A DNA stretch of 64,000 nt from contig JAFKAC010000020.1 in the NCBI GenBank assembly GCA_025766275.1, forward strand, positions 496,001 through 560,000. Direction: 5' to 3'. This DNA comes from Lactarius indigo (lineage: Eukaryota; Basidiomycota; Agaricomycetes; Russulales; Russulaceae). How positions within the stretch are numbered: position 1 is the first letter of the stretch; every line of letters begins with the position of its first letter. The notes below the pieces were generated by a model that worked only from the letters and a program-made list of their open reading frames with translations, was not told the origin of the DNA and did not search any database. Below, piece after piece: positions 1 to 64,000 of this stretch. The position numbers and the translations under genes are program-made.

Positions 1-516
1 GACAATAGGAAGCATTGTTTCGTGTATAGCTGCTTGCGACCATTTGATGTGAGGGTTGTATATGGTGAGCCATGGGTACCCTAATACGACGTCTTCGTCC
101 CCTATGTCCATGATGAGGAAGCGTATCTCCTTGTTAATTCCTTTAGTTTGTACATCCACGTCAACATAGTGGGTGATACGCCCCAATTTGTTTTCGGTAT
201 TATCAATATTCCATATCTTCTTTGGGACATCTAGTGGTTTGGTCCCGAACCCCATCCTTTTGACAAAGGAGGGTCTCATGAAGCAGTGGGTTGCTCCTGA
301 GTCAACTAATGCTCATATGTCGGCCATTGCATAACTGGTGCGAATTGATACTGGAACTCTCATTGAACGGTAGCGAGTCATGATTACACTGTTACAATTG
401 ACTGCCCTCACCCAGGCCAATGGGTTCAGGCGTCCTGAAAACCCTCCTTTTTCCACAACTGTTGGAGGATGATATCTTTTACGTCGTCCGATTCTCCAGC
501 TACTCCGTTGAGCCAA
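1..516 (-). pseudogene. A1 element: start of pol (aspartic protease), broken
   Basis: This is the beginning of the pol frame of a family A chromovirus; the rest of pol lies left of the window. The minus-strand translation matches the A3 copy (37026-37706) nearly residue for residue: a lead-in rich in VRAVNCNSVIMTRY, then the retropepsin region with the DSGA active-site motif. A TGA stands just before the DSGA segment where A3 has an arginine codon, so this copy cannot encode a complete protease. The frame lies -1 relative to gag, with which it overlaps at about 426-516. Clear family assignment; the copy is dead. Confidence 0.85.
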
Positions 517-1318
517 TCACTGGCACACTGTTGAGGGGGTACCTCTTGAACCGCCCTGGTAGTGACTTCGGGTTCTTGTTGATGATAGTCGGTATCAATA
601 TACCGACTAGTTGGTGCTTGGGATTGATAATCCCTTCGTGGTTGTCTGCAGTCACGGGCCATGTGTCTGTCCTTTCCACAATTGTAACAAGTGACTGGCC
701 TTTGGTTACTATGTCCTCCTCCTCTTTGTAGGAATCCTCCTCGAGGTCAGTATGGGGGGTGAGGAGCGAGTATGTCTTCTGCTCCTGTTAATCGCCCTCT
801 GATGCGATCTGTGGACATGTCCATCGCATTTGGATCTCGTGGGAGGTTCCTGGGTTGCCAGGAGCTTCTTGGTGGTCCTTGCCAAGGGCGTTGTTGTCGC
901 GCTTGCAATCTTTCTTGCTTCTGTGGCACTCCCTTGTTGATCATGGCCTTGAGATGCATATATTGCTGCTGGCGGGTGGTGGCCACTTCTTTCCACTCGC
1001 GATAGTTTTGTGGGGAGTCGAGGGTGTAGACTTTGGAGTACAAGTTGGTGGGTAATCTGCTTGCGAATAGGTCGAGTGTCTGGGGGTCATCAAGCTGATA
1101 ATGTGCGTGTCGCACTAGTTGTTTGAATTGAGTGCAATACTCATCTAGATTGCCCCCAATCATTTTGAGTCCCTTCTTTAATTCGTATTGGGCTTGCTCT
1201 TGCTCCATTGTGTTTCTGAAGTGTTGCATGAAGCTATGCGTAACTTCGTTCCATAGTCCTTTGCTTGTTCGGGGTATTCCTGCTTGTATTTGGCCATTAA
1301 GCCAGGTAAGCATTGCCA
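426..1318 (-). pseudogene. A1 element: gag, C-terminal half with zinc knuckle
   Basis: This encodes the second half of the structural Gag protein of a family A chromovirus. The minus-strand frame 747-1322 carries the retrotransposon gag core (WLNGQIQ ... EQEQAQYELKKG ... DPQTLDLFASRLP), and frame 426-662 carries the end of a zinc knuckle (ARDC), followed by the gag stop. It is collinear with the uninterrupted A3 gag (38054-39409). The two halves of A1 gag are separated by a solo LTR at 1324-1665; removing that insertion and one copy of the duplicated ACACC rejoins the frame. Confidence 0.85.
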
Positions 1319-1323
1319 ACACC

Positions 1324-1665
1324 TGTCACGGTACCAGCTGACCGTTCTGTGACTTAGTCAATGGCGAAGGCTCGTTCTTATGCGAGCGAAGTATGCTGAC
1401 TTGGAATGCTCTTAAGCATGCAAGTGAGGAGACAAGTTACTGGATTCAAGACGAAGAGTAGACAAGGAATGTGCTACTCTAAACTACATCTTATATAGTC
1501 GTACATACTGTTGTTTTTTGGGACTGTTTTCTGGTACTTTCACGGACTACAGGTGTGCTGGCAGAACTACAAGATACGTGGCATACAGCTGGCAAGAAGT
1601 CGTAACGCTGGCAATCGATCGCTTGACGTGTCAGTTCGTGACCATGATGTCACATGGGCGTGACA
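1324..1665. mobile_element. Solo LTR, family F, with 5-bp target duplication
   Basis: A 342-bp insertion starting TGTCACG and ending CGTGACA, a perfect 7-bp terminal inverted repeat of the TG...CA type. It is flanked on both sides by ACACC (1319-1323 and 1666-1670). The intact A3 gag lacks it at the matching position, so the empty site is visible in the same window. No internal coding region is present, so this is an LTR left by LTR-LTR recombination. A TATATA box near 1493 hints that the sense orientation may be plus, but this is not proven. Confidence 0.9.
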
Positions 1666-1670
1666 ACACC

Positions 1671-2740
1671 CATTCACTGACGTTGACACCCTTGATGTAT
1701 GATAAGAAGAGAAGGGCCCGTTGGTATGGTGTGGCCATGATGCCTTCATCTGCGTTCATGCCCCAGTAAACGTGCCATTGAGTAAGGAACGCTTCAACTT
1801 TCGCACGTTCTCTGTTGAATACTGTGGGTGCTTTGCCAGCTAATTTACTATTGGGAGGGGGAACAACGGGACCTGCACCTGGTAATCCTCCTCCAGGGTG
1901 TCCTCCTCCTGGTGGTCCTCCCGGGAATCCTCCAGGGAATCCTCCGAATCCGGGTCCTCTGGGTGGGGGTCCCCCTCCTGGTAAGTCACCAGGGGGTCCT
2001 CCTCCACCACTAGGAGGGTCAGCTACATCTGGCCCAATGGCACAATGAATTGCTACATCGTCGTCAGTCATTTGATGACCGGTGTATGGGTTAATGGGAG
2101 CCAAATTGGCTTGTGATTCTTCCGCGATGCGTCTTTGCTCTTCTAGGGCTATTTGATCCCTTGCTTCCACGGTAAGCTTTATTCCTTCTTGTGTGATGGT
2201 GGTAGTTGCCATTGCGACTGCCGGGCTGTGAACATGGATTATTTCTGGGTCGGGCTGGTGGATAATTAGGGACTCAGTTCGTTGTATGATGTGTTCTCCA
2301 ATAGCTCCAAGGCTGGCTTCTTCCGCTGGCGTATTTCCTCTGCTTGGCGACTGTTGACTATCGGAGGCTTCTTCTCTGCTAATTCCTTCGTCGGTGTGTT
2401 CTTGTGCTTGTCCGTCAATGGGACTGTAGTCTGCACAGCTGTTGAGTTCTCACATGTTGATGTTGCAATTGTAATTTCTTCCTGCTAGTCGTACAATATC
2501 CCAACGGTGATCTATAGGGTTCCAAGTAGCCTTGGTCCAACAAAGGTGTTCGAAATTGAACTCAACGGGTCGAAAATGGCTTGGACCGTTGAACTGCACA
2601 AAGTATCCAGTATCTTCTCCTCGTTCTCTCCACTGGGCCACTCCTAAGAATCTCATTGGTACGTTGCAATCTCCTCATCATTCAATATGGTAGGGACAGA
2701 AAGACGTCCACTGTTCTCTGGTTGAGTATGCCACGATGAG
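1671..2740 (-). pseudogene. A1 element: gag, N-terminal half
   Basis: This is the N-terminal half of the family A Gag. Minus-strand frames at 2450-2656 (RFLGVAQWRERGED ... NFEHLCW) and 1631-2212 (glutamine-rich stretch, then a long GGGPPG proline-glycine repeat, then the start of the gag core, VEAFLTQWHVYWGMN) match A3 gag in order. Frameshifts or stops between about 2212 and 2450 break the copy. The proline-glycine repeat (about 1850-2030) gives long open frames on both strands; only the minus strand is meaningful. Confidence 0.8.
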
Positions 2741-2754
2741 GATCTTGGTCTTAA

Positions 2755-3238
2755 TGTTACGCTCCACCAGCGTTAGTCCGACTTGGACTCGAGAAAGGCG
2801 TAATCAACTTAGCAAAGGTCAGGCGAATGGGGATCACGTGTCAACCCAACGCAGGCTGAACAGGGGCACACTGGCACACGCTGCAGTGAAGATGAAAGAG
2901 TACTATCCCTTGGTGGATAGGAGTGGAGGTGCACTTAGTCAAAGACTAAGGCGGATAGACGAGTCAAAGAGGTGGATTGAAGAAGACCAAGATGGGGATC
3001 CTTGGTCTTCTAGAGCGACTACTTATACAGGTATGCGCAGGCTTTAAAGCGCTGCTAAGACAATAAGAGACCAGTAGCGTAACTAGCTCGAACCCTAGTA
3101 CAGCTATCCTAGGAATGAGTCATACATGAGTCACAATCACATGCAAACTACTATGCTGACTGATACGGTGTAAGAGTCCATGACTAATTTCAATACTGGA
3201 CTGTAGTCATAACCAGTCATGAGTCTGAGTCCATAACA
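2755..3238 (-). repeat. 5' LTR of element A1 (family A)
   Basis: A 484-bp sequence bounded by TG...CA, aligned with the A3 5' LTR (39670-40177) and, inverted, with the A' and A2 3' LTRs. It lies directly upstream, in element sense, of A1 gag. It is about 24 bp shorter than the 508-bp family length. It is followed by ATAAC (3239-3243), the probable target duplication, which interrupts the chromodomain of the plus-strand A' element; the partner copy would be left of the window. Confidence 0.9.
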
Positions 3239-3861
3239 ATAACGAAGAGGAGTACGAAGTCGAGAAGGTTCTAGACTCTCAGCGATTCGGCAGAAGGCGT
3301 CGACTCCAATATCTCATGAAATGGAAGGGATACCCAGACTCCGACAATCAGTGGATAGATAAGGATGATGTATTTGCCAATGAAGCCATTCGGGAATTCA
3401 AACATTCCAACCCCGACAGAGAAACGCATATAAGGATGACCTTTCACCGTGATAAGTCCCCATCACTCACTCATCCCATGTCCTCTACTTGACGCAATGA
3501 CCAGCTCGCACTCCTTTCCACTCTTGTCAATGACTCCTCCACCATGCTTGTCGACTCCAACCCCTCCAGCAACACCACAGCCATTGGAGCTGCAACTGGA
3601 GGCCATACCTCCATGCACCATGAGGAAGACGGCCCTATCACTAGTCAAGAATTGCACCAGACACTGCAACAATTCCCTATGCCCGTACAGGGAGTTATCG
3701 ATGACAATCCAGCAGCAACTCAACCAGCACCTCCACCAATGTATGCCCTCACAAACTCCGACACTGGTGAGCCCGAAACCTTCATCACTGAAGACAAGTT
3801 ATTTCGGCTTCAAGCAGCTGTCCCATGCGGTGAAATCCCCCGACACCCTGAAGAAGTATGA
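3239..3861 (+). pseudogene. A' element: integrase end, chromodomain and linker
   Basis: The plus-strand frame starts at the chromodomain (EEYEVEKVLDS ... LMKWKGYPDSDNQWIDKDD), which in this family follows integrase and probably directs insertion by binding modified histones. It continues through a serine/proline-rich linker and the conserved segment HEEDGPITSQELHQTLQQFP. Everything upstream was cut off when A1 inserted. Breaks: a TGA after SST, where the A3 copy reads arginine (CGA to TGA), and a TGA closing the frame after PEEV at 3859-3861, a position where copy A2 has CGA. Confidence 0.85.
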
Positions 3862-3867
3862 ACAAGA

Positions 3868-4650
3868 GTGGAAGGAAACGGCGGCGTGGTGGCAGCGGGA
3901 GCAACTGCATATTGCCACCTGCCGACAATGGATGATGAAGGAGCAGAGGGAGTACTGGACCAAACTGAGGATGAAGACGAGCTTAGAGACCATTACCCCT
4001 TCAGGCACGCATTCCTTACACATGAATTCTACGCTGAAGATCCAGCCGCCACTCCCTTCCTCGTCGACGCAGCAGGGAACCCTTTACACAGAGGACGAGT
4101 CACAGTGGCACAAGCGGCTTGTTATACACCAATGGGCAAGCGAGACCCAGCAACCTGAGTCGTCATCCCTGAAGGGTTCCGGGTCAATTGAGGACCCAAT
4201 TACATTCCATTCCCAATCAAGCTCCCCAATGGACCAATGGTACAAGCCTCCCACGTACAGGTTATCCACGGAGGAGACCCCTTCGTACTTGGATTAGCCC
4301 CGGGATCCGGTTTCCTCTATGGCAAACCCCTTTACGCGATGCCACATCTCCCAAAGGACAACCACGCCTTCATTCCCCATGAAGAGTACTTCATGCTCCG
4401 TGACCGCCACCCCACTGACTTATTACTAATGCGTATTGGGGACGTCACACTCATCCAGGAACTACGCTGGTTTCGGCAATTCACCTTTGCTGAGGACCAG
4501 CTGGAGAGACGGATTCGGCAGCTGCAGATGGAACGACACATGGTGGTTGACGACAAAAAGGACAGTCTTTATCGTCTCAAAAGGGCTAACATACTGCAGC
4601 AGATGGAAGATGAAGCGGAACGGATGAGGCAGGAATCGGTAGCGGATTAG
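3868..4650 (+). pseudogene. A' element: accessory region downstream of chromodomain
   Basis: This region follows the chromodomain in families A and B but is absent from D. I do not recognise it. In the pol frame it reads an acidic stretch (EDEDELRDHYPFRHAF), then PEGFRVN, IHGGDPFVLGLAPGSGFLYGKPLYA, then a C-terminal charged helix (EDQLERRIRQLQMERH ... DSLYRLKRANILQQMEDEAERMRQES) and a stop at 4648-4650. A second frame is open across 3449-4297 and contains a coil-like segment (KKYEQEWKETAAWWQREQLH). A stop near 4158 breaks the first frame here. A polypurine tract (GAAAAGGGGGTGA) follows directly, then the 3' LTR. Confidence 0.6.
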
Positions 4651-4682
4651 TGAGGTGGGCCTCACTCCTGAAAAGGGGGTGA

Positions 4683-5190
4683 TGTTATGGTACGGACTCA
4701 TCACATGTTCCAAGTGACTCATGGCCGGTTATGACTACGGCCTGACGGTAGTATTAGTCATGGACCTTTACATCATATCAGTCAGCATAGCAGTTCGCAT
4801 GTGATTGTGACTCATGTATGACTCATTCCTAGGATAGCTGTACTAGGGTTTGAGCTAGTTATGCTATTGGTTACTTACTATTCCAGCAGCACTTTAAAGC
4901 CCACGTGTATCTGTATAAGTAGTTGACTCGAAAGACCAAGAGTCCCCATCTTGGTCTTCTTCAATCCACTCTTTCGACTCGTCTCCTGTCTGCCTTAGTC
5001 TTTGACTAAGTGTGCTTCTGCTCTTATCCGCCAAGGGATAATACTCTTTCATCTTTGCTGCAGCGTGTGCCGGTGTGCCCCTGTTCAGCCTGTGTTGGGT
5101 TGACACGTGATCCCCATTCGCCTAGTATTCGCTAAAGTCAATTACGCCTATTCAGAGTCCAAGTCAGACTAACGCCCATGGAGCGTAACA
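4683..5190 (+). repeat. 3' LTR of element A' (family A)
   Basis: A 508-bp LTR starting TGTTATGG and ending GCGTAACA, identical in length to the A2 LTR at 32676-33183. It directly follows the polypurine tract of A'. It contains TATAAG and, about 34 bp further on, the AAGACCAAGA ... TCTTGGTCTT inverted repeat typical of family A. It abuts Helitron sequence at 5191, so A' inserted into the Helitron; the matching duplication (probably CGAAT) is outside the window. Confidence 0.9.
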
Positions 5191-5613
5191 CGAATGGTGT
5201 CTTATCACACGCATGTGCACTGGGCCCTCCATTACACTGATAAACATTTTCGAAAGGACCTCCACTTCATCTTTCAAGTGTTTGGCATGCTGCAGAAACG
5301 TCAAATATGTGCCGCTGCTGCACTTCAGATATTGAAAACCACTTTTGCCCAGTATGAATGACAAATTGGTACTCTGAAACCATCAGACTTTGAAGCTGCC
5401 AGTGCTGAGGAAAAGGCGCATCTCCCTTTCTCAAACCCAGTAATGTGTTCACTTCATTGAAACTTATCCATGGTTAGAGCAAAAGTTATGAGAACTGATG
5501 AATCCCGCATCAAAATCCGCTCACTCATATGGGGAACCTGCATAAAGAAAAACCCTCCGTCAATTTGGCTTACCATTAATCCTGCCGACACACAAGACCC
5601 AATAGCACAAGTG
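5191..5613 (+). pseudogene. Helitron RepHel, N-terminal part, decayed
   Basis: Plus-strand translation gives pieces typical of the Helitron-like N-terminal domain (FRKDLHFIFQVFG, and SIWLTINPADTQDPIAQV), with several stops near 5260, 5360 and 5460. The segment runs without a gap in homology into 6230-7088 once the solo LTR at 5614-6229 and one AAGTG are removed. It was cut off on the left by the A' insertion. Confidence 0.75.
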
Positions 5614-6229
5614 TGTTGATAAGTGACCCTTGCGCACTTAGCGGCTCGTACGGACCGGACTTGCAGCATGGACTGCTTTAGATCGGATATATAGGACTTG
5701 TAGATTAGATACTGTTTTGATCTGTACAATCTATTACTTATCATTGCATCACCTATGACATCATGTACTATGACATCATGCGGACTCCTCTGGACTTGTC
5801 ATTGTACTACATCTTTGTTCTTCCTTTAAATATATCTTTATTGTGATGTCATTATGATATCATCTTAGTCTGGACCCTTCTTGTTCTATACGCCTTGTTC
5901 TCCATATGCACACTCCTTTGTCCTGTTGTAGAACAATGCGCTCCTTGTATTCTGTGACCTGTAGTTACTTCCCTTATACTAGTGTCACGCCTCTGTACAG
6001 TATAAGTAGACTGCTTGTACGCCCTGGTCCACATCAGTTCTCTCACTGCTGTGTGCCAGGTATGTCTTCTCTTCTGTAATACCATCATCAGTTCTCTCAC
6101 TGCTGTGTGCCAGACACTTTGCTTTACCTTGTCAAGACTTCCCTGTTGCTGCTTCCAGCCACCCAGCCTATCTCACCACAGAACACTTTGTCACTCTGTG
6201 AGTATGCTATCTATGTGTGCTGTTCATCA
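5614..6229 (+). mobile_element. Solo LTR C1 (family C)
   Basis: A 616-bp solo LTR, TGTTGATAAG ... GTTCATCA, flanked by AAGTG on both sides (5609-5613, 6230-6234). It interrupts the Helitron Rep region. It contains a TATAAG box near 6001, followed by two copies of a repeat ending GTGTGCCAG; the first copy is followed by GTATGT, an intron-like 5' splice site (see findings). No internal family C coding region occurs in the window. Confidence 0.92.
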
Positions 6230-7088
6230 AAGTGTTATGTGGTGAAGATATTAACCTCGACACATTTTCCACTACTGATCAACGTCCATCTGATGCGATC
6301 ATTGCCTCAGACCCTTATGCTGCCTGTCTTTTTTTCCACATAATGATAAACTCTGTCCTCAACTCTTTACTAGGAATCAAAGCTTTCTCACACACTCTCC
6401 CTATACAAAGAGAGACAGGCATTTTGGGAAAAATCTCTGCATTCATTGGCACTGTTGAAGCGCAGGGAAGAGGAACCCTTCACTTGCACATCATACTGTG
6501 GCTCTCTGGTTCTCTCACAGCTGATGAAATGAAGCAACAATTATTAAATGAGGATTTTCGAAACACAATTAAATGCTTCATCTCGGCCAATATTTGTGCA
6601 CACATTCCCAACGTCGAAGGAGTTGCTGTGTTGACTATTCCTCGTGAACGTGCTGTTGCTTTCTCCCAACCAGTGGATCCTCGAATGCCCAAATATGACG
6701 CATGTCACGCTGATGCTGAAAAACAAATAGCAAGAACTGTACAAGTTCACCAGTGCTCTCAAGCATGTGTCAAAGTCGTCAACTTTCATGTGATGTGTAA
6801 AAGACGGGCTCCTTTTCCACTGAAAACAGATGACTGGGTCAATGAACAAGGAAATTGGGGTCCCAAAAGGACGTATGGTTTCTTAAATAACTGGTGCCCC
6901 GCCATTCTTCAAGCTGTTCATGCAAATCATGATATCAAACTCATTACAAATGGGATTGAAACCAAAGACATCACGTGGTACATTACCCACTACGTTGCAA
7001 AAAAACAACGGGACTCGTCCAACACTTCTGTGTTGTTAGCAAAGGCATTGGCATACCATCATGCAAACCAAGAAAGAATGGCAGATTT
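6230..7088 (+). pseudogene. Helitron RepHel: Rep (HUH) domain
   Basis: A continuous open frame (part of 6217-7101) encodes the rolling-circle replication initiator domain of a Helitron. The HUH metal-binding motif is visible as HLH in GTLHLHIILW (codons at 6481-6489). The paired catalytic tyrosines sit in WYITHYVAKKQ (codons at 6979 and 6991), four residues apart as in Y2 Rep proteins. In an active element this domain nicks and joins single-stranded DNA. This stretch has no internal stop and keeps its catalytic residues, but solo LTRs on both sides disable the gene. Confidence 0.88.
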
Positions 7089-7715
7089 TGTTGATAAGTG
7101 ACCCTTGCGCACTTAGCGGCTCGTACGGACCAGACTTGCAGCATGGACTGCTTTAGATTAGATATACAGGACTTGTAGATTAGATACTATTTGATCTGTA
7201 CAATCTGGACTTAACATTGTGTCATCTATGACATCACTGTACTTCTATGACATCATACATCCGGACTCTGCGTTGTATAAATGCCTTTGTACTTTCCCTT
7301 GTTCTCTACTTGGTATTATCCTTATTATGATGTCAGTATGATATCATTTAGTTCTGGACTCTTCTTGTTCTCCTATCCCTTGTTCTCAAAGCGTCCACTC
7401 TTTTGTCCCTTTGTAGAACAATAGCACCTTTGTATTCTGTGACTAGCGTTACTTATCTTGTACTACTGTCACCCTCTGTAGGAGTATAAGTAGAGTACCA
7501 TGTACACTCCTGGTCCACATCAGTTCTCACTGTTTGTGTGCCAGGTAAGCTCCCTTCCCTCTAATGTAACATTATCAGTTCTCACTGTTTGTGTGCCAGA
7601 ATACCTCTTTGCTTCCTCTTACAAGATCTCCCTCTGCTGCTTTCCAGCTGCTCAGTTTATCTCACCACAGTCTTCAGTCCACTGTGAGTATGCTGTTCAT
7701 CTGTGCTGTTCATCA
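7089..7715 (+). mobile_element. Solo LTR C2 (family C)
   Basis: A 627-bp solo LTR in the same orientation as C1, TGTTGATAAG ... GTTCATCA, flanked by GATTT (7084-7088 and 7716-7720). It splits the Helitron Rep domain from its downstream part. It carries the same TATAAG box and duplicated GTGTGCCAG repeat; the first repeat is followed by GTAAGC at 7545. Confidence 0.92.
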
Positions 7716-9783
7716 GATTTGTTGGTGATTAACAAAAAAAATGATTCAACAGTGCGCTAACTCTTTAAGCCGACAACAAGAACTGAGTGCACCTGAAGTC
7801 ATCAGCTATCTTATGGGTTGGGGAGACCGTTTCATTTCCCATCATTTCGAAACAATTCACTGGTATTCTGTTGTTAAACTGTTAACAAAAATGTATCCTA
7901 TATTAGACAAAAACCGGTAAATATGTCACATGCATGCAATGTTTCTTACCATACTCAATCCTTCCCAGTCGTCCTCACTCTCTTGACATTGATCCTCCTG
8001 CAACTTCTGGTTCACGTGAAGAGGAGTGCAGCAAAGAGGTTCGCAAATTGACATACTTTAAAATAAAAAAATTAAACAAAACTTTCTCCACTCAATCTTA
8101 TTGCAGGAAGTAGTCAACATAGAAATTGTGGATGGACAGCTCCGTCTGAAAGATCAAGTTTGTGAATACATTGACTGTGGCGATGAGTTGGAACAATGGT
8201 CATACCTGGACTTTTTCCTTGGATCTTACAATGGTGCTTATTTGAAACCAAAAACCAACACATGTGGCTGTACACCAAGCACACGTGTTCCCTACCAAAT
8301 GAACAGCAACAGGGAAGGTCGCTGTCGGATCATTAGATCTGCTGGCCATGAGACAATGCCTTATTTCCCCAGTCAATGGTTTTCAAAAAGAGAAGAAGCA
8401 ACAGAAAATGGCCTATTTGAGGCATCCATGCTTGCATTGTTGAAACCATGGAGGACACTTACCACACTTAAAGAAGACAACGAAACGTTCTGATATGCTT
8501 TCGACAATTTCATGTCCCATGCACCAGAAGGTGTACATGCAATTGTGACTAATATAGAATTTTTCCATCAATGTTCTGACAGTGCAAGAGCACACAACAC
8601 AGGCGATGAAAACATGCTTCACACCACTGCCAACAATCAGGACATATCTTTCGACAATGACCTGGACATGATTCCGAACACTGCAGACATAACAACACAT
8701 AATGCAGAACTGTTTAATGACTTTCTCACAGAAGATGACATACTTACCGCTGTGGACAGACCATTTTCTGGCCATACAAAAGATCATGCAGAAAAGGCTA
8801 TCCACATTGGAGAAACCTCCAGAGTACTTCATGAAACAACCTACAGCATTGCCTATCAGAAACCTGCAATGTGAGTGTCTTCAGATCACATTCAGCAATT
8901 TGTTGCTTGGAAAACCACCCTTACTGCTACTAATCACGACGAAGCCGTGTCTGACATCTCTGTTGCTACACAGTTGAATGAAACTGAGTCAGACGGAAAT
9001 CACAATTCATCATTCACAACGTGTTCACTCACCAGCAATGCTGCTGTCACCCAACTCCATGAGCCCCTTGTACAGTCAGATGCGCCCCCCCCCCCCCCTA
9101 TTAAACAAGCGACAAGCTTTTGCTCATGAAATTGTGTCAAACCATTTGCAAGCATACTTGGCTGGCGAAAACCCTCCCCAACGGTTGATGATAGTTCATG
9201 GGCAAGGAGGAACTGGCAAGTCTGCGCTGTTAAACCAAATTTCAAAAACATTTGAACAGCTGGGAGCTGCTTCGTTGCTAGCAAAAACAGCCATGTCCAG
9301 TGTAGCTGCAAGTTTAATTGGTGGCAAAACCCTCCACGCTTGGGGTGCGCTACCTATTAAACCACCAAAATCTGACAAGTGGTTAACACATCCAACAAAA
9401 GAAGTTCAGAGTAGAAGAAAATGAAATATGGCAAACACATTATGGTTGACCATTGACGAAAAAGCATGCTTACCACATCACTCCTTGCACACTTGTCACA
9501 AGTAACTGGTGTTGTTCGCACAGGACAACATACTGTGGATGCTTCCACACCTTTTGGTGGGCTTAACATGATCTTATTCAGCGACTTTCACCAATTCCCA
9601 CCTGTAGCTGCTCAACAAAAAAAATTATACAACTCCACTCCTTCACTTGATAACAAACTATGTCTTCTCGGAAAACACTTGTATGACCAATTTGACATCG
9701 TTATCAAATTGGAAGAACAAATGTGTATCCACGATCCCATGTGGAATAATATCTTACAGCGTTCACGAACAGGGGACTGCACA
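7716..9783 (+). pseudogene. Helitron RepHel: linker and N-terminal helicase motifs, broken
   Basis: This is the middle of the RepHel protein in several frames. Recognisable pieces are LSAPEVISYLMGWGDRFISHHFETIHW (about 7780-7870), a long linker (8101-9129), the Pif1-family Walker A motif GQGGTGKSALL (about 9200) and the Walker B-like region FSDFHQFPPV (about 9580). Breaks include an A8 run near 7735, a TAA near 7918 that may instead lie in a remnant intron ending TTGCAG near 8106, TGA codons at about 8492 and 8872, and a frame change at a 13-C homopolymer (9085-9097). The coding sequence ends at the TCTAA duplication, where B inserted, and resumes at 18596. Confidence 0.82.
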
Positions 9784-9788
9784 TCTAA

Positions 9789-10236
9789 TGTAACGCCGTC
9801 ACGACGTTAGCTCGACTTGAGCTTGCAAGGGGACAACTGCAACTTGGCTAATCACGCCAAAAGGCATATGGCATGAAGGCAACTTCTAGATGTTCGAAGA
9901 CACTAGGATTCCAGCGGCACTCTATCCTAATAGAGGCAAGACTAGATGTGAGACAAGAAGTGACGATTGAAGAAGACCAAGATGGCATATCTTGGTCTTC
10001 CACAGCTACCTTAAATACAAGAAGAGCAGGCTTTCAAGCACTGCTATGAGTCACCGTAATGTAGCGTCCAATGTATTGTGTAAGTACTGCAATCCTAATA
10101 CTACTACTACCCGTACTAGGATCGAGTCATCCTTCAATGCCTAACTCCTATCGTAAACCCCAAGTCCATGACTAATCTACCTTACTGCCGTAGTCACAAC
10201 CGGTACAGTAAGGATCCAATATGCGCAACTGTGACA
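9789..10236 (-). repeat. 3' LTR of the full-length B element
   Basis: A 448-bp LTR, on the plus strand TGTAACGCC ... GTGACA. It is flanked on its outer side by TCTAA (9784-9788), matched by TCTAA at 18596-18600 beyond the other LTR. In element sense it follows a polypurine tract (GAAAAGGGGGTGA, complement of 10237-10250). It contains a 12-bp inverted repeat, GAAGACCAAGAT / ATCTTGGTCTTC (9972-10000, 5-bp loop), placed about 34 bp downstream of a TATTTAA box. Confidence 0.93.
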
Positions 10237-10266
10237 TCACCCCCTTTTCAGTGTGAGACCCCAGAC

Positions 10267-11276
10267 TCACCGAAAGTCTCCCGCCATCCATGTAGACTGC
10301 TCCTCACTAATCCTCTCAAACACGTTCACCTGCTCCAGTCGGTAGATGCAGTCCATCTTGTCATCCTTTGCTGACAGCCGCATCATTTGAAGTTGCCAGA
10401 TGTGGGCGGTGAGGCGCTCTTCTTCATATGCTGCTGCCTGATAGCATGTCACCTCCGCAGTCAGGGACTCATCCCCGATGCGGTTCAGTGCACGGTCTGT
10501 GATCTTGTCAGACACAAGGATGACTAGATCCTCGTGGGCGATGTGGGCGTGTCCTGCAGCCGACAGCATCGGATGGGCATAGAGGGGTTTGCTGTAGAGA
10601 TGGGGGGAACTGGGGATAAGCCACAAGACAAAGGGGTTTGCACCTCCGACTATCTGACTATGACTGGCATTCCTCTCTATGCCATCGGGTCCGGTGATGG
10701 GGAAGTGAATGTAATGGGGCTGTCGATTCACCCTGAACCCTTCAGGTGCAAGGACCTGCGCAGGGTCGTCGTCGTGCGTAATGGGGGTGTGAAATGTGAC
10801 ACTGGGCAATCGCACATGTCCTCGAGACATGGGGGTTCCATTGGTGTGGACAAGCCATGGGGTGATTCGGGGATCAGTAGGGTGGCTGTGCGTTCGAAGG
10901 AGGGGGTGTCTGACCGGGTAGTAATCTCTGTCCTCATGGTGAGCTTCGTCGACAGGGAACGAAGCCTGCGCTGCCGCAGCTCGCTCAATCTCTTCTGCAC
11001 TAAGCGCAACTGTTTGTCTGCCCAGTCCTTCGCTAACCTCCACCAATCCACCGCTGCTTCTAACTCCTGTTGGGTCTTCGAGGGGACGCTTGGCAGGGAG
11101 AATTCCCCTTGTGCCAATGAGGTCGTCACCCAGGGGATGACCGCAATGGGCTCGCGATTGCCGTTGTTGTCTCAGAAGATGTGAGTGACGGCATGCTGCT
11201 TGTCATCAGGCTGGTGGGTCGGATTGGGGAACCTCTGTAAGACATTAGCCCACTCTTGAGCGGTGATATGCCCCAC
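10267..11276 (-). pseudogene. B element: accessory region downstream of chromodomain
   Basis: This is the family B counterpart of the A accessory region, clearly homologous but diverged. Frame 10267-11046 reads DRDYYPVRHPLL, PEGFRVNRQPHYIHFPI, GGANPFVLWLIP, SKPLYAHPML and a charged C-terminal helix (IYRLEQVNVFERISEEQ). A different frame (10728-11129), which is the pol frame, carries a coil-like segment (QQELEAAVDWWRLAKDWADKQ). The switch between these two frames has the same offset as in family A. TGA codons near 11168 and 11277 interrupt the lead-in from pol. Function unknown. Confidence 0.6.
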
Positions 11277-13500
11277 TCATATGTTTGCAGGTGTGTACAG
11301 AGTGAGCTGGACCAGTTGAACCACGGTTTCTTCGTCATTTTCAAGGAGGTTGGCAGCGTCTTGTGCAACTTGGTTGAGGAGGATTGCTGTGGTGACATGT
11401 TGGAGAGGGGAAGTGGGCATGGAAGTACAAGAGGATCGGATGTAGGAGAGATACTCTCCCTGGTCACCCATGGGCTGGCTTTTAAGATGTCGTATGGCTG
11501 TTCGGCCCGCTTGATACTCCTTTATCGCTTCCGGAGCAAATACATCGTCCTTATCAACCCACTGATTCTCCGAGTCCAGATACCCTTTCCACTTGACGAG
11601 GTATTGCAATTTCTTCTTTCTGCCGAGGTGCCAGGAGTCCAGGATGGCCTCAACTTCGTACTCCTCTTCACCTTCCACAAGATCTGGTGGCGGACGTGGG
11701 AAGTTCTCGCCGTGAAAGGTCGTACTCTTGTATGGTGTGAGAAGATTGATGTGGAACACTGGATGGATGCTCCACTGTGTGGGAAGTTCGAGACGGTAAT
11801 TATAAGGGGACATCACCTGGACCACCTTAAATGGTCCATGGCATCGCACCACCAATTTTGCCGTAGGCTGATTGGTTTGTAGATGTCTTCCTTCCAACCA
11901 AACCTGGTCACTGACTTGGTAGCGTGGGGTATCTTTATGCCTGACCCAGCTATCTTGTGCCTTTTTGATAAGGTCTTGGGCGAGCTGGCGCACTTCCCTC
12001 AGTTGTGTCAATCTGGTGATCACGTTCGGAATTGGGGATGGCTTATCTGTCCAATCGGCCGTCGGGTTGTACCCCATCAGAAGCATGAATGGTGATTGTC
12101 TCGTGTGCTCATGGGGCCAATTGTTGTGAGCGAATTCCACTATGGGGAGATATGCCGCCCAGTTATCTTGGCACTCATTGGCCCAGAACCACAGATATTG
12201 CTTGAGCCATTGATTGGTTTGTTCAGACTGCCCATCTGTCCGTGGGTGATAGGCCGTTGAAATGTTTTGTTGGATGCCTAGTATGCGGCATACTTCTCTT
12301 GTGAACTTGGAGGTGAACTGGGGGTCACAATCACTGGTGATTTTACACAGTAATCCAAATCGTCTGAACACATGGTCAACGTACAAAATGGCGGTACCCT
12401 CTGCCGTGATCTCCTCATTGCACAGGATGAATATGGATGCCTTGCTACAGTCGTGATCTGTAACGGTCAGAATACTGTCGTACGACTGTGAGGTTGGCAG
12501 TTTAGTGATGAAGTCCAAAGCAATGGTATGGAAAGGAGGGGCCTCCGCAATGGCAGTGATTGGGTGTAATGGTGCACGGGTTGGCCTGGTATTGACCTTG
12601 TTCCACTGACACTCCACACACCCTGTGACGTATTCATACACGTCTCGGCGAATGCGTGGCCACCAATGGTGCTGCTCTACGATTTGTTGCGTCCGACTTA
12701 TTCCAGGGTGTCCGTGTACTGGCGGGTCATGATGGTCTTGTATGATAGCTCGGTATGTCGCCATGGGTCCAGTAATCACCAATCGTCTGTCCTTGTACCA
12801 TTCTCTGTCTATTTTTTTGAGGTGATGGGCGTCGACCCAGGTTTTAATTATGGCGGGGTCTTGTTGTCGCCTTGGTTGTTGCATCATGGGATGTATTTCC
12901 ATCGTGCACACGACATTAGCAGCTCGTATGAACACTTCCAGAGGTAGGATGACCACACCTTGGTTATCTTCCTCTCCCTGATCGTAATCCAGCTGTCTTG
13001 ATAGCGCATCTGCCCTGCCATTGTTCTTCCCCTTGATATGATGGATCTCAAAATCGTACTCCATCAATTCTAATACTTCCCGGGCGACCCTTCGACTAAT
13101 CTTTTGCGGTGTCTTCCAGTACTGCAAGTTCAGATGATCTGAGAATATTTTGATCTTGTGTGGGGAACCTGCAAGTAGAGGTCGCCAGTGTTGGAGAGCT
13201 TTTATGATGGCGAGAAGTTCTAGGTCGTAGATGTCATAATTGCATTCTGCTTTGCTCAGTGTTGCAGAATAGTATCCTATCAGATGCTTGTGCCCGTCAT
13301 GTTTCTTTTGTAGGAGGACTGCACCCACCACGAACCTGGAGGTGTCAACCTCCAGCTCGAATTGATCCTGTAAGTTAGGGTGTGCCAGCACCGGTTCTTC
13401 AGTAACAAGGCGTTTGAGCATCTTGAATGCACGATCTTCCTCCTCTGTCCACTGCCATTCAGTGTCCTTCCTCGTAAGTTGGTTTAGTGGTCGGGCGTGT
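11277..13500 (-). pseudogene. B element: RNase H, integrase and chromodomain
   Basis: A 714-residue minus-strand open frame. In order: RNase H (EVDTSRFVVGAVLLQ ... YDLELLAIIKAL), the integrase HHCC zinc-binding region (HGHPGISRTQQ ... TGCVECQ), the integrase core with DDE residues (ALDFITKLP, SDCDPQF, GQSEQTN), and a chromodomain (EEYEVEAILDS ... LVKWKGYLDSENQW). In related copies the second catalytic block is SDRDPQF, so cysteine replaces arginine here. The frame is separated from RT by a TGA just after NFYCLFI. Integrase inserts the cDNA; the chromodomain probably targets chromatin. Confidence 0.88.
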
Positions 13501-13511
13501 GTAGCAAAACC

Positions 13512-14588
13512 TCAGATGAATAAGCAGTAAAAGTTGCAGAAACCCAAGAAGGAGCATATGTCCCTGACTTTTGTTGGCGTCGGCCAATCCCTGATACCTC
13601 GAACTTTTACTGGATCCATACGTGTTACCCCCTTTTCAAGGATTACCCCCAGGTAATCCATCCAAGGTTGGTGGAAAAGGCATTTGTCAAATTTGAAGTA
13701 CAGGTCGTGTTTTTGAGCAACGCAAAGGACATCCATTACTGCCGCAATGTGGTCTGCGGAATCATGGCCCTTGCACATCGCAATTCTGATGTCATCCATG
13801 TAGACTCTGATTACCGTGCCATGAAGTCCATGTTTTGCAATCATATCCCTGTAGATGTGGTTCATCATCGTTTGGAAGGTCGCAGGTGAGTTTGTGAGGC
13901 CAAAGAACATGACCGTTGGTTCAAAGAGGCTGAATTTGGTTTTGAAGGCCACCTTCTCCTGATCACCATCCCGAATGCGAATGTTGTTATACCCCCATCA
14001 GATGTTGAGTTTGGTATAAATATGTGTGTTGCTAAGGTCGTAGATAAGGTCTTGAATGAGAGGGAGGGGGTATTGGTTGCATATGGTATGGGAATTAATT
14101 ATCCAGTAGTCCTGTACCAGACGTAGTTTTCTGTCCTTCTTTTTAACAAAGAAGAATGATGAAGCGTACGGGGAGATGGAAGGGTGTAAGTACCCTTGCT
14201 TGAGCTTTTCATCTAGAAATTCCTTGAGCTTGCCCTCTTCTTCTTGCATTAGTGGGTATATCTTGCAGTCTATTGCGGATGGGGTATTTGGTTTGAAGTC
14301 GATGGCATGATCCCATGGCCTGGCGGGAGGGAAGCATTGAGATGCTTCTTCGCTGAAGAGCTTTTGGAATGCCTGGTAAACCGCCAGTAACTCCACAGGT
14401 AGTTCCTCCCCCTTGGCTTGAATTGCTAACTTGGTGGATGTGGTAGTGCGTAAATACACATCTTCTTTGTCTAAATCTGCAGCTATTTCTTCTTTCTGAT
14501 CATCAGTGAGGGCAGCTGCAATGACGGTGTGGCGGTGTAGACTGTCCTGCGTACTAATTACCACGGGCATGACCTCCTCGTGTATCAC
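13512..14588 (-). pseudogene. B element: reverse transcriptase, two fragments
   Basis: Two minus-strand frames, 13998-14588 and 13512-13952, together make the RT domain. The first holds the lead-in (RPWDHAIDF) and the finger region (SSFFFVKKKDRKLRLVQDYW). The second has FGLTNSPATFQ, the catalytic YMDDI and FLGFCNFY. The first frame ends in TGA where sister copies read the R of RWGYNN, and the second ends in TGA after FI; both fit CGA-to-TGA changes. The protein cannot be made intact. Confidence 0.88.
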
Positions 14589-14664
14589 CGTGTCTCACCA
14601 GTTGATAGTTGGCTTGTAAGTTGCCAACCACAGGTATCCCAGCACGATGTCCTTGGTTCCAAGG

Positions 14665-15201
14665 TGTAACGTTGTCACGACGTTAGCTCGACTTGAGCAC
14701 GATGCGGCAATAACAACTTAGCGATAACTCTGGCACAACGACTCGAAGGTTTGTGCTCTTGCCCTAAGTGAATACTCGGAGGTACACCGGCAAGACTCGC
14801 AGTCTCTATACTTGTCACAATCAAAGTTGGACGTGGAGCGGAATATAATAAGGACGCGATCAAGGCAAAGATGGAAAGAAACAAGTGACGATTCAAGAAG
14901 ACCAAGATGGCATATCTTGGTCTCCACAAGACATCTTAAATACATATCGAGCAGGCTTACAAGCGCTGCTATGAGTCACAGTAAGGAAGCGTCCAACGTA
15001 TCGCATAAGTATCTCAAACACCACAACTACTAGTACCTGTACTAGTATCGAGTCATAAAGGTACCACTCAGTCAGCTATCACGCGCAATCTCCTATCGTA
15101 CTCGTATCGCCTATCGTAAGTCCGCAACTAATATACCTTACTGCCGTAGCTGCAACCGGTACAGTAAGGGTTCACAAGACAGTCAAGTTCCGAACGTGAC
15201 A
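14665..15201 (-). mobile_element. Solo LTR, variant of family B
   Basis: A 537-bp solo LTR (plus strand TGTAACGTTGTCACG ... GAACGTGACA) flanked by CAAGG (14660-14664 and 15202-15206). It interrupts the protease-RT junction of the B element. Its ends and central hairpin (GACCAAGAT / ATCTTGGTC, about 14897-14922) match the B LTRs, but it is about 90 bp longer and diverged, so it is a separate subfamily inserted later than the host B element. Confidence 0.92.
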
Positions 15202-15556
15202 CAAGGTCCATTATCAAGAATTGCATGGTCCTATGATATCCTTTGGCATATACATCGAGGTCAGTGAAGTGAGTGATAGACCCAGCTTTATTTTCCATGT
15301 TATCAATGTTCCAGATCTTTCATGGTTGGGTCATTGGTTGGACTCCAATGCCCATTCTTTTTGCGAAGTTTGGGTGTATGAAGTTGTCAGTGGCTCCCGA
15401 GTCCACCAGTGCTTTTATGTCGGCCATTCGGTAATTCGTGCGAATCGAGACTGGAATTTGAAGAGAACAAAAGCGCATCATGATTACAGAATTACAATTT
15501 AAAGCCCTCACCCAGGCCGATGAGTTCAGGTGCTCCGAAAACCCTCTTTTCCCCAC
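15202..15556 (-). pseudogene. B element: aspartic protease fragment
   Basis: Minus-strand frame 15320-15556 encodes the start of pol: a lead-in (WVRALNCNSVIMMRF), then the retropepsin motif in ALVDSGATDNFIHPNFAKRMG. The protease matures Gag-Pol. The downstream part of the domain is split off by the solo LTR at 14665-15201. The pol frame overlaps the end of gag at -1; a canonical slippery heptamer GGGAAAA, in the gag frame as G GGA AAA, lies at 15547-15553 (complement). Confidence 0.8.
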
Positions 15557-17500
15557 AGGTCCTGCAATATCAGGTCCTTTACTTCATCCAGGGCTTTGGC
15601 TACTCCTGTAAGCCACTCTTTGGCCCATTCTTCTGCGGTTTTGCTTGTCGAGGCAGCCTGTATTTGGGCCGGCAGTACTTCTTGTGCATAGTAGTCTGTT
15701 TCAGTCATCCAGACAGCAGAGGGTCCAGGATTCTGTGGCTGCCACTGTCACGGCTGTCTGGGGTTGGGGCAATTTCATGAGAGATGGCCAGGCACATTAC
15801 AATTGTAACATAGCACCGTTCTTAGATCTTGTCAGGACCCTCCTCTTCCTCGTCCCCTCGCCCCCGGCCCTCCTCTTGGTGGGAAGGGGGGCAGGCCCAT
15901 GTATGGCAGCTTGTTGTAGTCAATTTCTTCCAATCCCGCCAATCTAGCCTTAACTCGATCGGCAGACGTATCCATTGCCCATGGGTTTGCGAGGTTTTGA
16001 GGGACAGTCCACCCGGCATTGCCCATTTTCTTCGGCTTGTTATCCTTGTATTCATCCACTCTGGCTCGGATATGGATGTAGTTGTGTTGTCGGCAAAGCG
16101 TTGCTTGCTTCCACTTGTCAAATGTTTCTGGTTCATCCAGATCGTAAGTCTTCTTGTACAACTTTTTGGGCAGTCCTTTGGTGAATAGGTCGATGGTTTG
16201 GGGGTCGTTGAGGCAATATCCTGCTTTCCTGGCAGCTTCTTCAAATTCATTGACGTATTTGTCAATGTCTCTGTTGATCATTTTGAGCCCCTTCCTTAGA
16301 AGTGCTTGAGCTTGTTCACGTTCGAGGGTGTTGACGAACCTTTGGTTGAAACCCTCTGCTACTGTGTTCCATAGATCTCTTGTATGTTGATCTATTCCTC
16401 GTTGTATCTGCCGGTTGAGCCATTTGAGGTACAACAGTACCCATTCGCTGATCAACACCCCTTTGATGTAGGAGAGAAATAGGAGACTTCGCCGGTAGTC
16501 GTTGCACATGATGGGGGTGTCAAGGTTCATCCCCCAATATATGTGCCATTGCATGAGGAACGAGTCCACCTTAGTGCGATCTCTGTCAAAAATGGTGGGG
16601 GGTTCACCTGTTAGTTTCTCATGTCCATGTCCTCCTCCTCCTCCACCTGGTGGGCCTCCACCTCCGCCTCCACCTGGGGGTCCCCCTCCTGGTGGATTGT
16701 TCAGGAGGTCTGGTGGGTTTCCTCCTCCTCCTGGTCATCAAGGGAAGTCCCCTTTGGGAGGTCCTCCCCACCCTGGTGGGGGGTCGAGCAATAGTCCTTG
16801 TCTTCGCCCTCCTCCTGATGGAGGGTCGCCTTGATCGGGTCCAATAGCCCAAGAAATTGCTGCGTCGTCTGCAGTCATACGATGCCCCGTTTCGGGGTTG
16901 ATGGGTAGAAGGTGTCATTGGGACTGCTTCAGCCACTTCTTGCGCCGCTTGTTCTCTTACTGTCATGATTTCTTCCGCCGTCATTGTAGTTGTGGCCATT
17001 TCTGCTGTGGGTGATCGTACGTGAATGACCTCTGGTTGTTCTGAGATGTGCAGAGACTCAGCTCGTTGGATGGTGTATTGCTCAATAGGTCTGACGCTTG
17101 CTGGTCGGTTTTCTTCACTTTGTTCTTCTTCTTCTGTTTCTTCACTCACTGCCTCTCTGGTGGAGTGTTCTTGTATTTGGCCGTTGATTGGCCCCCAATT
17201 GGCTCACATATTGAGTTCATGCGCGTTGATGTCACACTGATACTGTCTTCCTGCTGGTCTGACAACGTCCCAGCGATGGTCTACGGGGTTCCACGTAACT
17301 TCCACCCAGCACAGATGGTCGAAATTGAACTCAACAGGTCTGAACCTCGTGGGTCCGTTGAATTCTACAAAATATCCGGTTTCATCTCCTCGGTCCCTCC
17401 AACGGGCTGCTCCTATGAATCGGGTTGGTACGTTTCAATCCCCTCTTCGTTCCAGATGATATGGATGGAAACTCATCCACTGATCACGGGTGTTGACAGT
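15526..17500 (-). pseudogene. B element: gag
   Basis: This encodes the structural Gag of family B in several minus-strand frames. An N-terminal conserved block (about 17200-17420) is followed by an acidic/glutamine-rich region (16860-17149), a proline-glycine repeat (16630-16800), the gag core (15832-16569, SFLMQWHIYWGMN ... EREQAQALLRKG ... DPQTIDLFTKG) and a degenerate zinc knuckle (CYNCNVPGH, with the last cysteine missing, about 15800). The end (WGKEGFRST) overlaps pol. A TGA near 17207 and frame changes between the blocks make it non-functional. Confidence 0.82.
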
Positions 17501-17513
17501 CGCCACAATGGAT

Positions 17514-17524
17514 ATCTTGGTCTT
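17514..17524 (-). promoter_or_regulatory. B element primer-binding site (self-priming type)
   Basis: Two bases inside the 5' LTR of B, in element sense, lies AAGACCAAGAT. It is exactly complementary over 11 nt to ATCTTGGTCTT, the right arm of the LTR palindrome, which starts about 34 nt downstream of the TATA-like box and is therefore the predicted mRNA 5' end. An 11-nt self-primer is how the fission-yeast element Tf1 starts reverse transcription. Confidence 0.7.
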
Positions 17525-17526
17525 AA

Positions 17527-18595
17527 TGTAACGCCGTCACAACATTAGCTTGACTTGAGCTTGCAAGGGGATGACTGCGACTTAGCTAATCATGCCAAAA
17601 GGTGTATGGCACGAAGGCAACTTCTAGATGTTCGAAGTGATGAACAGCATGCAGAGATCCAATACTCACAGTGAGACAAAGTGTACTGTGGTGAGATAAA
17701 GGGGCAGCTGGTAAGCAGCAACAGAGAGATCTTGCAGAGGTGAAGCAAAAGTGTCTGGCACACAAACAGTGAGAACTGATGTTATACATTGGTGGGAAGG
17801 GAGCTTACCTGGCACACAAACAGTGAGAACTGATGTGGACCAGGAGTGTACATGGTACTCTACTTATACACTTTCTGGGAGTGACACTATACAAGGGATG
17901 TAACACAAGTCACGTACTACAAGACAGTTATTGTTCTACAAATGGACAAAGGAGTGGACGTTCTGAGAACAAGGGCAGAAAGAACAAGGAGAGTCTAGAA
18001 GTAAGTGATATCATAATGACATCATAATAAGGATAGAACAAAAAAGAGAACAAAGAAAGATACAAGAATGCATAGTACAATGAACAGTCTGGATATGTCC
18101 ATATGATGTCACTGTACATGATGTCATAGATAAACAAGTCTGAGATTGTACAGATCAAATCTAATCTAAAGCGGTCCTAATTAATCTACAGCAGTCCGTA
18201 TCTGTAAGTCCGGTCCGAATGAGCCGCTAAGTGCACAAGGGTCACTTATCAACACGAAGACACTAGGATTCCAGCGGCACTCTATCCTAATAGAGGCAAG
18301 ACTAGATATGAGACAAGAAGTGACGATTGAAGAAGACCAAGATGGCGTATCTTGGTCTTCCACAGCTACCTTAAATACAAGAAAGCAGGCTTTCAAGCAC
18401 TGCTATGAGTCACTGTAATGTAGCGTCCAACGTATCGCATAAGTACTGCAATCCTAATACTACTACTACCTGTACTAGGATCGAGTCATCCTTCAATGCC
18501 TAACTCCTATTGTAAACCCCAAGTCCATGACTAATCTACCTTACCACTGTAGTCACAACCGGTACAGTAAGGATCCAATATGCACAACCGTGACA
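17527..18595 (-). repeat. 5' LTR of the full-length B element, interrupted by solo LTR C4
   Basis: On the plus strand this begins TGTAACGCC (17527) and ends CGTGACA (18595), followed by the TCTAA duplication. Without the inserted C4 element (17638-18254) and one CGAAG it is about 447 bp, matching the 3' LTR at 9789-10236. It contains the same palindrome, TATTTAA-type box and terminal repeats. Beyond it the Helitron helicase resumes. Confidence 0.92.
17638..18254 (-). mobile_element. Solo LTR C4 (family C), inverted
   Basis: A 617-bp solo LTR in inverse orientation (plus strand TGATGAACAG ... CTTATCAACA), flanked by CGAAG (17633-17637 and 18255-18259). It sits inside the 5' LTR of B, so it is younger than B. 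It keeps the family TATAAG box and the duplicated repeat ending GTGTGCCAG, with GTAAGC after the first copy (near 17807, minus). Confidence 0.92.
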
Positions 18596-19473
18596 TCTAA
18601 CAACCTTGTAGAAATGCACAAACTGATACTTGGTACATCCGAATGCGTCCTGCCAGATTTCACTCAGCAGCCATGGTCCGATGTCATTCTGGTTATGCCA
18701 CGCAACAGTGTCAGCACGTTGTGGAATGAGGCCATGGTAAACCAACATTCTCACAAGACAGGTCAAACACAATATATTGTATATGCCCTAGATAGCTGTG
18801 AAAAAAAACCATTGACACGACAACAACAGCTGGTAATCGCTCATCTGAAGCTAGAACAAACCAATCGTCTACCAAACAAAATTCATTTGGCTGTTGGTAT
18901 GAAAGTGATGATTCTCGAAAACATAGCACCAAATGCAGGTCTTGCCAACGGCTCTTGAGGAATTATCTCTGACATTATCCTCGACCCTAGAGAAGTTCTC
19001 GAAGATGAAAACGCTAACACCATTCGTCTCCATTTCCCCCCTGCTGCCATTTTTTTCATCCCACAATCCAACCGAAAACAAAAAATTGACGGACTACCAA
19101 TGGGAACTGTTCCTGTTTTCCCGTCACATAAAAAATTCCAGTTGGGTGGATCCACTGGAACCACTGTTGATCATCATCAACTACCACTGACTCTGGCATA
19201 TGCCTTCACTGACTACAAATCGCAAGGACAAACTATTGAATGTGTCATTGTCAACCTTGCAAAACCACCATCAGGTTGTTTAACACCATTTGACGCATAT
19301 GTCTCCCTCTCTAGAAGTCGTGGAAGACAAACAATACAGTTCTTATGGGACTTTGAAGACAGCATTTTCACTACCAGCCCAAATGCAGACCTTCGAAATG
19401 AGGACTTGTGACTTGCAGCGTTAGAAGTCACCACAGAAGAAAGACACAAACATGGAGACTTTCAAACGCAAAC
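18596..19473 (+). pseudogene. Helitron RepHel: C-terminal helicase motifs
   Basis: This continues the helicase interrupted at 9788. The plus-strand frames read SDVILVMPRNSVSTLWNEA, LAVGMKVMILENIAPNAGLANGS (18527-18958), then LTLAYAFTDYKSQGQTIECVIV and FDAYVSLSRSRGR (19100-19411). These are the last conserved motifs of Pif1-type helicases. A TGA after ANGS (about 18956) and frame changes break it. The short tail after 19411 runs into solo LTR C3. Confidence 0.85.
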
Positions 19474-20083
19474 TGTTGATAAGTGACCCTTGTGCACTTA
19501 CCGGCTCGTACGGACTGGACTTGCAGCATGGACTGCTTTAGATTAGATATACAGGACTTGTAGATTAGATACTGTTTGATCTGTACAATCTATTACTTAT
19601 CATTGTGTCACCTATGACATCACTGTACTATGACATCATGCGGACTCCTCTGGACTTGCCATTGTACTACACCTTTGTTCTTTCTTTAGCTATATCTTTA
19701 TTGTGATGTCATTATGATATCATTACAGTCTGGACTCCTATTGTTTTTTGCGCTCCTTGTTCTCCATCTGTACATTCCTTTTGTAGAACAACGTCCCTTG
19801 TACTCTGTGACCCTATGTTACATCCTTGTAGTAGTGTCACATCTGTAAAACAGTATAAGTAGTGTACCATGTACGCTCCTGGTCCACATCAGTTCTCACT
19901 GCTTGTGTGCCAGGTATGTTCCCTCCTCTGTAATATTAACATCAGTTCTCACTGCTTGTGTGCCAGACTCCCTTTGCTTTACTTGCAAGATCCCTGTCTC
20001 ACCTCTGCTTCCAGCACTCCAGCATATCTCACCACAGTCTACTTTGTCTCTGTGAGTATGCCCTCTGTGTTTGCTGTTCATCA
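19474..20083 (+). mobile_element. Solo LTR C3 (family C)
   Basis: A 610-bp solo LTR, TGTTGATAAG ... GTTCATCA, flanked by CAAAC (19469-19473 and 20084-20088). It lies at the very end of the Helitron helicase. The duplicated GTGTGCCAG repeat is present; the first copy is followed by GTATGT at 19914. Confidence 0.92.
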
Positions 20084-20350
20084 CAAACAGTACACGATGG
20101 AACACACTCATCATCATAAAGGTGTGTTTCTCTTTTTCCACATCATTCTCCACTTAATTGACTCTACCAACGTCTTCAGCATTTTCATTGTACAATACAC
20201 CACGAACACTACATACTCTTACATGGACAAGTACTCTCACTATTTCCCCTCTTTCTCTTTTCCTTTCCCTTTTTCGTCAGCAGACATCTTCTGTTTCTTT
20301 TCCCCTTGTTCTTCTATAACGCGAACATTAATTGGCGATGTCCCTTACTG

Positions 20351-21272
20351 TCATATCACAAAACACAATAGTCTCTCACCTTTCTCTGAGTCACTGCTAT
20401 TGCTGCCAATGACCAGTTCTGAACCCAAGGAAAGTTCCAAACCTATGGGCCCTGTTCTATAGTCTTTCTGCTTGTATGATGATTTTGGCTGAGCTACTCC
20501 TGATTGAAGAATGATAATCTGTTCGATACTTGCATTGAAAGAGTCTTCTTCCTTCTCCTGAAAAAGATAATGGTGTAATTTGCAACGAATATCAACCAAT
20601 GAATCCTCCAATGCCTCATTCACATCTTGTGGTTCCACGAAACGATGGTCGGACGTGTAAACATGAAGCGGACAAACCCGATATTCATGTTTAATCCTGT
20701 CCAACTGCCCTCGCAAGTCTTCCAGGACAGGCCAGTGCTCTGTATCCAAGTCAACTGTTTCTTTAGCTTCTATCACTTGTAAAAGATATAAGTTAGTTTC
20801 ACTGGCGATTCAACATGAATGCACCTTCTTGACCTGACTGTAAATCGGCCAAATAAACATCCCTTTTTGGAGGAATTTTATGAGCCTATAACACAGTCAA
20901 CCCCTTCATGTCTTGGCACACAAGTTTCCATTCACATACCTGTTTCTCGTACATGCTTCGCGTGAACCGGAAATTCGTATCATGACCAACTTTAATCATG
21001 AAGTTTAACACCTTCTTAGTAGTTGCTTTCTGGCCTTGAATCTGTGTGAAATTGGCGATAGCTTTGTCATAATCTCCTGCAAACACCGTTCCAATTGGCT
21101 TGGAGATATGCAACTGGAATTTTGATGTCTGCAAAGAACTGTAACTGAGATTTGAATAATTGCCCCTCGGATTACAATCCAAGTGATTGGGAAGAACCCG
21201 TCCTACAACAGAGACAACGGCATTGCCTCTTGTTCTTTTGTTGACGAGAATGTTTCCAAATTGTTGAGAACG
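20351..21272 (-). pseudogene. Unrecognised spliced gene, 5'-truncated by element D
   Basis: Three minus-strand exons fit in phase: 21272-20940, 20885-20825 and 20775-20351. Intron 1 (54 nt) is GTATGT...TAG; intron 2 (49 nt) is GTGCAT...AAG with a CTAAC branch site. The joined product runs through SQQFGNILVNKR, FAGDYDKAIANFTQ, AHKIPPKRDVYLADLQSG and EHWPVLEDLRGQLDRIKHEY to a stop at 20351. I do not recognise the protein. The reading frame is intact up to the point where the D LTR begins, so it lost its 5' end there. It may be a host gene or a gene carried by the Helitron; its position directly after RepHel, on the opposite strand, leaves both open. Confidence 0.6.
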
Positions 21273-21957
21273 TGTCACGAACCTATAAACCTGGTCGTGA
21301 CTCAAGGTGCTTAGGACCGGACCGGGCTTACGTCATCAGCTTCCTAAAGGGGAAATCCGAAATCGGAGTTTGAATTTCGCTCCCCGACGGTCACGTGATG
21401 CGTCACGTGATTACTCTGTCTTTCCAAGTCACATGTGCACATGCACGTGTATCAATCAACGATTGATAGTTTATCGATCAACGAAGATAATCAACCAAGT
21501 CACAAGGAACACGTGATCTAATCACGGGTTCCGCAGCTGCTGTGGAATCACGCCACTATGGTGCAATATGGCGCCATCGACTGCGGCGCAGTCGTACCAT
21601 GCTTATCCTGTATTCTGATTGGACAGTATTAATAACCTGTCTCTGGAATGTTCCAATCTGCAGTATTGCGCAGCACTCGTGGACAGGCCCTAAGCCTGCC
21701 CTAAAGTTACGCACAGACCACCCCCTGTAGTATATAAGCTAGCTCAATCTATCGGACAGTCCCTCAGACTGTCCACTTGTGACATCTTCCTCTCTTGCCT
21801 CTCAGCTCCTTCGAGTGCCCCACCTTGTGTGCGCCACTATCTTCTTTGAGCCAAGACGCCTCCTCTCCGCCCCCTTCGACGCTCTCTCCGTCTCTACCTC
21901 GCCCGCCGTCGTCTTCAACCATATCCCTCGCTGTCGAGTGACAGTGAGTTCACCACA
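21273..21957 (+). repeat. 5' LTR of element D
   Basis: A 685-bp LTR, TGTCACGAAC ... TTCACCACA. By eye it differs from the 3' LTR (30500-31194) at three substitutions plus one extra ACCGGACCGG unit, so insertion was recent. U3 holds four CACGTG hexamers (21392, 21404, 21444, 21510). The outer flank GAACG does not match the flank of the 3' LTR (GAAGC), so no target duplication is seen. Confidence 0.95.
21733..21774 (+). promoter_or_regulatory. D core promoter: TATA box, start site and U3/R palindrome
   Basis: TATAAG begins at 21733. The inverted repeat GGACAGTC (21754-21761) / GACTGTCC (21767-21774) follows. The predicted transcription start is A at about 21766, 33 nt after the TATA T, because the sequence from there (AGACTGTCCA) is complementary to the primer-binding site just past the LTR. 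The start position is inferred from that complementarity and the usual TATA spacing, not measured. Confidence 0.65.
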
Positions 21958-21959
21958 CT

Positions 21960-21969
21960 TGGACAGTCT
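21960..21969 (+). promoter_or_regulatory. D primer-binding site (self-priming type)
   Basis: TGGACAGTCT starts two bases after the 5' LTR and is a perfect 10-nt complement of AGACTGTCCA, the predicted mRNA 5' end. No complement to a tRNA 3' end (normally beginning TGG and extending up to 18 nt) could be tested here, but the match to the element's own transcript, also seen in families A and B, favours Tf1-type self-priming. Confidence 0.65.
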
Positions 21970-21983
21970 CTTTAATAGACTGA

Positions 21984-23255
21984 CCTCGGGCGTTTCCAGT
22001 GGATTCAGACTACGACTTTTCGCAGTTTGGACATTGGGACGGAGACTCCTGCAGCTACCAGGAATACGATCATTTCCAGGGTAGCCCCCTTGACTCCATC
22101 TTCACTTGCTCTCCTGTCGCATCCACCTCTCGTCTCCCAGATCCTCCTTACATCCCTCTTCCCACTCCAAGCTTCTCCCCCCCTGTCATCCCCTCGCCCA
22201 TCTTAGAAAGCCGGGAAGTCACCCCAGAGTTAGTTTACCCTGACCCTGAAGCCACCCCTCGCCCCTCCCCTCGTTCCGTCTCACCTAGCACCGCACAATT
22301 CTACGAAGAAGTGCTCAAGATAGTAGACCTCAATGGAAACATAGTTGAGCTCTCTCGCACTCCTTCCCCTGAACCACGCGCCGAGTCTGCGCCCCCCATT
22401 CGTCTTCCCACACCTCGTCCCCCTCTCCCTTCCCACGCAGCAACTACCCCTCGTGCCTCTCCTTCGCTACCTGTTGATACTCCTCCGCGTCCTCCTTCTC
22501 CCTCGCCTCCTCCAGTTGCCTCGCGCCCCCCTACCCCTGACTCCCCTATTAACTACGAGAGGGTAGCCGAGCAAGCCCCTCCTGTCCCTCACCCCAACCA
22601 GGAGAATATCCCTCCTGCTGCCGCCGCCGCCTACCAAGCTCCCCCTTGTCTCCTTCACCAAGGAGAACACCCCCATCTCTACATCGCTGTCATCACTCCC
22701 CAAGGAGAGTCTTGGCGGCCTGCCTCTACTACACTTCGGGAACTGATCACTAAAGTTCCCCTCGCTACTACCCTCGCCAACTACCCCCCAGTTTTTCCTT
22801 CCGTCACCCCCTTCCGTCTCCTCTCCCCTCACGTCTATACCCTTTTCCCTCGCATTGTTGATCCCACTCAACACCCCAACTTCCCCCCCCTCTACATCTG
22901 TTCCAGGGCCGTTTACAACCTTCCCTCTCCAGACACCCCCTTTGGAACTATTCGCTACGACTTCAGGGAGGGCCTGCGGCGTGCTTTTGCCCCCCTTACT
23001 AACATTCATAGGGCCGGATACATTGATTCTCTAGTTACCCTAGAGATTCAAGACTTCTTGGATGGGAGAATTGTAACCTCTTACGGACATCTTCGTTTCG
23101 CGGTTGACGGACAGATCTACACTTACCACCAAGCCTACTTTTTTGAGGACTTAGTTCGCGCCTCCCCCCATTTACTTGCTTATTGTCTTACCCCTCGTAT
23201 CCCTGCGGACCCTTTTTCCTTCATTACTACCTTCCCCGACTCCCAACCCCTCTAG
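21984..23255 (+). CDS. D leader open frame 1, no methionine codon
   Basis: An open frame of 424 codons with no in-frame ATG, between the LTR and gag. I do not recognise the product. It is proline-rich at first (runs such as PPRPPSPSPPP) and then becomes globular-looking (IRYDFREGLRRAFAPLTNIHRAGYIDSLVTLEI). The DNA is rich in C and T. Only two ATGs occur in any plus-strand frame, near 22333 and 23062; both are out of frame and reach a stop after two to three codons. How it could be translated is unclear: a near-cognate start, or it may be leader rather than gene. The long stop-free run argues for coding constraint. Confidence 0.45.
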   Translation, partial: PRAFPVDSDYDFSQFGHWDGDSCSYQEYDHFQGSPLDSIFTCSPVASTSRLPDPPYIPLPTPSFSPPVIPSPILESREVTPELVYPDPEATPRPSPRSVSPSTAQFYEEVLKIVDLNGNIVELSRTPSPEPRAESAPPIRLPTPRPPLPSHAATTPRASPSLPVDTPPRPPSPSPPPVASRPPTPDSPINYERVAEQAPPVPHPNQENIPPAAAAAYQAPPCLLHQGEHPHLYIAVITPQGESWRPASTTLRELITKVPLATTLANYPPVFPSVTPFRLLSPHVYTLFPRIVDPTQHPNFPPLYICSRAVYNLPSPDTPFGTIRYDFREGLRRAFAPLTNIHRAGYIDSLVTLEIQDFLDGRIVTSYGHLRFAVDGQIYTYHQAYFFEDLVRASPHLLAYCLTPRIPADPFSFITTFPDSQPL

Positions 23256-23313
23256 AAGTCAGTAAGGAGGACGAACCTTTTTTTTTGAAAAAACAAATAA
23301 ATTTGCCTTGACT

Positions 23314-23396
23314 ACTTAAAACGAGTGTTTTAAGTCTCAACGCAAATAGTAAGTAAACCGTTACTATCCAAAGGTCTTAAACCGAGTGGTTTTAAG
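23314..23396 (+). promoter_or_regulatory. Pair of hairpins between D leader frames 1 and 2
   Basis: Hairpin one: ACTTAAAAC (23314-23322), loop GAGT, GTTTTAAGT (23327-23335), a perfect 9-bp stem. Hairpin two: CTTAAACC (23376-23383), the same GAGT loop, GGTTTTAAG (23388-23396), with one bulged T. A weaker one, AGTAA/TTACT, lies between them. Similar hairpins, ACTTTT/AAAAGT (24454-24469) and TTAAGT/ACTTTAA (24471-24487), separate frames 2 and 3. Sequences this alike at each junction suggest an RNA-level role; which one is unknown. Confidence 0.5.
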
Positions 23397-24436
23397 TGCC
23401 CCCAGAACAACTTACCGAAGCTCAGAGGCTAGCGCTAGCCCAAGCCAACTTTGAAACCCACAGACGACGACAACTTGAACGTTACTACCCCTCTACTGCC
23501 CTTGTCGACTTAACAGCTGTAAACAACGCTGACTCCTGGACTGACCCCCCCACTGCCCTTAACAAATTCCACTTTAGCTTTGACTTTGGAAGAATACTAA
23601 GCGAAGAAGGCTACGAAACTCTTATCGACTGCCTCCCCATCCTAGTAGACGACGCCCACGAGCAACTTCTTTACTGGCACCTTTCAGGCGCCGTCACTAC
23701 CAACAACAGACCAGCGGATCAATATCTAGTTTGGACCAAGAGCGACTTCCTCTGGTTCATTTACATTCCCCCTCGAAGAGAACGACTTATCAGGAGCATA
23801 GAAGCAGGACGCACCAAACGATACATCAACCGGGTTCTCCTCAACTACCAACAACTACAAATCAATTTTCAAGAACTTCGGGTGGTTAGAGTTGGCAACT
23901 CCCCACCTCGACTTGTTATCGTTGACGGAAAAGAGTTTTCCTACCTCTTCAGCACCGGAGTTTGGGAAACGACACTCCCCAACCCAGACCAACCACCAGT
24001 AAATCCACGAACGTTCCTCGAACCCCCCCGAGAACCCGACGACCCGGAACTAGTAGAACTCATACAAGCCAGAGGAGGAAGAGCTTCTGAACGACCACGG
24101 TCGATCGCTCTACTCGCTCGAATCGCAGAAGCAGGACCAGGCTTTGAACCCCTAGTCCCCTCAACCCCCAGCCCTGAATACTCCCCCCCACCTCCGGACG
24201 AAATCCCCTCTCCACGAGACAGCGACATCTCCCTTCACAACGGAGACACTGACGAAGAAGGTGCAACAGTAGTGGACACTTGGAACAATCCAGTCAACAC
24301 TAACCCCTGTTGGTGTTCAAACGAAGTTTGTACTTGTGGATTTAGACCAGCTACCCCCCCTACCCCTCCTAACGTCGTATTGTGGGCCCCTGGACTTAAT
24401 TACTTACCGTACCGAGGAAGCGTAGACGATTTTTAG
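23396..24436 (+). CDS. D leader open frame 2, no methionine codon
   Basis: An open frame of 346 codons without any in-frame ATG, beginning at a GTG and ending in TAG at 24434-24436. The stretch has no ATG in any plus-strand frame. Unrecognised product: a charged start (EAQRLALAQANFETHRRRQLERYY), a globular middle (YLVWTKSDFLWFIYIPPRRERLIRSIEAG ... RLVIVDGKEFSYLFSTG), a proline-rich tail and a cysteine cluster (NPCWCSNEVCTCGF). The DNA is A/C-rich, so 346 codons without a stop is unlikely by chance. Its frame differs from frames 1 and 3. Confidence 0.45.
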   Translation: MPPEQLTEAQRLALAQANFETHRRRQLERYYPSTALVDLTAVNNADSWTDPPTALNKFHFSFDFGRILSEEGYETLIDCLPILVDDAHEQLLYWHLSGAVTTNNRPADQYLVWTKSDFLWFIYIPPRRERLIRSIEAGRTKRYINRVLLNYQQLQINFQELRVVRVGNSPPRLVIVDGKEFSYLFSTGVWETTLPNPDQPPVNPRTFLEPPREPDDPELVELIQARGGRASERPRSIALLARIAEAGPGFEPLVPSTPSPEYSPPPPDEIPSPRDSDISLHNGDTDEEGATVVDTWNNPVNTNPCWCSNEVCTCGFRPATPPTPPNVVLWAPGLNYLPYRGSVDDF

Positions 24437-24474
24437 AAATTTTGTCGGGACCTACTTTTGCTGAAAAGTGTTAA

Positions 24475-25176
24475 GTCACAACTTTAAGCAAAAACCCGAG
24501 AAAATTATACCTGTCAAACATCAACCTGGAACCCATCACAAACTGGGCAATCACCCTGGCTTCCACTCAACGCACTACAAGAAGACGTCATCACCGTCCC
24601 CAAGTAGATACCCGCCCCCTTACCTCCACAAATACCACTCCAGTAATCCCAAGACAAGCAGCACGTACCCAAAGGCGAATCCCTAGCCAAATCCCTAGCA
24701 TTAATCAGTCCAGTCCAAACGAACCTGTTTTCCCTAGCATCCAAGACATCCCTAGACAACACACCACCAGTAGTGACGAAGCACAATACCTAGAAACCCA
24801 ACCAAGAGAAATTTACTGTCACCTCCCTGAGGCGATCCTAGTAACCAAAAGTTTACCCACACGAACCCCCAGAGAACTCGACGTCTTCAAGCGACACTGT
24901 ACCCTCCTCTATCAAAATTGACACACTAACGAAACATTGTTTTTTGCCCAACCACTCACCAGGGCAACAGAAATCACCACCAGCCCCTTATACTTCCAAG
25001 ACTTCTTGTGGAGAAGTAAAACCATCCTAACCCATTTTGGTATTTGGGAAGAATACCACTGGATCCGCCGACAACAAAGAACCAACCACCCAGACCGTGC
25101 CATCTTACTCCCTGCCTATAAAGTTTATTACCCTTGGAACATAGATAGTTGGACTGTCACCCGCCTGCAAAATTAG
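24475..25176 (+). CDS. D leader open frame 3, no methionine, one TGA, in frame with gag
   Basis: An open frame of 233 codons after a TAA at 24472, interrupted once by TGA at 24919-24921 and closed by TAG at 25174-25176. It contains no ATG. The second part reads FFAQPLTRATEITTSPLYFQDF, then HFGIWEEYHWIRRQQ and VYYPWNIDSW; I do not recognise it. It is in the same frame as gag and separated from the gag ATG only by TAG TGG, so stop readthrough would yield an N-terminally extended Gag. The internal TGA may be a CGA-type mutation of this copy. Confidence 0.4.
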
Positions 25177-25179
25177 TGG

Positions 25180-26727
25180 ATGAACACACAACGACCTCTT
25201 ACACCAGAAGAAAAAGCCCACATTCCAGTATACTTCTTCGACCCCTATTTTTCCCTTACCGACAACCTTTACTACACCAAGTGGAAAGAAGAGGACATAT
25301 CCAGCCCTACAGGAAAACACCTGTGGACAATAGTTGCTACCAAACATCAAATCGTTTTCCAGGACCTCAAAGAAGCCTTTCCAGGTATCGAAAAGGTTAA
25401 AGACGTAAATTACAACACCCTACACGCCGTCTTCAAAGGAAAGAACGTCCGTTGGAACTTTGTAAACGAGCAGTGGATCTACCTAAACAACAAACCAGTC
25501 CACTTCAACACACCTAGTGAATCCGACGATTCAACAAGTGATACAGAAGAAGTATCACAAATCTTAGAAACTACTACCAAGAAACTCTCCGGCCTGCTAT
25601 CCCAAGTAACCTCTCGACCCTCGACACTCCAGATCTCCCCTAGTACTGCTGGTCCAAGCCGCCTCCCTGCACCAATTCCCCCACATCGACTCCCATCACC
25701 ACCTCTGACCATTCAAGTGTCTTCCTCAGCACCCCCCTTATCCGTTCCCCCCGTACCCACTGCAATGGCAGCCCCTGTGCCTGCAAAAATCCTAGGTGCA
25801 GCACCTGAGCCCTTTGACGGAAAGCCCAACCATGCTGAGGCTTTTTGGAACAACCTAGCCAACTACTTCCACCTAAACCAGGATATCTTTAATACAGACG
25901 ATAAAAAGATATCTACTGCTCTCACCTACTTCAAAGTGGGGACCTCAGCTGGAGAGTGGGCTCAAGATAGACAAAAGAAAGCCTTGAACCCAACCGGAGG
26001 AGTGGCAATATCCTTTGGCACCTGGGCACAGTTCAAAACTGACTTTGATGCACACTTCGTTCCTGGTCATACTGCCATGGAATCCACCAACAAAATGTAT
26101 TCTCTGAAGATGGGGACTCGACCTTTCAATGAATGGTTCCAAGAATGGTCAACCCATGCTACACGAAGTGGTGCAAATGAACAAACCAAGATGTATGCCT
26201 TCCGACAAGCTATTCCAACAGCTCTGAATATGAAGCTGCTCGGCATATCTCCCATTCCTACCACCTTCGACACCCTCGTTGAGAAAGCAAGAGAATTCGA
26301 TCGCGCCTATCGAATTTATGCTGGAAACGCCATTAACCAGTTTAACAAAACCCATAAGCCCACCACAGGACGAGCCGTCCTAGCAGAAGACGATAGCGTA
26401 AATGTCAACGCCTCCTCATCACGTACTAAACCAAGAGCCAAGCTTACCAAAGAAGAGCGGGAGTACCGCTTCAAGAATAAACTCTGTTTGTACTGTGGCA
26501 AACCAGGCCACGTACTTAAAGAATGTCACGCCAAAACGGCAGCCATGAAGGCCAAAGGAGGCCAATCCAACAACAATGCTAGGACGCGCGGCACCTTTGT
26601 TGATGAACCAAGTCAGGAGGAAGCACCTGCTGACCACCCAGCAAACATTGGAGCGATATATCGAGAGATACTCCCTTTTGACCCGGACGCACGTCCACGT
26701 TCGGTGCCTATTAATGAGGATTTTTAG
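25180..26727 (+). CDS. D element Gag
   Basis: A 515-residue open frame starting at the first useful ATG of the element. It has an N-terminal region (PVYFFDPYFSLTDNLYYTKW), a serine/proline-rich hinge, the retrotransposon gag core (EPFDGKPNHAEAFWNNLANYF ... FVPGHTAMESTNKMYSLKMG ... FNEWFQEW ... FRQAIP) and a complete CX2CX4HX4C zinc knuckle (CLYCGKPGHVLKECH, about residues 430-445). Gag forms the particle and packages RNA. The stop TAG is preceded by GAT TTT, where a -1 shift leads into pol. No internal stop: this copy appears intact. Confidence 0.9.
   Translation: MNTQRPLTPEEKAHIPVYFFDPYFSLTDNLYYTKWKEEDISSPTGKHLWTIVATKHQIVFQDLKEAFPGIEKVKDVNYNTLHAVFKGKNVRWNFVNEQWIYLNNKPVHFNTPSESDDSTSDTEEVSQILETTTKKLSGLLSQVTSRPSTLQISPSTAGPSRLPAPIPPHRLPSPPLTIQVSSSAPPLSVPPVPTAMAAPVPAKILGAAPEPFDGKPNHAEAFWNNLANYFHLNQDIFNTDDKKISTALTYFKVGTSAGEWAQDRQKKALNPTGGVAISFGTWAQFKTDFDAHFVPGHTAMESTNKMYSLKMGTRPFNEWFQEWSTHATRSGANEQTKMYAFRQAIPTALNMKLLGISPIPTTFDTLVEKAREFDRAYRIYAGNAINQFNKTHKPTTGRAVLAEDDSVNVNASSSRTKPRAKLTKEEREYRFKNKLCLYCGKPGHVLKECHAKTAAMKAKGGQSNNNARTRGTFVDEPSQEEAPADHPANIGAIYREILPFDPDARPRSVPINEDF
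26719..26727 (+). promoter_or_regulatory. Probable -1 frameshift site between D gag and pol
   Basis: Gag ends GAT TTT TAG. Pol is open in the -1 frame from just after a TGA at 26715-26717, so the two frames overlap by only about 10 nt and the shift must occur here. In the run TTTTT a P-site TTT can slip back onto TTT, giving TTA GGC next. The heptamer T TTT TAG is not canonical (the A-site codon is the stop itself), so stop-stimulated slippage is the simplest reading. Confidence 0.55.
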
Positions 26728-29700
26728 GCTCTTCCATCGTAGCACTGTCGATTGGAAGTATTCGTGCCAGTAGCGTTGTACACGGCCTTTCCCTACTAGA
26801 GACGCTCGGAGCCGAGCATGTACCTGTAGAAACAATTCGGAATAGGAGAGCTCCTTCAATTGTTCTCAGAGTTACACTAGTAGGAAAGAAGTCTGGCAAA
26901 GAAATCAGTGCCCGTGCCCTGTTGGACAGTGGTGCGGAGGGCATCATCGTAGATGATGGGTTTGCGCGTGCAAACAACCTAACAATGCGAACACTAATCA
27001 AACCCTTACCAGTTAGAAACGTGGATGGGTCTCCCAACAAGACGGGATCTGTTAGGTATACTACGATCCAGAGACTACGGATCAGAACTTCTGATGACAA
27101 CCACCACGACGAAACCGTGGAACTCTATGCAACTACCCTAGGGGAGCATGATATAATCTTAGGAACAGATTGGCTCCAAGCACATAATCCTGAAATCGAT
27201 TGGCATCAACCAAAAATAGCCTTCACACGATGCCCAAGAACCTGTACCCTGTCCTCCTCAGCAGTTGTCATCTCTTCGAAAACACCGCAAACACGACATA
27301 CGACTATTAACATCCTCGAACTCGACTCTGGCCAAGAAACCTGTCTCCCCATAAATGAAGATAGTGAACCCCTGGAACCTGCCTTCCTTGACAATGCCTA
27401 CGAACCCTGGCTGTGGATCCACAGCTTTAGCAAGTATGACCACCTTGCCATCCGAGCAAAAGTAACTACAAGCACCAAGATAGCAGCACACACTGCACCT
27501 AAGCCTTCCACCGACCACATTCCGAGCCACTTCCAACGGTACACTAAGGTATTCAGCGAAGTCGCATCCCACCGACTACCCCAACATCAGCCCTGGGACC
27601 ACGCAATTGACCTCAAACCAGGAGCCACTATGAAGAATTGTGGCATTTATCGACTTACGCCAAAGGAATCCGATGCCCTCAAGGAGTACATCTCTGAACA
27701 CCTAAAGAAAGGTTACATTCGACCATCTAAGTCACCCATGGCCTCCCCCTTCTTCTTTGTCGACAAGAAGGACGGCAAACTCCGACCTGTGCAGGACTAC
27801 CGCGCCCTCAACGACATAACCATTAAAAATGCAGCCCCCCTTCCCCTTATCCCTGAACTTATCGACAAACTCCATGGTGCGCGCTACTTTACCAAGCTAG
27901 ATATTCGTTGGGGATACAACAATATCCGCATCCGCGAAGGCGATGAATACAAGGCAGCCTTCAAAACATCCTTAGGACTCTTCGAGCCAACCGTAATGAC
28001 TTTTGGCCTCTGCAACGCCCCTGCCACTTTCCAAACATTCATGAACCAAATCTTCAAGTCCTTGATTGATGGTGGACACGTAGTGGTCTACCTCGATGAC
28101 ATCTTGATCTTCACGGAAGATATCTCCTCACTCACAGCGTTGACACACGATGTGCTTCAGCGGCTGGAACGCCACAACCTCTACCTGAAACCTGAAAAAT
28201 GTACATTTGCGCAAACTTCGGTCGAATACCTTGGAATTGTCATTTCTGATGGCCAAGTTTCTATGGACCCTGCAAAGGTTGCAGGTATTACTCAATGGCC
28301 CACTCCGCGCACTGTCAAACAAGTACAAGCCTTTCTAGGCTTTTGCAACTTCTATCGACGCTTCATTAAAGACTACTCCACGATCGCCCGCCCACTGTTT
28401 GACCTAACCAAGAAAGATGTCCCCTTTTCTTGGGGAACTGCGGCGGAAAACACTTTCCGCACCCTGATTGACTGCTTCACCAAAGCTCCTGTACTTGCCC
28501 TACCTGACCATTCTAAACCCTTCCGCCTCATCACTGATGCGAGTGATTTTGCTACCGGTGCCATCCTGGAACAACCTGATGCCTTGCAACGTTGGCACCC
28601 CGTCGCCTTCCTTTCTAAATCCCTCCTCCCCGCTGAGCGTCACTACGAAATCTGCGACAAGGAACTTCTTGCCATCGTCCATGCCCTACATGCTTTCCGC
28701 CACTACCTGGAAGGGCGGGACGACGTTACTGAAATCTGGTCTGACCATGGCAACCTTGTCTATTTTACCACGAAACAAAAACTTTCCCGCCGACAGGCCC
28801 GGTGGGCCCTATTCCTCTCTCGCTTCCAGTTCATCATCATCCACAAACCTGGAACGCAGAACAAATCTGATGCGCTGTCTCGGCGTCTGGATCATAAAAA
28901 GGGGATAGCGGATGAAGATGAAAAGCGAGTGCTCCTGGACACCAAATATTTTTCCATTAATGCAGTACAAAGAACTGCAGTAACCATTCACGGTGATACC
29001 ACCCTCCGACAACGTATTAAAAACACCCAGACCTATGACAAGGAAGTCAGCATGGCTCTAGAATCCCTCTTAAAGAATGGCCCTCGATCCCTAGCTAAAG
29101 GCCTAGAAGAGTGGAACTTAGAAGACGGCATTATCTTGTTCAAAGGACAAGTCTATGTTCCCAAAGATAACAACCTACAAAGAGACATCGTTAAAACATA
29201 CCACGACCACATTGCCACAGGACATCCAGGACGATGGAAGACCTATGAGTTAATATCCCGAGACTTCTGGTGGCCAGGAATATCAACCTTCGTTAAAACC
29301 TACGTTGATGGTTGCGCCACATGTCAAGCCACTAAAATCAAACCGCGTACCCAAGTACCCCTACAACCAAATGCAATACCTGAAGAAATATGGGGAACCA
29401 TCACAATGGACTTCATCACCGACCTTCCCCTATCTCACAACTACGATTCACTATTTGTAGTGGTTGACCGACTCAGCAAAGCTATAATTATTTCCCCTTG
29501 TAACAAAACCATCACTGCAGACGAAACAGCCCAACTCTACTTAGAAAATGTCTGGAGACGTACTGGCCTCCCGCGACAAGTCATATCCGACAGAGGCCCC
29601 CAATTTGCATCGAAGGTCATGCAAGAAATCTGGAACAAACTTGGAGTCAAATCCACACTATCTACAGCCTTCCACCCACAAACTGATGGAGAAACTGAAC

Positions 29701-30488
29701 GAGTTAATCAAGAACTCGAACAATATCTTCGCGTCTTCTGCAACTTCCAACAAAATAACTGGGTGGATCTAATCCCATTCATGGAATTTGCACACAATGC
29801 CCAACAACATAGTGCAACCCACAAATCACCCTTTGAGGTTTGGTATGGATACAAACCAGAGTTCATTCCCCCCACCCACTTCACCACCAAAATACCTGCA
29901 GCTGAGGAGAGACTAAACGCGCTAAATCAAATCCGCTCCGAAGTTACCGCAGCCCTTAAGGTAGCAGCGGAAGTCATGAGAGGGTCGAAAACACCCACCC
30001 CCTCTCACGAATTCAAGACAGGCGATCTAGTCTGGCTGGAAGGGACCAACATCCATACCACCCACCCCAAAGCTAAACTTGCCCCACGACGCCACGGCCC
30101 CTTTAAAATCCTTTCCACCTGGGGAGTCAACTGCAAACTCCAACTCCCAAAGACATGGCGCATCCACCCAGTCTTCCACAACTCCTTGATCTCTCCATAC
30201 ACAGAAAACACTACGCATGGCCCCAACTTCACCAGACCACCCCCTGAAATCATCCAAGGGGAAGATGAACACTACGAAGTTGAAAGGGTCTTGCAATCCA
30301 AGGTATCGCCTAACAAGAAGGGCATACTCTACTTGATCAAGTGGAAGGGGTATCCTGACTCCGAAAACTCTTGGCTCCCCTCCTCCCAAATGACCCATGC
30401 GCAAGACCTTGTTAATCAATTTCACAAGGCCAACCCCAGTGCCCCTAAACCGAAGTCAACTAGTGCTAGTGGAATAGCACGACGTTAA
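26724..30488 (+). CDS. D element Pol: protease, RT, RNase H, integrase, chromodomain
   Basis: An open frame of about 1254 residues. Protease: ALLDSGAEGIIVDD (near 26917). RT: PWDHAIDLKPG, PFFFVDKKDGKLRPVQDYR, FGLCNAPATFQ, the catalytic YLDDI (near 28090), FLGFCNFYRRF. RNase H: LITDASDFATGAIL, ICDKELLAIVHAL. Integrase: HHCC zinc region (GHPGRW ... DGCATCQ), then the catalytic residues in MDFITDLP, SDRGPQF and GETERVN. Chromodomain at the end: YEVERVLQSK ... LIKWKGYPDSENSW. This order is that of Ty3/gypsy chromoviruses. All visible catalytic motifs are present and no stop interrupts, so the element may be active. A polypurine tract (AAAAAGGGGATAC) follows directly. Confidence 0.95.
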   Translation, partial: LGSSIVALSIGSIRASSVVHGLSLLETLGAEHVPVETIRNRRAPSIVLRVTLVGKKSGKEISARALLDSGAEGIIVDDGFARANNLTMRTLIKPLPVRNVDGSPNKTGSVRYTTIQRLRIRTSDDNHHDETVELYATTLGEHDIILGTDWLQAHNPEIDWHQPKIAFTRCPRTCTLSSSAVVISSKTPQTRHTTINILELDSGQETCLPINEDSEPLEPAFLDNAYEPWLWIHSFSKYDHLAIRAKVTTSTKIAAHTAPKPSTDHIPSHFQRYTKVFSEVASHRLPQHQPWDHAIDLKPGATMKNCGIYRLTPKESDALKEYISEHLKKGYIRPSKSPMASPFFFVDKKDGKLRPVQDYRALNDITIKNAAPLPLIPELIDKLHGARYFTKLDIRWGYNNIRIREGDEYKAAFKTSLGLFEPTVMTFGLCNAPATFQTFMNQIFKSLIDGGHVVVYLDDILIFTEDISSLTALTHDVLQRLERHNLYLKPEKCTFAQTSVEYLGIVISDGQVSMDPAKVAGITQWPTPRTVKQVQAFLGFCNFYRRFIKDYSTIARPLFDLTKKDVPFSWGTAAENTFRTLIDCFTKAPVLALPDHSKPFRLITDASDFATGAILEQPDALQRWHPVAFLSKSLLPAERHYEICDKELLAIVHALHAFRHYLEGRDDVTEIWSDHGNLVYFTTKQKLSRRQARWALFLSRFQFIIIHKPGTQNKSDALSRRLDHKKGIADEDEKRVLLDTKYFSINAVQRTAVTIHGDTTLRQRIKNTQTYDKEVSMALESLLKNGPRSLAKGLEEWNLEDGIILFKGQVYVPKDNNLQRDIVKTYHDHIATGHPGRWKTYELISRDFWWPGISTFVKTYVDGCATCQATKIKPRTQVPLQPNAIPEEIWGTITMDFITDLPLSHNYDSLFVVVDRLSKAIIISPCNKTITADETAQLYLENVWRRTGLPRQVISDRGPQFASKVMQEIWNKLGVKSTLSTAFHPQTDGETERVNQELEQYLRVFCNFQQNNWVDLIPFMEFAHNAQQHSATHKSPFEVWYGYKPEFIPPTHFTTKIPAAEERLNALNQIRSEVTAALKVAAEVMRGSKTPTPSHEFKTGDLVWLEGTNIHTTHPKAKLAPRRHGPFKILSTWGVNCKLQLPKTWRIHPVFHNSLISPYTENTTHGPNFTRPPPEIIQGEDEHYEVERVLQSKVSPNKKGILYLIKWKGYPDSENSWLPSSQMTHAQDLVNQFHKANPSAPKPKSTSASGIARR

Positions 30489-30499
30489 AAAGGGGATAC

Positions 30500-31194
30500 T
30501 GTCACGAACCTATAAACCTGGTCGTGACTCAAGGCGCTTAGGACCGGACCGGACCGGACCGGGCTTACGTCATCAGCTTCCTAAAGGGGAAATCCGAAAT
30601 CGGAGTTTGAATTTCGCTCCCCGACGGTCACGTGATGCGTCACGTGATTACTCTGTCTTTCCAAGTCACATGTGCACATGCACGTGTATCAATCAACGAT
30701 TGATAGTTTATCGATCAACGAAGATAATCAACCAAGTCACAAGGAACACGTGATCTAATCACGGGTTCCGCAGCTGCTGCGGAATCACGCCACTATGGTG
30801 CAATATGGCGCCATCGACTGCGGCGCAGTCGTACCATGCTTATCCTGTATTCTGATTGGACAGTATTAATAACCTGTCTCTGGAATGTTCCAATCTGCAG
30901 TATTGCGCAGCACTCGTGGACAGGCCCTAAGCCTGCCCTAAAGTTACGCACAGACCACCCCCTGTAGTATATAAGCTAGCTCAATCTATCGGACAGTCCC
31001 TCAGACTGTCCACTTGTGACATCTTCCTCTCTTGCCTCTCAGCTCCTTCGAGTGCCCCACCTTGTGTGCGCCACTATCTTCTTTGAGCCAAGACGCCTCC
31101 TCTCCGCCCCCTTCGACGCTCTCTCCATCTCTACCTCGCCCGCCGTCGTCTTCAACCATATCCCTCGCTGTCGAGTGACAGTGAGTTCACCACA
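30500..31194 (+). repeat. 3' LTR of element D
   Basis: A 695-bp LTR, nearly identical to 21273-21957. The differences seen are C for T (CAAGGCGC versus CAAGGTGC), a 10-bp ACCGG-unit gain, C for T (GCTGCGG versus GCTGTGG) and A for G (CTCCATC versus CTCCGTC). It is followed by GAAGC, which belongs to the A2 pol sequence. Confidence 0.95.
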
Positions 31195-31766
31195 GAAGCC
31201 TTCCTCACGGAAGATGAGCTCTTTCGACTTCAAGCAGCTGTCCCGCGTGGTACAACCACCCAACGCCATGAAGAAGTACGAACAAGAATGGAAGGAGACG
31301 GCGGCGCGGTGGCAGCGGGAGCAACTGCATATCGCCGCTTGCCGACGACGGATGATGAAGGAACGGAGGGAGTACTGGACGAAGATGAGGATGAAGACGA
31401 ACTTGGAGACCACTACCCCATCAGGCACGCATTCCTTAATCATGAATTCTACACTGAAGATCCAGCCGCCACTCCCTACCTCGTCGACGCAGCGGGGGGG
31501 CCTTTACACAGGGGACGAGTCGCCATGGCACAAGCGGCTCGTTATACACCAATGGGCGAACGAGACCCAGCAACCAGGGTCGTCGTCCCTGAAGGGTTCC
31601 GGGTCAATAGAGGACCCGATTACATTCTGTTCCCGATCAAACTCCCCAACGGACCGACGGTACAAGCATCCCACGTACAGGTTATCCGAGGAGGAGACCC
31701 CTTCGTACTCGGACTAGCTCCGGGGTCAGGCTTCCTTTACGGTAAACCCCTCTACGCCACACCTCA
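31195..31766 (+). pseudogene. A2 element: end of pol linker and accessory region, part 1
   Basis: Right after the D LTR the plus strand reads, in the family A pol frame, FLTEDELFRLQAAVP and onward without a stop through HEEVRTRMEGDGG. Here CGA stands where A' and A3 have TGA, so the accessory region is fused to pol in this copy. It continues EDEDELGDHYPIRHAF ... PEGFRVNRGPDYILFPI ... RGGDPFVLGLAPGSG. The 5' part of A2 (LTR to chromodomain) is missing. A solo LTR interrupts at 31767. Confidence 0.7.
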
Positions 31767-32334
31767 TGTTACGATTTTCTTGGACTCATTCCTTTCTTCA
31801 CCATTATCTCCTTCCTATACTGTACGAGCCCTGTATGACTACGCGGACTTTACGAGTACCCGGTTTCTATCACGCGCCCTGCTTATCGACGTTCTCTTCT
31901 GATAAAGCTTGACATGTGCCAGTTTCCGACTCGTTCCCTCTCACGCGCGTCCCCGCGTGATTCTCCTTTATTCTCGATATGATCTTGCTTTGTTCCCTCT
32001 ATGATCACTCCTTTCTTCCTTGGTTTGGCGATGGCGCCATCTGTTTGTCATGACCATACAGAACGATCTCTATTTAACTCTAGTTATACCTAGCTTGTAC
32101 GGTAGACTAGACTTCTTGTGTAATACTACACTCGTCTACGCAGAGTCTCCTCATTCCCCGACCCTCGTCTTTGCTAGGCCTTCGAGTCTTAGCCCTCCTC
32201 TATAGTCCAAGTGACGTACGTCCTTGTGACTCTTGTGCATCATCTCTACTGAAGTCGAGCCTTTGAGCTTTGACTACCGAGCGAAAGACTGACTTAGTAC
32301 AGGTCGTACTCAACGCCCCTGTAGTGGCGTTACA
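31767..32334. mobile_element. Solo LTR, family E, in the A2 accessory region
   Basis: A 568-bp insertion starting TGTTACGATT and ending GGCGTTACA, flanked by CCTCA (31762-31766 and 32335-32339). The empty site is visible in the A' and A3 copies. Insertion plus duplication is 573 bp, a multiple of three, so the accessory frame resumes in phase. No other copy of this LTR occurs in the window, and its orientation is uncertain. Confidence 0.9.
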
Positions 32335-32339
32335 CCTCA

Positions 32340-32650
32340 CCTCCCAAAGAACAACCGTGCCTTCATCCCGCACGAGGAGTACTTTATGCTCTGTGACCGA
32401 CACCCCACAGACTTGCTGCTCATGCGCATCGGGGATGTCACCCTTACTCAAGAACTGTGTCGGTTCCGGCAGTTCGCTTTCGCCGAGGACCAACTGGAGA
32501 AGCGGATACGGCAGTTGCAGCTGGAAAGGGAGATGGTGGTTCAAGACAAAAAGGACAGTCTCTATCGTCTTGAACGGGCTAACATATTGGCACGCATGGA
32601 GGATGAAGCGGAGCGAATGAGGAAGGAGTCACAAGCGGATTAGTGAGGTG
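32340..32650 (+). pseudogene. A2 element: accessory region, part 2
   Basis: The C-terminal part of the accessory region continues in phase after solo LTR E: PHEEYF-type segment, DRHPTDLLLMRIGDVTLTQEL, then a charged helix (EDQLEKRIRQLQLEREMV ... DSLYRLERANILARMEDEAERMRKES) ending at a TAG at 32641-32643. The helix is predicted by eye to form a coiled coil. The polypurine tract GAAAAGGGGGTGA (32663-32675) leads into the 3' LTR. Confidence 0.65.
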
Positions 32651-32675
32651 GGCCTCACTCCTGAAAAGGGGGTGA

Positions 32676-33183
32676 TGTTACGGTACGGACTTAATGACTC
32701 ATTACGCACAACTCATGACCGGTTATGACTACGGTCCAGTATCAGTATTAGTCATGGACTCTTACATCGTATCAGTCAGCATAGTAGTTCACATGTGATT
32801 GTGGCTCATGTATGACTCATTCCTAGGATAGCCGTACTAGGGTTCGAGCTAGTTACGCTATTGGTTACTTACTATTCTAGCGGCGCTTTAAAGCCCGCGC
32901 GTATCTGTATAAGTAGCTGACTCGAAAGACCAAGAGTCCCCATCTTGGTCTTCTTCAATCCACCATTTGACTCATCTTTCATCTGCCTCAGCCTCCGGCT
33001 AGAGTGTGCTTCCACTTCGGTTCATCAAAGAACCGACTTCTTTACTTTTCGGTGCAGCGTGTGCCCGAGTGCCCCTGTTCACCTTGCGTTGGGTTGACAC
33101 GTGATCCCCATTCGCCAGACTTTCGCTAAGTCGATTACGCCTTTCACAAGTCCAAGTCGGACTAACGCCAGTGGAGCGTAACA
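32676..33183 (+). repeat. 3' LTR of element A2 (family A)
   Basis: A 508-bp LTR, TGTTACGGTACGG ... GGAGCGTAACA, the same length as the A' LTR. It contains TATAAG, then AAGACCAAGA and TCTTGGTCTT as an inverted repeat. It abuts GCGCG (33184-33188) inside the accessory region of the minus-strand A3 element, so A2 inserted into A3; its 5' end and the matching duplication have been lost. Confidence 0.92.
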
Positions 33184-33683
33184 GCGCGGTTGTTCTTTGG
33201 GAGATGAGGGGTGGCGTAAAGTGGCTTGCCGTAGAGGAAGCCCAATCCTGGGGCTAATCCGAGTATGAAGGGGTCTCCTCCTCGGATAACTTGTATGTGG
33301 GATGCTTGTACCGTCGGTCCGTTGGGGAGTTTGATCGGGAACGGAATGTAATCGGGTCCTCAATTGACCCGGAACCCTTCAGGGACGACGACCCTGGTTG
33401 CTGGGTCTCACTCGCCCATTGGTGTATAATGAGCCGCTTGTGCCACGGCGACTCGTCCGCGGTGTAGAGGCCCCCCCACTGCGTTGACGAGGTAGGGAGT
33501 GGCGGCTGGATCTTCAGCGTAGGATTCATGGTTGAGGAATGCGTGCCTGATGGGGTAATGGTCTCTAAGTTCGTCCTCATCCTCATCTTCGTCCAATACT
33601 CCTTCCGCTCCTTCATCATTCGACATTGGCAGGCGGCGATATGCAGTTGCTCCCGCTGCCACCGTGCCACCGTCTCCTTCCAC
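33184..33683 (-). pseudogene. A3 element: accessory region, truncated by A2
   Basis: Minus-strand translation gives the family A accessory region from the acidic block (DEDEDELRDHYPIRHAFLNHE) through the segment around the GGDPFILG-like core, stopping where the A2 LTR inserts at 33184. It follows the pol frame in phase after a TGA (at 33690-33692, HEEV*), the position where A2 has CGA. A second frame stays open on the same strand (33254-34054) and carries the coil-like segment. A TGA near 33410 breaks the frame. Confidence 0.6.
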
Positions 33684-33689
33684 TCTTGT

Positions 33690-35417
33690 TCATACTTCTT
33701 CATGGCGTCGGGCGGTTTCACCGTGTGGGACAGCTGCTTGAAGCCGAAAGAGCTCATCTTCGGTGAGGAAGACTTCAGGCTCACCGGTGTCAGGGTTTGT
33801 GAGGGTGTACATTGGCGGAGGTGCTGGTTGAGTTGTTGCTGGATCATCGTCGACAACTCCCTGTAGGGGCAGAGGGAATTGTTGCAGTGTCTGGCGCAAT
33901 TCTTCACTAGTGATAGGGCCGTCTTCCTCATGCTGCACGGTGGTACCGCCTCCAGTTGTAGCTCCATTGGCTGCGGCGTCGTGGGAGGAGTCGGGGTTAA
34001 CAAGCGTGGCAGAGGAGTCATTGATGAGGGTCGAGAGGAGTGCGAGCTGGTCATTGCGTCGAGTGGAGGACATAGAAGAAGTGGGTGATGGGGACTCAGT
34101 GTGGTGAGAGGCCCTCCTTATATGCGTTTCCCTATCGGGGTTGGAATTTTTGAACTCCTGAACGGCTTCGTCAGCAAATACGTCATCCTTATCTATCCAT
34201 TGATTGTCTGAGTCAGGATAGCCCTTCCATTTCACAAGGTATTGGAGCCGGCATCTTCTGCCGAATCGCCGAGAGTCTAGAATCTTCTCAACCTCGTATT
34301 CTTCTTTGTTATCGACCAAATCAGGTGGCAGGCACTGATAGTTTGGTCCGTGTGTGGGTGTTTCACGATAAGGTGTGAGAAGATCTATGTGAAATACGTT
34401 GTGGATGCTCCACTGCGTGGGAAGTTCAAGGCGATAGTTGATGGGGGACATCACCTGGATGATCTTAAATGGCCCATGCCGTTTGGCAGCTAGTTTTGCG
34501 GTTGGCTGGTGTGTACATAAGTGGCGTCCTTCGAGCCACACGAGGTCTCCTTCCTTGAATTTGGGCGTATCTTTGTGTTTGATCCATGATTTTTGTGCCT
34601 TGAGCATACAAGAGAAGGCACATTGTTGTGCCTGTTTGAATTGGTCTAATCTTAGTGATACCTGTGGGATAGAAGAAGGCCTATCAGTCCAGTCGGCGCG
34701 AGGGTTGAACCCTGACAGGAGGAAGAAGGGGGACTCCCGCGTGGTTTCATTAGGCCAATTGTTATGCGTGAATTCCGCCATAGGTAGATAGCGAACCCAA
34801 TCGTCTTGTCGCTCGTTTACCCAAAAACGGAGATATTGCTCCAACCATTGGTTCGTTCGTTCTGATTGGCCGTCGGTCCTTGGATGATAAGCGGTTGAGA
34901 TATTTTGGCTGATGCCAAGGATTTTGCATATCTCCCACATGAACTTGGATGCAAAACGAGGGTCTCGATCACTGATAACACGCAAGGGGAGTCCGAATCG
35001 TGGGAAGACATGAGAAATGTACAGGGCGGCTGTCCCCTCGGCCATTATTTCCTCGTTGCAGGGGATGAAGACGGCAGCCTTGGTACAGTCATGATCCGTT
35101 ACTGTTAAAATGGAGTCGTATCCACGGGAGACGGGTAGCTTGGTAATAAAGTCCACTGCAATGGTTTCAAATGGTAGGGCTTCTGGTTTAGGGTAGATGG
35201 GCTGTAGGGGCGCTCTAGTAGGACGGAGGTTGACTTTGTGCCGCTGGCACTCTGCACAGCCCTTGATGTAGTCTTGAACGTCGTTTTTCATTTGTGGCCA
35301 CCAGTAGTGTCGTTCGGTAAGTTGGAGGGTGCATTTAATACCAGGGTGACCATAGATGGGAGAGTCATGGTGAGCGGCAATGATGGTGCATTTGTCATGG
35401 ATGCCACCTGTGACTAC
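33690..35417 (-). pseudogene. A3 element: integrase and chromodomain
   Basis: A 533-residue open frame (33690-35291) plus a preceding segment. The integrase zinc region is visible (GHPGIKCTLQLTERHYWWPQ, GCAECQ), then the core DDE residues (AVDFITKLP, SDRDPRF, GQSERTN), the C-terminal DNA-binding part (GDLVWLEGRHL ... RHGPFKI) and a chromodomain (EEYEVEKILDSRR ... LVKWKGYPDSDNQW). It continues into the linker HEEDGPITSEELRQTLQQFP. It is separated from RNase H by a TGA after YKDGR where the family reads arginine. Confidence 0.9.
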
Positions 35418-37020
35418 TCAGCGTCCATCTTTGTACCATGTCCCTTCGATGTCTTTTAGCTTGTGAGCGTCAACCCATGGTTTCAACTTAGCTATGTTTT
35501 GTTCGTAAATGGGATGCTCCGGGGTCATTTCCACTGGTAAAATCTCGGGTCTCCAGTGTGGGTGTCGGGGTTCTTCTAATGTGGTGGCGCGCGCAAAGAC
35601 GTTTTCTGGTAGTACTGTTACGCCCTCATTATCGTTTTCTCCTTGATCGTAATCTGGTCTTCGCGATAGCACATCAGCGCATCCATTGGAAGTGCCCTTG
35701 ATGTGGTGAATCTCAAAATCGTATTCTGAGAGCTCGAGTACTTCCCTGGCTATGCATCTGCTAATCTTTTGCGGCGATCTCCAATACTGTAGGTTAAGGT
35801 GATCGGAGAACACTTTGATTTTGTGGGGGGAGCCCGCTAAGAGGGGTCTCCAGTGGCGGAATGCTTTGACGATTGCCAAGAGTTCAAGGTCGTAGATATC
35901 GTAATTTCGTTTGGCTTCATTGAGGGTGGATGAGTAATAGCCGATGGGGTGTCGTTTACCGTCTGTTTTACGTTGGAGAAGAACAGCTCCGGTGGCGAAT
36001 CCAGACGCATCGACTTCTAGTTCGAATTGTTGTGTGAGGTCTGGGTGTGCAAGGACAGGTTCACTGGTAACGAGGGTTTTGAGGTCTTGGAATGCCTTTT
36101 CTTCCTCTATTCCCCAATGCCATTCGGTGTCTTTATGTGTGAGTTTGTTAAGAGGTCGCGCTTTGGTTGCAAATCCTCGTATGAAGGGTCGGTAAAAATT
36201 GCAGAATCCAAGAAAAGAGCGGACGTCCTTAACTTTAGTTGGCGTAGGCCAGTCCTTAATACCCGAAATTTTGACAGGGTCCATGCGTGTCACCCCCTTT
36301 TCAAGGATTACCCCCAGGTAATCCATACATGGGGAGTGGAAGAGACATTTCTTGAGCTTGTAATACAAGTCGTGTTCTGTGGACACACAGAGGACGTCTT
36401 TGACGGCCTCGATGTGGTCTGGTAAGGAGTGGTTAAGTCCCGTAGCTATGCCAATATCATCCATGTAGACCTGAATAACAGTGCCGCGTTTTTCGTGTTT
36501 TGTGATAATGTCCCTGAAGATGAAATTCATCATTGTCTGGAACGTTGCTGGGGAGTTGGTTAGGCCGAAAGACATCACCGTTGGTTCGAATAATCCGTAG
36601 CGCGTCTTAAACGCTGCCTTCTCTTCATCTCCCTCCTTGATACGTATGTTGTTGTATCCCCATCTAACATCAAGTTTGGTGTAGATGTGGGCGTTACTGA
36701 GGTCAGTAATAAGGTCGGATATGAGAGGGAGTGGGTATTGGTTGCGGATGGTAACCGCATTGATTTTTCAGTAATCTTGGACAGGTCGCAGTTTTCCGTC
36801 CTTCTTTTTGATAAAGAAGAAGGATGAGGCATATGGGGATTTGGAGGGTTGTATATACCCCTTTTTAAGTTGTTCGTCAATCCACTCGCGCAGTTTCTTG
36901 TCTTCTTCTTGGGTCATGGGGTATATTTTACAATCAATTGCGTCAGCCGTTCCTGGTTTGAACTCGATGGTGTGGTCCCAAGGCCTGCTTGGCGGAAACC
37001 TGTCCGATGCCTCTTCGCTG
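35418..37020 (-). pseudogene. A3 element: reverse transcriptase and RNase H
   Basis: The minus-strand frame 35418-36578 holds the RT palm (FGLTNSPATFQ, catalytic YMDDI, FLGFCNFYRPF) and RNase H (LEVDASGFATGAVLL, YDLELLAIVKAF, DHLNLQYW). The upstream RT part (36580-37020) has RPWDHTIEF and SSFFFIKKKDGKLRPVQDY, then a TGA before KINAV where arginine is expected, and another TGA between EFE and LFSEE. Both are CGA-to-TGA changes. Apart from these the domain is well preserved. Confidence 0.88.
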
Positions 37021-37025
37021 AAGAG

Positions 37026-37706
37026 TCATTCAAACTCGCAGTATTCGGGTGGTAACTCAGCTTTAGTGACATATTGTTGAGCGGCGATGGCGATGTCGGT
37101 GGCAGTTGCCCTGATTCGGCAACCCTCTTTGAATTGTTGCCTTTGTTCGTCTGTAATAACACAGGAGTGTACTATCTCGTAGTTGTCCTCCTGGACAGTA
37201 GTCGTCACGACTACTGGTGTCGTTTTGAGGTAAGGGTTGGTAGAACGGATAATGATGGGGAGCATATCTTCATGAATGGCTGCTTGCAACCATTTGATAT
37301 GTGGGTTGTAGATAGCGAGCCAAGGATAGCCCAACACGATGTCCTCGTTCCTGATATCGGTAATAAGGAAACAGATTTCCTTGTGAATGCCTTTAGTTTG
37401 GACATCGACATCGGTATAGTGAGTGATACACCCCGATTTGTTCTCCATGTTGTCAATGTTCCATATTTTCTTCGGGACGTCAAGTAGTTTAGTCCCGAGT
37501 CCCATCCTTTTTGCGAAGGAGGGTTTCATGAAGCAGTGGGTTGCTCCCGAATCGACTAATGCTCGTATGTCGGCCATTGCGTAACTGGTGCGAATCGATA
37601 CTGGAACTCTCATAGAACAATAGCGAGTCATGATTACACTGTTACAATTAACTGCCCTTACCCAGGCTGATGGGTTCAGGCATCCTGAAAACCCTCCTTC
37701 TTCCAC
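37026..37706 (-). pseudogene. A3 element: aspartic protease
   Basis: A 226-residue minus-strand open frame. The retropepsin motif is RALVDSGATHCFMKPSFAKRMG, followed by the flap region and IVLGYPWL, the second conserved protease motif. It starts in the -1 frame relative to gag, overlapping the gag end (WKKEGFQDA). The domain is complete here, unlike in A1 and B. Confidence 0.88.
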
Positions 37707-39660
37707 AGTTGTTGGAGGATAATGTCCTTTACGTCATCCGATTCTCCTGCTACTCCGTTGAGCCAATCGTTAGCACGCTGTTGAGGGGGTGTATCTTAAA
37801 CCGCCCTGGTAGCGACCTCTGGTTCTTGCTGGTGGTAGTTGGTATCGATATAGCGACTGGTTGATGCTTGGGGTTGGTATCCCCCTTGTGGTTGCCTACA
37901 ATCTCGGGCCATGTGTCCGTCCTTTCCACAATTGTAGCAAGTGACTGGCCTTTGATTATTTCGTCCCCCTCCTCTTTGGAGGAATCCTCCTCGTGGTCGA
38001 TATGGGGGACACGGAGCGAGTATATCTTCGGCTCCTGCTAGTCACCCTCGAATTCAGTCCGCAGAGGTATCCATCGTGTTTGGGTCCCGTGGTAAGTTTC
38101 TTGGTTGCCAAGAACTTCTTGGTGGTCCTTGCCATTGTCGTTGTTGGTGTTGTCTTCCTTGTCCTTGTCCTTGGGGGACCCCTTTGTTCAACACCGCTTT
38201 AAGGTGGAGGTATTGTTGCTGACGAGTGGTGGCTGCTTCTTTCCATTCGCGATAATTACGGGGATTGTCAAGAGTGTAGACCTTCTCGTATAGGTCTTTT
38301 GGTAATCCGCTTGCAAATAGGTCCAGCGTCTGGGGATCATTGAGCCGATACTGAGCGCAATGTATTAATTGTTCGAACTGGGTGCAATACTCATCTAGAT
38401 TGCCCCCGATCATTTTGACTCCCTTTTTGAGTTCGTATTGAGCTTGCTCTTGCTCCATGGTATTGCGGAAGCGCTGCATAAAGCTGTGCGTGACTTCATT
38501 CCATAACCCTTTGCTTGTACGGGGTATTCCTGCTTGTATTTGGCCATTAAGCCAGGTGAGCATAGCTAATACCCATTCGCTGACGTTGACTCCCTTGATA
38601 TATGAGAGAAAGAGTAGAGCGCGTCGGTATGGGGTTGCCATGATACCTTCGTCGGTGTTCATGCCCCAGTATACGTGCCATTGGGTAAGGAATGCTTCGA
38701 CTTTTGCACGTTCTCCATCAAATACTGTGGGTGCTTCACCAGCTAATTTGTTACTTGGAGGGGGAATGATAGGACCTGCACCTGGTAATCCTCCTCCCAG
38801 AAGTCCTCCTCCTGGTGGTCCTCCTCCTGGTGGTCCTCCTGGGAACCCCCCAGGGAATCCTTCAAATCCAGGTCCTCGGGATGGGGGTCCTCCTCCTGGT
38901 AAGTCACCAGGGGGTCCACCTCCACCGCTAGGAGGATCAGCTATATCTGGTCCGATGGCGCGATGGATTGCTACGTCGTCTTCGGTCATTTGATGACCAG
39001 TATAGGGGTTGATGGGAGCCAGATTGGCTCGCGATTCTTCTGCTATACGTCTCTGCTCTTCTAGGGCTATTTGGTCTCTTGCTTCCATGGTGAGTTGTGC
39101 TTCTTCTTGTGTGATAGTGGCAGTTGCCATTGCGACTGCTGGGCTGCGAACGTTGATTACTTCTGGTTCGGGCTGATGAATGGTCAACGACTCAGTTTGT
39201 TGTATAATGCGATCTCCAATGGCCCCTAGGCTATCTTCTTCTGCCGGTGTCGTCCCTCTACTTGGCGACTGGCTCTCCAAAGCTTCTTCCCCACTGATTC
39301 CTTCGTCTGTATGTTCTCGTGTTTGCCCATCAATAGGACCGTAATCTGTACGGCTGTTGAGCTCCCGCGCGTCAATGTCACAATTGTAATTTCTTCCTGC
39401 TGGTCGCACAATATCCCAGTGATGGTCTATGGGGTTCCAAGTAACCTCGACCCAACAAAGGTGTTCGAAATTGAACTCAACGGGTCAGAAATGGTTGGGA
39501 CCGTTAAACTCTACAAAGTATCTGGTGTCTTCTCCTCGTTCTCTCCACTGAGCTGCTCCTAGAAATCTTGTCGGTACATTGCAATCTCCTCGTCGTTCGA
39601 TATGATAAGGACGAAAGGCCGTCCACTGGTCTCTGGTCGAGTACGCCACGATGAGGATCT
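37684..39660 (-). pseudogene. A3 element: gag
   Basis: The most complete family A gag. Blocks in order: an N-terminal conserved region (about 39480-39650, TRFLGAAQWRERGED), a 451-residue open frame (38054-39409) with a glutamine/glutamate-rich stretch, a GGGPPG repeat and the gag core (FLTQWHVYWGMN ... EQEQAQYELKKG ... DPQTLDLFASGLP), then a zinc knuckle region and the gag end. Stops: TGA after NHF, two TGA in the segment after MDTSAD, and a TAA (from CAA) near 37800. The three TGA fit CGA to TGA by comparison with A1. Confidence 0.85.
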
Positions 39661-39667
39661 TGGTCTT
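39657..39667 (-). promoter_or_regulatory. A3 primer-binding site (self-priming type)
   Basis: AAGACCAAGAT (complement of 39657-39667) lies two bases inside the 5' LTR. It is the exact 11-nt complement of ATCTTGGTCTT, which begins in the LTR at 39911 (minus), 34 nt downstream of the TATAAG box whose first base is 39945. The same arrangement is present in A1. Confidence 0.7.
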
Positions 39668-39669
39668 AA

Positions 39670-40177
39670 TGTTATGCTCCACCGGCATTAGTCTGACTTG
39701 GACGCAAAGGCGGCGTAATCGACTTAGCGGAAGTTAGGCGAATGGGGATCACGTGTCAACCCAACGCAAGCTGAACAGGGGCACACTGGCACACGCTGCA
39801 GCAAAGGTATGGAGATGCTACCCCTTGGTGGGTAGAAGTGGAGGTACACCTAGTTCGAGGACTAGGGCAGACAAAAGACGAGTCAAGTGGTGGATTGAAG
39901 AAGACCAAGATGGAGACTCTTGGTCTTCTAATACAACTACTTATACAAATACGTGCGGGCTTTAAAGCGCTGCTAGAATAGTAGGTAACTAATAGCGTAA
40001 CTAGCTCGAACCCTAGTACAGCTATCCTAGGAATGAGTCATACATGAGTCACAATCACATGTGAACTACTATGCTGACTGATACGATGTAAGAGTCCATG
40101 ACTAATACTGATACCGGACCGTAGTCATAACCGGTCATGAGTCGTGTGCAATGAGTCATCAAGTCCGTACCGTAACA
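39670..40177 (-). repeat. 5' LTR of element A3 (family A)
   Basis: A 508-bp LTR bounded by TG...CA (plus strand TGTTATGCTCC ... ACCGTAACA). It carries TATAAG (39945-39940, minus), and the inverted repeat AAGACCAAGA / TCTTGGTCTT spanning the predicted start site at 39911. It inserted 14 bp inside the end of a family B LTR (40178-40191). Confidence 0.93.
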
Positions 40178-40191
40178 GTGACGGCGTTACA
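40178..40191 (+). repeat. Terminal 14 bp of a family B LTR
   Basis: GTGACGGCGTTACA is exactly the inverted form of the first 14 bp of the B LTRs at 9789 and 17527. It directly abuts the A3 LTR and is followed by sequence not seen elsewhere in the window. It is best read as the outer end of an older plus-sense B LTR into which A3 inserted, marking the edge of the nested cluster. Confidence 0.7.
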
Positions 40192-43100
40192 CTGCAACAA
40201 TTGAAGAACATGGTGGTGGTGATAAGGGAGTGATAAGAGAGTGATAGGAGGGTTGGAAAGGAGAGGCAACAAAGTTACACAGCGCACACAGCAAGCACCT
40301 GGAAGTCACAATTAGTCAAACGCTGTAACTACGCCACTGCGCCACACAAAAAGGGCCTGTCCCACCATTGCAGACTGTCACTGTATGGTTTCAGATTGGT
40401 TTCAGACTTGCAAAATTTTGGAATGGGCCAAGTAATTGAGTTCTTGAAATTAATTGAGTTCGAGTTTAAACACATTCAAATGTGTTCTCTAAATCTCAGG
40501 ATGTTGCTGAACCCTGAACCAGACCATTGGTCCAGTTCAGGCCAAATAGCTGAACCCCAAACCATGGTTCAGTTCAGCTAGGTTCAGGTTTGAACCGAAG
40601 TTCAGAACTGAACTTTCCCATCACTATCATATTGTCAAGCTCTATATCCACAGCAACATTCAACTTGCAGAACCCTTCTGCTACATCTATCTTGCATATC
40701 ACTCAATGGAGGTCCTGTGTGGGCTCTAGACCACTGGAGCATAGACCAATTTTATAAAGAGTATCATGCCTACATCAACAACACCTCCACCTTGATTAAA
40801 TATGACCCAGCAAACCCCACACCCACTCTCATCTGCAACTACCAAGCAAGACAGAATACAGCCACTGGAAGTGCCTAAATCATGCAAGCATCTGTGGTAG
40901 ACACAACAACTAGGGATAGCACAGGCTGGTCACAAGCCTATGACTTAGATTTTGATCTTGATCTCTCATAATGGATTGGCCAGTCACATGAGGATGATAT
41001 AAGCTGCTCAAAATTGGTGGCAACTACGCGACGCGAACCATAGCTGATGCACCCTCATGAAATGTGAACAGGGCCATCTACGGCCATCTCACCGCACCCG
41101 GCGGCGGCATCATGGCCTGGCATGATCGGCATTTGGCCAGCATTTGCGGCGTGCTGACGCATACCATGTACCATGCCACTTCTTCGCGACGAAAGCTCCG
41201 GGCAGACGTCTGTCTCTCATATTGCTCCTTCCGGACGGTGGGCGATCAGGTTCGCTGGCTGGTGCTTGGAAAGGCACGCAAAACACACCAAGTCAGTCTG
41301 GTCATGTGCTGCGTAGCTGGCCAGGGTCGCCAGGGTTTTTTTTCTTACTGGCTGGCCGCTGGCAGGACAGGGTCAAGAAGCCACGCGGGGCAAACTGACA
41401 GAAGACCGAATAAAGGAGTACTAACCAAATTGCTGTTTACGCGTCGGGATCAACGAGATGACGGCATGGCGAACACACGGCTCCCCCGGGTCAAGTCAGT
41501 CGGGGAAAACATGAAACTTCGGTCATGCGTAACGTACACACGCTGCCTTTTTTTTTCGTACCGCATCGAGCCAAACCCCGACCCCCTCTCCCGAGCTGCA
41601 ATATACCCCCTGAGGGCCCGAAATTTGACAGTCAGGGCCCGATCCCGGTCAATATTGTGAAGGGATGATTGATGCGCACATAAATATAATGGCCGGTTGG
41701 CAGCGACTGGCATGCGCCACTACGTTTTGCGATCGTACGCAGTTTGCTGTTTCTGGCAAGTACAGGAGTAGGTGTGTGGCTGGTTGACATGGAATAGATA
41801 TCGACATATTGACTTGTGGCGTTGGTGTAGCTCGAGGAACTGATGTGGCTCCGCCGCCACAGGGAGAATAGCTCGCGGGCGCACTAGGGTGGGAAGTGGG
41901 TGTGAGGTACGGCCTCATAGGAGGTGGAAGCCGCAGGGGGGTCTGGGGTGCGCAGTCCTGGCGCACGACGCAACCCTTATGCATTCATTGATTGGCACGG
42001 GTCGCGGAGCGCCAGAGGAACGGGAACTTAACCGGACTTGGGGGTACCACCGAGCGAGGAAATTCGCACGTGATTGGTGCTTTTTTCCCCCCTTGCCCAT
42101 GTCCTTCTATCTATCCTTCCTGAACCCGCAAGATACGGTTTCGAAGCGAACCCCCCCTCGCTTTTCACTATCGCTATTACTATTTGTCGCTCCTCGCCGC
42201 ACCTAGAATTAACTTACGGGATACTGGCGTCTAACCGCAGCATTACTTAGGAGGAGGGGCTGTCCTAAAGTAGAATGAGATGACCCCCCTTGGAGTCGCC
42301 TAGGAACAATCATCGTTGCCGTCATTGAACGAAAGGCGCCCGACAGTGCAGCGTTACATACGGTAGGTATTTCAATTTTATTTTTTTTGGAAAATGGTCA
42401 CTTTCTCGCATTAGACATGTGCTCCATTCTTCTTCGCGAGATACCAGATCGTGCGACGGCATCCTCCTGGTGATGTAGGGCCTCGATGATAAAAAGTTGG
42501 TGATGGGGGGTTCTGAGCCAGCATCTTGACCGCCAAATAGGGCTGGTGGTGTCGTTGCGGTTCTGGCTGATTGAAGTGGTGAACGAAAGCCTTGCGCTTG
42601 CGCTAAGATCGATCATTAAAAGAGAAGATGAATGAAGATGACTCGTGCATATTATTAGCTGACACCACTCCATCAGTGACTGCGATCCAATGTATGTCAT
42701 TTGTCATTTGTTTCCCATACAGCACTGAAGTCATGTCATGTCAGAGAGACTATGTGTGAGTGCCTTGCCCGCCGTCATGCAGAAAACGAATAAATGCACG
42801 CAGCCCTGCAACTGGCCCTGGCACCACGTTTGGGTTAAGCCATGGTATATACAGTACGATATCTGTAAATGGAGGTCCCGCCCTGCTTCCGTGTGATCAT
42901 TTCGGCAGATCAGGACCGTAGCACCCCACATCTTTGCCTTTCTGCTTGTAGCCTTCCCACCGCCGTGTGCATCATGTATGATTCACACCGCACCGAACCC
43001 ACTGCATCTCTGATCTCTGATCTTTGATCTATGCGCGTGTTCTCGCGTTTCCACCTCACCCCACCACCTCCTTCTTTTTCTCTTCCATCGCCTCCATCAC

Positions 43101-45063
43101 CTTTAATGGGCAAGGGCTGCCCGGCCTCTTTATACCCCGATTTGCCTAGCTGCGCTGCGCATCCCCCATCCGCTCACGCGTTCCAACTCCTGAAGTAGGT
43201 GCTCTTTGCGCCCCCCCGAGTTTGCCCGGTGTCCGCTCTCAACAATGGGGAAAAGCTGAGCGGGGTGGAGTCGCGAACTCCAGCTCCAGTTTCAACTCAC
43301 ATGTGCTTTTTGCAGCCCTCCTCAATCCCCAACATCCAACTTTGTGTGTCTTCAACACACCCCCATCGCACGCACGTGTTTTGCCTTGCGCCGGTTGTTA
43401 TCGGTGTTGTTGTTGTTGTTCTCATTGCGCCACGCTGACGGGGCCTCTCCTGTGGGACGGAGTTACGACAATAGGTAAGTATGTAAAAAACTACTGGCCG
43501 GGGCCCGACCGACCCTTCTCGAGAGCGCCTGCCAGCCTGAGTACGCCTTCTCCCTGCGCCAAGCATACTCTCTGGCCTAGATTTTCCACCACGGCCCTTA
43601 CGGCACGGCATCATTTGATGAGGAGAGAACGCCGGGAGGAGAAAGGAGTTAAGTGAGCGTACATTAATCCCGGCAGGCAACGTAGACATGCACATATATG
43701 CACGCCTGAGCGCACGCGCCGAATGGCGGGAAGGGGACGTACAAGAATGATTCATCCCCCTTATCTCTCTCGTGCATGTAACTTCTTAGCACCGCAATAC
43801 ACCGCTGACAATAGCACAGTATATAGGTACTATGACACAGGTGCCATGTACGATGGTACTTGCGTTCTAAACGGGGCTATCTCGTATATTTACTTATCAT
43901 ATATCTTGCTGGTGCCAAGTGCAGTGCAGTAACGTGTACAAATCATAGCACGCGCACCCCACTTGCATGGACAATCATATATATATGATGCCTGCAGAGA
44001 CACAAAGAGACAAAGGCGGTTGTGTGGCGCGGGTGCTGGCGTGTTGGTTGACACGTTGACAGGCCGCTGTCACTTTTGCCCAACTCTCACTTTCCTTTTT
44101 TCTTTTATGTGGATGAAAATCCGGAACTTGGAAAAAAAAAAAGAACAAAACAAGAAAAAGACAAGGACGGAGGGTGACTCACCCACTTTTCACCTCCACA
44201 TTCACCCAAGTCGATCACAAAATATGAATAAACCGACCGATGAGATCGTGAGATCTTGCGGGGATGTACGTGTACCGTCAAGAGGAATGGAAAGGAGAAG
44301 AGAGGATCACGATCGGCCGTAATCGAAGTATTGAGAGCCTGGCCTCTGAAAAATCTTGCATTGCACAAAGCGGATCTCATATTTATTTTTTTGACCCAAA
44401 AAGAAAAGGCGAGGTATCTTTTACATATGTGAGGTGTCAAGCTTGTCAAGGGCGATCGACAGGGAAGGAAAGGAAGGGGCGAAGGGACGCAACAGTTGAG
44501 TTAAGCGGAATGGGGAAAGGGAATGTGGTGCAGTGCCTTCGCGGGAATCTTCCTTTTTTTTTTTTGGTGGATGAATTGCAAAATGCGATCCTCGAGTTGC
44601 GGAGAATTTCTCAGATCTCAGCTTCGGTCGCGTCACTGACCGAATGAGGAAGATGGTTCTCTTCCATGTACAGTATCATCCGTCGTCATGCATTGCTGCG
44701 TCGGCTCTCGAACAGACTCTGTTCCGCGGAAGTAGAAGCGTTTCTCCACACAGTTGTCGTCAACAAGTCTATGTCACGTATGGTGGAGTAAAGGTGGGGC
44801 TGACTATTGCGTTATTGGATATCACACAGCATGTGAACAGAGCAAGTGTAGGCACGACATACGCATGGTACACAGGGGTAATAAAAAAAAGAAAAGCTGA
44901 AGAAAAAGAAGAAAAAAATGGATGGGGAAGTCCCACCTAAGGGATAATGAAAATGGTCTAGAGGAAGAACGTGGACGTATGTTAGGATGTCGTGATACAA
45001 GGCGTAATATGGGTAGGGTCTCTCGAAGGAAGGTCGCCGACATGATGGAAATGTAGATACCTG
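40192..45063. other. Gene-poor stretch right of the transposon nest
   Basis: I see no convincing gene here. At 40508-40614 there are about ten TGAAC/GTTCA motifs in both orientations. At about 40730-40940 a decayed coding-like fragment reads EYHAYINNTSTLIKYDPANPTPTLICNY before stops; I cannot name its source. From about 41050 the DNA is host-like, with A/T homopolymers and scattered open frames on both strands that look like chance. Confidence 0.5.
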
Positions 45064-46083
45064 CTAGGTTCTGACTACCACACGTCTCGTGTGTTTGCCT
45101 GCACGCCGCCGTTCTCCATGCGGCGTGGGCCTACGCCACGACTGATCGTCTTCCTCGCGAATGTCATCAACACGCTGATCAACCTGTGTGCATGATCGGA
45201 ACCGATCGAGTTAGCTTGGAGCGCAGCAGACTACCGGCACGGCGACTCACTGGGGGTGGTGCATTGCGCACGATCGTTGCCGGATGGTGAGGCGGTGCAT
45301 ATCCAGGTGGAGGTACTACCGCACTGGGGTTACCCCGTGCGATATCCGGATGATGATGTGAATACGGTGGGACGGGGTGCGGGGGAGAGTGCATATGCGC
45401 CGCTGGTGCGTGTGCAACCTCCGGCAGTGGTGGTGGGGGTTGCATTGTAGGTTGAGGTTGTGATTGTGCCGATTGTTGCTGCGGTTGTGGTTGTTGTTGT
45501 TGCTGCTGCTGTTGCTGTTGTTGCACTGATGGCGGCAGAGGAGCATGCGGGTGTGCAGACCAGGGATGCGGAACCGAGACGGGCTCTTTGCCTTTTGAGG
45601 TGCGCGCAGGGGTAGGCGGAAAGTCGGACTCTACGCGCACGCGAATGATCTCTTTACCGGCCTGGGCAAAGAATTGATGTTCCTGCCGACGGAAGTACAA
45701 GCTAGTCGACCCCTGCTTGAGGAAGAGCGGTTGCTCTGGAGGTTGGGGAGGGAAAAGACGCATCAACTCGTGGCCAGTGGGTGGTGGAGGGTAGATTCTC
45801 GGAGGCATGGCCTGGCCGTTTGATACGTCGAGGTCTAAGGGTTTGGGGGGGTCCTCTCGGTAAATAAAATAAAATTGAACAGAAATGACGATAAGGACGT
45901 ACGAGGAAGAGAGCTCGGCGACAGCGGTCTTCGGGGAGGGACCTGAGCACCGTTGACGGAGTGTTGAATAGGAGGTAGATGTGAAGACGGAGGGCTCATG
46001 TCGTGATCTGGAGGAGAGCGTGAGGAGCGTGATGAGGGAGAGCGAGAGAGCTCTGAAACGGGACGAAGATGGTACTGCTGCAT
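45064..46083 (-). CDS. Unrecognised proline/glutamine-rich protein, three exons
   Basis: Exons on the minus strand: 46083-45903, 45855-45251 and 45183-45064; introns of 47 nt (GTACGT...GAG, a weak acceptor) and 67 nt (GTGAGT...CAG). Phases fit and give 301 residues. The start is ATG CAG CAG TAC. An N-terminal Ser/Pro/Arg-rich region is followed by a more ordered segment (GSTSLYFRRQEHQFFAQAGKEIIRVRVE, about residues 107-134), a polyglutamine run, a His/Pro-rich region and a charged end (VDDIREEDDQSWRRPTPHGE). I do not recognise the family. The third exon reading to a stop in exactly 40 codons supports the model. Composition suggests a disordered nuclear regulator, but that is a guess. Confidence 0.6.
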
Positions 46084-49000
46084 TCCGAGGGTGACGGGAC
46101 GTAGGGGGTAGGGGGAGGGAAGGAAGGAGATTATATACGGGAAGCGGGATTTGTATCAGTGATCTTCTGGGCATGACGAAAAAGGAACACGAGCCGAACG
46201 GGTGATGGATTGGATTGGAATTGAGCAAGGGGAAATGGGATATTGGGATGGGAATGGGAATGAATAAAATAAATCAGCACAGACTGCATCAAATTGGAAG
46301 CTCTCGCATTCATTCCGGCCCGCGGGCTCGAGCCTGTCGAGCTCGCGCTGTGCGCTCTTGCTTGCTGGGTGTACATAACTGGCACCACCACTACTCAGTT
46401 GGCCAGATTTCAGGGCCGTCGAACCCCCGTCAATGACCTGGCCTCGTGCGCTCCAGGATTTCGGCTCTCCGTCACCCCTGATCTTGACAGAAACCGCTCA
46501 GTCATCCACCGAAATCCCTTGTCCTGGTACCTGGCCTTTCGCTTCTGCCGCCCATTCACACGACCTTTCGGTTAACTTGGTATGGTGCCCCCCTTCGGTA
46601 GACAGGTCAAGTCAGATCATCCAATTATCACCTGCTTGCATTTCCAATTACGCACGTCTTCTCTTCCGGCCTTCCAAAAGGCCCATCCATGACATGACAC
46701 GGCTACCGCCCACTCGTAGCTATCATATATCAGAACTAATACCCACATCCACGCCCGACCAGGACCACTCCTTCGGTAGTTCCTGATTTCATCGTCATTC
46801 CATTTATACCTCTTTCCCCTGCAGAACATTCTTCGGCGCTATCCCGGCCCCCTCTGTTCGATGTTCTCCCGTCGGCCGGACTTTACTCGCCCCGTTCCAT
46901 GTCAACCGACTCTCATCGATGTATGTCTCATCACATCAGGAAATACCTACAGCGTGCCTCTTTAATTAGTTCCTTTTGACGGTTGGCACCGTCTCCAACA
47001 ATCACCTGCCTCTCCAAGCGATTCGCCACACCCGTCACATCACCTTCCTAAGCATCGTGGTCATTATCACTGTCCAAGATTCCATCGGCTGCATCTGTTG
47101 ATCGTTTCTGCTCCACTATCAGCTATTTTGCTGTGCACCAATGTTGCATATTTGGAAACGACATCGGCGTATATCCGTCTCCATTGACGTCCAAGATGCT
47201 TCTCACCGAGTCTCCCCCCGTCCCGAGCGTGCCCCTCCGCTCGACTTGGCCGTTGGTCGGTCTAGAATCGGTGACAGGCCGGCGAATTCCGGCCTCGACA
47301 CTGATGTGAAAGTTTACCGCTTCGAGCGCTTACCTGCCCCTCCCCTTCGCCTTCCCTTCCTTTCCTTTCCTTTCCCTTCCCTTCCGTCCCTCAAGCTCGC
47401 GAGCCCCCCCACCCCTTACAGTAAGGGGTATCTAAAGGTTCCGAGCTCGGCAGGAGGTCCTCTCCGGGCGTAGCTACAGTACTTCTCTGAAAAACTTTGG
47501 CGTATCCGATTATCCGAACCTAACCTTTGCCCATTCCGTACCATCTATATTGATTCTTTACCCAATTCCGACATGCAGGCTCTTACTCTCTCTTTTGGAT
47601 CATATGTCATATCTCTTACTGACACCTCTTGTCATCTCCTTTTTTTTTAATATCAAGTGATCGTCTCTTGTTCTCGGGTAAGCCTAGTGAACATTGTGAA
47701 CAGTCGTGCTATTTGCGAGATGGCTGTCCCGTCGTTCGCGGGTCGTTACTTATGGCTAATCCGTCGCGTAAGCATCCGGATCAGGAGTAAGCCCAATCTA
47801 GACTAGTTCTACTGCTTTCCCCCATTGCCATGATACGCACGATGGCCATGCGCCCTCAGTGCCCTTCTCATTGCGTTGCGTACTCCCACTGGTAAGCCTC
47901 GTTGCGGCGCAATGCTTCCTTATCATATGTAACTTACCAGCATATTGACGCACGACGGCACTCATCCAGGTACGAACACACACACACACTCCGCAACACG
48001 TATCCGGCTGTGTACACCAGGCGGCAAACTGGCAATAGTCCCGTCTCCCCCGAATGCGCTTCATAGTCCGTTGGTCCGTTGAGCCAATGGCATCGCAGCG
48101 CCTTTTGTTCACGGGCGCGCAACAAACACACTTTACTCGCAGGGCGGCCCTGCCAAAGGGATTTATCGAATCCATCACATAACCAATAACGTGGCCATGC
48201 CGTGGGCTGTGTGTGGCTTGTGAGTGTGCTTCTTAATTTCCCTCTTCTTTCAGTCTTCGCTTCCCCCAACTGTTTTGGCGCCTCCTGCGTTGCCTCTTGA
48301 TACAGTAACTTACAGCAACGATGATTCGTATTGTTTCTTCTCAGCCCCACCCATCCCCGTGTTGCGCCGCTCCGCGCGCAACCCTGAACCGCCCTTGGAA
48401 CGCGCTCTTCCGCCTCGGCGCACCCTATTCTCCTCCGACTGGCCACCACAGCGCCGCTTTGTTTTACTTGGGCCACTCCACCTCCCTGCGCTTTGCGAAC
48501 CAATCATGGCTCGCGGAGAATGACGGAGGCGGCCATTTTCAGTTGTTGGTGCCAATAGTGTTCCATGCGTGTTCATCATTGGTTCGTTATGTTTGGCGTC
48601 TCTCGGCGCTTGTCGGTTTTTTTCGTTTTCGCTGCGGTAATCAAAAAACGCGCCCACCCAGCGAGTCGCTCGGTGTTTTTTGGGGGGCTGACTGGAGGGC
48701 TGTGCGTTGTGAGGACGAGAGCTGTGTTCGGCGCTCAAGCGGTCAGCAAGTAAATAAGCGTGGCGTAAGTAGTACTTAGTACTTACGACGACCGGAACCC
48801 GTGACGCCAATCGCATTCTTTTTTTTTTTTGTTCCTATAGTACCCAATCGGCGTGAGCCAAGTTCAACAGTCGCTCCCATAACAACAAAAAGGAAAACCG
48901 AAAATCATCAGCCCTTACAATTGGGCCATGGGCTTGGTTTTGGACAGCGACCGCTCTCTTTTGTTTTTGCAAATAACTATACGCGCAAAACTCGCTATCA

Positions 49001-50414
49001 AGTGCGATCGTCTTTTTTCCCCTTCGGCAGATCCTACTCAACGCTCTATGCCCTTTCCGTGCGCGCGCTTCGCAAGTCGCGATCACGGGCACGCACCGAA
49101 CCAAACAACACGCCCCCCCAAAAAAACAAAGTCTTATCGAACCTGTAGAGCCCTCCCACCACCTGCCCGAGGGCATCCGCGCTCGTGCTCGTCTTATTTT
49201 TTGTTCGTGAGACGTGGCGCAGACACTTCGAGCTGCTGGCCTGCCAGTAAGTGCATGCATGCGGAGCACGCATGTTTACACCACAAACGCACGACTCCGA
49301 AATTGATCACTGATCATGATCGCGATGATCATCTTTTAGTTCCCAGAGTTTATTCATTTAACCCGAGGGCGGCTAGAACGTCGTCGCTTGCTGTCGAATC
49401 ACAATACGCCGTACCAATTTAAACCGAGTTAAAGCAAATCCGGCCTTTTTATATATTTTCAATCACGACAGGGCATTTACATATGGGCGTTGCAATTGGG
49501 CACGAGAAACGCGGGGGTTCGTTTTGCGCCGCACGGCGACTTTTTGGCGAGCTCGGCTCGTATAGGTTACGAGAATAGAAAAAAATGAAACATCGTTCCT
49601 GTATGATAATGTGACGATACGATCTCGAGTATCATCTTTCCTCTTATACACAAAAGGAAAGAAAAAAAAAATAAACCAATTGAGGGGATTGTGCCCTGCC
49701 GATTCCTGTGCAAGGTTGGTTTCGCGGCAATGCACGAATTCTTCGGGTTCTCTTGTTGTGTCGTACTTATTTCAAATTGGCCAACGTTCTGCATTTTCCA
49801 TTATGCGTCGCCTAATGCAACGTGATTTCCCCCGATTCAGTCATGAGGGAAGGAGGGGGACGACCCGGGGAATGAAGAAACTTCGCGTGTGCCAGCTCGC
49901 TTTGGAAGAACTCCTCCCCGTTGTCAAGTTTCGGAGCCGGGGCTTTGGAGTTCGGAAGCCCTGGCTCAAAACCCCCGACGGCCATGGCTGAAATGAATAA
50001 AGGAGACAATGGTGATTATCTTGCTCCGGTCGACCCAATTCGTCATAGTGCGCATCATGTGGCCCAAACGGGAATACAGTACGTCCAAGCAAGGGGCGCG
50101 ACTGGATGAGAATGTACGTCTGGTTGTCATACTGGCGAGAGTGAGCAACCACGACAGATCTCCTGGTGCGGACAACACCTCATGCAGGACCGCGGTATCA
50201 GAAGGCTGCGCCGCAGTGCAACGTGTGTGAGCACAAAGGAAGAGGGAGAAAACAAAGAGAACCAAAAGCGAAAGCGAAGAATGCAAAACGAAAATCCCTC
50301 GGCGAGCAAAAAACGAGTGTAGAAGATGTTTCGAGGGGGGAGGAGTACCACGTCATGGTCGCTGTGAGGCGGGCGCTGCCGCGGAGCGCGCGGCAACACC
50401 GGCGAGTCTCCAGA
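46084..50414. other. Intergenic, no gene supported
   Basis: No open frame here shows a recognisable domain or a consistent exon chain. Notable are a pure pyrimidine tract (about 47352-47395), a CA repeat near 47980 and several poly-T runs. Overlapping open frames at 48224-49422 on both strands look like chance in GC-rich DNA. The right-hand part may include the 3' region of the MPP6-like gene. Confidence 0.5.
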
Positions 50415-51408
50415 TCAGGCAGCCGCCGCGGCGCCGCTTTTTTTGCGCTTTCTGTTGGTGGTGATTTGCGCGCCGGCGTCGTCGCGACGACGATCGTCCC
50501 TGTCTCTCTTCAGATTCGGGCGCCGCGTCGCACGGGAGTCAACCTCTGGCCGTGTCGGGCGCGATCCGTCCCCGCGAGAGACAGAATCGGACGGTTCGTC
50601 TACGCCCGCAGGTTTGAGGAACTTGTTGCGGTTGTTGGGGGTAGAAAGGCTGCTCGCGGGCTTGTGGGGCGATGGTGCGGAGGGAGGCGGCGGCGGACCT
50701 CTGGACGGATGTGAACAATCGCCGCTGCTCTTGTCTTCTGCCTCCGTTTCGAGGTTTCTGATCTTGATCCCGCTGCCTGCCACGACGTCTTCGCGAATGA
50801 GTTCCCGGGCGCTTTTAGTATTACGAGGTTTGGCCCGCTCGATGTCTTTCGTCGAAGACCTAGGTCCGAAGCTCGATATCGACGTAAGACGTTTCGAGGC
50901 ATTGTGATGTTGGCGTTCTTCTTCCATGGGAACCTGCCGCGCGGAAGGTGACCCACGGGAATCGTCGTGCGACAAAAGCTGGAACGGATCTTTTGCGTCA
51001 GGTGAGCGGCGTGCGGGCAGTAATGAACGGGGGTACCTCTCCTTCTGTGACCTCCTGACCTCGTTTATTCCATGTCCGCCGGCCTCTAAGCTTGACAGCC
51101 TCCTGCGGCGATCCCGAAGCGTCATTACAGCCAGAGAAAACAAATGGAAGATATGAGGCTTCGTGTGTCACGGCGAGGCTGGGCGCGCATCAAGGGCAAG
51201 GCAATTGTTGGTTAAACGAGACAGAACGTTACCTAGAAGATGGCTCTGAGCCCATTCCCCACGCATCACGAACCTCCTTCGCCACCTCCCACCGCGACTC
51301 GTCGTGAACAAAGGACTCCACCGATTCGTTCGCAAGGTTTTGCTCAGCGTTTTGCGCATTTTGCATAAAGCGAAGGTTGAGGGTTCCTTTGCTGATGGTC
51401 GCGGCCAT
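50415..51408 (-). CDS. MPP6: Mpp6-like nuclear exosome cofactor
   Basis: The proposed exons are 51408-51233, 51085-51037 and 50978-50415, giving 262 residues with consistent phases. The N-terminus, MAATISKGTLNLRFMQNAQ, is the signature of M-phase phosphoprotein 6 (Mpp6), an RNA-binding protein that helps bring the helicase Mtr4 to the nuclear exosome for RNA processing and decay. The middle, GRRTWNKRGQEV, and the C-terminal FLKPAGVDEPSDS and lysine/arginine-rich end (NRKRKKSG) agree with what I recall of basidiomycete members. Exon 1 (donor GTAACG) and the stop are firm; intron 1 is long (147 nt) and a further small exon could lie in it, and the donor of intron 2 (GTACCC) is weak. Domain assignment rests mainly on the N-terminus. 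Confidence 0.68.
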
Positions 51409-53697
51409 AGTGATGAGGCTGGATGAAGGCTGGAGAGGTCAACGAGAGGCCACAATGCAAGACTTTGTGATGCGGGCTGAATCACGTGATTATTCCTTAT
51501 TTGTGCTGCCGACTCCTGCTCTTACCACAATAGGTACCGTATCTGTTATGATGCATAGTATCATAGAAAGGAAATTGACTGGGTGGGAGCGCGATACATG
51601 GTGGAGGAATTAATGTAGCTCAAACGGGGAAGCCCTTTGGATCCAATAAAGGCCACTGTCTCACCACAGTCAACTGTTCGACATTGGGCGTCTCAAAGAG
51701 AGAATTGTCCTTGGGGCTGCTACATCGGAACGATACATCAAGTCCACGGCGATGCTGTCAATCGTGACAGTATATACGCAATAAAGACGCCCCTCCCACG
51801 GTGGAGTGGACATGACGCGTCCTCCGGGGGACAAAGTGGTACTCCGCTGGGTGATTGTGGAGTTCACCAGTTCACCTCTGGCAGCGGTCCAACATGGCAA
51901 TTTCCATCTTCCCATGCGATGATGGCGTGCAAGGCGGCACTATTCCCGGAAGGATGCACGAGGGTTTGTTATTAAATTTTCAAAGAACGCTCATGTGTGG
52001 CGCAAATACCGCGTCGGACGTGCTGGAGATAAGGATAACGGAGAATCCTTATGGCAGGTGGATCAACTAGATACTATCATAGAACATGCATGAGAACACG
52101 AGAAGAAAAGACGAGGGGCGTCCCCACCAGGAGGGGCAACCAGGCACGGCAGAGTCTCGGCAGTCAGTTATGTGGTCCCGTACAGTGGCTTCGGTTATTC
52201 AGGTGCGAGGAGGGCGGCCGTGCTAGGGTTATACACACGCCCATATACAGCACAATCATTCAGTTGAAAAGGGTCGCGGGTATACTGTAATGCCTCCCCC
52301 GAGCATCCGGGAGTCGGCCTATCGAACAGATGGCCATTTCCTGTACTCAAAAACACGCATGATGGATAGCCAGCTCACGAAAGCTTCACCATACTGTATG
52401 GAGCAATCCGACATTTCGACGAGATCAGCGTGGACATGATCTCCATGGGACAGGCACGAACTATCTTCAGTCGTTCTATCTTCAGTCGTGCCACCTAGGC
52501 TACTACTACTGTAATAGTAGGCGTCTAGGCTGGCTTCGTCTTTTCATGAACCCAAAAACGCCGCATCGCAGTTTTCCCATCGGCTCTCCCCGCTCTGCTT
52601 GTTGTCCGGCAATAGCACCGGGATAAAAGTCGGATGGCCCGAAGGCTACTGCCGAGCGAAGGCTGCTGCTGTAAATGTTGACCCGAGGCATGACGTGTAC
52701 GCAGTTTCGTCTACGATGCTGCGTGCGATACCATACAGCACCGTAGAAACAGTCGTGCGCTTCTTGGAGCCGATCTCATCGGTAGGGCCACCTATCCACC
52801 GAGGACGATGGTGCGTGTACAACTTACTGTGCTGGTCATTTTAGATCGCGACATCATAATGTCGTGATTACCAGTCACAACAGCCGGGGTTAGTTTCTCC
52901 ATAATAATAATGCAACTGCCAGTCGTTGACAGCAGCACTAGAGTAAACAACCTGTCCAATTCGAATGGATTTGCATTAATGCCTCTGTGCGATATCAGGC
53001 CGGGCGGGTCTCTGGAACCGAGGTTGCCCGCTCAATCTGTGGCACTCGCGATGCCGGAAGCCGCCGCCGCCACCACTCACGCACGCAAGACACAGGGACA
53101 GTCAGAGAAGTGCTGTGAGTAGTATATCACCACATGAGGGTAGTTTCATCGGGCTTAGATCGCCGTAGATCTGCTCAGTAGGCGAACGGACGACCTCCCG
53201 TCAATGTGCATGAGCTCATGCGAGGCCATTCTTTGACTGACGTGACTGGCTGCCTGCGCAGCACCGGTGCCAATACCACGAGCCGAAGAAGTTCAAAGAC
53301 CCATGATGCTGTAACGTCAGACTGGTACACTCCACCGACGCGGGGACACATAGCCGTGACGAGGTCAGCTACGTACAGCTGCGACGAAGCCCATACCGTA
53401 CAGCTCATACCAAACTCGGACACCGCCCTTCTCGCTCTACGAAACAATGATTGGACTGGGAGCCGTAAGCATTCCGAGAAGTCCCTTTCCACATTCGCTA
53501 CAATGCAACATGGCGCGGCGTGTCGCCGGCGTGCATCTCCCGCCTCAGTTCATGCATGCATGCAAGGACGCACGCATGTAGCGCGCTGACCGAGGTGCTG
53601 ACATGGCAGCGCACAGTGCCTACGACCCTCGGAGTGTCTGTCTATTGATGATGCGGAAGTCGAAGCGGAGATCCCCGCGATAAGAGCAAAGCAACAT
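51409..53697. other. Intergenic, no gene supported
   Basis: Open frames occur on both strands but none shows a domain or splice chain I can support. The first few hundred bases upstream of 51408 should contain the MPP6 promoter; no clear TATA box was identified. Confidence 0.45.
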
Positions 53698-53852
53698 CTA
53701 CTCCGCTTTTAACAACTTCTGTCTGGGATCGCTGACCTACAGAATTCCAGAACCCGCCCGCCCCACTGCCTGACGACTCACCGAAGTGGAAGCGGGAGGC
53801 TTGGGCTTCTTGCCAACCAACGGCAGCAGAGAACGTGACCACTCTTGTTCCT
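53698..53852 (-). other. Possible last two exons of an unidentified gene
   Basis: Minus-strand segments 53852-53782 and 53736-53698 join across a 45-nt GTGAGT...TAG intron to read EQEWSRSLLPLVGKKPKPPASTSVSDPRQ and then a short tail to TAG at 53698-53700. The upstream exon could connect through the strong donor GTAAGT near 54208, but that intron would be about 360 nt. I do not recognise the product, and chance remains possible. Confidence 0.25.
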
Positions 53853-56043
53853 CTGCAGTTTCTTTTTCTTTTTTTTGGGAGCCCGTCGATCATCGTCATC
53901 ATCTCTGGCCAAGTTCCAAGCTCGAGTCCGAGTACTGAAGTACTGAAGTACTGGGTCTGAAGCAGACGGGGTGACATCGTCCTTCCTTCTCGGTTGCGAC
54001 TCGCCCTGGGGGATTAGATATCGATCCCCCCGCGGCGTCGGGGATGGTGGCGGTGGCGGCAGGGGGCGCACCGAAACCCAGTCAGACGAGCAGACGCCTG
54101 CTGCTGCCCAGACAGAGAAGCAAACGAAACGAACGTAATCATTTTGCAGGGTCGCAAGCATCCCTTCGCTTATGTGCGCGGAGGAGAGTGAGAACGCGGG
54201 ATTCAACTTACTTGCCAGCTCGCGGTTTGCGCGGATTTTGAACCCGGTGTGAGCGCGCGAGTGCTGTGAACACACACCTGGGCGGTGCGATTGTCGCCCC
54301 TTCGTTCACGGGCTTACTCCCCGTACTGTACAGGTGGCGTATCGTGTGGCTGGCTTACTAGCTTCCTTATGGATCAAGCTTTCTTCTCCCTTTGATTAGG
54401 ATCTTCGATTGAGGGGGATTGGGGTGAAGTCACAATCCATCTTCGATTGTTATCCGACGCTTGGGCGTAGTATCCGCTACTTACATAGGACGAAAACGAG
54501 AGTGTTGGTGAGTTTAGTGCGGGATAACGAAAATGGGATGATTGCCATCCCATTTTTCCAAAATTAGCAAACCAAAATCTTGGCTCTAATTTTGAATGAA
54601 ATCGGGTGGCAAGTCCACGCAAGTCTGAAACCTGAGTACAATATGCGACTGAGAAAAGGACAGAAAAAAGGACAACAGAATATCATAGCTCAAGCCAAAA
54701 AAGAGATACACTTATGTTGACGCAAGTGCATACTTCAAAAGATCTGAATAGATCAATACTTTCCCTGCATCTTCTCTTCCCAAAAGAATATTCAGTATGG
54801 TCTCTAGTGTGTATAGATATAAGATCATACAATAAAATAAAGATCGGCGTAAAAGTAGGATCACGAAAAATCGACAATGGTGACGGGACGGTCCAGAAGA
54901 CATTACACCGCGATCCCCGGATCCTGGTGGTTCTGACATTCCTGTCAAGATTCCTGCTGCCTTCTTGGCTGCCTTAGTATACATTGCCAGAGCAGATCAA
55001 TATCCAGAGGCAGTTGAGAAACCCCCACGAGGACAGGTGACAGAAATGTGACCCAATATAGAGCGAGATTCGTTCCAAGGGGAATTCCCACGGGAAGCCC
55101 CCACGGCGCGCAATGCAAGGGTATCCCCCCCCTCAATTAATTTCATATCTGTAGAATGATTATCAGCATGTGACCAGGAAGAACACACACCTTAGCCTCT
55201 AATCAGCCAACAGTAGGAATCCGTCCTAATCTGACACTTTCAGGGTGAGGGGGGTAGTGGTGGGGTTCTATTGCGTCCGACAGGCACCCAACGATGGCCG
55301 TCGCCACTGACACACATCACATGCAAGTTGAGAATCGGAGAATCAAGGAGATCGGGGATCGGGGAGAGGTTGTGTTATGTGGGCGCGTGTGTATGTGTCG
55401 TGTCAGCGGCGTCGGGAGACAGACAAGTAGAATGGAGTTTGGAAGCGATTCGGACAGAGTTGGGGGGCTGTCTAGCGAGACGTCGCGGCTGCTTTACACG
55501 CCAACACATGATACATGATCTTGCATGATGCATGATGCATGACGCGTGATGCTATTATATTGCAATAGTACTGCTACCAGTGTGTATACACACACGACCA
55601 GCTAACTGAGTTAGTGCCGAATGGCTGGAAGGATTGCGAGTGAACTCGTTTCGTGTACAGTATATTCCGTTGTCCATTCAGACAGTATACGATCGCCTAT
55701 GACAATCCAACTTGAAACCACCGTCTCGCTTGGACTTTTTCTTACGTGTAGCAAAAGAGCCCGGTTTGCATTTCAGTTGGGGCAGTGAAACTTGTGGTGC
55801 GGACAAGAGACACCGCTAGCTTGACAAAATCATTTTTGCATTGAAGCAGCCTACTATTAAATCAACTCGGCATCGATTAGCCTCGAGATATTTAGATTAT
55901 ACATGGGCTAGGCACATGCATAGAAAAACGTGGTGCTACAAGATGGGCATGGCAAAACAAACATATAGGGATGTCGGTGATGGTGGGGGCTTAGTATGGC
56001 TGTCCGGGCAACGTACAAAAAAGTTGAAGAAAAAAATAGGCCC
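53853..56043. other. Intergenic, no gene supported
   Basis: Apart from possible upstream exons of the weak gene near 53.8 kb, no coding signal is convincing. At 53931-53953 the 8-mer GAAGTACT is repeated three times, and at about 55502-55551 a TGCATGA-type motif recurs several times. Both are short tandem repeats. Confidence 0.4.
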
Positions 56044-58099
56044 TCAGTTGCTGATCTCATCACGGAAACCCTTCTCGCTCCCTACTTCGCCCGGAATCTC
56101 CTCGAGCTACGAAGCGGCGTGAATAACTCACGGGAGGGGAACGGAGGGAATATATACACACCTCGTCGAGGTCAATGAGTGCCTGTTTAATTATTTCGAT
56201 AGCTTTCTGGAGGTCCTCCTCAGAGATGACCAACGGGGGTGCGAACCGGATGCTGCAATTTCGAACTCATCAGTGTGTTCCATGTTTTTTAAATTAGGAA
56301 AACGCGCGTACATGTTCACGTGCGTCGGTTTGGCAAGGACGCCCCGGCTCTTGAGCAGCAGGCAGAGCTGCCACGCTGTGCGTCCGCGCGTGCTCGCTTT
56401 CTCATCCATGACGACAGCATTGAGCAGCCCGCGCCCGCGCACCTCCTGGATAAGTGGTGAGCGCAGCGCGCGCACGCCACTGCGGAACTGCTCGCCCAGC
56501 CGTTGGGCGCGCTCCGCGAGCCGCTCCTCGATCAGGACGTCCAGTGCAGTCATCGCCACGGCGCAGCCGAGCGGGTTCCTATCCGAATAGATGCACGCGC
56601 ATAGGCAGAGAGATGAGCGTGAGAATAGGGGAGAAGAAAGGGAGCGCACCCGCCATAAGTGCTCCCGTGCTCGCCGGGCCGGACGCACAGCATCACCTCC
56701 TTGTCCGCGAGCACTGCGGACACGGGGTACACGCCACCGGAGAGGGCCTTCCCGAGAAGGACGACATCCGGTCGGATGCCCTCGTGTTCCACACACAAAA
56801 ACTTTCCCGTCCGCGAAAGGCCCTGTCCGATACCATATGATCAGCATCAAGTTTGCCCGAACACTTGGGCGTGACTCACCGTTTGGATCTCATCGCAGAT
56901 GAGTAAGACGTTATGCTGCGTGCAGAGCGCGCGGACTTGGCGGAGGTACCCCTGTGGGGGGACGACGATCCCTGCTTCACCTTGGATAGGTTCGATGAGG
57001 AATGCGGCGACGTCCTTGCCGTGGAGCTCGAGCGCTCGCCGGATGTCTTCAATTTCACCGTATCGAATGGTGTGAATGGCATCACCGTCATTGTATGTCG
57101 GACCCACGCCTGCAAGGTATGGTCCGAAACCATTCCGACTCTCCGGGTCGGTGCTCATGCTGGACATATGGAAAACCGACATCAAGAGCTGCTAATAACT
57201 CGAATGGAAGGTCGGTCTCTCACCTAATGACGCCAATGGTCCGGCCGTGGAAGTTGCCTGCGACGCTGAGGACAATGGCGCGACCGTCAGGGACGCCTTT
57301 CTTCTCATATGCCCATTTGCGCGCCAGCTTGATGCTCGTTTCGACGGCCTCGGCGCCCGTGTTCATGGGGAGGACCATGTCATAACCAAAGAGCTTGGTG
57401 ACCTTTTCCGCGAAGGCGCCGAAAACGGAGTTGTAGAACGCCCGCGAGGAAAGGGTGAGGCGCTGGGCCTGCTCCACCAAGGTGGCCACGATGCGGGGGT
57501 GGCAGTGCCCTTGATTAACGGCGCTGTAACCAAACCAAAGTAAGTTCCGAGAATCGATGGGGCAAGAAAAACACGGAAAGGCGGCACTTGGTGCGCAGCA
57601 ATCCAGGAAATGAACATGACGTTTAATAAGGCTATCGGAGGCCGAGAAGGGGCGACCCCGACGGCTCGCGCATGCGGGGCGAATGAAGAAGCGGTGCTTA
57701 CGAATACGCCGAAAGCATATCAATGTATTCCTTCCCTTCTGGATCCCATACCCTGTTCTCGTCGCCCATTAGTTGTGCTCGCCACGTCATTGAGCTTAAT
57801 GGAGCCACTCACTTGGCACCAAGTGCCCTATCAAAGACGATTGGCAAGGGGTGATAGCTAGCAAATGCCGATCAGTATCGATGAATTATAGCCGATAAAA
57901 TGGACGATGTTTACTTGTGTGCTCCGAATTCGTGCTCAAGCCGGATCACGTCCGCGGAAGACAGATGGACTGGCTGTGCAGAACTCTTTGGCTGGTCGCG
58001 TGCTTCGGCGGTTACGGCGGCGGCGACCGCAGAGGTGTTTTTGCCGTTGGCGTGCCGCGTAACGCCGTTGTCGTGGGGATGCAGTGCTACGGGTGCCAT
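56044..58099 (-). CDS. CAR2: Ornithine aminotransferase
   Basis: This PLP enzyme transfers the delta-amino group of ornithine to 2-oxoglutarate, giving glutamate semialdehyde and glutamate in arginine catabolism. Nine minus-strand exons: 58099-57915, 57857-57813, 57752-57702, 57523-57224, 57159-56880, 56822-56650, 56578-56312, 56252-56162, 56106-56044. All phases agree and give 484 residues. Landmarks: [83 protein letters not shown] (Asp283, contacts the PLP ring), LGKALSGG (Lys312, Schiff base), [23 protein letters not shown]. The end, [14 protein letters not shown], is typical of fungal forms. The first 50 residues (Ala/His-rich) have no clear targeting signal; fungal OAT is usually cytosolic. 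Donors are mostly GTGAGT/GTAAGC; exon 6 uses GTGCGC. Confidence 0.95.
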
Positions 58100-61000
58100 G
58101 TTCGAATGCTTCTTATTCGGTAGAAAACGAGTTATTATGGGTGAGCGTGGTCTGTTTCTCTCTTTGCGGGTGCGAGTGCGAGTGCAAAGTGGTGTCTCGG
58201 CGAGAAACACGAGGCCGGTCTTTATAAAGGCCAAATGTCCCAGGCTCGGGCGGACCATCCCGCACTCCCGACTTGAGTATTTCCGAAACTCTATGCCTGT
58301 TTTTCCGGATTGTCTCCGCATTGGTTAGAGTGTAGGGTAGTTTCAAATGGTTTCTCTAAAGTTTGTTTCGTGCAATGCCTCTCCCGGCCTCGGATTGACC
58401 TCACTCTGGATACCAGCGCAGCTTGAACGCAACGAATATTGTCACGTCAACCCCACAGGATGGGGTATCGATGACGCCTTAAGGTTCTAGATTTTTGCCT
58501 CTGTCACGTTACTATCTGCGAACGAGGGTACAACCTCATTAATTCCTAGGCGATCACCTGCTCTGGCTTCTTAAGTGCATCTAGGCTCTCCAACTGGTTC
58601 GGAACTGTGCGCAAGCCCTTCATTGTCCACTTTGCGGGGCTCGGAGTTGTAAACGGCGTCATGGCCGCGGTGCCTTTACCAGCCAGCCCACTGGGCGGCC
58701 ATAGTCTTTACCGTCGATGGATGGTCATTTACTTTGGTAGGTGTAGCACAGTACTTGGTTCACCATTCGAAAACAAAGCGATGACAATAATTGGATCCTA
58801 GTACATCAGGAGCGCACATACAGTACCTTATGGGCGATCCCTCCGTTCCGTTCCCTGTCTCCGATTATAGGCGCTTGGAGGGACGCTGGCCTCCGTACCA
58901 CATGGTCGCAGCCCTCGTAATGTATGGGATTCCTTGTGACCTTCATCAAGTTTCTGCGGGCCGCCTGGTTAACTTTTGCCTCTCAGCTTCCAGATCTGGC
59001 CCATCATGACAGGCTTCCGTACACCGCTTGGCCCCAGCTCTTGTACTTACAATGGGCTACGAGATTAGGTTTAAAGCATCGCGGCTTTCTTGAATGCACC
59101 AGACAATTCACTTTTCTGGGGTGACTTGCCTGAGTGAAAGCGCGAGGCCTGCGAGGTGTCATTACGCTACTTGCCCAGCACCGTGAGTTTTTCTGTATCG
59201 ATCGGCAAGAGCAATGATGTAACAAGTTTCCCAAGTCTCACAATTAAAGGGTCGTCCGCAGGATCAAATACGCGCGTGCCCCCTACCTTCACTGGGATAT
59301 ATAGCACGTGCGCGACACGGCACGGTCGCGGCAAACGGTCGTCGTCCATCAGGATTGATTGGCTTGGAACTTGCGCATTCGGAGATGGATAGCTTGTTTC
59401 CATGTACCCCATCCATGGCCAGCAGCGAAGTTATGCCATCACACACGCTCGAGCGCCCATTGGCGTCTGATATGGACGTAGTGACGGCACAGCACTCATT
59501 CGGCCTCAGGTTCGAAGTCCTGCCGGGTCAGACGTGAGAGATCGCAACTCGATGTATCCGCGTGTTACTCACGAGGCCCGCGAGCATACGATGCAGTTGG
59601 GCCAAACACGTGTAATCTTCATTTCCCCCGAGCTCCATCAGAAAAAAGAAGAAAGGGTCGAAAAAAGCTCGCGCCTGTCGTCGTCCTCGAGGCGCCCACA
59701 CCCCTGTTTATCGTCCGACCATCAGCCGCCGAAATTGTCGGATGTACCGCACCGCATCACACCCCCACCATCGCGCTCTCCCCGCCCATGCCACGCCCAT
59801 TAAAAGGTGCGCCAGGATCAAGATCCCATAGTGTTGTAATCTAATCTAAGATCCTGTCGTGCATCGCGGGACGAACCGAGATGTCGTGTCGATCCCCTTG
59901 CAGAGCACGCCGCGCACCCACATCCCGTGCATCACTTGCAGTATCAATCCACTCGAGCTGGCACCTACACCTACGTTCTTCATACCTCCACTAGAATTAG
60001 TGCCCCACGCTATGATTGCAAGTCAGACTATATTGTTGGCCGGATCGGGACGGCTACCAATGCTAAGAAAGAAAACACCTATTCCACGATGACCACTATG
60101 ATTAGGCCCCCTCGAGCTCCTATTCATAGCGATCGACCATGATGTGCGCCTTCCGTCGCGTCTGAGTCATGTCGCGACTCTAGGCTGTTACCGCCTTCGC
60201 AGTCTAGGCGAGGAGGACGTACTACATGAAACGGTTTCCCCGATCGCGATCGAGTCTGCGTTTCCTTCCCCTTCCTTTTTGCTCGGGGCTACGGACGGTG
60301 GCGTTCCGGCGTGCGGCGTGCGTCTAATATCGTATTGCTTTGCTATCGGGGCTCACGACAAAACACGATTGGTGGTTGACCCGAGCTGTGGGGCCCTATG
60401 CGCACTTGGCACTTGCGCCGCTACCGTACAAGCAAACAGGTGAGTTCCCAATGGCGAGTCCCGCAGCTAACTGGTGCCGGTCCCTTGGCGGTATCTGCCA
60501 CGTCATCGTCGTGGCGCGCGTCGGTGTCAGTGTCCCCTTTGTGTCAGTGGGGTGAGGTGCTCTGGTAAGTTTCGGTCTATGTGCTTTCCGGACGCCGGGC
60601 TGACCCGTTGCGGCATCAGATTCAAGTGGGGCATGATGTCCCGAGTCCAAGTCCCATCCCGGCAGCTGCCAATCATGCCTGCTTCCATTCCAGTCAAATC
60701 AACGATAGGAAATAGTGCGACTGGTAGATTAGCAATTTCTACGTACCCGGATCCAACTAGTCCTATCTAGTAAGTCGAGAAGAAGGAGCTCTGATCTATG
60801 CCCGCTTGATAAGTTGATAAGTACCTCCCTGATCAAGTAGGACAGAACCAGCGGCTGCTGCTCCTTTTTCGTGACAGCTTCCCTCGCTCCCCCTTTCCGT
60901 ACTCAGGTTTAATTTTAGCGTCACGACAACAACGTCCAGATAACGCTGGCCGACACACTTCTTTCCTGGTGGCCCTGCGTACGACTCCCGGGAACGAGGC

Positions 61001-62645
61001 CCGTGCAGGATCTGGCTTATCATGAAAATGAAACGAACGGAGCTTTCCAGTGCCCTTGGGCCTTCTTCGGCACCACGATAAGATACCCACTGGCAGCACG
61101 CACGTTACGGTACGTGTCACCACTGCTACCGCGTCAATAACACGTTCATAATGTACATCATCGTGCATCATGTTTCATTGCTCTGGGGGGGCTGGTATCA
61201 TAGAACTTTCCGAATGGAACCCAGCCCACCTCTTCTGCGCGGCCAGCTCGGTAATGAATATGACTGCCGCCCACTTTTCCAACTTATCTGGGAAACCAGA
61301 AACAAGCGGTCTCAGGCGGCTGATTGGTCCCCAATTTCCAATGTAGACAACACAATTTGTCCTGAAGGAATGATTCCCAATCAATGAGAGCGTATCGGAA
61401 ATCTTGGTTCCTCCCCCGCTACAGTACTGTACCCCCTTCCATTGTCAATACCCCAACTAGGTGCAATCGATTTTGGCCTTCCCCTCCGCCCCCTCCGCCC
61501 ATTTTGGACAAACCAAAGCAGACTTTTCCCCCCTCTCTTACATGGTCATTCACCGATCACCATTCCTGCCCAATTCCGATTCCCAGATGGCCACTGGCAG
61601 ATGGCAGATACCATACATACGTTTGGTCATGACAGTACGTGACGGATTTGAGAAGTTGAAAAAATAAGCTAAATTACGTTAATTTTTTTTTTACATGATA
61701 CCTCTGCCACCGTCCGTCAACTGGTGCTAAGTTACTGCGGCTTGTACCCACCATCCATCCAAGCCAAGTCGTGCCAAGTAAGCTCCTGTCACCAGCAGAA
61801 GCGGGGGCTTTCGGTCGCCTGCTGACACCCTGCATGAGGAAACATTCGTTCTACGGAGGTCGTAAACTTACCGGGGTCGTTCTCTAGGCACCAAATATTC
61901 TGTGGGAGAAACGAAATGTCCTCGCCATCGCCGACGGGGAACGCGAAATGGGTTCATAAAAAAACAGGCGCCACATTTTTTTGGTCGCTCTACACTGAGT
62001 AGTACAGTACTAATATGTTTATTAGCGGCTCTCATGGGTTAACTTACCCTGTACTTAACCAAGGCCAGGATGTCGCTCATCAGGTCAATACCGTAACTTC
62101 TGTCGGCTACCTCCTTTAATTAGCCTGCACTTCACCGATTCACGCGCCGAAGGTTGAGCCAACTGGAAAGAATCTCGCAATCGAATTTCACCGGTTTTTT
62201 GCAGAAAAACGGCATCTTGCGATTTGTATAACTAAGACGACCCTGGTCTATAGTAGCTAGCCCTAAGTTGAGGCATTGAGGTCCCCAGAAACGATCACTC
62301 GGTCGGAAGTCGATCTGTGGCGGCGGGCTGGCAGGTTTGATCAAGGTGAGGGTGTTGTGTATATGGTAACTACCGAACCAAGAAGAAAAAAAAGTACAGT
62401 AGATCAATTAAAGATCAACCAAAGCCAAAGCGAGATGAGCCGTTGTCCACGATGTGTGTAAATGCGAGGAGGTACCATGGTTATAGATATAATATGCGTA
62501 TCATCTGTACTTCGAGTCATGCGAGAGAGAGAGAGAGCAGATAGATCGTCGTGGTCGTCGTCAATACCTAAAAGGCGGGTCATATGCATTGCGGTGTCGT
62601 GAATGTGGGCTCCCGCACACGAGCCTCGCCAAAGTCGTCAAATCG
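58100..62645. other. Intergenic, no gene supported
   Basis: The first few hundred bases contain the OAT promoter region; no classical TATA box at a convincing distance was found. The remaining 4 kb holds many short open frames on both strands without recognisable domains. A GGTTCGA motif at 59509 looked like a tRNA B box but does not fold as one. Confidence 0.45.
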
Positions 62646-64000
62646 TCATGACCGCATCTGCAGCTCTGCTGGCCACTCCTTGCGCGGCATCCACCGCCCA
62701 TCCAGGTCGAATCGGGGATTGCGGGGGTACTCGAGCCCCAGGTCCTTGTACGACCCGATGGGGACTGTTCAACGGCAGGATCAGAGAGGTGAATGATAAA
62801 AAAAAGAGAAAGTAAGGAGACATACGGAGCCACGTCCATGTGCGCGGACCAAACACTTGTTCCCAGTGCGTACGCACGTCGCCGAGCCACCACAAGTTGC
62901 CTTCGTGTCCGATGCGACCCCACTCGGCGTCCCACACTTGCCGCGTACGGCGCTTCGCTCTGCGACGCCCACCCGAGGTAGGTTCGATTAGCCCAAATGT
63001 ACAACCAACGGAGGAGAGAGAAGACGCACACGCAACCCCAGAACGGATGCATGTTGTTCAGCGTCTCGTTCTCGCGGTCCTTCATCGCGCGCGCGGCGAC
63101 ATGCTCGACCGTCGTTTGGTTAGTGCTGATGAGCACGATGTGCGACACGAGCATCGCCGACGTGAACACCGCGAACAGCCCAGATCTGGGGTGCATAGCC
63201 CGTTGTTAGAATGATCCGCGCATAGAAGGAAGACAAGTCGCACAGGACAATCACGACGATGTGTTGCGCGTCGGTAGTCGTGTCCGGGCGTGAGGCAGCG
63301 CGCGCATTAAGCCCAACGAGTGTGGAGAATGTCCAGAGGCAGAAGAGCATGGCCCATACCACGAACACGAAGAAAAACTAGCGGCGCCGCGGGTACGAGT
63401 TAGCTAACTCATCCTCCCAGACGAAGGGACATGGCGAAAATCACCTTCTGATTTTGTGCACCAACGCACTGCCCGATCCCTACGGAACCAAATCGTCAGC
63501 CCCCCGATAGACCAATCGGTACTCAGAGAAAGAACAAAAAAGGGTCGTGCTCACAAGGACAGTGATGATCATACTTCAAGACACACTACCGTATAGAAAC
63601 CGCCCCCATCAGATCCCCATCACCTTCTCGTGAAACAAAAGAAACAGGGACGCACCGTGCCGCACGCTCGGCAATGATGTGTCCGCGGTGGTTTGATAAT
63701 CGCACAGCGCCGACAATACCGATTTTCCTCGCGCAGAGAAGGGAGCATAGGCGGTTCTCTCCCCTGGGCGGGTGTCGCCTGTTCCCGCTTGGGCCGTTGG
63801 GAGTCTTCTCCGTGCGGCTTTTCTGATGGTGGAAGCCGGGAGGCGGCGTACGATCCAGTACGTGCGCTGTTTTCGGTGCTTGGTTGCGTCGAAGGGGGTT
63901 GCGAGTGGAGCGTGCTGGACCCGCGCGACTGGTGACGCGTCCGCGTTGGTTGAGAAGAGATGGGTGAAGGCGAGGTGAGCGAGGACGAGGAGGGCGGTAT
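62646..64000 (-). CDS. DHHC palmitoyltransferase, 5' end beyond the window
   Basis: A membrane enzyme that attaches palmitate to protein cysteines. Minus-strand exons in phase: 64000-63656 (partial), 63585-63555, 63479-63445, 63377-63244, 63185-63030, 62959-62826, 62764-62646. The zinc-finger/catalytic region reads RYCRRCAIIKPPRTHHCRAC, then CVLKYDHHCPW, then IGQCVGAQNQK; the catalytic cysteine is in DHHC on a 31-nt exon. Two membrane segments follow (FFFVFVVWAMLFCLWTF; SGLFAVFTSAMLVSHIVLI), then the TTxE motif (QTTVEH) and a PaCCT-like motif (GNLWWLGDVRTHWEQVFG). The end is typical (PRNPRFDLDGRWMPRKEW). The order suggests the Pfa3/Pfa4 type, but the subfamily is uncertain because the N-terminal membrane segments lie outside. 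A low-complexity Ser/Pro-rich stretch precedes the zinc finger. The donor of exon 63185-63030 is the least certain. Confidence 0.92.

Follow-up and report, generated by a model that had tools for sequence, protein, structure and literature searches.

A chromodomain LTR retrotransposon of Lactarius indigo with three conserved ORFs in an AUG-depleted leader and predicted introns that would supply two of the start codons

The window analysed here (64,000 nucleotides of Lactarius indigo contig JAFKAC010000020.1, positions 496,001 to 560,000 of the forward strand) contains a chromodomain Ty3/gypsy LTR retrotransposon, and the leader described below is its 5' region. Its LTRs are 98.1% identical (695 columns), and between them lie RT, RNase H, integrase and a C-terminal chromodomain in the order found in Ty3/gypsy chromoviruses. 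The features are as follows, in positions of the window.

21273..21957, + strand: 5' LTR (TGTCAC...CACA), ends judged by eye
21731..21738, + strand: TATA box TATATAAG, in 37/37 anchored copies at a near-constant distance
21766..21775, + strand: predicted RNA 5' end AGACTGTCCA, in 37/37 anchored copies, ~35 nt 3' of the TATA box
21931..21944, + strand: hairpin in U5, GAGU loop, running up to the intron 1 donor; no change in its stem pairs among 34 unique sequences
21944..21999, + strand: predicted intron 1, 56 nt (GTGAGT...CTGAC...CAG), containing the primer-binding site (PBS); 37/39 copies
21959..21969, + strand: PBS TTGGACAGTCT, found in the 36 copies inspected for it
22000..23255, + strand: ORF1, 418 codons including the split ATG, stop TAG; open in 33/39 copies
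23314..23335, + strand: hairpin HP1, GAGU loop, 5' of the intron 2 donor
23349..23396, + strand: predicted intron 2, 48 nt (GTAAGT...TTAAG); 39/39 copies
23376..23396, + strand: hairpin HP3, GAGU loop, between putative branch point and acceptor; two pairs changed on both sides
23397..24436, + strand: ORF2, 346 codons including the split ATG, stop TAG; open in 30/39 copies
24445..24499, + strand: intergenic hairpin 5' of ORF3
24526..25176, + strand: ORF3, CTG start (AAC CTG G), stop TAG; CTG in 33/33 copies, 16 relatives
25144..25158, + strand: near-palindromic hairpin immediately 5' of gag; synonymous variation lowered
25180..26727, + strand: gag (PF03732, E 2.2e-7)
26922..30488, + strand: pol (protease, RT, RNase H, integrase, chromodomain), from domain matches; the frame may start further upstream
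30500..31194, + strand: 3' LTR, from alignment with the 5' LTR

As read from the sequence, AGACTGTCCA at 21766 is complementary to the PBS TTGGACAGTCT at 21959, an arrangement that would allow self-priming of the Tf1 type at the predicted RNA 5' end. This complementarity, together with the SH3_Tf2-1 and Chromo domains at the C-terminus of pol, resembles what is described for Tf1 and Tj1 of fission yeasts (PMC4600332). Gag, PR, RT and IN are the only parts named in the figure legend for Tj1 (PMC4600332). The window element differs by its ORFs upstream of gag. Tf1 is not known to have ORFs at that position.

Gag matches were scored for 40 of 123 candidates in the source genome, and the leaders of the 39 others were fetched. 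All but one of these (L039) were homologous to the window leader. The 39 copies referred to below are the window and the 38 homologous leaders, excluding L039; the 37 with an anchored 5' end are called anchored (L053 and L059 have no U5 anchor). The related leaders are ~68-94% identical where aligned and all come from the Lactarius indigo genome. The copies share descent, so counts such as 37/37 and 39/39 are not independent trials. Two subfamilies were distinguished in the genome (class A and class B). Six stretches of old genomic copies proved to be decayed members of the same two, and a genome search with a distant relative as query gave no further family among the matches listed.

An exact count of the plus strand from 21766 to 25179 gave two ATG triplets (22333 and 23062), compared with 18.4 expected from the dinucleotides, and none from 23065 to 25179, in agreement with the original prediction. 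CAT, put there at about 38 by hand, occurs 40 times (33.7 expected), which bears out the claim that composition does not explain the loss. Over the window and all 39 fetched leaders, L039 included, 93 ATG were found (732 expected) and 1297 CAT (1228 expected). Without L039 the 39 copies hold 64 ATG in all; 31 of them have two or fewer, and 15 have none in the 3,200 nt 5' of gag. At both ATGs of the window 28 of the 31 other aligned copies have ACG, so these two triplets look like C-to-T decay. For 35 ATGs listed in aligned intact ORFs, ACG was among the listed states of the other copies at 30 and was the commonest state at 21. Gag-pol has no ATG depletion (82 observed, 75 expected), and the U3 of the 37 anchored copies contains 268 ATG (343 expected). 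In the 300 nt starting ~50 nt 5' of the TATA box the same copies have 4 ATG instead of 71; this drop is partly compositional, because CAT is also low there (72 vs 116 expected). The counts show that the RNA-like strand avoids AUG in every frame from the promoter to gag. The trait is family-wide (window and 38 leaders). The earlier view that it fits scanning ribosomes is supported.

The stop-to-stop frames of the window leader measure 423, 346 and 233 codons and contain no methionine codon; the lengths of the last two had been given correctly and that of the first as 424. The third frame has one internal TGA (24919-24921), which is decay of the window copy, since ORF3 is open in 33/39 copies. 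Frequent stops or ATGs in the frames of related copies had been named as a counter-argument to the original prediction. They were not seen, and each ORF was open in 30-33 of the 39; the ORF1 stop codon is TAG in all 33 open copies. Codon-shuffled controls, which had been proposed as a check, were made with synonymous codons so that the encoded protein was held fixed. ORF1 contains 19 ATG for 93 expected (33 intact copies), ORF2 11 for 133 (30 intact copies) and ORF3 6 for 70 (33 intact copies), which leaves 0.08-0.20 of the ATGs that these proteins would lead one to expect, with CAT near normal. Median dN/dS was 0.14, 0.13 and 0.07 for ORF1, ORF2 and ORF3, respectively, and 0.15, 0.20 and 0.08 for pairs with dS above 0.3. 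These values show purifying selection on all three ORFs, in keeping with the coding constraint suggested originally.

Relatives at about 29-62% identity likewise avoid methionine. ORF2 has 21 relatives with 4 internal Met in 6735 residues, the 16 of ORF3 have 1 in 3587, and 11 of the 35 of ORF1, which come from Lactarius and metagenomes, have 5 in 3796. The N-terminal half of ORF1 is proline-rich and its C-terminal half conserved; a structure model of ORF2 predicts the N-terminal core with confidence, and its C-terminus carries a CxC...CxC motif. The low G content of the plus strand (576 of 3414) might suggest that the frames do not encode proteins and arose as a side effect of base composition or of some other constraint on the RNA. 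We regard this as hardly tenable in view of the strand-specific loss of ATG, dN/dS far below 1, the conservation of the stop codons, the existence of protein relatives at identities as low as about 29% and the confident ORF2 core.

At the start of ORF1 all 37 anchored copies carry the signature A^GTGAGT...CTGAC...YAG^TG over 54-56 nt; the branch A lies 15-16 nt 5' of the end of the acceptor. Its removal would join A21943 to TG22000-22001 and create an in-frame ATG at the ORF1 start. At ORF2 the signature A^GTAAGT...AAG^TG, 47-53 nt long, is present in 39/39 copies, and its removal would join A23348 to TG23397-23398 as the ORF2 ATG, in frame in 39/39. The counts thus show an A^GTRAGT...AG^TG conserved at both ORFs, of which the removal would supply the missing in-frame AUG. 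Donor, branch point, acceptor, length and in-frame AUG of a GT-AG start-making intron can all be recognised in the sequence, although in intron 2 the branch point (CTTAA-like) and the acceptor (AAG) are weak. AAG is less usual as a splice acceptor than YAG. These introns had not figured in the original prediction. A spliced transcript lacking the whole region had been named there as a counter-argument; introns 1 and 2 would each take out only ~50 nt.

In the U3, leader and gag-pol of the window GTRAGT occurs only at 21944 and 23349, and in the 39 leaders it is confined to the contexts of donors 1 and 2 (the donor 1 context was counted 38 times in the 37 anchored copies, one copy having two). 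None of 424 AGTG sites on both strands of the rest of the window has A^GTRAGT 45-60 nt before it, and 3 have any GTRAGT at that distance; in six unrelated loci the figure for A^GTRAGT was 0/107. On the element plus strand it was 2/37, the number that two introns predict. Within the ORFs, on the other hand, GTRAGT would be rare in any case, with ~10 expected over 96 ORF copies and 2 seen, each of them donor 1 in a frame whose 5' part extends into U5. We infer from the sequence that introns 1 and 2 are spliced and that the ORFs are translated; ORF1 and ORF2 appear to gain their ATG only on removal of a short intron from the RNA. Against this stands a genome search for spliced junctions: there were no matches for that of intron 1 or for the class A junction of intron 2, and 10 for the class B junction of intron 2, the 6 that were fetched all being unrelated sequence.

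Among the 35 ORF1 relatives, 12, all Lactarius gene models, read ...SDMSDY, with Met at the predicted intron 1 junction site. These models, which may or may not rest on RNA, carry assorted upstream exons. The initial M of ENA-source relatives was considered as evidence for ATG and dropped, because GTG starts are often written as M and the JGI records mostly have V in this position.

Without splicing, ORF1-3 would start at GTG, GTG and CTG, reached through leaky scanning along a single unspliced RNA, in the style of tungro bacilliform virus. The genomic first codons fit this (GTG in 32/32 aligned copies of ORF1, GTG in 30/30 of ORF2, CTG in 33/33 of ORF3), as do the AUG purge and the JGI-source relatives, most of which have V as their first residue at this position or close to it (7/8 for ORF1, 6/7 for ORF2). 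For ORF3 the fit is good. The GTG codons of ORF1 and ORF2, however, stand in poor contexts (YCA GTG or similar, and UAA GTG), whereas the intron signatures place an AUG at precisely these positions in every anchored copy, and the acceptor AG accounts for the G of each GTG. We therefore consider the absence of splicing unlikely. Alternatively the whole leader could be one large intron, from the U5 donor to an acceptor just 5' of gag, giving gag a short leader and possibly representing an additional isoform. The same strong U5 donor would serve, and AG dinucleotides lie shortly 5' of the gag ATG in the copies inspected, but the ATG purge inside ORF1-3 would be left without reason and inspection by eye revealed no CTGAC-type branch point near gag; we give this little credence.

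ORF3 has no start-making intron and begins at an invariant CTG in a context that fits a usable start (A at -3 and G at +4 in 39/39 copies). Near-cognate initiation, one of the expression strategies proposed originally, is thus well supported for ORF3 and not for ORF1 or ORF2; nothing was found in favour of ribosome bypass or readthrough, and the general notion of an unusual expression strategy holds. Strong-context CTG (RNNCTGG) was counted 8 times in ORF1 (44 expected), 6 times in ORF2 (38) and 94 times in ORF3 (60). Strong-context GTG gave 0 for 17 expected in ORF1 and 61 for 21 in ORF2, and strong-context ACG and TTG showed no depletion in either. As other strong-context near-cognates are not consistently avoided, the avoidance of CTG rests on few independent sites. 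The gag start reads ATGA in 39/39 copies (TAGNNNATG in 15/39) and overlaps the ORF3 stop in this form in one subfamily; its ATG is normally the first of the unspliced RNA, and is so in the ATG-free copies. To judge from their contexts neither AUG2 (C at +4 in 39/39, C at -3 in 19/39) nor the gag AUG (U at -3 in 39/39) is a strong start.

Hairpins lie directly 5' of ORF2 and ORF3, most of them with a GAGU loop, and two pairs show double-sided changes. This would suit structured intergenic regions acting as IRESs for non-AUG starts of ORF2 and ORF3, as in the intergenic IRESs of dicistroviruses. Only simple hairpins were seen in the intergenic regions. The covariation terms are small (0.0 to 0.7), class A has no GAGU loop in IGR2, and an IRES does not need an AUG-free ORF1, which makes such a function very improbable. 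Codons 209-220 of ORF3 have 0.39 of the mean synonymous variation, which is the evidence for the near-palindromic hairpin 5' of gag.

The reading that we consider probable from these sequence features is that unspliced RNA gives ORF3, from its CTG, and Gag-Pol by way of the AUG-free leader, while splicing of intron 1 would give ORF1 and splicing of intron 2 ORF2. A polycistronic RNA with the coding regions in the order ORF1, ORF2, ORF3, gag-pol would then exist in three states. The unspliced RNA would keep the PBS and be scanned from the cap without an AUG before gag, some ribosomes initiating at the ORF3 CTG. Removal of intron 1 would open ORF1 at AUG1 (GAC AUG G/A) and drop the PBS, so that this RNA would be a dedicated messenger. 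With intron 2 alone removed, scanning would pass the AUG-free ORF1 and ORF2 would initiate at AUG2. The AUG purge would be accounted for, because ribosomes on their way to the next ORF would be caught by any AUG within the one before.

More tentatively, the element may withhold start codons from its genome altogether: AUG would be assembled from A and TG at splice junctions in an intron-containing RNA with >3 kb free of AUG, the splice pattern alone would pick which of four coding regions is read, and through the GAGU hairpins at the splice sites an element protein could control whether the RNA serves as messenger or as genome. That the GAGU hairpins beside both introns are bound by an element protein setting the splicing state is speculation. 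Retroelements must choose between translation and packaging of an RNA; here the start codons seem to carry that choice, and messenger would be set apart from genome by losing the PBS together with intron 1. The leader would also offer a clean natural test of long-range AUG-free scanning and near-cognate initiation in fungi.

Rice tungro bacilliform virus and the badnaviruses (Caulimoviridae), with leaky scanning on a polycistronic RNA, are among the closest analogues, and here too the long ORFs upstream of the main ORF are free of internal AUG. The present case differs in the extent of sequence without AUG (~3.2 kb, three ORFs), in being borne by a chromodomain LTR element and in that two ORFs seem to gain their AUG through splicing. 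In BARE1 alternative splicing gives a messenger distinct from the genomic RNA, taking out 104 nt and creating a stop after Gag (PMC3735527). The predicted spliced messenger, apart from genomic RNA, is the likeness to such BARE1/copia subgenomic splicing; as BARE1 is described there, the product is a stop after Gag, whereas here two splicing events would each make a start codon 5' of gag. Some plant LTR elements also have extra conserved ORFs beyond gag-pol (PMC7264820); those described there are sense, envelope-like and reached by splicing, and are not AUG-free ORFs before gag. Among the papers listed by literature searches, none was recognised as an account of splice-made start codons in a retrotransposon, or of ORF1-3.

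The window ORF1, ORF2 and part of ORF3 gave no Pfam match, and IMG/VR gave no matches to ORF1 or ORF3. A 33-residue IMG/VR match to ORF2 was taken as chance; the ORFs of its contig are ordinary ones that contain Met, and the contig shows no trace of the element. The findings suggest that gene finders relying on ATG can overlook three conserved protein families, found repeatedly in metagenomes (ORF1 also in Lactarius gene models). Comparison of ORF1, ORF2, ORF3 and the gag N-terminus by hhalign gave no convincing match as evidence of paralogy, the best pair being ORF2-ORF3 (E 0.0084 at probability 4.8%). The predicted models of ORF2 and ORF3 have the element order H-E-H-H-E-E-E-E in common.

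Element D, an LTR retrotransposon with a long leader before gag, lies in a 90.3 Mb genome that also holds the other copies of its family. The following features were placed in the window:

21273-21957: 5' LTR, 98.1% identical to the 3' LTR
21731: TATA box, present in all 37 U5-anchored copies
21766: decamer AGACTGTCCA, present in all 37 U5-anchored copies
21944-21999: predicted intron 1
22000-23255: ORF1, methionine-free
23349-23396: predicted intron 2
23397-24436: ORF2, methionine-free
24526-25176: ORF3, methionine-free
25180-26727: gag, matching PF03732
downstream of gag: pol, with RT, RNase H, integrase and chromodomain
30500-31194: 3' LTR, 98.1% identical to the 5' LTR

The spacing between TATA box and decamer was nearly constant in the 37 U5-anchored copies. 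The primer-binding site (PBS) after the LTR, TTGGACAGTCT, is complementary to the decamer AGACTGTCCA, a complementarity that an excerpt of PMC4600332 likewise describes for the self-priming elements Tf1/Tj1. By eye, pol is in the -1 frame relative to gag (window 26700-26922). A target-site duplication was not obvious at the LTR flanks (window 21255-21275 and 31190-31210).

The original prediction of two ATGs and three open frames in the leader was confirmed in the window sequence. Leaders were fetched for 39 other scored gag matches, and 38 were homologous (approximately 68-94% identity over aligned pieces; L059 and L053 are without part of the 5' end). The remaining copy, L039, was left out of all counts except an initial ATG/CAT count of the window plus 39; it carries the family gag behind an unrelated leader with a 772-codon frame containing 8 Met, and its leader is homologous to the family only over the 188 nt before gag.

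Over the 3,200 nt before gag, the 39 copies contained 64 ATGs in total, against approximately 17 expected per copy, and 15 copies contained none; CAT was not depleted. With synonymous shuffling that kept the protein, ATG was observed 19 times versus 93 expected in ORF1, 11 versus 133 in ORF2 and 6 versus 70 in ORF3, indicating that the ATG triplet itself is avoided, in and out of frame and on one strand. Other near-cognate triplets showed no general depletion. The ATG-poor zone has its upstream limit near the promoter and its downstream limit at gag: in 37 copies, with positions counted relative to the U5 hairpin, ATG numbered 268 versus 343 expected in U3 (-700 to -250) and 4 versus 71 at -250 to +50. 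The window's gag-pol was not depleted (82 versus 75 expected). CAT was also somewhat low at -250 to +50 (72 versus 116), so composition explains part of the drop there. The ATGs that are present in the ORFs look like decay: for the aligned intact ORFs, 35 ATGs were listed, and at 30 of them the states listed for other copies included ACG, which was the commonest state at 21.

As judged from their conservation, the three leader frames are genes. The frames were intact in 33 (ORF1), 30 (ORF2) and 33 (ORF3) of 39 copies, with median dN/dS of 0.14, 0.13 and 0.07, respectively, and 0.15, 0.20 and 0.08 for pairs with dS >0.3. The stop codon was TAG in 33/33 ORF1 and 30/30 ORF2 frames, and ORF3 stops (22 TGA, 11 TAG) were split by the two subfamilies. 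Protein relatives at approximately 29-62% identity numbered at least 35 for ORF1 (8000 candidates scored; 23 of the 35 among the matches listed are Lactarius-named), 21 for ORF2 and 16 for ORF3. These distant relatives also avoid methionine: internal Met numbered 4 per 6735 residues for ORF2, 1 per 3587 for ORF3 and 5 per 3796 for ORF1, the last from 11 of the 35 listed, after exclusion of the relative P0005 and of the 23 Lactarius gene models, which carry various additional exons. Because Lactarius is a basidiomycete genus, the host is probably a basidiomycete too. The ORF2 fold was predicted with high confidence over approximately residues 11-190, and the ORF2 and ORF3 models have an identical predicted helix/strand order (H-E-H-H-E-E-E-E), which may point to an old duplication. 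Two whole leaders, L031 and L054, were approximately 76% identical to the window over ORF1-ORF2 and 88% and 81%, respectively, at the ORF3 end; each is a mosaic that combines both subfamilies, which points to recombination.

Protein conservation starts at GTG in ORF1 (32/32 aligned, L053 dropped) and ORF2 (30/30), and at CTG in ORF3 (33/33). At the first two, short introns were predicted from sequence signals, by splice rules that were not derived from this genome. Intron 1 (54-56 nt) has its donor in the LTR, ...GAGTGACA^GTGAGT, its acceptor YAG^TG at the ORF1 start, and a CTGAC located 15-16 nt upstream of the end of the acceptor. Its removal creates GACATG in 37/37 anchored copies, with N-termini such as MDSDYDF or MTDYNYEYDF. 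Intron 2 runs from A^GTAAGT in the spacer to AAG^TG at the ORF2 start, 47-53 nt on; its removal gives MPPEQLT, MPPSTPF or near variants in 39/39 copies, and it has an AAG acceptor and a weak branch point.

GTRAGT in the leaders is confined to the two donor contexts, the first necessarily present twice in one copy, and class B, one of the subfamilies, has two overlapping copies at donor 2. Across the U3, leader and gag-pol of the window it stands at 21944 and 23349 and nowhere else. Of 424 AGTG sites in the remainder of the window, 0 were preceded by A^GTRAGT at 45-60 nt, and 3 by any GTRAGT; on the element plus strand this was 2 of 37 AGTG sites. That two predicted introns each split a start codon A/TG is difficult to attribute to chance, even though the copies are not independent. 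Twelve of the 35 listed ORF1 relatives, all Lactarius, read ...SDMSDY, as though intron 1 had been excised by the gene finder used in annotation. P0005 appears to represent the genomic form with intron 1 unspliced, because its N-terminal HTWTV resembles a translated PBS continuing into ORF1. A genome search for spliced copies, using both intron junctions, found none (6 of 10 matches covered for class B). This is expected for intron 1, since the spliced RNA would be without PBS, and says little about intron 2.

ORF3 lacks a start-splitting intron like those predicted for ORF1 and ORF2. Its CTG is preceded by A at -3 and followed by G at +4 in 39/39 copies, and the spacer upstream varies by non-multiples of three. 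Strong-context CTG was scarce in ORF1 (8 versus 44 expected) and ORF2 (6 versus 38), but not within ORF3 (94 versus 60), the pattern that initiation by scanning ribosomes at the first strong CTG would produce, although independent sites are few. Strong-context GTG had no consistent trend (0 versus 17 in ORF1, 61 versus 21 in ORF2). ORF3 and gag meet in an ATGA overlap in one subfamily and in TAG NNN ATG in the other.

For leader expression, we consider the following scheme of splicing and translation likely. Unspliced RNA of ATG-free copies would present no AUG upstream of gag, and ribosomes would scan approximately 3.4 kb; some would initiate ORF3 at the CTG and others would get to the gag AUG, which has U at -3 in 39/39 copies. 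Splicing of intron 1 would create AUG1 (GAC AUG followed by G or A, 37/37 anchored copies) and remove the PBS, giving an ORF1 messenger that could not be primed as genome. Intron 2 spliced alone would create AUG2 downstream of an AUG-free ORF1, with C at +4 in 39/39 and a purine at -3 in 20/39 copies. All ORFs needing scan-through are AUG-poor, whereas gag-pol, which does not need it, is not.

Leaky scanning through long AUG-free ORFs, over approximately 900 nt, is described for rice tungro bacilliform virus in an excerpt of PMC5902531, and splicing that alters coding in BARE1, copia, Ogre and other LTR elements in one of PMC3735527. Among the papers listed in our literature search there was no report of splicing-made start codons in a retrotransposon, nor one describing these leader ORFs.

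Hairpins with a GAGU loop lie at the intron 1 donor, upstream of the intron 2 donor, between the intron 2 branch and acceptor and, in class B, also before ORF3. Their pairs are mostly preserved, two with changes on both sides; speculatively, they are candidate regulator-binding sites. A near-palindrome just before gag (window 25144-25158) has low synonymous variation and resembles the PBS and RNA 5' end; it is a possible RNA dimer or initiation element. Further retrotransposon-like frames, their kind judged by eye, lie on the minus strand at window 11277-16569 and 33690-39409.
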